64,000 nt of DNA from Larus michahellis (taxonomy: Eukaryota; Chordata; Aves; Charadriiformes; Laridae). Location: positions 5,235,001 through 5,299,000 of the forward strand of contig NC_133911.1 of assembly GCF_964199755.1 (NCBI RefSeq), read 5' to 3'. The stretch's first letter is position 1, and the number at the start of each line of letters is the position of its first letter. This document shows, piece by piece, positions 1 to 64,000 of the stretch. The notes beneath the pieces were generated by a model. It made no database searches and was not told where the DNA came from. It was given only the letters and a program-made list of their open reading frames with translations. The position numbers and the translations under genes were made by a program.

Positions 1-3000
1 AGGTGTCTCAGCATTATGCTTCAGGTCATCCTTTCCCACAGTGTAAACATTAACCACAAGTCACCAGGATTTTTTGAGGTTCATAGCCGAAGCAGAGCTG
101 GTCTTCCCATAGTCAATGGCTGGCATATCTCTCAGTCAGCACTGAGCCAGGCTGTACATAGGCAGTCTTTTAACACTCTCCCAATAACCAAGGAGTGTCA
201 GGGCTCTCAGTCACTCACTACAACTGACTGCACCTCCTATTCTTCTAGAGAGAAAAATCAAGGCTGTAAAGTCTTGATCTCAGCGGCATCCTCTAACCAC
301 AAGCTCCTGAATCCAGTTCCGTGTTAGTGTGGAAAAAATAATTTTCTTTTGCCGGTTTTAATTTTACCCAGTTTCTCATTCCCTCGAATGCCCTTGTTCC
401 TGTGCAGACAGCCTGCTGCTCCTGGTGTTGGGTCAGCCCTGCAGTGGTGGCATGACACAGTATTTAAAATGGTAGCTTCTTCTTGGTGTCTTGGCCCTGA
501 AAGTGGAACTAAGCCCATTTTAGCAATGACAAGGTGCTTAGTAACAGCAGGTGTCTTGTAACAAACCAGGCCCTGCATCTGTAGCGTCTGAATGCAGCTG
601 ACTGGGAGGCAGAACATGTTATGACAGACAACTGCTGACCTTTGGGCAAGGCAGTCTCTGCCCTGGCCTCATCTCCGCTTGCTCATTTTGGTCTGCTGTC
701 TTTGTGCTTCAGCTTTCCCCATATAAAACAGGAGGAGGCAATAATTGCTTACTGCAGAATGAGACATATAGACAGAATTCAGATTATGTGTGTATACTTT
801 ACAGCCTTTAAGATGTTCATTAAATCACTCAAAGTAGTCTCAACAGAATTTTGCTGAAGAATAGCCAGGTGAGGTGTCTCACTATGTCTGCAAAAATACA
901 TATATGTCCTGCATGCTCCTACACCCCTGGACTTTGGATACTCTTTTGGACATACACTTCTCCCAAGGCTCCTCCCAAAATAAGAACGATGACCTCAGCC
1001 ATTCTTAGGGCAGCTGAGTGCTATCAGTATCTTCATCGCCACCAGAGAGACTTCTTTGATGGTGCTCCAGGCAGGGATGCACTTTGGAAAAGAGAACAGA
1101 GCTTCACATATGTATCGGCCTCCTGACAGACACGCACTTAATGCAGGCTTCTAGATTCCTTTCACCAAGTCCTTTGGCTGCTTTAAATCCAGACCTTCAG
1201 TGTTTTCAGGAAAGAAACATAACTCCTTGTGCTCTTGCTTGACTGTGTTGCTGGTTTTAATTTGAATGCCAGAAAATAGCTGAGTTGCAGGCGTGTATCA
1301 GTTGTGTTGGACTATTTTACCCATATTTCAGCTAGCTGAGGACTTGAGACAGAACTGTCACAGAAACGTCAGACCCAACTCCATCTGCACTCTGCAAAAA
1401 AAGTAACTGACTTCAGTGGGAGCTGGATTGGGACCTAAAACAGTGAGTGCAGTGGTGCTGCAATGTCTTTCATCTCAAAGTTGCTGGGTGAAATCCAGAC
1501 CGTGCTGGTAATGGCTGGGAAGCTGCCAGCTGCTAGTGATGTGGAACAAGTTGGTGAGTCCTTTCTCCAGTTTGTAGGAAGCCACCAGACAAAACAAGTC
1601 CCAAGAATAGCCAGCTCAACCCATTCCTGGTTGGGTTCAGGCTGTACCGGCAAAGGAGTAATTTAGGAACTTCCCCTCATGTGGCTCCTGTGGTGTCTGA
1701 TCTGTGGAGGCCACAATGCTTCTGTGGACATTTATCCTCATGAAATTCCCTAGAAATACTCAACATGCTATAAAAACAGTGTCTGGAACATAGTGCTTTC
1801 CCAGATCTGGCCCACTCTCCTGGTGCTTTGATACGCTCATAGCATAACCACAAAACCCATCTTCCGCTTTGATTTCCCTGCCCGTAGCTGCATCTCCTGA
1901 CTGAATACCTACACTGCAGTGCTCTTTCTTTCAGCTCCTAGAGGTGAAGCGCACTGTGTGAAGAGTAGAGACATCGTCGTGTGGGGTACCCCAAGAGCTC
2001 AAATTCAATGGATGGCTGAAGCAATGAAGAGACTGACTTTCTAACAACATCCCACTGGGCATGTGAAGCAGTGTGGGAGACTGGACAGTCAATATTTCTC
2101 CCAGTTTGAGATCAATTTTGGAAAATGATGATGGGGAAGGAGAGGCAGTCCACTGCGCAGACCATCTGTAGAGCTGTTGAGGCAAGCAGATGCAAGCAAA
2201 CATATCTCTTCATTCCGCCTGGCTGAGGGAAATGAAAGGAAAGGTGATGCCAGCCTGGATGCAGGTAATACTTTCGCTGTCAGGCTCAAACAGTGCTAGT
2301 GGCTTTGTTTTCCAAGGCTTCAGAAAAAGTCATTGATGCCTCAGCTTTTTAGAACTGATCTCCCCTTTGAGATGTGTTTCGTGAAGAGGAACAGTAGCCA
2401 CAAGGCAGAGTATCTCAGAGTGTCCAGGGCGGATGATAGGCACATGTAGGCAAAACTGGGGGTGCAGTCAGAGAACACGTGCGGGATCTGTTAAAGATCA
2501 AACTTCATATGCCTAATTCCTCGCTGCTCTCAGGCGGTTCTGCTTCTAACATTGCTCCTACAGTGCTCTCTGCTGGGGAATGAGAGGCAGAGGCAAACAT
2601 GGCTGCAAGTATCCTTTAGCCTAAAAGGTAGATAACCCTCACAGGCTAAGGACCAATGTACAAATTTAGCTCATGCATTGCGCCAGTGAATGTATACAGT
2701 GTCCTCTGGCCCACCCATACAAACTAGGCCGAACCTGTGCTCTAGGAGTAACTTTCCAGCCAGTGCAGAAGCAGGTGGCATAAATGTCTGGAGCTAGTAA
2801 CCTGTTGCTGTTCTGGTGGGGTGACAGTGGTCCCCAGGCTTCTTGTGCAGCTTGGAGCACGTTCAGGCTGCCCAGTCAAGACACGCAGCTGGAATCACAC
2901 GTAACAGAGTCCTTATTGAGCTTGGCAAGAAAATTCGATTAGTGTCTTCCTGCTTCTGCTACGCTGCTGTATATGGTAAATGGGGTAAACGGTAAATTTC

Positions 3001-6000
3001 ACTAGAATAATTGATCACCTCGTAAAATGGAAAACCATAAGCTGTTGATCACCCAGCTAGGCTAGCTAGCAAAGGCCCTGCTAACCTTGGATTTGGTGAT
3101 GGAAGAACACTTCTGTCACTGTAACATATGTCATTTTCAGAAGATGATAATGGTGGTCCGGTGGAAAAAAAGCCCAACACCGCTGTGTGCTCCTAGCCGG
3201 TACTTCCACCAGAGGGCCCTGCGGACAGATCTTCACGTTCAGAAGGGCCTCTAGTGTAGATGAGCAATCAGGTGAAATGGTACAGTTTTAATCAAAATAA
3301 TGATTCCAAACAGTATGGTGTTATGTTACAATAGAGTCCTCCCCTTTAATTAGTATTCTTTGGAGGCAGTGCTGTCCATAAATAGCCTGTAGCTACTTTA
3401 CTGACACTATATAAACTCTCAATAGCTTGGAACTTGTTCCTAACATTTTTAGTGGGGATGAATTGGGATATGTGGTTTCATCTCCTGCAGCAGATAAAGA
3501 ACCAAGCAGAAAAGTGTTCATAGGTAGAGAGTCTTGGTAATTGCCTAAGAAACCTACGTTAGCTGCTGCAATGGGTTAAATTTAACTGAAATCTACAAAC
3601 ATTTAAGTTGCTGGGCTGGGCTGTAGATGCGATGACTGAGGAGGAGTCCGCTCTGTCAATTCTGCTGCCCACAGTCAGACATCTGAATTGCTTCCACATT
3701 AATTACAAGAGTTCAAGTACCAAATTTCAATGGCTGCTGCATGTCTCTGTGGCAGTACCAAGGGACATAGAGTGAGTGTAGATGTTTCTCTGAGAGTTGA
3801 GTATTTAAAGAAGTCATCATAGGCCTCGTTAGTCTCACACAGGGGGCAGACAGGGAGGTGCTGATCTGCAGTCTGCCCTTATGGCTATTTTCTGTTGCTG
3901 CCCATTTTTGCTTTTATATGGAGCCATAGGATGCAGAGCGTACATTAGAACAAAGTTACAAACAGTTTAAAGTTTGCTGACCTTCGTCTGTCCTACCTCA
4001 GCCCAGCCCGCATGGAAACAGAGGAACTGGAAATCGGGCCCTACCGCTTTAACGTTGAGAATTGTAACGTGACCTCCCTCCTGCGTACATAACCCTGCCA
4101 TGCCAGTCAGTGAACCGACTCCAAATGGCTGTGTTCTGGTCACATCCTTCCCCGCGTCTCAGATCACAGGCAGTCCTGCTAGAAACCCTTGTCCAGAGGG
4201 TTTTCTGGGAAGCCGTTTGATGAGTGGCTGTCTTGAGCCTACGCCTCCCGCACACCCCCCGGCATGGGCTGCCACCCAAGACAGGGGCCCTGGCACTTCT
4301 CTCCTGCCTGTCAGCTGCTCTTGCTCCTGCCCAGCCCGTCGCCTTACAGAAAAGCCCCGCTGCCCAATTACCAACCGACAGCTGCACGAGATTCTTCAAA
4401 GTGCACAGCATAAGGGCAGGGAAAGAGCAAAGGAACGGCAACGGAGTAAAAAAAAAAAAGGGGGAAAGGACACCCACCCCACGTGCACATTCTGAAGGAC
4501 CCTACATGCTCCAGTTACTTAAACTGATTTTCTTCTCCTTCTTTGTGCCCAGAAGGCACAGCTTCTTCTCTCCTCAACCGCCCTTGCCATAGCAACTTCC
4601 CATCCTTTTTCATACAGCTTGCACAACTCTGCCCTGTCAGATCCTGTCAGGATTAGCTTCCCCCACGTCTTTATGCCCCTAAACCAGCTGACTGATACTT
4701 GAACATACTTGCCTACTTGAGCATCTCACCTCATTCCTTTCCCTGCCATGTCATAGTCACCCCATCCACTGTTGTCCAGGAAAGCTGATTTCTCCTTCCT
4801 TTCCTCTACCCCCTGCTTGAAGCAGGTTTTTTTCTGTCACTCAGGTCAGTCTCCCCATTTCCAGTCTGTAAAGGACTGCCTGGCACCTCCCCAGGCCCTA
4901 CAGACCCCTTTGAGCTAGGAGCTGTTTTCCTAAATTTGCTGGTGGGCGAGAAATAACCTCCTGCCACTGCATATCTCCCCACAAAGTGTTGTGTTTGTGC
5001 ACATTCGCACACTGTGAGAAGGGCTGCTTTGCCTCTGTGGAACTGGGAGTGTAAGACTGGGGGTCAAAACTGGTTTTGATGTGTGTGGGGAGGTTTTTTT
5101 ATTTGGGCATGTGGGAAAACGCTTAGCCAAGTCCTGTCCAACTGTGTGTACGTATGTGTAATAGGGCCCTGTGTGTGTGACTGCAAAAGGCTAGTAGCCC
5201 TGCCTTTGTGTGTTTGTAGTTTATGTATGTGTCTAAATGAGAATACTTGGCCCAGCTTTCACTGGACACGTATGTGTATTTATGTGACTCCTTACCCTTT
5301 GCAGCATGCGTGTGTACCACTGTTGTGTTGAGCTGGAAGTCTCAGCAGAGGGGTCCTCACAGCCAGAACTGGTTGTGTTGACGTTATCAGGTGCCATAGG
5401 TGTGTTATCTCAATGCTTATACCTATCTGGAAGTCTTTGTGATAAGGTCAGTGGCTTTTTTTAGCTGGTGAGAGGCACTATAAACAAGGTGGGCCTCCAA
5501 AGATCACATGGTGGTTGAATCAATACCTCGAGCAAACAAAAGAGATATGTTAATAGAGTCATCTGCATTCTGATAAACCTGCAACGCCTGCCAGCTCTCT
5601 TCTGAGTCATCTCCTCTCCAGATTTTTTTTATTCTTAGATTCATTTGCGTGATCTGTTACACTTTAGAGAAAACTTCATTTATCTCACTGTTTGACAGCG
5701 CCAGCATCCTTGATATACTTACAACTCGGAAATCCATATTGCTGCTTGGATTGTGGGTTTATATTCTAGGTTATGACAAAGTGTAACTTTATAGAATCTC
5801 AATGATGACTTGGGGTCCTCAGGATCCCAGGATGTGTGGGGACAACATGGTCAGAGCAGTAACTTTGCCTCAGATCCTATTTGCGCTTAATGCTGTATTC
5901 ATTCCTTAATTTCAGCAAACTCTGTAGACAAGGGATGCCACCACCCTTGTCCACTAGCCTGATTCTGCTTCAGTAGATCATTACTCTTCAGCCATCACCC

Positions 6001-7297
6001 AAGATCACTTAGAGGCAACTGGTCTTTGTAGCACCTTAGGGTTCATCACCATCACCTCAAAAAGAAACAGAAAGGTCTAGAAGGGCTGTTCTTTGGAGAG
6101 TGAGTATTCAGGACAGGCACACCCAAACAGCACTGGCCCCAGTGCAGACCCAGGTATTGCTTCTTCTCTTGATTTTTAACCCTTAAGCCATGTTTTTTCT
6201 CTGAGTAGGCTGAAGTCTAAATGCTGGGAATGTGCACACCCAAATTTCGAACAGTGCCTAGAAGTATTAGGACTGGGAAATCTGGTTTGTGCCATAAGGC
6301 AGGAGTGAATTTCATGTCTGGATCTGAATTTAAGCTATGAGGCTGTTTGTTCAAGTCAAGGATAATAGAAAACTCGTGTATATGGAAAATATGCAGACCT
6401 AGGGTCTTTCTGTAGATTTTAATGTTTTCCTCAGGATTTTAACGTTAATGTTAAAAGCCAGACATTCCTAAATGTCCTGGCTGTGAAATTAACCCACAGC
6501 ATATAAATTGATGGCATTTATCCTACAGATGAGTGTAAATCACTGCACTGGGCCAAAGTTCTGCCACTGACTTTAGGGCAGTGTAAATTTTAAAAACCTC
6601 CTGTCACGTGTCCCTTAAATACAAATACTTCTAAAGATCATTGTTGATCCGCCTCTCAGAAATACTCAGCGGGTCACTTACCCGGCAGTGCAGATGTCTG
6701 AGCTTTCCCCCAGGGCGTTCAAAGGACCAGAGGAAAGCTGCATGCTTTGAATATGTAAACAGCACTCGACTTTTTTTCTTGGATTAGTTAAATAACTGAG
6801 ATATTTCCTCTGTTTTTAATATTAATATAAAAACAGAAGAACCATTCGCATAAAGAATAGCTTGACGTTTCTGGAATTCTTGGGGATTAGGGGGGGAGAA
6901 AGACTATTTCTGTACTGCTCACTGGATGCCACCATTCGGACGTGCCAGAGCACAGGCTACAGCACAGCATGATTTTTATGTTTCCGCATGTCCACGTCAT
7001 TGGCCCGTTTGGCACATCTATGCTCTGCTTGCAGCATCTCAGCTTAAATAAGCTGCCTACCCCATCTGTCCTTGCAGTGCATGGTTCAAGAACACATGGT
7101 GAAAGGCCAGGGAGATGTCGCTGCCACAGCTGACAGGATTTCCAGCGATGGAGCCGTGCATGCCTGTGGCTCACATCACCAAGGACCCAGCCTGCGCTTC
7201 CTTCTCTCTGTGCCAGCTTACCTTACATCCAACCTGAGGCCAGGTTTACACCTAAAAACGTGGGCCCAAAGCAAACCTGAGCTCTGGCATTGGCTCC
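1..7297. other. Intergenic region upstream of SLC25A33
   Basis: No exon or gene is recognised. Open frames are short, overlap on both strands and resemble no family I know. It holds degenerate TG-rich sequence near 5140-5330, a short A run near 4450 and the CTCF-like motif. Confidence 0.6.
3206..3220 (+). promoter_or_regulatory. CTCF-like motif
   Basis: CCACCAGAGGGCCCT fits the CTCF core CCASYAGRKGGCRSY with one mismatch. It lies in the intergenic region upstream of SLC25A33. Binding is inferred only. Confidence 0.35.
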
Positions 7298-7799
7298 TGT
7301 TGTGGTTTCAGCTGGGACGGGGTTGACTTTGGTGCTGGCAGCAGGTGCTGTGTTTGGGTTTGGGATGGGAAGTGTGTCAGTGCGCTGGTGGCGGTGGTGG
7401 TTGCCGAGTTCTCAAGGGCTGTTCTGCGCCTCACGCCACCCCCCCAGCGATGGGCTGGGGGGCACAGGGAGCTGGGAGGGGACACAGCTTTTGGTCACCC
7501 CAACTGGCCAAAGGGATACTCCATGCCCTGGGACGTTACGCTCAGCGTATAGAGCTGGGGGAGAAGAAGGAAGGAGGGACACACTCGGAGTGATGGCGTT
7601 TGTCTCCCCAAGGCACCGTTACAGCGATGGAGCTCTGGTTTCCCGGGGATGGCTGAGCACCCGCCTGCCCAGGGGGAGCAGGGAACGAGCTCCTTGGTTT
7701 GCTTTGCCCTCACGTGCAGCTTTGCCTCTACCCGTTAAACTGTCTTTTATCCCAACCCACGAGTTTCTCCTCGCTTTCACCCTCCGCTTCTCTCCCCCC
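7298..7799 (+). mobile_element. Partial solo LTR of an avian endogenous retrovirus, 3' truncated
   Basis: From TGTTGTGG at 7298 onward, the order of blocks matches an LTR family that I recall as common in neoavian genomes. These include CCCCAACTGGCCAAAGGGAT near 7499, a decayed TATA-like GTATAGAG near 7547, a purine-rich stretch and GTTAAACTGTCTTTT near 7735. The last part of the LTR is missing, and the sequence runs into the SLC25A33 CpG island. No gag, pol or env sequence is adjacent, so it is a decayed solo LTR. The family assignment is from memory. Confidence 0.65.
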
Positions 7800-7854
7800 C
7801 GAGCCTCCATAGCGCGCCCCGGCGCGACACGGCCGGGGGCGGGGCTGCCCGCCG

Positions 7855-7862
7855 TGACGTCA
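7855..7862 (+). promoter_or_regulatory. Palindromic CRE (CREB/ATF site)
   Basis: A perfect TGACGTCA lies 107 bp upstream of the SLC25A33 start codon inside its CpG island. Full CREs close to start sites are commonly bound by CREB/ATF. Function here is inferred. Confidence 0.6.
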
Positions 7863-7902
7863 CGCGCGGCCGTGTGACGCAGCCCGCGCCGCCCGCCGGC
7901 GT

Positions 7903-7908
7903 CACGTG
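7903..7908 (+). promoter_or_regulatory. E-box CACGTG
   Basis: The context GTCACGTG fits the USF, MYC/MAX and TFEB group of basic helix-loop-helix factors. It lies 61 bp upstream of the start codon. SLC25A33 is known to be growth-factor and mTOR responsive, so such a site is plausible but untested. Confidence 0.5.
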
Positions 7909-7968
7909 CGCGCCGGGGCCCGGCCTCCGCCTGCGGCTGGCGGAGCCGGCGGCGGCAGCAGCGGCAGG

Positions 7969-8018
7969 ATGGCGGGCGGCCCGCAGGAGAACACGCTGCT
8001 GCACCTCTTCGCCGGGGG
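7969..8018 (+). CDS. SLC25A33: SLC25A33 coding exon 1
   Basis: It encodes residues 1-16 plus two bases of codon 17 ([16 protein letters not shown]). The context GCAGGATGG supports the start. The donor is G|GTGAGT-like at 8019. The first in-frame methionine is used and its position agrees with the human protein. Confidence 0.95.
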
Positions 8019-11000
8019 GTGAGTGCGGCCTCCGCCGCGGCGGAGGAGCTGGGCCGGGTGGCGCGGGGCGAGGGCCCGGCGGGGCGGGCCCCGCTGAGGG
8101 GGATTCCCGCCCGGCCGCGGCTGAGGGGCGGCGGGGGTCTGCGGCCTGCCCTCCCCCGGCCTGCAACGGGGGAACGGGCAGTGGGCGACGAGCGCGGCCC
8201 TTCCACCCTCGCCCTCACAACGCTGCCTGCCGCCCTTTGAGCAGCCTGGCAACGTTCTTCTCCTCGCTGTCTCGGTGAAGGAGGCCCAGAATTAGCAATT
8301 ACATCCTTAGGCAGGATGCCTAACAGCCAGGCAGAAAAGCTAAGAAAGGATCACGGTACAGCTTGAGGTCAGCGCTGGGCAGAGTTAGTTGGGCTGCTGT
8401 GACATTTAGCTATATATAATTCAAAATATTACATAGCTGCAGCACCCAGCTCGGTTAAATGAAATGCTTTACTCTAAATCCTGCCCTGAATCAAGCAGGG
8501 ACTGAGGGATGTCATCCAAAAGGCAATGTCCAGGCAGCAGGCTTTATGCTTTTTGATGGAATAGCTTGATTTTTGTAAAGGAACATACCTGTATAACACT
8601 TCAATAAGCTCTGCATAGGTGACAGTTAATAGCGGGGGCTGTGTAACTGCCTGATGCATATAATTATACTGAAAAGCAAGTACTGCAAAAAGAGATGGGG
8701 GGGGGAAAGAGAGTTAGAGAAGGTCATACTTCTAAGTGACACAGCATGCCAGGCCACTTCTTTTAAGTTCTTGCAGGGAGTTGTAAACCTCTTGTTTTTG
8801 TTGTGTTAAAATCTTAAAGTAACGACCCCACCCACCTCAACCCGGAATCCAAAAGCCCTCCTAAAAAGCATTGTTAATTAACTTATTACAGTAATTGTAA
8901 TAGGAGTCCAGTAAGATTGTTTTATGGTGGAACTTAAAAATAAATTTTAAAGAATAACCTGCTATGCAGATAGTTAGTGCTGTTGTATGCACTTCTGTCC
9001 TTATCAGAAATCATCTTTTGTTTTAATCTTTTTTTAATGGCTTAATAAGTAGTAGAATATTCTGTAGTGCTTGTCAGCTGACAATAGTTAGGAAGCCAAC
9101 ATGAAATCTATTGTTAGTTTAAATCTGTTTAATAGTAGACCATTGTTTCTTCTGTTGCTAAGTAGGAGACTTCAGTCTCCTCTGACACGTCCCTGGAGCA
9201 GTAAGTTCATTTAAGATAATATTAAACCCAGCAAAGCTAAGTTTTTTTCAGAGACACTGCCGCCCTTCTGCTGACTTGGATAGTATGTGTTGTTTTGAGT
9301 CCTGTCCTTCCCCTGCCTCCCACACTTGCATTAGAGCAATACCTGGAGCCCGTGACAGAAACTGGACCTGAATGCACATATGCAACTGGTTTGGATAGTA
9401 ACAATGCCTATCCAGAACTCTAGGTGTCCTCACATAGCTCATCAGACTATAAATAAATAGGCATTTTAACCTCATTGGTGTTTTAGTCTAGTATACTGGG
9501 TGATCAGCATCTTCCTTACTCATTTAACATACCCTTTACCCTCTCTAAGGTTCCTAGTAAACAGCCATTTTCTACAGCAGGCCTAGTAAGGCACCGGGTC
9601 CAATCTGTTCGTGAGAGAGCATGGGAGGGAAGAATGGAAACGCAGCAGGGAATATCCCCCTCACTGCTCTGACATCATAAGATTTATCTATTTCTAAAGC
9701 AGCAATGAAAATACAGCAGGGAGGAAAGAGATGGTCTTTTAGGGTCTACAGGCCTTTAAATATGATTCTTATTCAGCATATCCTGTTATTTACAGAGACG
9801 TATAAGAGTGTACCATCATTTATGTTGCTATGGTGTTACAGAAAGGAAAATGAGACAGCAAATTTAGTCTTCTTGTGCACCAGCCAATGGTAAAGTGTTT
9901 GGTCCACTACACAGCTGCCACCATCCAGTTTATTTCAGAGCGGTTCCCTGTCCAAGGCTCTGAACTTCCATATCCTGAATGTGTACATATCTACTAATGC
10001 TATTATCTCTTCTTTTCAAGAGAGAGATGCAGACTTCTTATGGCTCACTGGATAGAACAAGAAATTGAACATTGCCCAAGTTGTTAGAACACCTTTCTCT
10101 ACACATAAGAACTGTAGTAGGAAATACATGATGTGTTTGGAGGGGTGCTGGACCATCCAGAAACACAAATCACATTAGATATGAGGCGCTGTGCCATGTC
10201 TGCATTACGCATTGCAGTTCTTAGTAGTGGTAAAGGTAGCCAGCTCAATAAAATCTGATTAAAGGAGCTCAGCTGTGATAATATTTTGCTACATCTTTTA
10301 CATCACCAAAGGAATTTTAGAATAAATTGTTAGTGTGTTAGTGCTTGAGTAATAGTCTCCGTTCAGGTCCTTCCTCAGTCCTTCAAATATCTTTACCTTT
10401 GCACTTCTTTTCAGTGAAACCTATTATAAGAAATGGGTTGTATTATGACATAAAGCTGTTTGCAGAACCAGGATGTTGGGTCAAATTACCCCTCCAGCAG
10501 AAGAAAGTGTTGGAAGTTTAGAATACTTTATAAGTTGTGTAAGATGCTAGCCTTTGTTCAATTATAAAGGTTTTTTTTCGGATAAAGCACGAGCAACCCG
10601 TGCACTTGAAATAATTTTGATAGAGACATTATTGGTATTGTGATAGCTTCCTGTGAAGGTGAGGATGGGGTGCAGTGTCTGCTTAAGAAGATGTAATACA
10701 GGATCCTTATGTGTGCACAAGGAAGGCAGGCCAGCCTCGGGTAATCTTAATGGCCAGAAGAGAAGTGTTTAATACTTCAGAGGCTAGGAGTGATGAAACG
10801 CACTTGAATAAGGTCTTTGGGGAGACCTTATAGCCCCTTCCAGTACTTAAAGGGGGCCTACAGAAAAGGTGGAGAGGGACTCTTTATGGGGCAGTGGGGT
10901 GATAGGATGAGGCGTGATGGTTTTAAACTGCAAGAGGGTAGATTTAGGTTGGATATTAGGAAGAAATTGTTTGCTGTGAGGGTGGTGAGCCCCTGGCCCA

Positions 11001-14000
11001 GATTGCCCAGAGCAGCTGTGGCTGCCCCATCCCTGGAGGGGTTCAAGGCCAGGTTGGACGGGGCTTGGAGCAACCTGGGCTGGTGGGAGGTGTCCCTGCC
11101 CAGGGCAGGGGGTGGCACTGGATGGTCTTTAAGGTCCCTTCCAAATGTAACCATTCTATGATTAGAAACTGTTCCCAAGTTGTTGAAAGAAACGGCTTCC
11201 TATTAGCCAACTTATTATAAGCAGACTCACTGACTTCCTTTTGTTTCTGTTAGTTCCTTTTAAGGCTTACACTAATAACAGCAAACCAAAGGGTCTTGGC
11301 ATTTTGGTGGGAAGATGACTCTGAGGGCAGGGAAGATTTCAGAAGCAGCAAAGAGAATGATGCCTGAGTTGCACAACAAATGTAAGCGTGTTTACAAGTC
11401 TGGGTTCCTGCTTCCCTGCAGAAGTCAGTGCAGTTGTTGCTTGTTTTTGTTTGGGAAAAACTGGACTAGGCTGCAGCAGAGGTTACTTCATGTTGTCTTT
11501 CCAGCTGGACTAGTACTGTTTACTACAGGGATTTCCTAAGAAGTGGTATTTAGAGGTGCAGTGCCCTTCATAGAACTGGCAAAGAGCAAAAACTGGCAAC
11601 AACCTTTTTATCTTGATTTCTTATAGGTACTGTGTGTTCTTTAGTAGTTTGGTTCGAACTGCGGGGACTGTTTGTTTGAGTAAAACCACGTTTGTGACAT
11701 TTTTCCCTCTTGCTATTGAGGCCTAAGTCCGTTACTTCCTTGCTCATGTGGCTCTGAAAAGGAATCCTAGGTACCAAAGCTTGCTTAAGCCACCTGTAAA
11801 AGAGTTGGAAGCATACTTTAGGAAGGTTGGTGACGTGAAGCTGCTTTGAACTGAAGGCATAGTGACATCTGTCTCCACGGGCATAGGTTGATTGATTTGG
11901 TTGTGGCCGAGAGGTGTTTGATGCACCTCACCTAAGTGTATGTGTCCGCTATACTGTGCGTGGTCCAGGGCAGCTAGAGTTGATGCTGAGATTGACTGTT
12001 CAGACTGCTGCCTAGGTTAGGTTCTCATGTGCACTATGTAATTCACTAACAGTATATTAGCTCAAGGAATGTAGTACGTGCTTACAGGAATATCTATACC
12101 CGATGATAACATCATTAGCTGGAAATTTGTTGAATGCTTAATAACTCAAAATTAATGCATTAGGAACAGTCTGTATTGTTTGAGACTCAATTTCCTATGG
12201 CATCTGAGAATGCAGCAGCTTGTTTTGTTTACAGTCTTGATGATGCAGTAGTGAAATATCAAAGCTACAACCTGCGTTGCTGTTTATGCCATGCGTGTCA
12301 GGCTAGAGCATATGGCACATTTTAGAAAAACAATGAAATTCCTATTGCAAATACCATCTCATTTAAAACTTACCACACTTGCTGTGAATATACTGCTCAC
12401 TGTGGGATTTCCTTATTTGCCTTCATGGGCATGATCCTATGTCAGCAACTGGGAAAGCAGATAGTACTCTGCACTGTTAGTGCCATGGTTTAGCTGTATC
12501 CCTAGCTGTCCCGCTGAATTCAGTCTTGCAGCTGTGTTCAGGGAGCTCTGCAGGCTTCTGAATCCATCAGAGGGGTCCAGTCAGTAATACCAAATGATTT
12601 CCCAAGGTGTATTTTGACATTTAAAGCCATATGTGGTGCTATCCATGAAGCGTGAATTGACGTATACTTGTCAACCTGGTTCTTAGAGTAGCCTGTTGAG
12701 TATAGTTGCCAGACTATTTGCACTAATACTTCTTATGTGTTTCACTTGATTCCTGTCTGTCAAAAATTCGCTGTTAAATGTTGAGAGTAGTTGCTGTTCC
12801 TTTGAGGAGGAAGAGGTAATTTCAAATGCTCACATAGCAAAATGTGTAAGGCTGGGTTGTAAGTTATGATTCCTCTAACCGAGCGTCTCATCATCTTTGC
12901 TCGTGATCTTGATAAAACCAGTGATACTCTGCTGAAAGATCATGAAAGGTTTGGATGATTTTTTTGGTTTGTTTTTGTTTTGCAGAACTTGGTCTAACAT
13001 TCACCATTGTGTTGTTAGCGGTATTAAGAATATTGCTTATTGATTAAATCTAAGACAGATGAAGTAAGCCCTACTCTTAATTAAGATTCTTGGCATCTGT
13101 ATCAATTGTGCTAGTGGGCGCTGAGAGTTTCTTTGAAATGCAAGTCATTGGTATATCGGGGGTGGACTTTGTAAAGATAGAAACCTGTCAGCAAGAGAAA
13201 AATTGGAACTGGATTTTGAGATTTAAATCCTTGGCATGCTTTTTTAAACAGTGTTCTCGTTTTATGGAAGTAAAAATTTTTTCTGCAGCTCCTAATGTAT
13301 AGTACATTATATATCTCCATAAACACAAAGTATGTCTAATGTTCTCAAACCAAGAGTTTCCTTAGTTCCTTTGTTTGGACATTACAAAGCAGAGAATTGT
13401 ATTTTACTGCTCAAGTGGTAATATATGCCTGGCCCATCATGTAACTAGAGGAGGCGTTTCAAAGCCTGAAGTGCAAATACTGTTTTTCTGGCAGGAAGTG
13501 ACAGGCCAAAGCTGATGAATTGTTGGTTGTCTCACTTTGAAGAGGTTTTGTATCTGTGATACATGGCAGAGCATAGCTGGGAACCTCTTGTTCCATAATT
13601 ATGTGCTTGCCATGGGACCTCTTGAAGATCCCCTACCATAGTGTTTTATTTCCGGGGAGGTTTCTATCTTTTGGCCAAGCACAGATTTAGATATTGTTTT
13701 GGGATTTTTGCAAGAGGCTAATGCAGTAAGCACTGCTTAACATCTCTGGAACTGTAGTTCTGCACTGATATATCACCCCCCCCAACTCAAACCAGTATGA
13801 AGACTGTTATGCCTTGGTTGCAGGAGAAGATTTTCACAAATGAAATTTATCTGGCTCTGTATCCATAATCTGACTCTTTCAGGGTTCATGGCTGTTTATG
13901 TAGCTGAGGAAGGCTGGTTGTTTTTCCTTTCTTCCCAGATGTAGGCATTTGGAACACCCTAGGAATACAAAGTGTTTCTTTTATGCACGGTGTGTTATTT

Positions 14001-17000
14001 TTCAATGATGTTTCCAGGGAATAGAGCAACACCAGTGTATGATGCATATAATTCCCACGTGGAGGAAAATCAGCTCATCTGAAAAAGCTGCCCAATACAT
14101 CAAAGTCCTTAATTGAACTATCTGCTGTGTATTTATATTTGGGACATAATGTATGCACCCCGTTGACATTCCGAGAATTGCTCTGTTAGATAATGTTTTT
14201 TTCTTAAATGTCACACTGACAGCATAAACTCTGAGCTGTTAAAACTGATGATGCAGATATTAACTCATTGTGTTGAATATCAGAGGATTTACATATGCAT
14301 TACCAGAAGTACTTAAATACTAAAGGCTGAATAAATTAACTGGATTATCAAACCAAAAGGATGAAAGGCAAGGAGTGGGCTAGGAAGGCAAGAAGACAGC
14401 TGATGCAGGAGGGAATATGCCAGAGAGGCTAAAAATTGTATGGCAAGATGTCACTCTAGACTGAGCAGCTGGTAGTTCAGAAACAGCAAATGGAGTTTCA
14501 GTGTTCTGAATTTATGAATTGTTACTGTGAAAGTATTGTTTTAATGTTCATAAATGTGAAATACAAGAGAGCTGAAGAAGGAGTCCGCAGTAGTGGAGCG
14601 TTGATAGATAAATGAGTTGGGCATTAAGGCAATCAAATTCTCTTCATCGAGTTCCTACAGACTTACAATTTCTTTTGAGTATGTTGATTAGTCAGGTGTT
14701 AATTATACATACTTGTGTCTGTATTGGATATAAATAGTAGGAAAGGTGGCAATGGGGATCTGCAAGAGGGATCCTCAAAACACTTCCAGCTCCGAATTGT
14801 ATGAGCTGTGGGACAGGAAAGGTTTTGCTGGAGAAGCCGTTCCTGACCTCTCTTTTTCCCCAAAGATTTAATTTCAGAGAAATGTGAGCAATGTGAGATG
14901 CATCTGACAAAACAGAGAAAGGATAAACTGAAGCGATGTCCTCCAGAGCAGTATTGACACAACAGAAGGCTTGTGTCCAAGCCCTTGTTCAGTACACAAA
15001 ATAATCAGGGGCCTGATAAGGTCTCTGTGAACACTGTTTTTGAGCCAAATAACACAACTTCAGTTGCTGTGTACCTAGTTCCATGAACAACTCTGTGACT
15101 TTATTCAACAGTCAAAGCATAAGTGGTTTAAAGGCAAAGCTCTTTCTTTTAGCATCTGTCACTTCAGATGTGTGGGTTGTCCCTAATTTAGGTTTTTACC
15201 CTTTCAGCTGGCAAGAGGAAGAAGCAAGAACTTAAAGGAGAAACTCATTGAAGCATGCTGTTAAATCATATTGCTAGTCTCAGTGAAAACAGAGTTTCTT
15301 CTGTTGGATGCATCTGTATATTTCCTAGTCAATAGGTTCAGTTGTAGTAAATCCTAAGTCCCAATGTCTTTCATTAATAAAATTTAGACATAATGCCTTT
15401 TAGCCAACATCAACATTATGTTTAATTGTGGAGTTTGACAGAAGGGACATTCAATTACCAAAGACGAACAGCAGTAGAGAGAGAAATGGTTTGACCAGTC
15501 ACTTTCCAGATCACTGATTAAAATGAAAGTTAGGACTCATACACCTTATATGCTTGGCCTGGTGTGCTTTTTCTGAGGCTCAGTCTGCTTACATTAAGAT
15601 GAGTATATGCCTATTATAGGATCGCTTATTTCTTCTTTATGTATGTATATTTATATATATGCGTGTGTGTGTCTATATGTGTATGTATATATGCACACAC
15701 ATATATGTGTGGTTGCGCAGTATTTTATTTTTGTCCTTCTGTTATCAGAGTATGGGAATTCTGTTCTTTAGTAGCCTTTTTGTCTTGTTACTCTGTTTTC
15801 CCACCCTCCCTCTCATCCTTGCAGCTTCCTTCCCTCCACCTCCAAAAAAAGTAGTTGATATCCATTGTTTTTAAGAGGGCCTAATTTAGTGTAGTTTTGA
15901 TATTTCCTACTTCTGTAGACAGCTGTTTTAATCATAAGTACTGAAATGACAAAGAACGATATTCCTGTGTTTTCAGTCTGTAGTGTCCTAATCCCCAGTG
16001 GCTTGTTCTCATCTGCCAGCTTCCTGCTTCCCATAAGAAAAATCCATCCAAGGGTATGTCTGTTTTAGGACAACAACCTCTGAAACATGGATGGCTCTGA
16101 AGTTTTTACAGGCAGAATTCCAAGTCCTGGCAGAACATGGGACAAGCAGATGGTTAGTCAGGGATTTTTTGTTAGTGCTGTGTATCATCTTTGTGTTTAC
16201 TGGTCTCATCACTACACATGATCATTGTAAGAGTTCCTCAACCTTCCCTCCCCAGGGCTTGGGAACAGTCTCTTTTGCCTAATGCCAAGGCCGCCCTGCT
16301 TTCTAAGAACTTGTCCACGATGTGGAGCAACTGGAGACAAGTCTTCAGATTTTATTTATAGGCCATGCTGTGATTTGGCACATCTGTGCAGCTACTTTTT
16401 CCTGACTGTGTCTTCTGTTTAAATTGTATTTTACAGATGCGGAGGAACAGTTGGTGCCATCTTTACGTGTCCCTTAGAGGTAATAAAGACTAGGCTCCAG
16501 TCTTCAAAGCTAGCCTTCCGGGCTGTCTACTACCCACAAGTCCAGCTGGGGACCATCAGTGGTGAAGGAATGGTCAGGCCAACATCTGTATCACCTGGGC
16601 TCTTCAGTGTTCTCAAGTGAGTACTGCTCCTCCTGTCATTCAGTACTGCTTGACACCAGTGATCTGAGTTTCAATTCCTCTGTGTAAACATGGAATGCAG
16701 ATTTTGCTCCAGACTTGCCCTGGAAGGGTTCATGTCAGTTGGGCTTCTGCCTTCAGCAGTAGCAAGATAAATTATTCTTTTAAAAACACATTAAGTATTC
16801 AGGATTCCTGAGCGTTCCTTTGAACTTCCAGAGAAATTTGTTTCCACCACTTAGAAACTTTCCAAAGTGATTTAAGTGTCTGGAAGTGTTATTTTTAAAA
16901 TTGTCTCTTCACATTTAGGCTTTTTGGTAGTTACGACTTCTTAGGGATCCATACACAGGACATACTGTAAACTCTTAATGTGCCTTAGCTTGTGGGAACT

Positions 17001-20000
17001 ATCACAAAAATACTCCAGATGAAAGGGCTTTTTCTCAACACTAAGAAGTGTCATCTTTGTCTCTTATTGGGAATAATCATGTTTACTGTCTCCTTTGAGC
17101 GTTGGAACAGGTAATCCTTACTAGCTGGGGCCAGTTCCTGGCAAATGATTGAACTACTGAATAAGCCATATATGCTGTCTTCTTCTTGGAGCCATTCCCA
17201 GTTTGCTTTGAGTAGCTAGTAGAGATATTTGTTGCTGTTGCTCCCCATGCTATTTACCTGCTTGATGGAGGGAATTTTTAATTCCACTCTTGAAGCACTC
17301 TTCTCTTTGGAGTGTCGTGTAACAGTGAGAGCCTGTAGCCTTTCTCTCACCTTAGTGGACCAGCATTGTAACAAGATTTCTGATTCTCTGCACTTAGTGA
17401 TGCATGTCAGCCCCTGATCTGTCTTTGAAGCTGGCCCTGCTTTGAGCATGAGTTTGAGCGAGATGACCTCCAGAATTCTGCGTTCCCATATATTTTAAGT
17501 TATGCGTGTCTGCACTCTTGTGTGGATGATCTATAACTGAAATTTATGGGAGTGGGGGAAAAGCACTTTTTGCAAAAGCAGTCTCACTGAAATATAATGT
17601 CTAATTGGGGTCTTGGAAGCTTTTATCTTCTCCTCAGCTGTAGCTGACTTAATGAGCTCTCCTCTGTTTGCTCTTAGATGTTGTCTTTGCCAATTATTAT
17701 TATGCATCAATCCTGTCTACACCTGTGTTACTTACAATCTCTGTTAAAAGCCTTCCGTGTGGTTCAGACTGCAGCAGGTGATGCTCCAGCTGTTCCCTTT
17801 TCAAATGTGTATTCATAAAGAGGAGTAATTGTGGAATCATCTAGCTCGCAAGTGCTGAATAGTTTTACCAGCAACTCTAAAGTCCAAATCTCTTCTACTG
17901 GATATCATATTAAAGCAGCATAAACTTATGGTTCAGATCTCATGCAAATGGCTTGAGTTTATTTGGATCATTGGGCACCCCAGGGCAATGCAGAGAGCTT
18001 CTGTTTAGATCAGGTGTCAGGAATGCCAAAGAAAAGAGTGGCGAGGAAAGCACGCTGAATGGTTCTGTGCTCGGCAGGCGGTGGGGAGATGCTGGTTTAT
18101 GTAACAGTACAGTGCTAATTCTGATTCTCTGCAGAGCTGTCTGGCTAGAGTCATTCTGGGACAGGAGTTTCTGTGCTGTAAACAGTGCTGCTTTCCCCTG
18201 CCAGGCATTTCTTTGTCTATTCAGAGGTGAGTCTAGAGCAAGTCGTGACTGAAAAATGTAAGGTAGTGCCAGTTGCCTTTGATTTTCATCTTCTTTCCCT
18301 TGCTGTCTTTTCGCCTTGCAGCATGGGACTTCAGGCAGCTGTAGCTAAAGGAAGTGAAAACTTCAAGGCACAAGTTTCTGAATTCATCCTCTTGGCCCAT
18401 CTTTTTCTGGGGTTGTCTTTTTTCTTTTAGGGAGAGATGGTTTAAAATTGGGTCAACCTTTTAATATATTTATTAAGCTCATTAAATTTGATAACTATGG
18501 TTTTGATTTTATTTCACTTCAGGAATTGCTCAGCTGCATGTATTACCGAGTTTTGAACCTGCTTACTTCAGAGGATTGAGAAGGGAGAGCAGAATATTTA
18601 TGCTGCTATTCCCTTGCAGGCAGCATCTATGAAGAACAGATAATGCTATTGATTATGACCTTTCTGATAAAATACAAATGTCTGAAGAAAGAAGAGAAGT
18701 TAGGTCTCTTGCTTTTACTCTTCCATCCCTTTCTCAGTGGTGGTCATGCATTGCCAAACTGCATATGACTTGGGCTCTCTGGTTTGGGAAAATTGTATGG
18801 CTAAAGAAGCAGCCATTAGAGCCCTACATATAAACTTGCTCTGTAAGATTTAAAGGTGTTGAGCGTGAAAGCCCCTTAACTGCTGTAAATAGAAAGTAAG
18901 TAGGTACTCGGGAGGGCAGGTTAAGCCTGCAGCTGAATAGAAAGTGCTCCAGAAGGACATGCTGTTTTTGTCTAATCCATTTAAGATTCTGATGAGTCAC
19001 CCCAGCTGGAATCTGCAGTCGTGACTGTTAAGTGACAAAGAACAAGTAGTTGGTGGATCTGTCTCCTTGGAGACACTCAGCCCTGGAGTTTACACAAAAA
19101 GTTTAACTCTGCTGCAGAAAAAGTGTTTCAGAAGCTCCTGTAACATCTTCTGTCTAATGAGTTTGGTTTTGGAATCTGGGAGGAACATTCTCAGCAGTGC
19201 TAATGACCTAGAAAGCAAATTCTGAAAATTGGCAGTTCCAACAGGTGCTTGTGAACTACCCATGGAGCCTGGTGTTATCTGGATGTTCTTGCATGGTTTT
19301 CACATGGTGAGTTCAGTTAAGAGGGCTGCTGTCTAGCAGACTGTGCACTGAAATCACAGTGATTACTGGACCCTGCCTGGCTTTCAGTGGTAAATACTTG
19401 GCTGTTTACTAGTGTTTGGCTGTTGTTTTAGTCCGTGTAAATATGTCTGCTGTTAGTGGTGCAAGGAATTTGTAAGACAAGTCTTTTTTAATGAGGTGCT
19501 TCAGAACTTGGCAGCTGCTGGGGAAGCTGTCCAAACAGCTGATCTTCAGAGAAGTCCTAGCCCAGCGTGCCTTCTAAGGTGTGAGGGAAGATGGGTGGAA
19601 ATGGCTTTGGAAACCTGGGAGGTAGCAATTGCAGAACTGCAACAAAGCATCATTTTGTGATCTTCCTGCTTTAGACCTGCTCATGAAGTCCAGTCCTGAC
19701 AGTGATTCACAGCAGTACCTCTGTAGTTGGAGTTTACTTGGGAAAGATGATGTGAACTCTTCCCAATGCCCTCAAAACCAGATATCCCTGAACTACCTGG
19801 CGAGGCATAGCTTGTAGTATGGTTGCCACATTCAGCTTTCACTCTGGGGAAGAAACACGTAACTAGGTAATTGTGAAAGGGGAAAGGATTTCTGTTCTTC
19901 TTGTCTCTATACAGGAAGCAAATTCCTGAATTGCTTAGATAAGAGGATGCCAAAAATACTCTCTGTTCATCAGAGTCAACTATCGTTGGATTCTCCATGA

Positions 20001-23000
20001 AACTTTAATTCAATTCCTGACAGCTCTCAAAGAATGGAAATTATAACCTTGTGCCATGTGACACACATTTGCTTGTAGTATACTGAAGTTTTATGGTATA
20101 GTGGTTTTTATTCAGTAGTGTATAATTCTGCTAATTTTCAACTATATTATGCAGCTTAAAAGCTAATATCTTCAGAAATCATACTTATTGCTTTTGTACA
20201 GTTCTTTTGACTGATTGTCTGACGGAACAAGAAGCATAACTTTTAACCCAAATACTATCTTTTTTTTTTTCCTGTTTGTTTTTATTTTAAGGTCAATTCT
20301 GGAAAAAGAAGGACCAAGGTCACTCTTCCGAGGGCTGGGTCCAAACTTGGTTGGAGTTGCACCATCAAGGTAAATAGTTAAACTATTGCTAAAAGACACG
20401 CTTAAGGCAACAACCCAAATGTTGCAGTGCATTTGTGATTCAAAAGAATAGGTCATGAAGTTATCCCATTTGGAAACTAAGATTTGTGCATGTATACTGC
20501 ATAGTATACATACCAAGGAATAATTCTGAAAATCTGCTTTACACTTCACACTGGAAGGTGCAGATTAAATAAGGCACTTAAATTCCAAGTCATTGCAAGA
20601 GCCTCTTACCATATGCTTGACAAAGAAGAGAAAAGTAGTGCAGAAAAATCTATAGGATTAATATTTGCATTTTTCTGATATGATCTGCTACTTCCCTGTG
20701 AATGCATAACTGTGTTTGCCAAATACTGAGTTGGAGCTAGACGCCAGGGGAGAGGAGTACCTATCTGGTCCTTGATTGCCTAAATTCTTCTGAAATGAAA
20801 AACCGCACCTGAGGGGGAAAGACTTGCATTGCTGCCACATAACCCTGAAGAGGTGGGTGAGTGGGTGTCCCACCCCACCCCTTTTTTTTTTTTTTTTTAA
20901 ACAGCAACAATAAAAGTAGCTACAAAGTTTGTTTGTATTTGGAAGTCTTATAGGCACCTAAATGGTTTCCACGTGTACCTGTGACTGTCCCATTTTTGGC
21001 AGGGTTGAAGATCTTTGTGCCTAGCAAATGTTAAAACTTGTTAGCAATCAGAAAATTGGCAGATGTTCTCTGCCTGAAAAAAAGGAACATGAAAAGCAGT
21101 GTACTCCCTCTCTGGCTGCTTGCCTAGTAGGTAGGATGTTCCCTCTGGAAGTGGGGAATCCTGTTTCTGTAGGGGTAATTTTTGCAGCAGGGATCTGAAT
21201 CCAGGACCACCTGCTCTTTCATGCAACTCGCTTATGCTATCTTAATTGTAGCCACCAATTCTTCCTAGCAGTTCACTTCAAGGAGCTGTGATCTGAACAC
21301 ATTTGGTTCGTACAGCTTCTTTCTTATCGTATTGACTGCTGCAGATCATCTGAGCTTCTAATGTAGTTATGGTGCTGAACAAGTTTATGGAAAACATAGG
21401 CTCTAAGGGGGGAAAGTGACAATCCCAAGCTGGTGGAGATACTCAATCTAACTTGCTTTGTCTGCAAGACCATGTTGACTCCTATCTCAGAGTTGGTCTG
21501 GAAGTAAAATATTTCTACCCTTGAGGGTGTCAATTCAGATAGTGGCACTGTAGTGTAAGGAGAACAAAAGATAACCACCCCAACCCTGTGTCCTTGTAAA
21601 TGGAAGCAGTCATGTGGAGGCCTCCTTGGAGAGAAAGGGTTTTTTTTGGGGGGGAATAGTAATGTGTCTAATTTCATGTTGTGTATACTACATTGCCTTT
21701 CTTCTCTCTCTTTTTTTTTTTTTTTTTTTCCCCCACAGAGCTGTCTATTTTGCATGCTACTCAAAAGCCAAAGAGCGATTTAATGGCATTTTTGTGCCCA
21801 ACAGCAACATTGTGCACATTTGTTCTGCAGGTTCTGCCGGTATGTATTTGTAATTCATCTTCCGTATGATCTGCAGCAATACCCCAGTGTCCAGTCCCTC
21901 ACCAATAGCAGGCAATACATGCATTGGTATCTGCGTGGCTCTGAGGTGCACCTTTATTTTTAAAGCATTTATTCCAACCTGTTCTTGCTACAAGACTTCT
22001 TCTTTCCCTCTCAGTAGTTAGGAAACAAGCAGAATGAATCATGAAGTGGGGACTGGACTTTCAGCGTGTCTGTATAGGACGTGGGGACTGGATTTCAGTG
22101 TGTCTGTACAGGACCTAGGCTAATAGACCAGTCTTGGCTGACAGCTCTGGGTAATTGAATGAATACAGAGGCCAGTATGTGGTGCATTCTGAAAATGTAC
22201 ACTTAGGTTGAGGCTGTGTATGCCAGAAAACATTAGAACCTATTGCAAGGTATAGAAAGGTATTCTTTTTAAGAAATATATCCAGCCATGATCTCCACAA
22301 AAGGGTGAGTTCAGGAGAGGTGGCTGAGTTCATGAGACAATACTGTTGTTCAAAGGCACTCCTAATGAGCCAAAGTTCAGAGACTATTTAAAAATAAAAT
22401 CTGTGAGGCTGGAAACATCCTGTTCTCTCAGAAACAAACAGACAAAAGGACTTAGCAAGCTTGCTTTGGAGACTGTTAAGGAACACACTCTCTGAAGAGC
22501 TTAAGTTGGTATTTTGTAGCATTACTAAAAAAGCAAATCTGCTCTTCTGTAGCATCTGGCTTAAAAGCCAAATGTCGATGTCATCCAAGGAGTTTATAAT
22601 AAAGGTATTGAATATGTTTATTACGTAATTTAGTTATAGGAAACCTTGAGTACCTTTTCAGAAAATAATTCTCAAGTATTTCAGGAGGTAGAGAAGAGGA
22701 ATGTAGGACTTTGCAGAACAGCCTAATGGAGACATGCATCTGTGTATGGTTTGTGTGTATTGGTCAAACTGGCAGTTGCCTGCTTGTGCAGTGCAAGCCT
22801 GCGGCTCCTAATTTCTGAGCCTTACTGGATGTGAACACTGCCTGAAGTAACAAGGCAGTTTGACTGAAGGCATGCTGGTGGAGCTGGAAATCCACTTGCT
22901 TTGGCCTTAGCAGAGATTTGTGCCAGCATATCCAATAGATAATGCAGTGATGCTCTTTTGCCTCAGCACTTCCTATAGGTCTAATAGTAACTTTGTGAAT

Positions 23001-26000
23001 GAGTTATAGTAGTATTATTTCTCTTGTGTGCGAACAGACTTGACATGTCTATGATTTGCCCACATTCATTGTTGAGGGAGGTCTTAAAAAAATTGCTGAA
23101 GCAGATGAAACTGGTATAGACACGTGTTTGGGTGTCTCTTTAATTAAGATTTTTCAATAAGAACACTCAAAACTATATACCACATATTGCAGCTGTAGAA
23201 CACTGCATAATGGCATGACCTGATGCCCTTGTCTCTGCCCTTGTTGAGTGTTACGGGTAGTATTTTAAAATTTAACTTTTGGAGGAAGCTAAAGACAGAC
23301 TCACACAGTTTGATCCCAGGAATTTGCTAGCTCCTAACTTGCCTTGTCTACAGAGGAACTGTTTTCCTTTTCAGCATTTTTAAATATTTCTAGATTGTTG
23401 TTTACTAACTTGGGATGAACTTTTTTCTGACCGTAATGCTATGGTAATGTCTCCAAACTTAGGAAAAAAATATTAGTAAACACCAGCAAACTTTTGATAC
23501 TGTTTTAGCCAAATTGTTTTAGGATGTTGTATTTTTCCTACCAGGATGGGTAAAATAGTTTGGTTTTTGTTTGTAGGAAAATACTGCAGAAGAGCTCCAC
23601 TAGTTCAAGCTTTAGTAACCAGAGTGATCATTAAAAACAGTCTTTCCCAAACTAACCCCCTAGTTATGGGTGGATTCTGTTAATGAGATGGCTCAATGGC
23701 ACCACCTAGAGCCTTGGGGAAAACAAAAGACACGTGTGTGTTCCCCACAGGTTTCCTTTTATCTGTTGTTCTAAAGCCCAGTCAGTAAGTAAGGTGTCTT
23801 GTCTACAGCAGTCTTCAGGAACATGAAGTACATATTAAAATAGGTGCAAAAAGGAAGAATCCTTTAAGAAATTCCAAGGCCATTGGTTGCCACCTCCTGA
23901 AGTTTACCATGAGATGGTTCTCAGGCAAGAGAGAGATTGTATGCTGAGCACCGCCTGTCTTTTGAAACCTCTCGATAGAGCTGGTAACAAGAACTGTCTC
24001 ACTGCACGGTGTATGAAGTTCATGTTTGCCATGGCAATACACCGGCCTGGATTCAGATACACTTTTGGTTTTCTTTTCTCTTTTTCAGCCTTTATCACAA
24101 ATTCCCTGATGAATCCTATATGGATGGTGAAAACCAGAATGCAACTAGAACGGAAGTAAGTAACTGATTGCGGGAGATTGGATGCCCCTGATTAAGGGAG
24201 CCTCTGGAAAACCGAACTTCCATGTTTTGACTCATGGCTCTTTGTACTTCAGTAGATCTTGCCCAGTTGTTTCCCTGACTCTCAATTCCACCTTTCAAGC
24301 CACCATACTTCTGCCTGGTCTAACTAAAGGTTAAGGTTCTGTGTGTCCTACTTCAGATTGATGCACAGTTACTGTTGAGAAGGATGTGGAAATTGCCTTG
24401 CGTGCGGAGTTCGGTTCAGTTTCTGGTTTCACTGTAAATCTTAAGGAAAGTTGTGCATGGCATTAATTTTCTCTCAGGTTCCTGCTTACAGAATCTTCTG
24501 TGCTTCAGGGGTTGGTGTTGAGGATAAATATATTAAGGACTGAGATGCTTTGGTACAACAATAATAGAAGCTATGAGAAGGTCAGAGGAGCTCTTGTGGG
24601 AGGCTGAGCATGAGCTTGCAGTTTGTGGCCCCTTTGGCAACATCACTCGTGCTGGTCCTAGATCATACAGAGGTGTGTGTTACTGCAACAGACCAAGGGT
24701 ACGGCCACAGCTAAGTAGCTGTGAACAGAAAGGGGGATGGGTTTAAATTGTAATGAAGCCACATTAGTTTAGTTTCATAAAACATTCTAGAGGCAATAAG
24801 GATCTGTTGCAGTGATTTAATGTTCTTTTGGTTCCTTCAGCACTGTATTACTGTTAACCATACCTCCTGAAGACAGAGAGGGAATTTGACAGTAATATCT
24901 TTTAGTTGAGTGATCCACAGTCACTGGTGGAGATCAGAGCAATGAGGGACTCTGCTAGCAATGTGACTGATTAGAATGGAAATTCTCTCCTGCAAGGACA
25001 CGTTAGGTCAGATAAGAAGGATCCTTTAAGGCACCACAACTTATAAATAATTTATAAGACTTAATTCCAGCACTTCATAGGGTGGCACCTTTGAACTGAG
25101 TGCTGCCTCTTAAAATGAAGGATCATTTCTCATGTAGCAGACCTCTGTCTCTTAGCCTGATGAAGATGGCTGTAAATGGAATTACTAGTTTAACACAAAG
25201 CAGCGTCTCTCCAGTGCTTATTGTCTCTTAAAGCATTGGTGTGAACTGTGACAGACTGGATAGAACTTGAGCTGAAAGAATTATTATGAGCGTGTATTAG
25301 TGAATTAGCAAAGCCAGGTTTGCACTCCTAGCATGATAGTCCTGCTCTGTGCAGCTTTCCTAGAAGATTTTTGGGGTAAAACTTAGCAGAGAACCATTTC
25401 TGTAGTTATAAAAACTATTGAAAGCCATGAGTCTTTTTAAATATTAATTCTTTTTCTGGACTCATTATATGCTCTGTTCTGTTTGTTTTTTAGAGTCAGA
25501 GGTTCAAAACCAATGAATGCTTTGCAGTGTGCTAGATACGTTTACCAGACAGAAGGTATCCGCGGCTTTTATAGGGGCCTGACTGCTTCCTATGCTGGGA
25601 TTTCTGAGACCATTATCTGCTTTGCTATTTATGAAAGTTTAAAAAAGCACTTAAAGGAAGTCCAACTGCCCCCTTCTCCTCCTAATGGGACCGAAAGGAA
25701 CTCCAAAAACTTCTTTGGACTGATGTTTGCTGCTGCTGTTTCCAAGGGCTGTGCCTCTTGTATTGCTTATCCACATGGTACGTTAACTTTTTATTTATGA
25801 TTGCAGTAGAACAGCTGTTGCCTGTAATCCAAGATGAAAGATGGGGCTTAGGGCTGTAAAATCCATAATTGTTTGAATGGCCAAATGCATGGTACTGTGG
25901 CATGTACAGTATGCATTGGCATTTTCAGTACTGGTCCCACCATTCACAGTTAGACACATAGCTGGCGATTGGGACTTCCTACTTTAAAAACAACTCAAAA

Positions 26001-26659
26001 AAATGCCAAAAAGAAATTGAATGCCTAATGCTTCTGTTCTCACCAGTAGCCTCATCTACCTGCGTACCCCCAGCCTCTGGGATTTTGTGATCAAGTGGTG
26101 GGAAACACTTGTGGGCTGAGCAGTGTTACTCTTTTTGGGTAGACATGAATGTTATCATGGTTAGATAGAAAGAGCAGTATTGATTATGTGAGCATCAGTG
26201 AAGCATTTAGTTCTATAGTAGCTCAAATGAGCAAGTAACCCATTTATTCCATGTGATAGGGAACTTATCTTTAACTTTGCTTCCTGCCTGAAAGGCAACG
26301 TGTACAGGATTCCATGGCTGAAAGTACTGGCAGGCGATTGGTACAGGAAGGTTTTCATGTCCCTGGGTTTTGTATACTCTTCCCTGGTAATGGCATGTTT
26401 CTCAATGAGAAAGTTTAAGTCTTGTTAACTTTGGGATCTGATTTTCTTTTCTGCAGAGGTCATACGGACACGGCTGCGAGAAGAAGGCACTAAATACAAG
26501 GCTTTCATTCAGACAGCACGTCTGGTAGCACGTGAAGAAGGCTACCTCGCCTTCTATAGAGGACTCTTTGCCCAACTCATCCGGCAGATACCAAACACAG
26601 CCATTGTGTTGTCCACCTATGAGTTAATTGTGTATCTGTTAGAAGACCATGCAAAGTAG
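7969..26659 (+). CDS. SLC25A33: SLC25A33, mitochondrial pyrimidine nucleotide carrier (whole coding span, 7 exons)
   Basis: The spliced product is 320 aa, against 321 in human. It is an SLC25 carrier of the inner mitochondrial membrane that exchanges pyrimidine (deoxy)nucleotides across it and so supports mitochondrial DNA and RNA synthesis. Exons are 7969-8018, 16437-16616, 20292-20369, 21739-21839, 24089-24155, 25494-25777 and 26457-26659. All introns are GT-AG and the reading phase is kept throughout. The three repeats carry the matrix motifs PLEVIK (29-34), PIWMVK (146-151) and PHEVIR (252-257). Tryptophan in the second motif is typical of the pyrimidine carrier branch. The N-terminus [18 protein letters not shown] and the C-terminal [10 protein letters not shown] match SLC25A33 better than its paralogue SLC25A36. 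The ATG at 7969 lies in a CpG island in a good context. No frameshift or stop was seen. Confidence 0.97.
10812..11164 (+). mobile_element. CR1 LINE, 3'-end fragment
   Basis: This is the classic avian CR1 3' end in sense orientation. It includes CCAGTACTTAAAGGGGGCCTA near 10840, TTGGATATTAGGAAGAAATT near 10950, CCCATCCCTGGAGGGGTTCA near 11026 and the end CCATTCTATGATTAG. It is 5' truncated, as most CR1 copies are, and has no coding capacity. It sits in SLC25A33 intron 1. Confidence 0.93.
15639..15712 (+). repeat. Mixed TA/TG microsatellite
   Basis: Alternating TATG, TA and TG units with an ACAC stretch form an imperfect self-complementary tract in SLC25A33 intron 1. Confidence 0.85.
16437..16616 (+). 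CDS. SLC25A33: SLC25A33 coding exon 2
   Basis: It encodes residues 17-77: the first transmembrane helix ([20 protein letters not shown]), the first carrier signature PLEVIK and the pyrimidine-carrier insert ([14 protein letters not shown]...). The acceptor is TTTTACAG and the donor is AA|GTGAGT. Confidence 0.96.
16617..20291 (+). other. SLC25A33: SLC25A33 intron 2
   Basis: 3.7 kb of intron with no supported gene. A possible decayed CR1 end near 17455-17495 is too weak to call. Confidence 0.85.
20292..20369 (+). CDS. SLC25A33: SLC25A33 coding exon 3
   Basis: It encodes residues 77-103 ([19 protein letters not shown]...), the conserved matrix helix and RGLGPNLVG segment that ends the first repeat. 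The acceptor is TTTTAAG and the donor is AG|GTAAAT. Confidence 0.96.
20370..21738 (+). other. SLC25A33: SLC25A33 intron 3
   Basis: 1.4 kb with the T17 run and, at its end, a polypyrimidine tract of about 35 bases before the acceptor. Confidence 0.85.
20882..20898 (+). repeat. T17 homopolymer
   Basis: A 17-base T run directly follows a C-rich stretch in SLC25A33 intron 3. Confidence 0.85.
21739..21839 (+). CDS. SLC25A33: SLC25A33 coding exon 4
   Basis: It encodes residues 103-137 ([17 protein letters not shown]...). An unusually long T/C tract precedes the acceptor CCCCACAG. The donor is G|GTATGT. Confidence 0.96.
21840..24088 (+). other. SLC25A33: SLC25A33 intron 4
   Basis: 2.2 kb containing the 35-bp tandem duplication. 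Nothing else is recognised. Confidence 0.85.
22046..22114 (+). repeat. Tandem duplication, two copies of about 35 bp
   Basis: Copy 1 (22046-22080) and copy 2 (22081-22114) both start GTGGGGACTGGA and end TCTGTAYAGGAC. They differ at a few bases and by one 1-base gap. The repeat is in SLC25A33 intron 4. Confidence 0.9.
24089..24155 (+). CDS. SLC25A33: SLC25A33 coding exon 5
   Basis: It encodes residues 137-159 ([19 protein letters not shown]) with the second carrier signature, whose tryptophan replaces the usual acidic residue. The acceptor is TTTTTCAG and the donor is AA|GTAAGT. Confidence 0.96.
24156..25493 (+). other. SLC25A33: SLC25A33 intron 5
   Basis: 1.3 kb in which nothing is recognised. 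Confidence 0.85.
25494..25777 (+). CDS. SLC25A33: SLC25A33 coding exon 6
   Basis: It encodes residues 159-254: the rest of repeat 2 ([19 protein letters not shown]), an acidic and proline-rich linker, and the start of repeat 3 up to AYPH. The acceptor is TTTTTTAG and the donor is G|GTACGT. Confidence 0.96.
25778..26456 (+). other. SLC25A33: SLC25A33 intron 6
   Basis: 0.7 kb in which nothing is recognised. Confidence 0.85.
26457..26659 (+). CDS. SLC25A33: SLC25A33 coding exon 7 and stop
   Basis: It encodes residues 254-320 ([17 protein letters not shown]... to EDHAK) and the stop TAG at 26657-26659. It carries the third carrier signature and the [15 protein letters not shown] helix. Confidence 0.96.
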
Positions 26660-29600
26660 CAGAGCCAAGACTCCTGTTACAGACTGTAGACCAATTTCTT
26701 CATTGAACAAATAGTCCTTTAAGAGACTGATGCAGGTGGCAGTGCTGGTGGAAAAACTACAAGTCTTTGACCACCTGCTGGATATTTCCTTTTGGATTCA
26801 TGCTTTCTGAAAGGTCTCGAGTCATTAACGTTAATAGTTAATTATAACCTTTTTTTAACTTAATGATAATTAAACTGCTACTAAATTAAATTACACTATT
26901 TAATTTATGTTTGTCCTTTTCCTTAAGAACAGCTATATGTGGTCAAGGAATGTACCTCATACTATCAAGTGATCTCTTGGACTGATGTTCATTAAAACTA
27001 TTAAAACAGGAGAAGTACTTGTTTGGAAATTTGAAATTGTCTTACTACAACTGGAGTGGTTTCACATTTTAGCGCTGTAATAGCCTAATGCCCAAATAAC
27101 TTTGAGAGTTCTGGTTTATTCAAGGTGCATCATTCATTGCTGTGTGAACATCCTGGAGTGTTCCAAGTAGGACAGTCTTGTAGTACGTTTCTCCATTTTG
27201 ATGGTATGAAATACGCACACCAGAACCTCTTAGAAAAGCCACTTACACTGGCAATATTGCAGGAATATTATAGTGGGAGGCTTTTAGTAAAAATTTACTT
27301 ACAGTACTGTATGCACCTATGCATTTGGGATACATGCTTATGTGTGTAAACAGATCTGTCATGACTTGGCTTTTAGACTTTGCTTTTCTGAAGGACAGAG
27401 CATAAGGACAGTCTGACTGTGGCCTGGCTGTCCTGCGGAAATTCCAGGAGATGCGGTAACCTGGTCGTGTATCCCAACCTCAGCCTTTTTTTGGAGGTTT
27501 TTTTTGTGTTATGTTTTCCTTATGCTTCAGTGCTAGGGGTCTGGAGAGTAGAAGAGAGGATAAGATAGGTCCCAAACACTATAGACTATAAATGCAGTTC
27601 TGGATTCTGCTTTGCGATACTCAGAAATATGTCCCTCTTGATTTGTGTCCTTGTAGAGCAGTGCTTCCGATGGGAATGAGATACTATGTTATCTCGTGAA
27701 CATGTCTCTGGAGTTAACACCAAAAAAGGTCCACAACCTATGTAAAGAGCTTCTTTATGCCATTACTTGATTTCTTATTGAAGGAAAATAAGGATTAACC
27801 AGCTTACTGCAGCCTGTTGAACAGTTCTCACATTTCATATAGATACGATACCTGCCTTCCCCTTCAAAGACACAATATCAAAGGGGTGTTCTTTAACAGC
27901 AGTCGTGATACAGTTCTTACCTTTCAGTTATAAATCAAATATCCTGCATACTTGAGATTAGTCCTTTCATAAATATTAGAATATTCTTTTAATTTTAGTA
28001 GTTTCTTTACCACTTGTATTGCAGCAGTACCTTGTGATTAAAATATTGTATATGAATAACTACTGATAGTGCAGGATAAAATATTTTAGAACTCAAATGG
28101 GTAGATTTGTGTTTTGCTTTGCTATGCTCTCTTATTCATTAGTGTCATTTGCTTTGACAGCTGAGACAAACACTACAGCATTTGATCCTAGCTTCAGTCT
28201 TCCCTGCTGTTGAACTGAACAATGAGCTTCTCATGATTTGAGCAGGTGTTGGGTTCTTGAGCATAAACAAGTGTTCATGGACGTCTTTGACTTCAAGGAC
28301 CATATACAGTGGATGTTTGGACTTGGAAGGGTCATGCAAAGCATTAAGAAACAGCCTAGTAGTGAGTAGGGCTGTCTTTTATAAGATAAAGTTTTCAGGC
28401 TACTATTTTGTTGCAGAAATACAATGGGTTGATAACTGGATTCAAACTTTCACGTTGGTTCTTGTTAGAACCTGGCTGATGACTGGTACTTGAGGTCATA
28501 TTTGACATCAATGTGATGGAAGTGCAAATAGGCTAGAATGTGTGTATATCTCATTATGAGGCAAAACTGCAAAAATAACTGTTTTCTATTATGTCTCACT
28601 GAAAAGAACGTATCACATTACCCCTAAGCTAAAATAGGAAACAGTTGAGTAACTAAAAACTGGCATGGCTTTTTTTTTTTATGGAGACGATGAGCAGCGA
28701 AAGCTTTAGTCTCTTTATAGGAGTCAGAACTGTCATACAGTGCTGTTTCTATTTTTGAGAACTAGGACAGTTGTGCTGCTACTTTGAAACGTTTTGTGAG
28801 ATTTGCTTTCTTAAATTAGTAGTCTTCTGTACTTAAAGTATACTAGCTCACTTTTAAATTGTTAGTCCAATGTGTAGACTGCTGATCTCTTTTGAGAATG
28901 AGGGGAGGGAACTCAAAGCCTTTTGAGGAGTTTGGGACTTGGTAAGAGAGAAAGCAGGAGACAGTGAACAATCTTTTGTTGTGCCTAAATCTGATGGAAA
29001 AAATCAGGAATTCTGCTGGATTTTTGATTTTGTTCTTAAAGCTTTGCTACCAACCCTGAAAAAATTAGTCTTAATTTGATGGGGGGTTAATAAGCTATAT
29101 TGGGAGCTAATAGAATTTCTGAATTAGTATAATCTACTCCCTTCCTCTCTCTACTAGATTTTTTTAAAATTCACTAACCCTTGATTCCTTAACCCTGTAA
29201 AGAGTTAACATTTTTAGGTGATGCTCTCTGAGCAATCCCATTGATGTCACTGAATATGGAATAAGCCTATTACCAGAGGGAAGAATTTGTAGTAGTCTTT
29301 TTCCAAAGGGATATCTGAATTGAAAAATAACCAACCTTTCTCTGGCTGTGAAAGAAAAAAAATCACTGTTCATTCCACTTCTTCAACTTCCACAGAAAGT
29401 CAGTTTCATGGAAGGTAGGCACATTTCTTACTGATTAGAATTTCGTGGGCAGTTTTCGTCCAGGGTTAGGCCTCATTACTAGACCCTTTGTAGCTTAATT
29501 ATCAGTAAGGTGATGAAACTGCAGTCTTACCTGAAGTTGACCACAAAGTTTCCATTAACTTTACTAGCACTGAGTCTGTTCCCATTCATAAATTAACAGT

Positions 29601-31289
29601 TAAATTGAAATTACAAACATTCTCGTGCTGCAACTGTATGAGCTACTCGTGTTGCTAATTTAGCTTTGGAAGCATTTGTTAGGCATTTGAAGATGGAGAC
29701 ATTAATCTTCTCAAGTCCTTATGCTATAAGATTTACTGCCTCCCTTTAGGTATCCATGGTTGCCTTGATATCCCTCAAAATTATCTGCATTTACTAATTG
29801 TCGTGATACATGCTTGTATTGTGATTGTGCCTCTCACCACCTTGTTTTGCACGAGTTCCTCATTAGCTCCTTAAAGGAGGAAACTTTTGGTAAACAATGC
29901 ATCTATGGTTGGGCTGATACTACTGATACAGTTGACAGGAAGGGAGGGACTTCTGTAGAAAAAATAGACAAAGTCTCGAGTACAGAAGTCTTGCATGACT
30001 TGCAGAAGGGCTTGATGTGCCAAATGACTGGGTTGTTCTTCCTCCTTTCCCTATCATTTAGTCTCATAAAACAATCCCTAAATAATTGAGCTAAACAATA
30101 GAAGAGAGATGGAAAAATTATGTCCCCTCTGCATTTATCAAGAGGAAATAGTCACTGTTATTCCATAGAATTAATTTCCATGGTTAAATCTGTGGAGATA
30201 GAAATGGAACAGTTAAGACCCCAACCACAGTTAAGACAAGCTTAGAAGTACAGCTTTCTTCCGATAGAAATATTTGTCTATGAAGAACTTTTCCATTTGT
30301 GGCTCTTTACATGATGTTGACACAACTTGGTTTTCCTGAATTTTAAGCAGTTGTGTCTATTGTGCTGAGAGGTTTTTTGGTTTTAACTGGGAAAACAGCT
30401 ACACAATTTAAGGCAGGGTCAGTCTCATATTTTGGAGAGTCTTACCTTCATGTAAAAGCAGGGCAGGACTGTCAAACCACCAACTGCTTCCCCTTGTGTA
30501 AGACCAGTAAATCCCACCCTTGGGTGCTGAGAGGGGCAGAACACAAATGGGTGTTACTTTGCTTTCTAGGGAGAGCTTCTGAACAAGTCTGACCTGGGAA
30601 TGACTCCCTGAGGGCTTTCTGCAAAATTGTGTTGTTTATCAGTCTATCCAGAGAGAGAAAGTCTAAAGCAGCAGTCTTCACCTTATGTCTCAGGTAACAA
30701 ACTCCCCACACAGCCCCGCACTGCTCCCTTGCCATGCTGTCCCTCGGCTAAAGCCAGATGTGACTTGCAGCACATGGTTTACTGGGGAAAGTGCTCTAAA
30801 ATCTGTGCTCTACAATCACAGGGAGGGTACAGTTGTGTAACTGGAGGGATCTTCCATTCTCCCCAGAGAATTAGGTGGTTTGGGAGCAAAGTACGTCCCA
30901 ACAGAGAACCTGTTCTCTTGGAACTGTTTCTTCTTCCTCTGCCCCTGTTTTGTTCCCATAATTTTCCTAACAGCCATCCTTTTTCCTCAAAAATGTACGT
31001 TAAATTTAATTGCCAGCTTTCTGCCTTGTTGCAGACCCCTTGTTTCTGGTTTTTCATTCATCCAAGCAGCCCTGGGAGGGGGGGATTCCCTTAGATGGCT
31101 TTTTAAACGCCTTTCTTTCTGCGGGCTTGGGCCTGTAGCAGTGCGAGTCCCTGGCTGCCGCAGCCGCCCTTCACCGGGGCTTCTCGGGTCTCTCCGCTTT
31201 CGTAACGCAGACAGCCTCGCCTCTAAATTTAGGAAAAGAAAGAAAAAAAAATAAAAATTAAAAAAAGCTGGTTGAACTCGGCGTCGGGC
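26660..31289. other. SLC25A33 3'UTR and intergenic region before TMEM201
   Basis: AT-rich 3'UTR follows the stop. No further gene is seen. The last 200 bases become GC-rich, with an A-rich interruption near 31230-31266, as the TMEM201 CpG island is approached. Confidence 0.7.
26991..26996 (+). terminator. SLC25A33: Candidate poly(A) signal of SLC25A33 (ATTAAA)
   Basis: ATTAAA lies 332 bases after the stop, with T/G-rich sequence downstream. Another ATTAAA lies at 26885-26890. No AATAAA occurs close behind the stop, so the true end is uncertain. Confidence 0.4.
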
Positions 31290-31434
31290 CAGGCACGACG
31301 GGCCTGCCTCCCTCCCTCCCCGGAAGGGCCGGGAGCCCGGCGGGCCGCCCCCGCGGCCACGATCTCGGCCTTTGCGGCGCTGACTCACGGCTCCGCCGCA
31401 CGACTCCGGCCTTTCACGCCGCGCTCCCCGCGCC

Positions 31435-31444
31435 GTGACTCAGC
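31435..31444 (+). promoter_or_regulatory. Antioxidant-response-like element GTGACTCAGC
   Basis: It matches the core RTGACnnnGC bound by NRF2-small MAF dimers and also contains the AP-1 core TGACTCA. It lies about 170 bp upstream of the TMEM201 start codon. Confidence 0.5.
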
Positions 31445-31603
31445 CCGCCCGCCCCCGCCGCGGCGGAGGGGCGGAGCGGCGGGGAGCGGGACGGGGAGGA
31501 ACGGGACGGGGAAGGGGGGGGGGGACCGGCCTCGTCGCGTACAAAGCGCCGCCGCCGAGGTCACAGCGACGGCGGCGGCGGCCCGCGTTTGTGGGGGAGC
31601 GGC

Positions 31604-31707
31604 ATGGAAGGAGCCGGGGCGCTGCTGGCCCGCTGCCCCGCCGGCGGGCTGGGCGTCACCGTCTGTGCCGCCGCCGCCGGGCTGCTGCTCTACCGCATGG
31701 CGCGGAG
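31604..31707 (+). CDS. TMEM201: TMEM201 coding exon 1
   Basis: It encodes residues 1-34 plus two bases (MEGAGALLARCPAGGLG...YRMAR). It contains the first hydrophobic segment. The ATG follows AGCGGC and has G at +4. The donor is AG|GTGAGG. Confidence 0.94.
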
Positions 31708-34700
31708 GTGAGGGCCGGACAATGGCCGCGGCGGCGGGGAGGGCTCCGGGGAGGCGGGAAGGGCTCCTGAGGGAAGGGCCTGGGCGGGCGGTGGAGGGAG
31801 CGGGAGGGCGGCGGGGAAGCCGTGGGCTCTCGGCTTCGGGGTGGTGTCGGTAAGGCGTGTGTGTGGTAAAGGATTCCCCCAAATCGCTTCGGCTCTTTGT
31901 GTGAGGGGAAGATCGCGGAGCTGCCGGTGTGGAAGCTGCGCTGAGGGAACGGGGGAGGCTTCCCTTCCTCCCGCCCGTGGGCTAGAGGCCGGCATTGTTA
32001 CTAGCGGTATTACAGAAAATTCGGGGTTTTCCTCTTTGTTTTTTCTGCCTTCTTTGAGGCGGGGAGGGAGGATGTTTTGCTGCTGGTGTTGGTTGGTCTG
32101 GAGGTGAAGCGTGATTGCAGGGGGGACGGTGGGAGAGTGCCGTAGAAATAATATTGCTGTCAGTGCAGCGCTGGAACTTGGGGAGATTGCATGGAAGTCA
32201 AAGTTGTTAGTGACCAGAATTATTTGGTCGTTTGTTTCTTAATTGCACAGAACGTTTCTGACCTTAGAAGAAATTTAAACGGATGAGTTGGAAACAAGGT
32301 TTGAAAAGCGTCAGGATACGGATTTCATAAAAGGAGTGAAGCTTAATTTGACAGATTTTAAGCTAGCATAGCTTGAAATGAATGTACGAATATATGGAAT
32401 AAGAGGCACTTTAGACTGTAAAACAGAACAGACTTGATGAGTTTGCCCACTTATTGGTGCTTCTGTTGGAGGAAAAGGCAGTCCCGAGGGCTCATCGTGT
32501 TAAGGTTCACGTCAAGTTTACACTTTGAAATAGAAGCATATTTCTGCATCCACAGCAAAATACTTAAGGTTTGCTCCTAAAGCATTTGCTGTTTATAAAA
32601 CCCTATAAACGGTTGTGGTATATTAGCCCATATACAAGACTTGGCATTTCTGTGGCATATTTAGGACAGCTAAGAAATACTAGTGGCCTAAAGCAATCCC
32701 CGGTGGAGCAGGCGGCATTTCTTTGACCCAGTTTACTCTAACATGTCTTTTGAGGGAAGAGATTGGATTTGTTTTGCTCAAGTTCATCAAGAGGTCTCTG
32801 GAATGGAAAGCATTTCTTCCCCAGTCCTTGAAAAGTGCTGGTAGGCTGTAAATATTTTCAGGAGGTGACCTTGATAATTCTTTGGGGCTACGTATTTGTG
32901 TTTCTTAATACTATTCTGTAATTACCTGATTTCTTATTTTGCCTTAGTTAAATGAAAATCTTCCAAAGTCATCAAAGAGGACAGCTTTATAAGGGGCTGA
33001 TCCAAACACAGACATGATACTTCCTTTGCCTTTGGTGTTAATGTTATACATCTCTGCTTTGCTCCATTTTCAGCATGAGCGCACTCAGATATCTAGCAAG
33101 ATGCCTTTACCACCCCCTATCGAAAGGAAAATAAAATAGAACAGAACAATCTAGTGGAAAGTAGTTCTGCAATAACTCAATATATGGAGTTACACTACTG
33201 TAACTGTGCCAGCATCTAAGACTGTGCTTTTTGTATCAGAGAGAAAAAAGATTTGATGTACAGATATACTCCTTAAATCTTATGAGTATGGGCCCGGTAG
33301 GAAAACTGGTATTTTGTGATCTTTCTTTGAGATCACAGCTTGGCTGCCTGTTTTTTACATACTGTTGGAAGTCGGGTTGCTGAATTCAGACCAGCAGCTG
33401 TAGCTACATTTCCTTCATCTTCTGTGCCCCTCCTGATTGTCGGCTGACAACTTGTTGTCAGTATCAATATAGAGTACCCCATGAGCATCTCTTTCTTGGT
33501 TCTCTCTGGGTCAGTGATGGCAGGGGCTGCTCCTTCTACAAGTAAAGTCAAAATAAGGCATCACCGGCTCACTCTAAAAGAGGCCGGTAGGAACTCGGGA
33601 ACTGCCATGCAGTTAGTTCATTTAGTTGAGAAGCCTGTCACAGGTACTGAGGTGGCAAAAAAGAGGCACCTTTTCTGGAGGACCCTGTCCTGATGGCTGG
33701 TATTCTCCAGAGTATTAAAAGTTGCTACCTCCCATTTGATAGAAGACAGCTTTTGAGGGGGAGAGCACAGGAGGTGGTTATGACTGTGGGTCTATGTCAC
33801 TGCCTAGGTCCACTGGTCACCTTTTTCCCTGTTAAGAGGACACTAAGTCTGGCTCTTGGGAAAGGATAGGCTGCATTATTACTTATGACACTACTAGAAA
33901 TCCGGTCTTGTGGTTAAATGTTCAACCCCATCTACAGCTGCTAGTTCTGAGCAAATGCATCTATGATGTAGTTTGCCTGCTGGAATCTAGACAGCTGTAA
34001 TGTTTTTTCCCCACATTGGAAAATGGGATTTATCGTTGGGTCTGCACTGGGAGACCCCTTTATTGAGAGGTGATGGTCGTAGGCACAACTTGGAATTACG
34101 AGCTGCCACCCAGGAGCTTCCGTGACTGTGAGCCAAACAGGTTCAGTGTGAGTTCTGAGGTTCGGCGAGCTCCTGTTAACTCAGACATGCTGACCATACT
34201 GTGCTAGGGGCTCGCTCTATACTTTGGAGCTTTGGCAGCTTGGTTATGTCAAACTGCCATCAGATGTGGTTCTGTCCTAAGCACAGATCTACCTGCAAAA
34301 CAATGTGTCCAAACCTGGGAAATTTTTTTCTATCTTATTTGGGTGTGCAGGCTACATATTGCATTAGCACAGCAAGTCATCTCTTAATAGAATCTCTCAA
34401 TGCAGTAAGTAATCACTTCTTGCTGCTCAGGTTTTATTTTGCAGGGTGGTTCTTTGTCCAGTGAAGCTAATTAAAGTTAATACAGTGTTAGATTATAAAC
34501 TCTTTAGAGATGATTTGCCTAGTCTTTTGCAAGGGATTGAGCACACAGCAAATGCTTATATGGGGGTTTGCATTGTCTGTCTTCTCATAACAGAATGTCT
34601 GACTTCAGAAGCAATGTGTGCTCTAGCTTGTTATGTTCAGCTGCTGCCTGAATTCAGTCAAGGTATATGTAGTTCCAAAGTCATTAAAACTCTATTTGAG

Positions 34701-37700
34701 AGTCTCTCCAAATGCAGTACTTGTTTGTTGTTTTTAAAGTCCTGACCAATTACTATAAAATTAGCATCCTACCTACGTGTTCTTGCCTCAGATGACCTTA
34801 TTTTTTTCTTCTTTTTCATCCAGCAGGTTGGGAAGTTGGATTTTTTTTGCACCTATTTCTATGGCAACAGATTATAGGTTCACAAAAGCAGGATTATTAC
34901 TTTTTATCCTAAATAATCCAGGACTTTTGCATACATTGTGAGAATGAAGGGCTGCTATTTAACCCTTGGTAGCATTTCCTCAGCCTCAAGAGTGAGAAAT
35001 GGAAAGGTCTTGAGTATTTGGTCTCTGATATCAGCAAGTTCTCAAATAGCATTTGGCATTGTTTCTTTTTTTGCTTTATAGCAAATTATAGCTAATTTTT
35101 TGGCCTGTGTTTTTCACTTCTGTGTTATCCTTGAAATTAGTGCTTCTACCTACTCTGTCATGCGATGGAAGTTAAGAGACTTGTAGGTAGGTAATGACCG
35201 AAGTGTGGTGTGCCTAATTTCCGTGGGTGCCAGAGGATGGTGCCACAGCGGCATTAGGGTGGGATTGTAGCAATTTCTGTAGTACCTGGGTCCTGTGCAA
35301 TAACCTGCATCAGAGGATGGAGTTTCAGTTGTGCTTGCTGTCGAAGTCTATGCTCAAGGTGCAGTAGGATTTGTATTTTGGTGGTTAGCATGCTGAAGCC
35401 TATGCGTTATATTTTCATAGCTATGACACCTGTGATGGTGAGATGAAACTAGCTCCAACAGGTGTTGCTGTCCATCCTTCATGTGGCTGTTTTGACATGT
35501 GGCTTGCGTGGCTTTTGGAGAGTGGTAGCTCATGGATAACTTGGACCAGCAACCTAGATTTGCGTCTGGATTAAACTTTTTTTTCCTGTCAGTTTCAATG
35601 GTGGTATTTTTAACTCGGATCACTTACTGTTTTGAGCCCCCTTGGCAATGAAGAAAGTTGAGCAGTGAATATTCATTTTGAGAAGGGTGTGGGTGTAGGC
35701 ATCTATTTTGAGATGAGAATGTGTCACCCTAGTAGCTCCAGCCATTTTCTTTCAGCATCTGTCAGGGAATCCTCTGTGCATTCTGGCTCTTTAGGCTTCT
35801 TTCTGGTGCTTCATTTCAAGCTTATCCTCGTCATTAGTACTTAAACACGAGGGTTTGATATTTTGTGAACCAGATTTCAAGACGTGGTCTATGGAAATGG
35901 GAGTGGGGAATTGTAGGCATCCTGCTACAAAGGTGATGGCTGAGACAGAAGCCAGCTTAACTAAGGGGAGAACCACCTGCCCGTTTGGTTGCAGGATGCC
36001 AGACAATATTTGTGCAGCATTCAGAAGATGTTTTGCTATAGAATATTGTAGCAGCAGAGAACATTTCCTCGAGCAGGAGGAAGAGAAGTTGCTCTCAACT
36101 GGTGAGCACTTTGCCTACTGTTATTTGTTTTCCAGGCCCTCTCTGAGCCTCCCTGCTCAGCTGCTCTCAGTGCTGCTTTAGAAGTTGTCCAGCAGCAGGC
36201 ACACTGATTGCTTGGTGAAGTTCAGCAGCAAACAGGGCTGGTGGCAGCTGGGTCCATCTGTCCTCATAGCTGCCATAGCCAGTCCCTGCCTGGGCTTTGC
36301 CTGAACAGCTGCCCTCCCTTGGAGGTGAGACTAGGACTGGTTCCGATAAACCTAGGCAGCTGGGCTGTGTCGCCATGACCTGCCAGGAAGCTTTGTCATG
36401 GATATTGCGCCGAGTTTCAAGACAAATGCAGACCTCCGTTATCAGGCAACTTCAGGCCACTGAAGTTCTTTGCTCAAACATCTGTCACAACCTGTTGCAA
36501 TGGGGCCACATCACAGCTGTTTCTCTTGTAGTGACTGTTGTTTTAACAGGATTGTTTTAAAAAACAAGGGGCTCATGGATGCAGGTCATTAGTCTTTGTC
36601 TCTTCACTTCCAGTGCATAAAAACTGGGGAAGACATGTTGATTCTTCAGTTCCTTCTTATGTATCCTAAAGCTATCAAGAAACAGATATTTACCGTGCCT
36701 GAACTTGGGATAATTTGATATGCCCTTGTCTTTGAAAAAAATATGTAGAAAGCAGGGCAAACAAAACTGTATGCATGAGCATATTTCCTAGGTTCTGAGT
36801 ACCATCGTATGCAGTTCTTGTGGGTCGTAACTTATGTTTCCCAGAATCCTGTGTATTACGCAGCAAACTGCACCCTTCACGTATATTAACACTGCTGATT
36901 ATGGAGAGGACTTGCATGCACAAATACACCTCTGAAAAACAGTGAAGGGGATTATTCACAAGGTTGATATTAAAGGTCTGGCATGTCCATGGTAGTAGCG
37001 CAAAGAGATAGGAGCATCAAGCAGAATTTATTTCTACTTTAATAGTCCATCTTTTCATTGCTAAAATGCCTACTCTGAGTCATATTGTTAAACATACTGA
37101 ATGGGAAGATTGATTGTTATTCCAGCCTCTCTTGCATTTTCCCCTTTGAAAGACATTGCTTTCCTCTACATCATCTGAATTCAGTGCTCATGCCTGACAC
37201 GTTTCCTTCCCTAACAGGAAGAAGCCCACACACGTGACAGTGAACTGCTGGTTCTGCAATCAGGACACGGTAGTGCCATATGGGAATCGCAACTGCTGGG
37301 ATTGTCCCAACTGTGAGCAGTACAACGGGTTCCAAGAGGTACTGTGACAGATTGCTTGAAGGGTGGCTGGAAAGGTGCATGCCCTGTGGAACAGCACGTG
37401 CAGGAAAACTGTGCTCCTCATTTCAGATGATAGAAGCCCAGTGCAGATGAATATCCAGCAGTCTGACAGCTGGCAGCTCGTGCTGAGCACCTGTGAACTC
37501 AGCAGCTGATCACTTGATCAAACTTGAGAAAGAATCCATGTGTACCGGGATGTGCTGACATAGACTGAGAGACAAATTTTCCTCTCTTGCTTCAAAGGGC
37601 AAAAAGGGCCTTGACATTTTCACCAATATCTCTTAAGAATCTTTTTTTAATATATGGAACAATTCTTCTTTGGTTTTGTATTTTGGAACAGCTAAATTGT

Positions 37701-40700
37701 TTTATTTAGGGTATTAAATAACAAAGCCAGTCTTAAGCCAAAATCCACCACCACCAATTGCTTGCAATAGGTGTAAAGAACAGTGGATGGGGGAGATTTG
37801 AAGCATTTTGTCTCTTTTTTTTTTTTTACTGATTTCTTTTGTTACATAGGTGAATGCATGGAGTGCAGAGCTCCTGGCAGAGTTTAGGGAATCTTGTTGT
37901 CAATCAGAGGATAGTTAGCTTTGATTTTATGATCTCATGTTTGCTTTCCTTTGTGCCTCCCTTTTTCTTCTTGTCAGAATGGAGACTACAACAAGCCCAT
38001 CCCTGCTCAGTACATGGAACACCTTAACCATGTTGTGTCAGGTGCTACGACTTTCTGTGATCCTACCAAACCGCAACAGTGGGTGAGCAGCCAAATTCTG
38101 CTTTGCAAGAAATGCAACAATCATCAAACCATGAAGATCAAACAGCTGGCTTCGTTCTCGCCAAGGGAGGAGGTAAGCATTCATTAAGGACTGGCATCAC
38201 AGGAGAATGTTTGTCCAAGGCATTCCCATGCATGTATTTGCTATTCCCACACTGTCGATTTCCTGCTCCAATTAATTTGCTCTATAATAATTTATTTTGT
38301 CTGGCTTTGCAAATGGTACCATGCTGCAGCCTAGTATGCAGGAGAGAGAGGAATTTTTCAGTATGCTGTGGAATGATGCTGCAGTAGTCTTCAGAAGCAC
38401 TGTGTGGCACTCCAGTGCAGAGGAGGTTACTGATTAGTGTTGCAAATTTACCTGATCCTACTCCAAAGTTAGAATGTAATGACCTGTTCTAGATGGACAC
38501 TGGAAGTTGAAACTTGAGCCCAAAACCAAACATGCACATTGCTGAAATCGACTTACAACTCCAGTACTTACCATTGACCCAGCTGAGGTTACAGGACCTG
38601 GTAGGCACAACAGACCACTAGTCACCTTGAAGCCTTAATATGTTTTGTTTTTCCTGAGGCCTTGGTTGTGCTGCTCTGTTTTTACTAGTGGAGTGGGAGA
38701 GGAATCCTGTGCAGCTACATAATCCTCCCTGGTGCCTAGGAGGGCAAAGGGATTTTATAGTTACAGCAGCAGGATTTCCTGCTGAGCAACTTCTTGGCCT
38801 TCCCATTAATTAATGTGCATGGGGAATAGGATAGTGGGGTTTCTCCTTCACAGTTTATGGCTCCCCAAAGTTCTATGCAGAGAATTTAGTGCTGTACTCC
38901 TTAGCTTTCAACCATGGTCAAGCCTTGGGGTCATAAAACTGCCCTGTAGTGGGATGCATTTATCTTCTGAGTTGCCTAATCCGGTCTGCTTTGTGTAATT
39001 TAACGAGCTTAATCAGGATGACTCCCAGGGAACAGATTTAAATTTGATTGTGCTTAATGAGAACATCTTTGGCTGATTCCCTTTTCTCAGCTTTATTTCC
39101 AGTTCCCTGCCTCTTGCAGACCTATCCACTTGCTCAAGTAATGCCAGCCGTTGGCCCCTTTTTATGCATTCAGTGAACTGCAGTGTCTGTGCCAGTTAAG
39201 AAACATGTGACTGTGTTATCCAGCATGGTTAGAAATGTATGTCAGTGACAGCAGTGGCCTCTCTCAGCATTGCTGGCCTGTCCAGTAAGGGGTGACTCTG
39301 CTGCAGCAAGCCCTCAGACAGCTACAATGCATCTTTCTACTTCCCTCTCCCAAAGAAGCTGCATGCTTTCAGCTGTATTCTTTTGGTACAAGAATCGTGA
39401 TAGAGACTGGGAGTGGAGATGGAAGAGCCTCAGGATCCTCTGCGATCAGTGGTATCTCCACTGTAGTGATGTAGAAAAATGTGCCTTTGGGCCTACCTGC
39501 TGTCTGTTTTTACAAGTACTGTTAATGATTTATGGAGTTTATCTCACCAGGACCTTCAGACAGTGACAGCGTTTGAGGCTAAGGCTAAGTTTCGGAAGTT
39601 TGTCTCTTTCTGTGGCACTGTGGTGTGAATGGACAACAGGTCTTTTGTGTCCCCTCATTTGAGGAGGGGAAGAGCAATTCTAGTTTTTTTGTCTCATCTT
39701 CCTTGTTGAGTTCATAAGGTCTCAACAAAGACAGCAAAATTGGGCCACAGAAATTCAACATCCTGAAATTGGGCCACAGAAGCCTTCTCCAAGGGCTGTT
39801 TTGTCACTTCTGGGACATGGCGGCTGGGTCAGCTGTATCCAAAGTTGGTTGTACTGCTGGCCTCCAGCTTGGTCACTGTTGAGGCCTGGTTTCAGGGGGC
39901 TTTTTCTATGGAGACTGGAAGCAGGCCTTGCTCACATGTCAGTAACAAGCACAATAACTGGTGAGGGACCTGCACTTCTCACCTACCTTTCCTCTCCTCT
40001 CACCAGGGCAAATATGATGAGGAGATTGAGGTGTATAAGCACCACCTGGAGCAGACCTACAAGCTGTGCCGTCCATGCCAGGCTGCTGTGGAGTACTACA
40101 TCAAACATCAGAATCGGCAGCTCCGGGCGCTGCTGCTCAGCCACCATTTCAAACGCCGTGAGACAGACAAGACCTATACTCAGGTACATGGTGGGAGAAC
40201 ATGAGGGAATTTAGGGGGAAGTGCAGAGAATAAGGTACCTCTGCACCTGGGTTTACTGCTGGGAAGGGTAGGCAGCGGCCTTGGGGTGCTCTAACTGGGA
40301 GCTTGGGTGCATGGTAGAAGTTTAGAAGAGCATATGGTAGTTGCCACAGATGCTTCTGATGTTAGTTTGAGCTTTTCCTCTTGCTAGTGTCATTCAGTGC
40401 AATTGCCAGAAGGTAAGTCTAATAGGAACAGAGTGAAAGAAAAATAGTGGGAAAGGCAGAAAAGGGGAGATAGGGTTTTGAGTATAGTGAGGAAAATCAT
40501 TTATAAGTACAGTGCAGGGAACTACAGAATACAGGCGGAGGGGAGGGGGGGAAAGAATGATGGGAAGTGATTTATGACCTTCTCTTTGTCTCACTGCCCT
40601 GCCTGATCTTGGCTTCTGCTCACAGCTCTGCTGTTGCACTTTGCTAGTCTACAACATCCCATGTGGTGTCAGCCTTAAAAGGACATGAGCAGTAAACCAC

Positions 40701-43700
40701 ACAGTCTGGAAGTATTTCATAAAGCACCGTTTCAAAACCTTACTACAGTTCATTCAGCTTCTGACAAGGTGTTTCTCCCTTCCTCTGCAGAATTTATGTT
40801 CATCCTCCTCTTCTGCTTCCATAACCACACCAGCTCAGGTGATATTTCTGCGGTTCTTGGCCTTCATCAGCTGCGCATTCCTGGTTCTGATGGCCTTGTA
40901 TGGGTCAGGCGACCCCTTCTCACTCAGTGCAGCAGTTCCTGCTCCCGTCTCCTCTGGTCCAGCGTCCATTCAGAACAGGACTGGCATGAGTTCACGTGCA
41001 GACTTGGAAAATGACACTTCTGTGACCACGGCAGGCTGGCGGGAGCTGCTCCGCCTGCTCCCAGAACAGATGGTGGAGAACCTGAGTGCTGCATGGGCTT
41101 ACGGGAAGAATCACCAGATGGCAGTTGCTGTCCTTGGGCTGTTCACCTGCCTGTTGGCCATGTTCTTAGCTGGGCGGATCAGGTGGGTGTGCTCTTTTCT
41201 TCTGTTTTGCTTAAAGGAAAACTGCATAATGTTGGAGGTCTTTTGCCCTGTCTTAACTCAGTGGGCTGGGGGTAAAAGTTGCCAGAATGGCAAACGTAGT
41301 ACTGGGTGACACAGTTTTCCCTGTTGTTCTTTGGGTTGCCTGCCGGCTGGATGGAGACAGCAGAGCTTGCTTTGGGTCTGTGCCTTGGTTCATTCAATTT
41401 AAGTTTGAATTACTGTGAATGAAAAGCTCCCCATGCAGCTCTGTAATCTGGTAGAGAATGGAACTTATTGATTCAGGTTCTTACACAGCAGTGGCAAGGA
41501 CTGCAGATGATATAACCGTAGTAAGATATAGTACATAGCCTGCTCACTCTCTGTACCCTTCCCACCTTTTCCCCACCTTCCCTCTCCTTTCTCAGGACCA
41601 AGGGGCTTTGCTGGTGTTAAAACTCTTACCTTGTGTCTTGTTGGGTTTCTTTTTGGCATTACAGGCTCCGGAGAATTGATGCGTTTGCTTCAGTCTTGTG
41701 GTTCGTAGTGATGAGTCTGCATTTAGCTGAGAGGTACCTGAAGACGGAAACACCCACCTGGCTAGACACAGCTAAATTTGGCACCACATCCTTGTGCTGC
41801 TTGGTGGGCTTCACCGCAGCAGTGGCCACGCGGAAATCAACGGGCCATCGGAGATACCGGCCCCGAAGGTCAGAGCCAGAGCAGTGACGCTGGGGGAAGG
41901 AGGAAAAAAAAGCCTTGTGAACTCTTTGCGACTGGTGCTTCTCTCTCCTCTTTTTATTTTCCTTTCCTCTTTTTTTTTTTTTTTTTTTTAATTAGATAAG
42001 CAGTGAAGATCTCTTCTTCCTTTATATATATTTTTTTTCTCCTTTCCCTCCCCCCCCCCATCCTTGCTTCCCACTGTGCTAGCTGCTTGGAGCATTTCCA
42101 CTGCTGGTGCTAGCAAAGGAAGCTACTCCTGCTGCCTCCATTCTCCTTTCCTCCTGAATCCTACGTCAGCAGTGCAAATATCCAACCTCCCCAAAGCCAA
42201 TTCTTCCAGCAGCTGCTTCACAAACTGCTCCATAAATGCAGCCGCCTCCTCCCCATTCTGCTCCTCCAGCCAAAGAGGTTCTGGCTTCTCCTGTCCATCC
42301 TTAGCCAGTCACAGAGGAATCCTCTGCCTTGATCCTCCATGGGGCCCAGGCCACCTTCAGTTTTCTAATGGTGCTGGTCATTTTAATTTCGAACTGATGG
42401 GAACTTGCCTCTGGATTCCAGGTCCTCGTACCGTGTGCTGTAGAAACACTGCATGGTGTACAGGCATGGGAGGAGAGGACACATGTAGTCCATAACCTGG
42501 TTCTTCTCGCCTTCCACTGTGCATCATCAGTTAACTGCATGTTCTCTTGCTCTGCCAGTCTCCTATGACTCCTATTTTAAATGGAGAGGTGTCCTTAAGT
42601 GCTTTTGACTGGAACTTCAATAATTTATTTAAAAGGGTGCTTTAGAAGGTTATGTAGCTCAGGTTGTCTTAATTTGAATATATGAAGGTATTCAGCTGTT
42701 TTAGGCTAAATTTTCAAATCTACTGGTGGCTGTTGCTTTCTATGCTGGTTTTCTTCGGTTTTACCCACCCACCTCCCCCAAGGAGCATCTGTATAAAACC
42801 ACAACTGGATAAAAATGCATATGTTCCTCCAATCCTGTAGCCTTAGAAAGAGAAGAAATATGGGATGAACAACCATATGCTGTGGTATGTGGACGGCTTT
42901 CATTGTACATCACTACTTAATTCAGTCACCGTTTTCCTTATCGTTGAGAACACAGATTGGAAGGATGTGCTATAGGAAGGGGTGGGAGCCTCTACTGTAG
43001 GACCGCATGGTATTTTTCTTTTTACTTGGAGAGGTTCTTTTTTAAAGTCTGGCACTAATGCTGCTGAAGGAAGTGGTCTGGAAGTGGTGACTTTGAATTG
43101 GGTGCCTGGCAGTCCTCCACTGAAAGTTGGGATGACTGGATGTTACTGTGTGGGGAGGAAGGAGCTTTCAGCTGCTTGGGTTTTTGTAGGATTAACTTGC
43201 TCTGGGGCCTCTTAGGATAAGCAATCTGATTATCCTGCACTGTTTTTTGCAAGGCACTCCACTGAATTTCTCATCCAGATTTGGGTCTTTCAAGAGGAAA
43301 TAGCATTGTTACAGAAGATCTGCTATTTTATTGTGTTCAGAGTAGCGCAATGGAACTTGCCACACTAATAGTCTGATAGAAGTTAATTGAGTGTCTTGAT
43401 CTTCCTGTGTGTAAACTCTAAAATAATCAGAATGGAGGTCTGACTATAAATTATTTGCAGTTCCTGCTGAAAGATTCAGACACTACTGGCTACTGCAGAT
43501 GCTGGTGAAATTATAGAAGCTTTTGGAAGCTTTTTTAAAGGAGACAAAAGATATTTTATAGCTTTTCATAGTTACTGCTATTCAAACTGGTATTAGTTGC
43601 GAAAGCAGCAAGGTAGCACTAACAAAGGCTCTGTTATTGTTATATATTAAGCCAAGCTGAGTGTGTCGTGGGAAGGTGCAGCTCCTGGCTGAAGGACCGT

Positions 43701-46700
43701 GTGCCTGTAACCTAACCACCGGCATGAGAAGGGGACACACAAACCTGCTTCCCATATGTGCTCTCCTGTGGAACTTTTTTCCAGTGCCTTCAGATAACTG
43801 CAATATCCACCTCCAAGCAAACAGAACGCCTTTCTCCATTCTGGTGCTTGTGAACGATGCTACTCTGAGGGCTGGTTACTTACTTGTCCGCCAAAGGAGT
43901 CCAGCATCTGCAAATCTGGTTCTACTCTTCCGCGTTCCCATCGTTTATCAATTCTGACCCAAAAGGTTTGTCTTCCAGCTCACAGTCCCAGGTTGTTTCT
44001 TGTTCCAGTCTCAGACTTTGGAAATGTTAAATAATAACCATTATGTCCCATTTTCCACTGGAACACTTTATTGCATTTAGAGGACTGTTTCAAAGTAAAT
44101 GCTACAAGAAGCCATGTGACTTCATCAAAAGGGGAAAAAAAGCCAGGAGAAGTGTGCAGTGTCCTCAGTGCTGGGTTAGATTTTCACAATCACTGTGGCA
44201 CCTCTTTCCTACTCTCTGTTACAAGATTTGGTAGGAAACGTTCCTTAAAAATCCAGTCTTTTTTCTGTACCTGTCAGCCTGTTGGAGCAGGGAGCAATGC
44301 TGAGAGAGACAGCAGTAAGCTGGTGAAAGGTCAGAAGTGGCAGGGAAAATAACAAACCAGGGGGGAACCCAATCCAGTGCCAGTTCTGCCATTCTCTAAA
44401 CAAGCTGCGCAGAAGACCCAGGAAACCTGGAGCTGTTATGTCCATTAAGTGAAATAAGACATCTAGCTGCCTTTTTTTTTTTTTTTTTCTTCCTGCCTCT
44501 GTTCTTCCTGCTTCAGTACTTTCAAGTTTTTCCCATAAAGTTAAATGTAGGAGACTGATGTTTCTATTTAGCTCTGATTGTCTTCTGCACTTACCTATAG
44601 AAGTTGGATTGAAAGTTCCTGCTATCTTCTAGCCCATGACCTTGGGACCACCTGGTGTGGCAGAGGAGAGCAGTTCCTCTTGCTGCTCTGCTGTCAAGTA
44701 TGCCCAAGTGTGGGGATGGTCGTGGTAATGTCACACCTGATTTCTGATGGCAGTATCCTTCCTTTTTTTAATAAGAATAAAATTAATCTGTACAAATATT
44801 CTTGCCCAGTAGCAAGGAAACTCTTAAGTGGCAGCCTCTAAAGGTACGTGGCAGCCTCTTCAAATGTCTTTCTTTCAGGAGCTGAAAGTCAAGGCTGTAT
44901 GAAGTTTCACTGTGTCCTATTTCATGCGGTCTCCTATCTCTTCTGAGCAGCTGTTTCCCCCCCGCGTCTTTTTAGCAATTTAAACATGCCCTGGCTTTGA
45001 GCCCCCTGGGGTCTGGTGCCTTTTATGATGTTTTGCTGTTAAGTGTTATGTTGTTTTCCTGTGCCTGACCTTCTCTTTTATTCACTTTTTATTTTTTCCT
45101 GTGCAGTGCTGGGATGGGTTGGGGAGGATGCATGCTAGATAGCAGGAACAGGCAGTTGGTAAAACTGTGGGAAGAAGCGGGGTTTGCACTGTGAAGCCTG
45201 AATAATACTGTTAAGAAACATTTTAGCCCTGTTTGAACAGCAAGCGCAAATCTATACTGAAAGAGTTTAAAATCTTTTCATCTGGGAGATACGTTAACTG
45301 CAACTGACATGCAAGCAAGAAATCCATTTGTCGTAACTTTATGCAGATTAATACAAATGAAGTATATTTACAAGTTGCACTAATGTTATCTGTCAGAACA
45401 TCAGAAAGCTACTTAATTTTATGGCCGAGCTGTACAATTGAAGCCCTGGTCTCTGTGGTGCTTTGTCCACAACTTATAATTGAAGAACTTTTGGACTCAT
45501 AATTGGAAAAATTTCAAAGGCAAAACCAAATAACAAAACAGATAGTGAAGTGTGGTTCAGTTTTAATGCCAAAGAAGCTTTTGTCTTTGCTCAGGTGTCA
45601 GCTTATTTTCCCACTTCTTGGTTGCCTCAGCATGTCTGTGCTGCTGCTTCTAAAAACAAAAAACCTCAGAGCCTCAAAAACAAACTTGCATCAATTCGAT
45701 TTTTTGTCTTCTAGAAACTCTGATGCTGACAGTCTCCTCTGTTTCTGCTTTTCTCACATGCTTTGTCTCGCATGCTTTTGCTGCTGGTAGAGATTGATTG
45801 ATCTTTGGCAGGAGAGGGATAAAAGGAGGAGAAAGGTGGTGGGTTTTTTTCAGAGGCGTTTTGATTTATAAACTGCTAGCATTTCATTTGTACCAATTGT
45901 GTCTCCTTAGACAATTAGGCCTGAAAAGATCAGTTATCAGTATTTTATTGTTGATTGTTTCTGGAAAAAAAATAGTTGAGCCACCACTGCCTTTACTGAG
46001 ACTGTTCCTGCAATACCTAATTTCAATGCCAAATAGATTATTCGAAACGCAATGCCACGCTGTAGGTTCTCTAAGGAAGGTGCTTTGCCAACTTTGCATT
46101 TTTTACTTGAGGTTCGGTTAGGAAATAGCTCAGCAATTAGATGTGCCATCTAATTCTGCCTAGTGGCATCCCCCACAGTGACTTCAGCAGAAGGAAACGT
46201 GTGCTTCCAGCTCAGGTATTTTGGTGCTAGTCCAACATCCAAGCACAGTGCTACCATCTTCATGAAGCTGAGGTGCTATTCTGTATGACACGTGTGTCTA
46301 CGTTTCCTTCTGCTGAGGGGGATAATAGCTAACAAAGGGCTGATAACTAACACGGCTGACACAAAAATCATCCAGAACCACTTGATCAGTGCTTTGAGCT
46401 TCTTGTTTTCACTTAGCTGGGCTCTTATCTCAGGCCACAGAGGAACACATGGTAACCTGTGGTCACCAGATGCAGCTTTGTTGCTTGAGGATTCTTCTAG
46501 ACATGCAGGCCAGAGCATGCAAACATCTTAACTCAACAGTATTAGAGGATTTTAGCCCAAAACCCTCTAATGTCAGGTGCTACTTTTTTACGCTGGCCCT
46601 GTGTTGGTGTCTGGACCAGAGGATGGTACTACAGAGTGGAGCTGAGGTGGTGAGGGATTTGTGTGTCACTTGAAATCAAACATGCTCTGACCCAAAGTGG

Positions 46701-49700
46701 CTGACTCTGGCTCTCACAGCGGCCATGCCTGATCTGCCAACTCAAAAGCATCTTGTACCCTGCTCAGCAGAGCTGGATGTGTAAAGGGGCCGATGTGGGT
46801 TCTTTAAGTGCCTTTCCCTGGCTGAGATTTTTGACAACACTGTGTTGCTCTGCTTCAGTGGAACTGACACAGCTGCAGCTTGGGACAGCAGTGCCTGGAT
46901 GTCTGCCAGGCCAGTGCTTTTCTCCTTCATTTGCCACCGGTGAGTGTGGCTGGGAATAAGAGGATGTTTGGGCCGCACTCTTAAATTTCTGAGCAACTCT
47001 GCAGACTGTAGCGGGGTGAGGGAGAACCCAGAGCTAGCAACCAAGTAAGTGTCTCTGCTGCTACTTCTGGTCTTCCTGAAGCCCTGACTGACATCAGTGC
47101 ATGCTAACTGAAGCCTTTGTGGCCCTTTACAACTCTAAATACGCTATATTTGTATCCCATTCTTTCCATTAACTTCTCTTTTTGTACGTCTGTGCTTTGC
47201 ATGCCCTAGTGAACTGAGCTTGGGTGTGTCAAAGGGTGAGGACACAAGGGGAATATTAAAATGGTGTAGTGGTGTTTTATTTTGGCTTTATGAATATTTT
47301 TCAAGTACGCTGAAATTATGTGAAGCTAATAATCATGCTTAGATACTATAGAATGTATGTCTTGATGTATTGTGGACAAACTATTTATACTCTTCTAAAA
47401 ATTAATATAATTAATAGCCAGATGATTGCTCCAGACTGACTCCACTCATGAAAGCAGGGAGCTGTGGTATATGGCTTTGCTTCGGTTTTTAAAGAGCTGT
47501 TGTTGAAATTGTGTGCTGTCACATATAACCTGCCGGTTCATTCCAGGTGTGCTGTCACCTGCAAGTACACTTGGCGCCTCTTTGAGCCATAGCACACGCT
47601 CTCATGTGAAAGGGGCAGTACTCAGTCCTGAAGCGTACCTTGAGTCATGCCCTGGAAAGCCTCCTTTGGGACCAAAGCTGTCCAGTACGCAGGCAGGGAA
47701 GAGGTCCTCTGAACATTTTTGTCATGCCAGTGAGTCTGGATTTTTGCAGACTTGGTTGTGTGTATATACACTCCACACACACACCTTTGTGCCACCAGCT
47801 AGGGGGGAAGGCAAAGTTGATGCCAAACATCTGTCGCACTCTACAAGGTATTAGTGCAGGACCTGTCAGTTGGAGCATTTTCAGCTATAATTCAACCCTC
47901 CTTTTTCATCCAAGGGCATCCAGGGCAACACGTAGGAGAAAAGGATTCTTAGTCTTGGCAGCTAAAGTTTCTACTCTCAAGTCACATGTCAAAATCTTAA
48001 TGTGTCTGAGACCTGTGCCCTTTTTTAGCATTTTTCTCCTCTCTCCCTGTGCCAGTTTTTTATTTGCTGTATTGCTCTTTACTCCTGATTCTGTCAGTGT
48101 GACCGGAGGCACAGGTTGTGGCGTTGACTGATGTGATGCAGCAGACCAGACAAGTGACTGCATGTCAGCTCCCAGACACTTGCTTATCTCAGAGCCGGCA
48201 GTAAGGCAAGAGTGAGCTACTCCTGCAGTCTCGGCAGCAGCCCCCATGCTGCCTGGAGAAAATGGTGCAGTTACACACGGGTAACTCAGAGCTAAATTAC
48301 CATGGGACCTTAAGTCCAGGGGATACATTTTACCCCGTGACTGACCCATGGTTCCCTGGCTGCCTCCTGGCAGGTGAACCCAGGCACATGCGACTGTGAC
48401 TGCACGTTACCTTCTTACTTCATGTACTGAATTACCTGATAGTGGGAGTGGGTCCATCTGCAGCCCTGGAGCCTGACCTGACCCACGGTCTCCCATGTCT
48501 GTATCCCAGGGGTGATGCAGCATCTCTGGTTAAAATGTGAATTAGAAAGGCACGCAGGTAGGGTGTTGTCTCTGGGTAAGAGGGAGGTGTTGGGACAGAG
48601 GAGGGGAGGCTCTGCTGGCAGGAGGTGTTTCTTCAGGACAGTGTACGGTCCCATACCATGTGATATTCTTTAACCTTCTATTTATTTATTTTTAAAATAT
48701 CTGTGTAGCACAGTTGTGCCCAACTGTCTAGTAATGCTGTGATCATTGTAAACACTAATTAAGATACACACTTTTTGATGTTCACAATACCAAGTTCTGA
48801 AATAAACGGCTTCCGGGCCCTGACTATTTCCACAAACTGTCTGACTCCAGAGCCTTTTTTTTTTTTTTCTTTTTTTTTTTTCCCCCCTTCTCCTTTCTTT
48901 TTTGGTTACTTTTTCACTGTTACCAGACACGCTATTATCACATGCACAAATGGCTTGGAGCAATGTGGTAGTCTGAGAGCAAAGACACAGCTACAGTGCT
49001 CCATTCCAAGGTGTTATGTGGCTGCTTCCTGCTTTACGATCCTCTTGATCTCTTCATCTTTTTTCCATCTGCTTCCAAAAGAAGTTTTAGTTCATCCGAC
49101 CATTCTCAGGCATGAAGCATATTCCTATGACAGCACCCCTCCTTTTTAGCAGCATCTAGCCCTTTTGACATGAGTGGCAAACACTAAAGAGAAGAGTGCA
49201 TAGAAAAGGAACAGGGTTTTGCGTATGTTGCAGGAATTTACTTTGTTCAGAGCAGATCAATATTTAAGCCATTCTTTGGTCAGCACTCAATCCTAAAGCA
49301 TTAATATGCTATGCTTAAAATTCTTCAGTTCTTCTTTGCTAACCAGAAAAATTCCTTTTCTGGATGGTGCAAGATAAGTGATTCCTCAGCTGCCCGGAGG
49401 CTCTGACTGCACTGACTTGGTGAGGTTGAGAAGAAGTGGGGCTGTGGAGCAGCAGAGCCCATGGAAGGCTGATCCAAAAAAGTTACAATCCCAGGAAAAA
49501 TATTGTGGTTATGAGTGATAAGTGATTGTAATATCTTCCAGCCCGTTAAGGGAAAAACTGCCAAAAGCCGATAAACCAGATAAGCTGTTTTCCAGTGCAG
49601 CAAGGAGCTGCGTAAAGTTGGATCCCTTAGCCCAAAGATACAAAAGGTGCAAAGTTAGGGAAAAAGAGTTACGTTCACAGGCGGTGATTTGGCCCTTCAC

Positions 49701-52700
49701 AGGCATGGCACAGTGGGTGGTAGGTATCGCTCTTTCTGATATGATTCATACCATAGTCCTGAGCTGCACTTTTAATTTCCTTTCCCATTCGTTTTCTCTT
49801 ACAAAGCTGAGATGGACATGTACACCTGCTATTTACATCTCTGTGTGTGGTGGGGCAAATGCGTATCTGTATGTGCACTAAAGGACTCTGCACGTTTGCG
49901 AAGCATGACACCCTTCCCAGGTCCTCTGGAACCTGAAGAGGTTGGGCAGTTTCTGCTGCAAGACTGACGAGTTCCTTGCCACTGTTAAAGGCATGTCCGG
50001 CTTGCAAGCACCAGGAAGCTGGTTGGCTCAGATGTTGTTCGGCCTGATTAAGCTGGTCGGGATTGTTGATGTCTGCCTCGTACTAGCAGATAAGTAGTTT
50101 TATAAGATATTTTAAATTGTAATCTTAACTCTAGACTGCTGCTTCTGGACATGCTAGCACTGCATAATATTGCTGCATCACCTCTTTAATCTCCAAGAGA
50201 GAATCACACATGCATAAGTGACCTCACAGTGCAAGATTGAGATACATATATTCCTTCACACTCTGATGTACTGCTGGCTTTCCTCTGACAAAGGAAAAGC
50301 CATGTTGCTGCTCTCATCTGTCTCTGTTTTCATCAGAAGTGATATTAAATCTCCAAATGTTAACAGCTTGATTATATGGTGCAAAGTCTGATATCTCCAT
50401 TTTAAAATATATACGCTTCATACTTCATTAGTACTTTGTCATGACTTACTTGGCAAGAGTATTACCTCTTTCTAACTCAACAAAAATCTTACAGGAGATC
50501 TTTTGAGAGATCTTGTTGATATTCTACACTTTCTTCCACGTATTTTATTCAGTTGTTAAAAGTAATACAAACTCCCTATACGTCCAACATTGCAGCCTTC
50601 TTAGAATGCTCATTTTGATGGTATGAGGACACGAGTGAGACTCCAAAGCTGACTCCTCATTTCTGATGCAATGAGGTCAACTAAACTGTACACATAGACT
50701 AAGGTCAGTAGGTGATTGCAAGGAGGAATAGAAAGAAGGTAAAAATAGGAGTAAATTTTTGACAGATTGTTCAGCTTAGATTGATTTTTAAATTTTAAAC
50801 TGCTGCAAAGACAGGTGATAAAATGGGGGTATCGGAAATTAATTGCATAATTTATTTGCATATGGTAATTGAGTGTGAAACACTGTGGCAGTGTTAGCTG
50901 CAAAAACTGTTTAGAATTCAAAGTTCTCTCATACAGTTATTTTACCAGTGGATTAGAAGTCAGCTTATGTCTGTAGTACTTAAAAATCAAGCTAACTGGT
51001 ACAGGTGCCCTTAGTATGTTTTGTCTGTTACCTCTCATCATGTGTTCTCAAGTTGCAAACTCTTGTTTTCAGCTCCCCTCTTTCACTTGGAAAGAACCCA
51101 CTGAAACCAACTCACAGACCTAGAAACACAATCGCTGTTATTGTTGCCCCTTTACATTTTTTCCAGGCACTATAACAGAGATTGTTTTTTATGCAGAAGA
51201 AGCAAGACATTTCCTGGAGCGTATGCCACAGGAGCACAGTTCCCTCTGAATAGCCATGCTGGTACGCATTTGTGGCTAATTATGATATGCAGGGAAAGGA
51301 AAATATAATGGTTTACACCTCAATTTAGGATTGGAAAACCCAGGTTTGTGTCTCTGTTCTGTCATAGGATTTTTATGTGACCCTCAATAAATGATTCAGC
51401 TTCTTTTTCCTTCTCTTTCCCATGTTTAAAATGAGGGTAGTGAGTCTTCTTTACCTCACAGATATAATAAAGGCAAATGTACTAAAGAGGTTTCAGTGTT
51501 AGTTTTAAAACAGAGCTCTTGTGCCTAAATCTTTATCTAGGTGCCCATAAAAATCCTCTTCTCTATACTGGCATCAGAGGTAAGGTGTTGATTCTGGTTT
51601 CTAAAGACAAAAAGACTAGTAGATTACTTGCTTCCTACAGTCATGACATTTCTAAGCATGTTGTTTGCATGTGCACATAACAAACACAGGATGTACTCTG
51701 TGGTTGCTCGTATGTGTATCTGGGCTTTATAAAGCATTCTGGTGGTCTCTGGGAAATTTTCTCATCCAGGGAGAGAACCAAGGTGTTATGCCTATTTGTA
51801 CCCGAGTTCTTAAACTGTCCCACCATTTTTTTCACCCTGTATTGTGGGACAGGTTGGTCTCACAATAATTTAGGTAAGGTTGAGCAGTTCTTCCTTCCCC
51901 AGTTTTAAAGGTGTAGGAACATTCCCGTAAACGCTTAAGCATTCTTGAGCTTGCACTCCTGCACTGAAAAAGTAGTATAAACCTGATAACAAAGCAAGTG
52001 TTCATGCAAGAAGTACAACTGAGAGAGGGTGTTACTGGAATGTACTTATTGCTAAATGTCTGTCGTGGTGTCATTTGCAGGTACCTTTCTGGGGATTCGA
52101 TTACGCTCTTTCCCAGCGGCACTGGGACTGGCTTCCCTTCCTCTGCTACGTCTCTCTTTGTCCCAACACCACCCAGTATTCTCCAGCTGACAAACCAACA
52201 GCTTTTCAGATCCCCACGCAGAACTTCTTCTTCCTCTCTTCCTGGCCGTCTCAACAGGGCGCTCTCGCTGGGGACCATCCCCTCCTTGGCCAGAGCAGGT
52301 AAGTGTGCGTGAAACTTTCTAGTCCAATGGAAATGACAATGGAGCAGTACGATGCTTCAGAAGAAAATGGGCTGTGAGGTATCCGCTTTATAGTCCTGTT
52401 TAGGGATTGCTGCTCCTGTGGCACAGAGGAGTATCCGGCATCGATAATTTGGGGTTTTGGCATTAAGATATTACAGAACATACCATTGCCATCTTGGTGA
52501 AACAAAAAGTCTCACTGAGTGCTTTCCTAGTGTGGGTTTACTGAAATCTAGAGGCTTCTCCAGGCGTTTGTGGCAGCATGGCACAAGCTACAAGGCTATG
52601 TGTGGAAGAGAGACAGAAAGAGCAGTTAGACACGGGAATGGAGAAGAGCAGCTTTTGGAAGTGATTTGGAGCATTAGGGTAACCGATCTGGCAAGAGCTC

Positions 52701-55700
52701 CCTTCCTGCTACCTGCTTTGTGTAGTTTGCTTTACTTTCCTTGCTACACCTGAGCTGAAGAGCAGGCTCTTCTCTCAGTCTGGATCTGATATGCATTGGC
52801 ACAACTATTGAAACTGCTTTAGAGACCCCGTTTCCTCTTTTGTTTTTTTAAGGGCTCTGTGCGATCTGCGCAAGGTTTATAGGCCTAAGGAAAGTCTCTC
52901 CCAGCAACTCAGCAAGCCCTCAGTTTTGCTGGGCTTGAAACTAACCGATGGGAAATAGCATTTAAACGCTGTTCTCCATCAGAGGCCAAAATGTGGCAGT
53001 TTCTAGGCTAACACTGCAGCAGAGAGAGCAGTCTTGTGGGGATTTTTTAGTTTAAGCTCTGAGGTTTCATTTGTATCACTTTTTCCTGACTTCAGTACTT
53101 TTCATTGATTTTTTTTTTTTCTTTTTTTTTTCTGCCTCGTTATTACGGCTGCCATGCCTGACAGCTAGGTGGGAGTGCATCTCACTCTGTGGTCTACGCT
53201 TAAGGCTCTTTTCATGAGGAAAGCATACAACCATATCTTTACCTGTTTCCTTTTAAAGTAGAGGCAAGCCAGGCTGTGATATGGTCACAGGGTTGTTTTT
53301 TGGAGCCTTCTGGGCAGATCTGTTCTGCTGCAGCTGGGAAAAGTAGGTATTCTGATGCTGGCATATAGCCTACCCAGGAAAACAGGGACATTTTTCATGC
53401 CTGCATTTATACCCGTCCCCTGATGATGCAGTTACATTTCTGAAGGATAGACCACCAGTAGCTGAGCCAGCTGGGTTCAAACTGTTTCTTTTTTGCTTTT
53501 TAGATTCTGGCTACTTGTTCAGTGGAAGTCGACCAGCCTCGCAGTCATCTCAGACCAAGGAATCTCCTACATCAGGTAATGCACGTGGCCTTCCAGAGCA
53601 GCTGTCTTTGCAGGATTTGCAGTGAGTGGGTTGAAACACATGATCCAAGTTTAATTCGTTCCTCCCTGCTCACATCGCAGTGAAAATGGCAGTTTCACTG
53701 TTAGAAATGCTTCAGAGACTGTTCCAACTAGGAGTGGGATTTCATTAAAATAAGGTGCTGCATGTGTTGGATGTCCTTGTCCATGGGAGAGCTCACAGTG
53801 AAACCAGTGCAACAAAGCAAGGAACCCTTCCCTGCTCTAGAGCTGAGTTGAGGTTGCTTTGATAGGAGACTTTAAACTGTTCTAGGGCAGCTCGTTTGTT
53901 TCACTTGCCTTCCCCAGCCCAAGGAACTGCTAATTTATCCACCCTGTCTGCTCTGCCCTTTTGCTCCTGTGTGACCTGTCTGTTGCCCTCCTGACCCCAA
54001 ACGGATCCTTTGGCTGTTGGTGCTGTTTAAGTGTTTGCTCCCAGAATACAGTCGCAGCCTGGGCTAATGCCATTGTGCAAACCTCCTTGCATCCTGATAA
54101 CTCTTTGCCAGCGGCCTTTAAAGGACATGCCGGAATGGTTGATTTACCTGCAAAGCATCATGTGTAATGCAGGCTTTCCTGAATGGACACAACTGAGCAG
54201 AGAGAAAGCTCACCTGGCTCCTGATAAACCCATCTCTAGTCTAAATCATTCTTGAGTGTACCAAAATGCAAGTGGAGTTTCTCCGTGTTTAGCAGTGTGG
54301 GAACTGGAATCAATTAAGAGTTTAGTACAAGGCATGTTGGACATTTGCAACTCCCCTTCCCCTTTCTGGTAGAATTGTTAAAGAAAACTGTGCCTATTGT
54401 GTTGGGATTATAATCTCATTATTTTCTCTTCGGGTGTGTTTCCATTTCAGAGCACTTCTCCCTGCTGTCAGGCAGCTGTGCTCCCTCCCGCATCCCCTCT
54501 CCAGCACCATCCGTGGCTGGCTCTGTGACTTCCAGCTCAGGTTCCTTGCGGTACCGCCGGCCACTCATCAGCCCTGCCCGCCTGAACTTGAAAGGACAGA
54601 AGCTGCTGCTTTTCCCGTCTCAGAACGAGGGTCTGCTCACCCCAACTAGCTCAGAGGAGCACACCCACTCAGATAGCAACATCTTTGCCACCGAGTTGTC
54701 CCCCTTCCCAAAGAAGAACCTCAGCGAGCGGGGAATGCATGGTATGCTGGCAGCCTGCTGCACTCCTGGAAGTGCATTTGTAGGAAGGAGTTGGCTTGCA
54801 AGCAAAGCCGCGTATCGTCTAGGCCACATAGTAGATGGGAAACCTTCAGGAAAAACCCAGGTGGTGATGCCTGTTAGGCTACCAAAGCTCCCTTAAGAAT
54901 CCACTGGCCTGGAGAGCTTCTCGTCTGCCAAAACAGATGTCGTTGTCTCACTTAGTGGTGCCCCAGGGATACTACTGCCACTGCCTTCACCCTTGTTTGG
55001 ATAACTCCTTTACCACGGATGTGGTGATGATGATATGGACAGTGTATGAGACAAACATGCAGGCAAATTTCACTGCTTTCACAGCAGTGAAATTTGCCTT
55101 TTGTTTCCAGCTCCTGTCCTCAATCCTTTAATGATTTTACCAGGCAAACATTCATTACTTATGCCTAGCTTTAGTCTGGTAACTTCTGCTACTTTTGGCT
55201 TCCACTGGTGCTTTCTGAATTTTCCTATCTTTTTCTCCTTCCAGATATGAGATCTGCTATGGAAGGAGGGAGTATTTGCAGTGAGAATTCCATCAGAAAG
55301 GAGGATCGCTCATCACACTCATCTACCTGTGTGGTAGACACAACTACCAAAGGGGAAGATTTGGCAGGCTGGAGAGGTAGGTGCAAGTCATGTGAGTGCT
55401 TCATGTGTGCGTGAACGTTTCGGTGAGGGTCACTGAGATCTTTCCTGTGCTGTAGTGTAGTGACCTGATCTTGAGATCAAATAAATAAGTAGTAGCAAAA
55501 TGAATCTTCCGCCTGCTATTCTAGGACCTTAATAAGGCTGTTCCTGTTCTTTGGACTGTCTGGAGAATACTGATTGAGTGCTAAACTGAGACAGAAGGAA
55601 AGGGGTGGGGGTGTGGGTGTTGGGAAGAGCGATGAGATGAAAACAGAACCAAAGAGAGCAGTGGAATCTTTTCTGACAGGAAAAGTGCTTCAGCAGCTTT

Positions 55701-55933
55701 TGCTTATGGTGAAAACACTGGGCAAAGAGCGAGGAAGAGCCTAACGTATGTTCACTGGTATTTATCTCATCAATTCTTTAATATCTCTTTGTACTATTCC
55801 CTTTTTTTATCTTTGTGTTGTCTTCTTCTGTTAAGGTCATTTTGGTAACTCCGCTCTCCGAGGTCTGCTCGCTGTGAGTCTGACTCTCAATGCTATCTTC
55901 ACATCAGCCTATGTCTACCGGAGCCTGCGTTGA
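31604..55933 (+). CDS. TMEM201: TMEM201 (SAMP1/NET5), inner nuclear membrane protein (whole coding span, 11 exons)
   Basis: The spliced long form is 667 aa, against 666 in human. It is an inner nuclear membrane protein, the orthologue of fission yeast Ima1, linked to centrosome, LINC-complex and spindle functions. Exons are 31604-31707, 37218-37338, 37978-38172, 40007-40183, 40791-41182, 41665-41868, 52081-52298, 53504-53575, 54451-54741, 55245-55376 and 55836-55933, all GT-AG and in phase. After a hydrophobic N-terminal segment, the Ima1-type domain has CxxC motifs at 45-48, 61-64, 64-67, 118-121 and 161-164. Further membrane segments lie near 216-236, 308-328, 336-351 and 373-385. A long Ser/Pro/Arg tail with SPRRTS and SLSLGTIPSL-type blocks leads to a last membrane helix at about 643-661. 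Two N-glycosylation sequons (261, 273) lie between membrane segments. Confidence 0.97.
31708..37217 (+). other. TMEM201: TMEM201 intron 1
   Basis: 5.5 kb, CpG-rich at its start, in which nothing else is recognised. Confidence 0.85.
37218..37338 (+). CDS. TMEM201: TMEM201 coding exon 2
   Basis: It encodes residues 35-75 and holds most of the zinc-ribbon-like cysteines: CWFC, CWDC and CPNC. The acceptor is CCTAACAG and the donor is GAG|GTACTG. Confidence 0.96.
37339..37977 (+). other. TMEM201: TMEM201 intron 2
   Basis: 0.6 kb with a T run near 37818 and a short CCA repeat near 37746. Confidence 0.85.
37978..38172 (+). CDS. TMEM201: TMEM201 coding exon 3
   Basis: It encodes residues 76-140 (NGDYNKPIPAQYMEHLNHV...) with CKKC at 118-121. 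The acceptor is CTTGTCAG and the donor is GAG|GTAAGC. Confidence 0.96.
38173..40006 (+). other. TMEM201: TMEM201 intron 3
   Basis: 1.8 kb holding the 16-base direct repeat. No exon is recognised. Confidence 0.85.
39737..39781 (+). repeat. Short direct repeat AAATTGGGCCACAGAA x2
   Basis: Two identical 16-base copies at 39737-39752 and 39766-39781 are separated by 13 bases in TMEM201 intron 3. Confidence 0.85.
40007..40183 (+). CDS. TMEM201: TMEM201 coding exon 4
   Basis: It encodes residues 141-199, including CRPC (161-164) and VEYYIKHQNRQLRALLLSHH. The acceptor is TCACCAG and the donor is CAG|GTACAT. Confidence 0.96.
40184..40790 (+). other. TMEM201: TMEM201 intron 4
   Basis: 0.6 kb in which nothing is recognised. 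Confidence 0.85.
40791..41182 (+). CDS. TMEM201: TMEM201 coding exon 5
   Basis: It encodes residues 200-330. A serine-rich linker (SSSSS at 203-207) is followed by a membrane helix (VIFLRFLAFISCAFLVLMAL), a lumenal-type loop with sequons NRT and NDT, and a second helix ending in AGRIR. The acceptor is CTCTGCAG and the donor is AG|GTGGGT. Confidence 0.95.
41183..41664 (+). other. TMEM201: TMEM201 intron 5
   Basis: 0.5 kb in which nothing is recognised. Confidence 0.85.
41665..41868 (+). CDS. TMEM201: TMEM201 coding exon 6 (long form)
   Basis: It encodes residues 330-398 (LRRIDAFASVLWFVVMSL... to RRYRPR), covering two membrane segments. In the long form the donor AG|GTCAGA at 41869 is used and joins exon 7 at 52081. 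Confidence 0.95.
41665..41887 (+). CDS. TMEM201: TMEM201 short-isoform terminal exon (donor read-through)
   Basis: If the exon 6 donor is not used, the frame continues R-S-E-P-E-Q and stops with TGA at 41885-41887, giving a 403-aa protein. Human has a known short isoform of 392 aa (SAMP1a) that ends at the same exon. The sequence permits this form; whether it is expressed here is inferred. It would lack the whole Ser/Pro tail and the last membrane helix. Confidence 0.7.
41936..42062 (+). repeat. Polypyrimidine region just after the short TMEM201 stop
   Basis: A largely C/T + strand includes T runs near 41971-41989 and a C10 run near 42050. It begins about 50 bases after the read-through stop codon and so would be in the 3'UTR of the short form or in intron 6 of the long form. 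Confidence 0.8.
44776..44781 (+). terminator. TMEM201: Candidate poly(A) signal for the short TMEM201 form (AATAAA)
   Basis: This is the first canonical AATAAA I found after the read-through stop at 41887, about 2.9 kb downstream in intron 6. Use by the short transcript is inferred. Confidence 0.35.
46168..46323. repeat. Large imperfect inverted repeat
   Basis: The left arm TCAGCAGAAGGAAACGT (46184-46200) is an exact reverse complement of 46300-46316. Outside it, ATCCCCC (46168-46174) pairs with GGGGGAT (46317-46323) after a 9-base bulge. The inner 99 bases are only weakly complementary. It could be a decayed MITE-like element or a local inversion-duplication, and no target-site duplication is clear. 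Confidence 0.8.
48855..48900 (+). repeat. Polypyrimidine tract
   Basis: Long T runs broken by a single C are followed by a C run and TTCTCC units. It lies in TMEM201 intron 6. Confidence 0.8.
52081..52298 (+). CDS. TMEM201: TMEM201 coding exon 7
   Basis: It encodes residues 398-471: the start of the nucleoplasmic tail, with NQQLFRSPRRTSSSSLPGRL and RALSLGTIPSL, both strongly like human. The acceptor is ATTTGCAG and the donor is G|GTAAGT. Confidence 0.95.
52299..53503 (+). other. TMEM201: TMEM201 intron 7
   Basis: 1.2 kb with T runs near 53109-53131. Nothing else is recognised. Confidence 0.85.
53504..53575 (+). CDS. TMEM201: TMEM201 coding exon 8
   Basis: It encodes residues 471-495 (DSGYLFSGSRPASQSS...). 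The beginning matches human closely and the end diverges. The acceptor is CTTTTTAG and the donor is G|GTAATG. Confidence 0.94.
53576..54450 (+). other. TMEM201: TMEM201 intron 8
   Basis: 0.9 kb in which nothing is recognised. Confidence 0.85.
54451..54741 (+). CDS. TMEM201: TMEM201 coding exon 9
   Basis: It encodes residues 495-592: a Ser/Pro-rich tail with the conserved block RRPLISPARLNLKGQKLLLF. The acceptor is CCATTTCAG and the donor is G|GTATGC. Confidence 0.95.
54742..55244 (+). other. TMEM201: TMEM201 intron 9
   Basis: 0.5 kb containing the 60-nt hairpin near its 3' part. Confidence 0.85.
55048..55107. repeat. Near-perfect hairpin
   Basis: Arms 55061-55077 and 55083-55099 are perfect 17-base reverse complements with a 5-base loop (TTCAC). 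After a 5-base left bulge the stem extends about 8 more pairs (55048-55055 with 55100-55107, one G-U). The total is about 60 nt in TMEM201 intron 9. It may be a small RNA precursor, a cruciform-forming site or the relic of an inverted duplication. Confidence 0.85.
55245..55376 (+). CDS. TMEM201: TMEM201 coding exon 10
   Basis: It encodes residues 592-636, with GSICSENSIRKEDRSSHSST and CVVDTTTKG, close to the human tail. The acceptor is CTTCCAG and the donor is G|GTAGGT. Confidence 0.95.
55377..55835 (+). other. TMEM201: TMEM201 intron 10
   Basis: 0.46 kb with a small G-rich stretch near 55602. Nothing else is recognised. Confidence 0.85.
55836..55933 (+). CDS. TMEM201: TMEM201 coding exon 11 and stop
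   Basis: It encodes residues 636-667, with the C-terminal membrane helix ALRGLLAVSLTLNAIFTSAY and the end YRSLR, then TGA at 55931-55933. The acceptor is TGTTAAG. Confidence 0.95.
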
Positions 55934-56755
55934 TCTGAGCCAACTCTCCCTTTCTTTCTGGTTCCACCTGCTTCTGAGAAGACAAGAAGAATTCAACCAC
56001 GGCTTCGTGTCTAATGGCCGTGCCATTGGTGCATGCTCTTTTTTTTAAAAACTACTGTGTGCTCAACTGTCATGACAAGGAACCCAGGTAGAACATACCA
56101 CAGGATTGTTCCTGGAGGTGGCAGGCAGAATTTCCAGAAAGCTCCAGTTCAAAGCAAGAGGCCAGTCAAATGGGCCATGCACTTTCTTTCAAAGGAACTG
56201 ACCTGAGACACAAGTCTGAAAATGTGTTAGCTATGGTTTTAGGAACCTATCCCCAGCTCTTCTTTCTGACATAATAACCTCATGCTGATGGTGCTGGTAA
56301 AATGAGGAGAATTAGAACAAATGAGATGGAGAAAAGGGGTGGCTTAGTAGCTGGTGCTGTGCTTTGGCTACTGTAACAGCATTCCTAGCCTCTTTGCCCA
56401 GTGGTTCCTCTTCTGTCTTCCCTTTGGCACTCTCCTCTAAATTATCAGTGAATTTTCTTTAGTTGCCTTAAGCTTGCCTAAGCACGTGGGTGACCTTGGC
56501 TGCTCTGTCATATTCTTGCATCTTCTGTGTCTCTGTGCTTCCACCTGGGCTGTGCCCTGAGGCCACTTTCACCAGTTGCCATTCTGGTCATGCTGGTTCT
56601 CAGAAACTGTTGTCTGTACATACCTCCAACTAGCACTGTTGCTGTAGGTATGCACAGAACTCCAGACAGACATCCTTTTGTGGTTTGCATTAGAAAGAGG
56701 AAGCCTGTGCTTTGCTTTACCCAGGAGGCATTAATTCTGTTACAATTAATTCTGT

Positions 56756-56761
56756 AATAAA
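56756..56761 (+). terminator. TMEM201: Candidate poly(A) signal of TMEM201 (AATAAA)
   Basis: This is the first canonical AATAAA after the long-form stop, 823 bases downstream. Later ones lie at 59140 and 60102, so a longer 3'UTR is possible. Confidence 0.5.
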
Positions 56762-58790
56762 AAAAGGATACCTCTATGATTTGCACCAGAGTCAAAGGGC
56801 TTCAGCTCACAACTCTTGACTGCTGGTTCTTTCACTGAGGCAGTGAGTGGCATAGCTTGTTCTTGCTGTAGATTGCACAAATCTATTCTATTAGAAGGTA
56901 CATGAGGAGCTGTCTGTATACATTTATCCGGAAACCTGACGCCTCGATCTGGTATTGGGATTTGCTAAGTAACCATTTAAGATATTTCTTACTTAGTTAA
57001 ATGCCCAGGTTCTCTCAGTGAGAAATGTCAAGCCTGCTTCTGGACAATTCAACCTTCTGGATAGATTCTTCTTTTCTGACCCGAAGGAAGTAGCCCTAGA
57101 TTTTCAAAAGCAGTTTATAATTTGGGCACTTCTGCTTTAGGATGAGTCTTCAGCATTGCTTAGAATTCAGGGGCCATTTCGAATATTGTGCTGAATACTG
57201 AAAATCATTTAGTACGCCTTAGGAAAAAAAAAATCGTGATCTTTATGGTTTGATTCCTAAATAAGAGAGAAGATTTAGCAACGTGTCAAGGATACCTGGT
57301 GAAAAGAGAGCCAACTGACATTAGCTATGTATTTCCTTAAGCAGGACGGACTCTATGAAGAGTTTTTTCTATTGTCTTTTCCTTTGGGCTCCTTTACCTC
57401 AAACTTCTTCTCTCCTTCCTCCCCCTCACCCCATTGTCCTGTGTTTGCATCTTGAATTACAGTGTTACGCTTGCTGTGTCTTTTCCTCCCTTTCAGTTCT
57501 GCTTCTCTTCCCGCTATTGTACTCTTGCATGTGCACAGAAACAAAGCGTATGTCTGCTGATAATTCCCTGCTCTGAACCTAAAATTCACACCTCAGAGTG
57601 ATGATCACTTTTCCTTTCACTTAATTTTTTTTTTTATTGCATGTTTTAATTGAGTTCCTACCACAGCCTCACTTAATGCATCATGTGAGTGATTGCCAGA
57701 CTCTAATCAGCATGCTGTATGACAGATAAATGGGGCTTTACTGCTGGTGATTCAAGCACTGAAAAATTAAGTCTCCTTGTCTCTTCCATTTCTTCCTGCA
57801 CCGTTTTAGCAGCCCACTTCCAGCCGTTGCTCCCCATCCTCCCTTGCTGGTGAAGCCTCGTCACCTGCCCTGCATCTGATGGGCAGAGGACAGAGCTGTG
57901 CCCACGCCTGTGATCCGAGAGGCTGGAGGTGTCATTCCTGACTCTGCATCGCTCTCGGCCTCTTCAGAGTGTTAGCAAAGGGCTGCACAGCCAGTGCCTC
58001 CTGTATGAAGGCCTAGACCCGGGATAGAGACCCACAGCATAAAGATGTGCTGCAGGCTGATGATTAATTCATTTGTAATTTGCATTAATTGTTACTTGTA
58101 GCCAAACCTGACGCATAACCTTGCTGTTAAGAGATTTTTGTCCCTTTTGTAGACTTCTGCAGGCTCACTTGAGCACGTGTATAGGCAAGATGCCTAGCAA
58201 ACCAAATTACAAGCTTCTGTTTAGACCTCTGCTGTTTGAGTTTGATGATGTCCTGGTGCAGGGTGTGACATCCCATTCGTGGATCCTTGTCGTGACCTCC
58301 AGCGTACCCAGGGGCCTCCTATGCAGAGACAAGCTTGCCAGAGAATACTGTGGGTTTGCTTGTCTTTATTATGCCAACAGATGTGCACTGTGACTTCACG
58401 TATGCAAACTTTCCACTTCCACCTCCCAGTCTGCGCTGAGTTTTACCATTGCACACCCCCGGAGTCCGAGTTGGTCTCTGTCTCTACCAGATTGCAATAC
58501 AAATTTTCTCCTCCTTCACAGCAACCAAGGAGCTGCAGCCTCTCAACACACCTCTTCTTGCCTGTATTCCAGAACAGGAATGCTTTAACCTGTCACCGCA
58601 CTTCTGAATCTGCTCCCTGAAACTGTTCTTGGAAGGGTGTTTGGTGACCTTGTCCAAAGCAATAGAAAGACTTTGGATTTTATCGCTGAAGAGGGAAGAC
58701 AACCAACTCTTTCATTGTGGTGCTAGAACACTCTCCAGTGGTGCTTTCACAGTTGTGAAGCCTTTGCTTGAATAGTACACACAAGTATCC

Positions 58791-58827
58791 GTGTGTATGT
58801 GTGTGTGCGTGTGTGCATGCATATGTA
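58791..58827 (+). repeat. TG-rich microsatellite
   Basis: A GTGTGTATGTGTGTGTGCGT-type tract lies between TMEM201 and the forkhead gene. Confidence 0.85.
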
Positions 58828-60101
58828 TAAAAATATTTGGAGGGGTTTCTTCTTCATTTCAAAGATCTGAGCCCGTGTTTGTCTTTATCTTGTTGGCCTT
58901 AATCTAGCTCTTAGATACTGTGTCTATCTTGCTGCTGTTTTCTACATCAGGCTGGTTTGGAGGAAACAAAAGCTTATCTGGTCCCCCTGTAAAAATCTTT
59001 GTGACTGATGATGTTGATCTTCATACAGTGTTGTTCAGGGGTGAGATTTTATTTTTCTAATATTTTTTCCTACTGTAAAAACTGTTGGAGTGTATGCAAT
59101 GGAAAAGATCTGATAAAGATTTGAGCGTTACTTAATAATAATAAAATTAATGATCTGGTGGCAATATAGACAAGCTCCATTTCCAGACCTTTTCCATTAC
59201 CTACCTTCCCTTGAAAAAGCCCAGGTAGTTTTTCTTTGGATATGGGCTTCTTAGGCATTTTCTGAGACCTTTGGAGAGACTTTTGATGATTTTACTGTTT
59301 TGAATTAGGAAGAATTTGGATTTTAGAGTCTGGTTCCAGTTCCGCAGTCTGGGTGGTTTGGCAGATGTGACAAATATTATGCACATATCTATTTGATGGG
59401 ATAGAGAGAACTGGTAGAACAAGTTGCTGATTTCTGAAGGTCGTCATATCTTTTTACATAAAATCTTAGATGTGAAATTGGTCACTGTGGCAATGTGGGG
59501 AAAAAACTTATTGCTGGCGTATGTAGGCCAGATTCACTGAATTTTAGGCTGTCTGCTCAAGCAACAAATTTGGCTTGTGAATGTTTTATTCCCACTCCCT
59601 CTTCTTGGGTGATGGGAACATCTGTAAAACGCTGCTGAACTGATTGGGATCCTTAAAACAGGGCAGCTGGAATCACGGGCTTGTGTTGCTTGTGGATGCT
59701 GCTATATTTTTTCTTCCAAACACCATTCCTGGAAATAACTATGGTCTTAACCTCTCTCACAGACATTTGTTAGAAGGCAAGAAAAGGCCAATTTGGCCAA
59801 TACTTTTTTTTTTATTTTAAGTATACGTTGCATCCAGAAATTATCATCACTGTGTCTTGTGGTGGGAATAAGGGGTAGTGTACTTTGGATGGAGTGGGTA
59901 CCTAGAGAAGGGTGAGGAGGACAATTTTGAGCCCTAAATGTTATTTCCTGTGAAAGAAATACTGTATGTCTTGTGTGTATACTTGTTTGGGGAGCTCTAA
60001 CACTGTACAGTTTAGTTAAATGCGCTCCAAGGGAGGAGAGCTGTTCCTCAGAGGTTTTTAGTTCATGCTTTGTGTTTAAAGAGGAATATTTTTCTTTAAA
60101 A

Positions 60102-60107
60102 AATAAA
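60102..60107 (+). terminator. TMEM201: Distal candidate poly(A) signal (AATAAA)
   Basis: AATAAA sits in an A-rich stretch followed by T- and GTG-rich sequence. It could end a 4.2-kb TMEM201 3'UTR. Confidence 0.3.
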
Positions 60108-62039
60108 AATGGATAAGTTTTCACCTCAGTGTGATTCTATTTCTTGGGGAGCTGAATATTTTTGGGGAAAGGGAGATGGTATTTGTGCCTCTGTGTGTGT
60201 CTAATCAAATTAACTTTGATCTCCTCACTCTTTTAAAGCTGACAAGAACTAAGAGAAAGCACAAAGCTTTGTGAGCTTCCCCAAAGCCAGGAGAAGCTCT
60301 TGACTGTGATTTGGAAATGGAAATGGATGGGGAAGTACATTGTTATGTTTTGAAGGCTTTCCATCAGTTAAAAGGGAAGTAATCTCCCGCCATTAACTGA
60401 TGTTCTGAACTTCTCCCTAGATGGAGCTGTGCCCCATAGGGACCTTGCTGTCTTGAACTCCTGTAGGATAGGGACCACCAGTTACATACCTGTTTCCAGA
60501 GAACCCTGACCTCAGCTGATGACTGTAGGGTGGCCTGGTAACACCAGGACTATTTCATTTTGTCTGGATTTTCAGTACTTGGGAAGGCGGGGAGGAGGGG
60601 TGTGAAGGAGGTACTGAATGCTGGTACCTTGGTTGTGATCCAGTCATCTTCCAAACGTGCGTGTGTCAGCAAGAAAGCCAAGAGGATTATTTAGATGGAC
60701 AAGACAGGGCACATGTAAGGGATGTTCAGTGAAGCCCCAGAATTTGTCCCGATATGTGCATAGTCACAGAGTGTCAGAGTGGTCCAGTTACATGCATGCC
60801 TTGCGATTGTGTTCATTTGGCACTTAAGGGATTTTTTTCCTCTATGAGATGAGGGCTGAGAGTCTTTCCAAGATTTTGCTTTTATGTGTTATTTTATGGT
60901 CTTTAATTTATGTTTTTATTTTGTAATGTAAATTAAGAGACGGGTGGCATAAGGTTTTAGACATAGGTTTTCTGAGCGCAGGCTTCAACAGGTTTTCCTC
61001 CATTCATACATTTATGACCCATGTTTTACTTTGTTAAAATGTGCTGCTAATTTGTTTTAAGACCTGTCAATGTATTCTGTCTTCTCGTTAAAAACCTGGA
61101 GAAGTTCTGTATATTGCTGTGCCAGAAGGGATTCACTTCTCAGACATTCTTCCTTTCTCCCTCTCTTCTTTCAGTGGTAGAGACCTGTTTGGTTCTGCAA
61201 TCTGTTTTTATTTTCAACAATGGTGTTCTGTTTACTTTCTTTTCCATTACACAGAGCTAGCAGAAAAAACTCATCATACAGGTGAGTCTTCCTGTGCTCC
61301 CTCAAAGAGCTTCCTTCTTGTGCCATTGGCAGATTTGTTATAACCAGCAGGGATGTTTCATTCTTAATAATTTAAATATTTCCATCTAGCCCAGTGAAGG
61401 TTTGCTGTTAAAAGACCTGTACGGTATTTTTAAAATACAAGACATGACAGCATTGTTAGACCCACCACTATTCAGCTACTGTTGATTGTTTCTGTAAACT
61501 GAGAACAACAGCCTGATAGTCATCAATGTTTTCCTTCTGTTTCTTAGCTCTGTACAACTTTTGGAAAAAAGGAACTGATTCCTTCCAGACTAGTTGAGTC
61601 ATGATTTTTTTTTTAATTAAGGGATGTTGGTGGGGTTTTTTTTTGTTTTTTAAAAAATAATAGTGATCAAAGAAACACTTTCCAAAGGAGAACATGTGTT
61701 TTAATTAAATTACTGGCATCATCCCATTGATAATTCTGTATTTTGAAGCCTTTGGTGAATTGTGGTGCTTGCTTGAATGTGACACTGATAAAGTCGAGGC
61801 TGCTGCAGCAGAGAGCTCTGCTCCTCTGCCGTCCCTGCTCAGTACCTGCAGGCATCCGCTGAGCTGCCGCTTCCCCTGCAGCCACGGTGCTGGGATGCCA
61901 GCCGGGTGCTGGGGAACCAGCCGAGACAGGGATGATGCTGCGCGGCGCGTAAGTGCCGGATGTGTTTGCATCTGTAAATGTGCAGCTGAGCACCTAATCT
62001 CACTGAGACGGTAAGATTCAATGTATTCGACTAGTTTTA

Positions 62040-62312
62040 CTGCAGATAGCCTACCGTGCAGCGCGGAACTTTCGCCGGGGGTGTCCCCGCCGCGGCCCTT
62101 CAGCCCTCGCCCCCAGCTCCCTGCGGTCCAAGGGCCCTCAACAGCCACCCCCCCCGCCCCCGGCGCCGCCTTTGACCCCCGGTATTTGGGTTTGCCAACC
62201 CAAAGCGACGTCCTGACCCACCCGCGACCCCAAACAGCCCCAAAACGGGGGGGGGGGGAGGCGGGGAGAGGGTTTAGAGGGGCAGCGGAGGGGCCGGGAG
62301 CGCGGCGGGGCC
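62040..62312 (+). promoter_or_regulatory. CpG-rich 5' region of the forkhead gene
   Basis: GC-rich, CpG-rich sequence leads into the forkhead ATG. It contains a run of 12 G at 62247-62258 followed by GGCGGGG, a likely G-quadruplex former. The transcription start cannot be placed from sequence. Confidence 0.55.
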
Positions 62313-62975
62313 ATGGGGGACGCGGAGCCCGAGGAGCCGCAGGCGGCGGCGGCGGCGAGCAGCCCGGGCGCCACGGGGCCGCTGCAGAAACCGCCGTACT
62401 CCTACGTGGCGCTGATCGCCATGGCCATCCGGGCCAGTCCCGAGCAGCGGCTGCCCCTCAGCGGCATCTACGCCTACATCGCCGGCCACTTCCCCTACTA
62501 CCGCGGCGGCCCCAAGGGCTGGCAGAACAGCGTCCGCCACAACCTCAGCCTCAACCCCTGCTTCCGCCGCCTGCCCCGCCGCCCCGGCCCCGCCGCCCCC
62601 CGCCGCGGCGGCGACTGGGCGCTGGACCCCGCTTTCCAGGACATGTTCCCGGGGGGCGACTATCGCCGACGCCGCCGACCGCGCCGACAGGTTCCCCCCT
62701 CCCCGCCGCTGCCGCCGCCGCCCGCCGCCCCCGCGCCGTGGCCGCTGCCGCTGCCCCCGCCGCCGCTCCCCGGCGCTGCCCCGCACGCTGCCTGGCAGCT
62801 GCCGCTGTCCCGGGGATGCCGCTGCCCCGAGCTGACCGGTTGGGGCCCGCACGCCTTCCTGGGGCCGCCCGCCTGGCCGCTTTCCGGCGGGGCGAGGGTA
62901 GCCGTGTGCCCGGGCGAGCGGGATGCGGGGGCGACCTGCGAGTGGGGGGCGAAGCCGCCCCCGTCCTTTAAATGA
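62313..62975 (+). CDS. Divergent single-exon forkhead (FOX) transcription factor
   Basis: This intact 220-aa frame starts at ATG in a strong context (GGGGCCATGG) inside a CpG island. The forkhead domain spans about residues 26-122. [14 protein letters not shown] (26-39) is helix 1, GIYAYI follows at 51-56, [12 protein letters not shown] (70-81) is the DNA-recognition helix, and an RRRRRPRR basic stretch lies at 118-125. Wing 1 is unusual: the common GKGxYW is replaced by RRGGDW, with about two extra residues. A short acidic and alanine-rich N-terminus precedes the domain, and a Pro/Ala-rich C-terminus ending SFK follows it. It should be a nuclear sequence-specific transcription factor. Compared from memory, FOXL1, FOXS1 and FOXE classes share features with it, but none fits well, so no symbol is given. 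The lack of introns fits those classes. Confidence 0.85.
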
Positions 62976-63487
62976 GGCCCCCCAGGGGAGATGCGCTGCC
63001 TTGGGACGGGCGCTCCCCTGCCTGGCAGAGCTTGAGGCGTTGCGGGTTTCGGGGGGCTTCTGCGTCTCGACTGAATTCCTGAGACTGTGACTTAAAAACG
63101 CTCAGGCTAAAGGAAGATCGGTCTGAAAAGTTCCCGTTGCAATGACTGAGATGTGCCACCTTGTTTCGCTCCTCTGTGCTGTGAGGAAGTGTGAATTGTG
63201 CTCCTGCACCGCTTCATCTGTCTGGATTTGGGGATGAGGGGGTTGCGATTCTGTTGTTTGAACCTTCAGGCTGCAGAACTTGAGCGGGCTCATCAGTATC
63301 TTGTGCCTTCTCCGATCTGAAAGTACGTGAAGAGTCACGTAGATGCTCGTCCTTGCAAAAGTGTAGCTTGGTCCATGCAGGGAAATTACTTTTTCAAGTG
63401 TCCTTAAACTCATTTTGGACCTTTTCTTTCAAGGTTTGTGAAAAAGCAATATATGGGGGGTTTGGGTTTGGGGGAAAAAAAAAACCA

Positions 63488-63504
63488 AACAACAACAACA
63501 ACAA
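63488..63504 (+). repeat. (AAC)n microsatellite
   Basis: Five or so AAC units follow an A-rich stretch in the probable 3'UTR of the forkhead gene. Confidence 0.8.
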
Positions 63505-63863
63505 AATGCACCCCAGAGATCTTTGGAGTACTACTGGGTATCTAGTGGATTTGTACTTAAAGTGAATCTATGTGGAATTTTTCATACAGTAAAGGGTTGT
63601 TTTATATTGTTGCTTGTTATATATATTTACGTATGTTCATTGTTAACACGTTTCTTAAAAATGATGCTGTAATTACTATGTAAGGGATTTTTCCCCTTCT
63701 AATTTTAGAGGGAGTAGTTTCTGTGCTTTTCCCTTAGAATAAGGGTTCAGAGACAAAATACGCTTCTAATTAGAGCTGTGTTTTAAGTTTATGGGAGAGA
63801 AGAGTTCAGATGCTCTTAGGTGAAGAGCAGCACTTGTTGTATGTTACGTTTTATGACTTGTTT

Positions 63864-63869
63864 AATAAA
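63864..63869 (+). terminator. Candidate poly(A) signal of the forkhead gene (AATAAA)
   Basis: A canonical AATAAA lies 889 bases after the forkhead stop, followed by GTTGTGG-type sequence. It supports the view that the forkhead frame is part of a real transcript. Confidence 0.55.
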
Positions 63870-64000
63870 TAGTACTTCGTAAAAGTTGTGGCTCCAGAAA
63901 GTACTTAAACTATTTTGATGCTTTTTTGGTGATCCTTGAAAGAAGGTCCAACTTAAATCCAGCTTTATAGTTATTATACTTTGTTATACTTACGAAGTGA

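What the first reader, a model, noticed from the sequence alone, without database searches (positions are those of the whole stretch)
62313..62975. Intact forkhead gene in a place where mammals have none
A clean single-exon FOX frame with its own CpG island, strong start context and poly(A) signal lies 6.4 kb downstream of TMEM201. From memory, mammals go from TMEM201 directly to PIK3CD. The domain does not fit any one FOX class. It could be an old vertebrate FOX gene kept in sauropsids and lost in mammals, or a fast-evolving, GC-drifted copy of a known class that assemblies often miss because of its base composition.
Basis: partly seen in the sequence, partly recalled or inferred. Interest (0 to 1): 0.8.

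Follow-up and report, generated by a model that had tools for sequence, protein, structure and literature searches.

The report
Bird copy of germ-cell gene FOXL2L
This is an intact bird version of FOXL2L, an ancient sister of the ovary gene FOXL2 that in fish steers germ cells towards eggs; it is a known gene, but some papers call it lost in land vertebrates and bird records give it many conflicting names.

Summary
In detail: an intact single-exon forkhead frame of 220 codons lies at 62313-62975 in a CpG island, 6.4 kb downstream of TMEM201. But it does fit a class. It is the bird ortholog of FOXL2L (foxl3 in medaka papers), the vertebrate sister gene of FOXL2. Trees put it in the FOXL2 family (100/100; 100/99 without recalled sequences) and in a shark-to-bird FOXL2L clade (95/96; 100/98). 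A 2023 paper places foxl2l next to tmem201, with pik3cd among its flanking genes. Bird copies evolved fast and drifted to Gly/Ala/Arg/Pro, which fits 'no class' and the scattered record names (FOXE3-, D4-, L1-, I2-, G1-like). It is not sauropsid-only: fishes and five marsupials have it; the seven named placental hits are FOXL2. Most likely it is a transcription factor of premeiotic female germ cells; that role is inferred from fish and chicken papers, not tested here. Three papers call the gene absent or possibly lost in land vertebrates or their ancestor; these data contradict that, though the 2023 paper, and probably a chicken FOXL3-like gene (2019), came first. New member of a known kind.

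The parts
62313..62975 (+). FOXL2L coding sequence, single exon, 220 aa
62388..62678 (+). forkhead (winged-helix) domain, residues 26-122
   Evidence: Pfam, PDB FOXL2 match, AlphaFold core pLDDT 91-96 over residues 31-90
62511..62552 (+). recognition helix H3, residues 67-80 ([14 protein letters not shown])
   Evidence: helix 67-80 in the model; 10 of its 14 residues invariant and 2 more (K68, Q71) nearly invariant in 42 aligned proteins; that this is the DNA-recognition helix is established knowledge of forkhead domains
62679..62972 (+). proline/cysteine-rich tail; the C-terminal YW...R-I/L/M-D motif of FOXL2 and of several turtle and fish FOXL2L proteins is not recognisable
   Evidence: alignment A1; block pLDDT 48-69
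61901..63100 (.). CpG island over promoter and gene
63864..63869 (+). AATAAA, candidate poly(A) signal
37198..55933 (+). TMEM201 pieces (stop-to-stop fragments 37198-37344, 39965-40201, 40689-41306; last exon ending 55933); upstream syntenic neighbour
   Evidence: Pfam Ima1_N and DUF2448; last exon by motif; the link of these domains and of the last exon to TMEM201 is recalled
16423..26656 (+). mitochondrial-carrier exons, SLC25A33 by recalled sequence; second upstream neighbour
   Evidence: Pfam Mito_carr in 3 of 3 pieces tested, best E 8.9e-14

Best explanation
The gene is the avian ortholog of FOXL2L (foxl3 of medaka papers), the ancient vertebrate sister gene of FOXL2, next to TMEM201 as in other vertebrates. 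It most likely encodes a nuclear transcription factor that binds forkhead sites through its winged-helix domain and acts inside premeiotic female germ cells (oogonia) to promote the egg programme and meiosis. Shown here: an intact frame, a predicted forkhead fold with a conserved recognition helix, orthology by tree and one neighbour, and presence across birds. Inferred from papers on fish and chicken: germ-cell expression and the oogenesis role. The fast, GC-driven change and the missing FOXL2-type C-terminal motif suggest, but do not show, that partners or timing changed in birds.
For: Top hits are bird proteins, then marsupial, turtle, lizard, tuatara, gar and coelacanth proteins. The best solved structure by sequence is FOXL2 (E 9e-40). 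Careful trees: FOXL2 family 100/100, vertebrate FOXL2L clade of 37 rows 95/96, birds 100/99; without recalled sequences 100/99, 100/98 and 100/99. Bird rows with FOXE1, FOXD or FOXL1 are rejected (p-AU 0.017, 0.0008, 0.016; the FOXE1, FOXD4 and FOXL1 domains are recalled). In 10 of 10 species that hold two genes, one copy falls in the FOXL2L clade (95/84) and the other outside it with FOXL2. PMC10606028 puts tmem201 next to foxl2l and lists pik3cd among its flanking genes; TMEM201 is in the window. Function: fish mutants; chicken FOXL3-like in female embryonic germ cells and oogonia.
Against: Sequence alone does not decide between FOXL2L and FOXL2 for the amniote copies (p-AU 0.36 for amniote L2L + vertebrate FOXL2), and FOXE1 with all amniote copies is not rejected (p 0.09). 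Branches are long and columns few; the place of birds within amniotes shifts (nested with turtles, with lizards), a sign of long-branch pull. PIK3CD lies outside the window, and the own-genome search did not complete. PMC9385715 argues that the sperm-egg decision by FOXL3 is not conserved in chicken. The 2019 chicken paper is not held, and the name FOXL3 also belongs to another gene beside FAM20C, so I could not verify that it cloned this locus. No expression data were tested here.
Confidence: 0.93

Rival explanations
1. It is a FOXE3, FOXD4, FOXL1, FOXI2 or FOXG1 gene, as bird database records name it.
For: Names given by sources, for example 'forkhead box protein E3-like' for the 98% identical Rissa protein. 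FOXE1 with all amniote copies is not rejected (p 0.09).
Against: Trees. AU tests reject bird+FOXE1, bird+FOXD and bird+FOXL1; FOXI and FOXG were not AU-tested. The labels contradict each other among orthologs.
Confidence: 0.02
2. It is a recent bird-specific duplicate or retrocopy of FOXL2 rather than the ancient paralog.
For: Single exon; the FOXL2 family is closest; p-AU 0.36 does not reject amniote L2L with vertebrate FOXL2.
Against: Bird copies sit with turtle, lizard and marsupial copies inside the shark-to-bird FOXL2L clade. It has PYY/AF where FOXL2 has PFY/AC (mollusc FOXL2 shares PYY/AF, so these states are ancestral and only speak against FOXL2). The TMEM201 neighbour matches gar, turtle, shark and caecilian foxl2l.
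Confidence: 0.03
3. It is FOXL2L but decaying: a relic under weak constraint whose germline role has been lost in birds.
For: Long branches (mean 3.0 changes per site from the FOXL2/L2L node in birds, 1.6 in turtles, 0.28 in FOXL2); rewritten tail; PMC9385715 says the fate decision is not conserved in chicken.
Against: The frame and domain are annotated in dozens of bird species from ostrich to songbirds (gene models may favour open frames). The domain is 90% identical among 20 birds against 53% and 61% for the flanks. The recognition helix is nearly unchanged.
Confidence: 0.1

Closest known systems
FOXL2L / foxl3 (medaka) / foxl2l (zebrafish)
   Same: Tree clade, forkhead domain, tmem201 neighbour.
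   Different: Bird copies are GC-drifted (Gly/Ala/Arg/Pro 0.47 of the domain against 0.27 in the fish group), mostly shorter, and lack a recognisable C-terminal motif.
FOXL2
   Same: Same family; best sequence match among solved structures (66% identity over the domain).
   Different: FOXL2 keeps PFY/AC and a conserved tail; it is a separate gene in the same species.
Chicken FOXL3-like (Ichikawa et al. 2019)
   Same: Probably the chicken ortholog; female germ-cell expression as reported by PMC10048776 and PMC9385715.
   Different: Original paper not held, so identity with this locus is not verified.
FOXL3 in the strict sense (beside FAM20C; clusters with FOXL1 in PMC10606028)
   Same: Name only.
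   Different: Different class and locus; no sequence of it was in my trees.

Membership tests
FOXL2L (foxl3 of fish papers) | Forkhead domain | tested here: met
   Pfam E 6.1e-33; model matches forkhead structures
FOXL2L (foxl3 of fish papers) | Groups with shark, fish, coelacanth and lungfish FOXL2L | tested here: met
   95/96, 100/98, 95/84; but the AU test does not reject amniote copies with vertebrate FOXL2 (p 0.36)
FOXL2L (foxl3 of fish papers) | Locus beside TMEM201 | tested here: met
   with PMC10606028
FOXL2L (foxl3 of fish papers) | PIK3CD nearby on the other side | not testable with these tools
   beyond the window end; the genome search did not complete
FOXL2L (foxl3 of fish papers) | Expression in premeiotic female germ cells | not tested
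   papers only
FOXL2 | PFY and PAC domain residues and conserved tail | tested here: not met
   window has PYY and PAF; tail motif not recognisable
FOXE/FOXD/FOXL1 | Clade with those classes | tested here: not met
   AU p 0.017, 0.0008, 0.016 for the bird rows; with all amniote copies FOXE1 is p 0.09

The most novel reading that the evidence does not exclude
The germ-cell egg/sperm switch FOXL2L, called lost on land by several papers, was kept by birds, turtles, lepidosaurs and marsupials and was rebuilt in birds: its DNA-binding core was kept while base-composition drift and a new tail changed its partners, so that it now works later, in oogonia, rather than as the first fate decision.
Probability: 0.35. 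Interest if true: 0.6.

Novelty: new member of a known kind. Interest (0 to 1): 0.4.

Why it matters
[quoted passage not shown] An intact, widely conserved copy in birds, turtles, lepidosaurs and marsupials makes that statement directly testable. It also gives one name to a gene that the bird records shown scatter over eight FOX labels.

Tried and rejected
FOXQ2 was my first guess (the gene paired with blue opsin). It was dropped once hits, structure match and tree pointed to FOXL2L; no FOXQ2 sequence was in the trees, so that exclusion rests on the FOXL2-family support, not on a direct test. A consensus-forkhead search meant to collect all FOX classes returned mostly FOXC. Searches for a zebra finch FOXL2L study found one review sentence; the two zebra finch papers opened hold none of the terms searched. 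The last paper search was too broad to help.

Rows dropped: eight songbird rows (P0046, P0051, P0065, P0066, P0068, P0073, P0076, P0094) were left out of the tree because their domain start did not fit my pattern; one search places all eight with the birds (100/99). The trees used 53 chosen rows of the 204 proteins FOXC rows, and reference domains, P0128 gave no domain and was dropped, and P0126 filled only half of the columns. My first residue census used a faulty pattern; one search replaces it.

Full report
Observation. The frame at 62313-62975 is intact (220 codons, one exon) and encodes a forkhead domain (Pfam E 6.1e-33). It sits in a CpG island with third-position GC of 0.92. Its start context is strong, an in-frame stop closes it upstream, and an AATAAA lies 0.9 kb after the stop. 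Upstream on the same strand are mitochondrial-carrier exons (SLC25A33 by recall) and TMEM201 (Ima1_N and DUF2448). The TMEM201 end at 55933, found by a recalled motif, gives a gap of 6.38 kb.

Which bird. The closest protein is that of the kittiwake Rissa tridactyla (98% identity over the whole length), so the window probably comes from a gull or a close relative. It is not identical to that record.

What gene. The database search gave 783 hits among 7977 scored candidates, of which the best 120 were shown. I count 67 of those 120 as bird orthologs: 59 are placed with the birds in the tree (two of them without a name) and the other eight. The rest are turtle, tuatara, lizard, snake, marsupial, fish and unnamed relatives and FOXL2 proteins. 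The closest solved structure by sequence is FOXL2. In a quick tree of 132 rows, FOXL2 and its relatives form one group of 114 rows (99) and the 60 bird rows another (99). In a careful tree of 66 rows the FOXL2 family has support 100/100. A vertebrate FOXL2L clade of 37 rows, from sharks, ray-finned fishes, coelacanth and lungfish to marsupials and birds, has 95/96, and birds have 100/99. Without the recalled human domains the values are 100/99, 100/98 and 100/99.

Results for and against. Forcing the bird rows together with FOXE1, FOXD or FOXL1 is rejected (p 0.017, 0.0008, 0.016; the FOXE1, FOXD4 and FOXL1 domains are recalled ones). Two results go the other way: FOXE1 with all amniote copies is not rejected (p 0.09), and amniote copies with vertebrate FOXL2 are not rejected (p 0.36). 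Birds nest with turtles but with lizards, so their place within amniotes is not resolved. The FOXL2L-versus-FOXL2 choice therefore rests on four things. First, the free trees. Second, the PYY and PAF residues; mollusc FOXL2 shares them, so they are ancestral and only speak against FOXL2, and a few squamate and marsupial copies deviate. Third, ten species in the listings that hold both genes (Strigops, Caloenas, Sphenodon, Emydura, Carettochelys, Varanus, Protopterus, Pelusios, Pogona, Gekko), whose two copies separate in 10 of 10 cases, support 95/84. Fourth, and above all, the locus.

Locus. PMC10606028 (passages and section 15 read; [quoted passage not shown] the window has TMEM201 upstream. 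It lists pik3cd, clstn1, nmnat1 and rbp7 around foxl2l as counterparts of pik3cb, clstn2, nmnat3 and rbp2 around foxl2, infers origin in the first two genome duplications, and says that foxl2l also occurs in amphibians, reptiles, birds and mammals. PIK3CD would be beyond the end of this window. The own-genome search did not complete.

Why it looked classless. Distances from the FOXL2/FOXL2L node average 3.0 changes per site in 13 birds, 1.6 in 4 turtles, 1.9 in 7 lepidosaurs, 1.4 in 3 marsupials, 0.78 in 10 fish, coelacanth and lungfish copies and 0.28 in 12 FOXL2. Gly+Ala+Arg+Pro make up 0.47 of the domain in birds, 0.35 in turtles, 0.36 in lepidosaurs, 0.35 in marsupials, 0.27 in the fish group and 0.28 in FOXL2. 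The domain is still 90% identical among 20 birds, against 53% and 61% for the flanks before and after it (190 pairs). Ten of the 14 residues of the recognition helix are invariant in 42 aligned proteins. The model of the domain core is confident (pLDDT 91-96 over residues 31-90) and matches FOXC2 (first by E-value), FOXL2-DNA (7vou, TM 0.92 by target, 66% identity) and FOXG1. The fold thus confirms a forkhead, not the class.

Distribution. FOXL2L is not confined to sauropsids: five marsupials are (Notamacropus, Sarcophilus, Gracilinanus, Macrotis, Monodelphis). Seven named placental rows all show FOXL2 residues (7 of 7). No row named as crocodilian or frog FOXL2L appeared among the 120 rows shown by each search.

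Function. This comes from papers, not from tests of mine. Zebrafish foxl2l mutants are all male, and medaka XX foxl3 mutants make both oocytes and functional sperm (PMC12289312, passages). [quoted passage not shown] FOXL3 is among female-biased gonad genes in a quail study (PMC11299063, passage) and is named in a soft-shell turtle gonad study (PMC9219891, passages). A review mentions FOXL2L in one zebra finch germ-cell population (PMC12650572, passage). Names are treacherous: FOXL3 in the strict sense is another gene, listed beside FAM20C in chicken and present in human, so the quail, turtle and even chicken mentions may or may not be this gene. The 2019 chicken paper itself is not held and was seen only as a citation.

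Conflict in print. PMC9191896 (passages) says foxl2l is absent from land-dwelling vertebrates. PMC9490121 (passages) says that it was lost in terrestrial vertebrates. [quoted passage not shown] The bird, turtle, lepidosaur, marsupial and lungfish genes here contradict the general claims, as does PMC10606028. The correction is therefore not wholly new; what is added is the orthology of a whole set of variously named bird genes.

Verdict. A real gene and a modest result: the bird FOXL2L, a new member of a known kind.

Noticed in passing
listing, 67 bird rows: Orthologs of this one gene are labelled FOXE3, L2, D4, D3, D5, L1, I2 or G1 (or '-like'), hypothetical or uncharacterized; no name shown (some are cut short in the listing) is FOXL2L or FOXL3.
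   Followed up: yes
listings: No row named as crocodilian FOXL2L was among the rows shown, although turtles and birds have it; possible loss, missing annotation or an unnamed row.
   Followed up: partly
window 62679-62972: The C-terminal YW...R-I/L/M-D motif of FOXL2 and several other FOXL2L proteins is not recognisable in birds; 10 of 20 bird proteins checked end in -FK.
   Followed up: partly
P0125, named FOXD3 of Gavialis: Its forkhead domain groups with FOXE1/FOXE3 rather than FOXD3 in the trees; the record name looks wrong.
   Followed up: no
songbird copies such as P0046, P0068, P0076: Several songbird proteins have long N-terminal runs of repeated GTEPGTER-type units and an altered domain start (PPYSF or PPYSC).
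   Followed up: no
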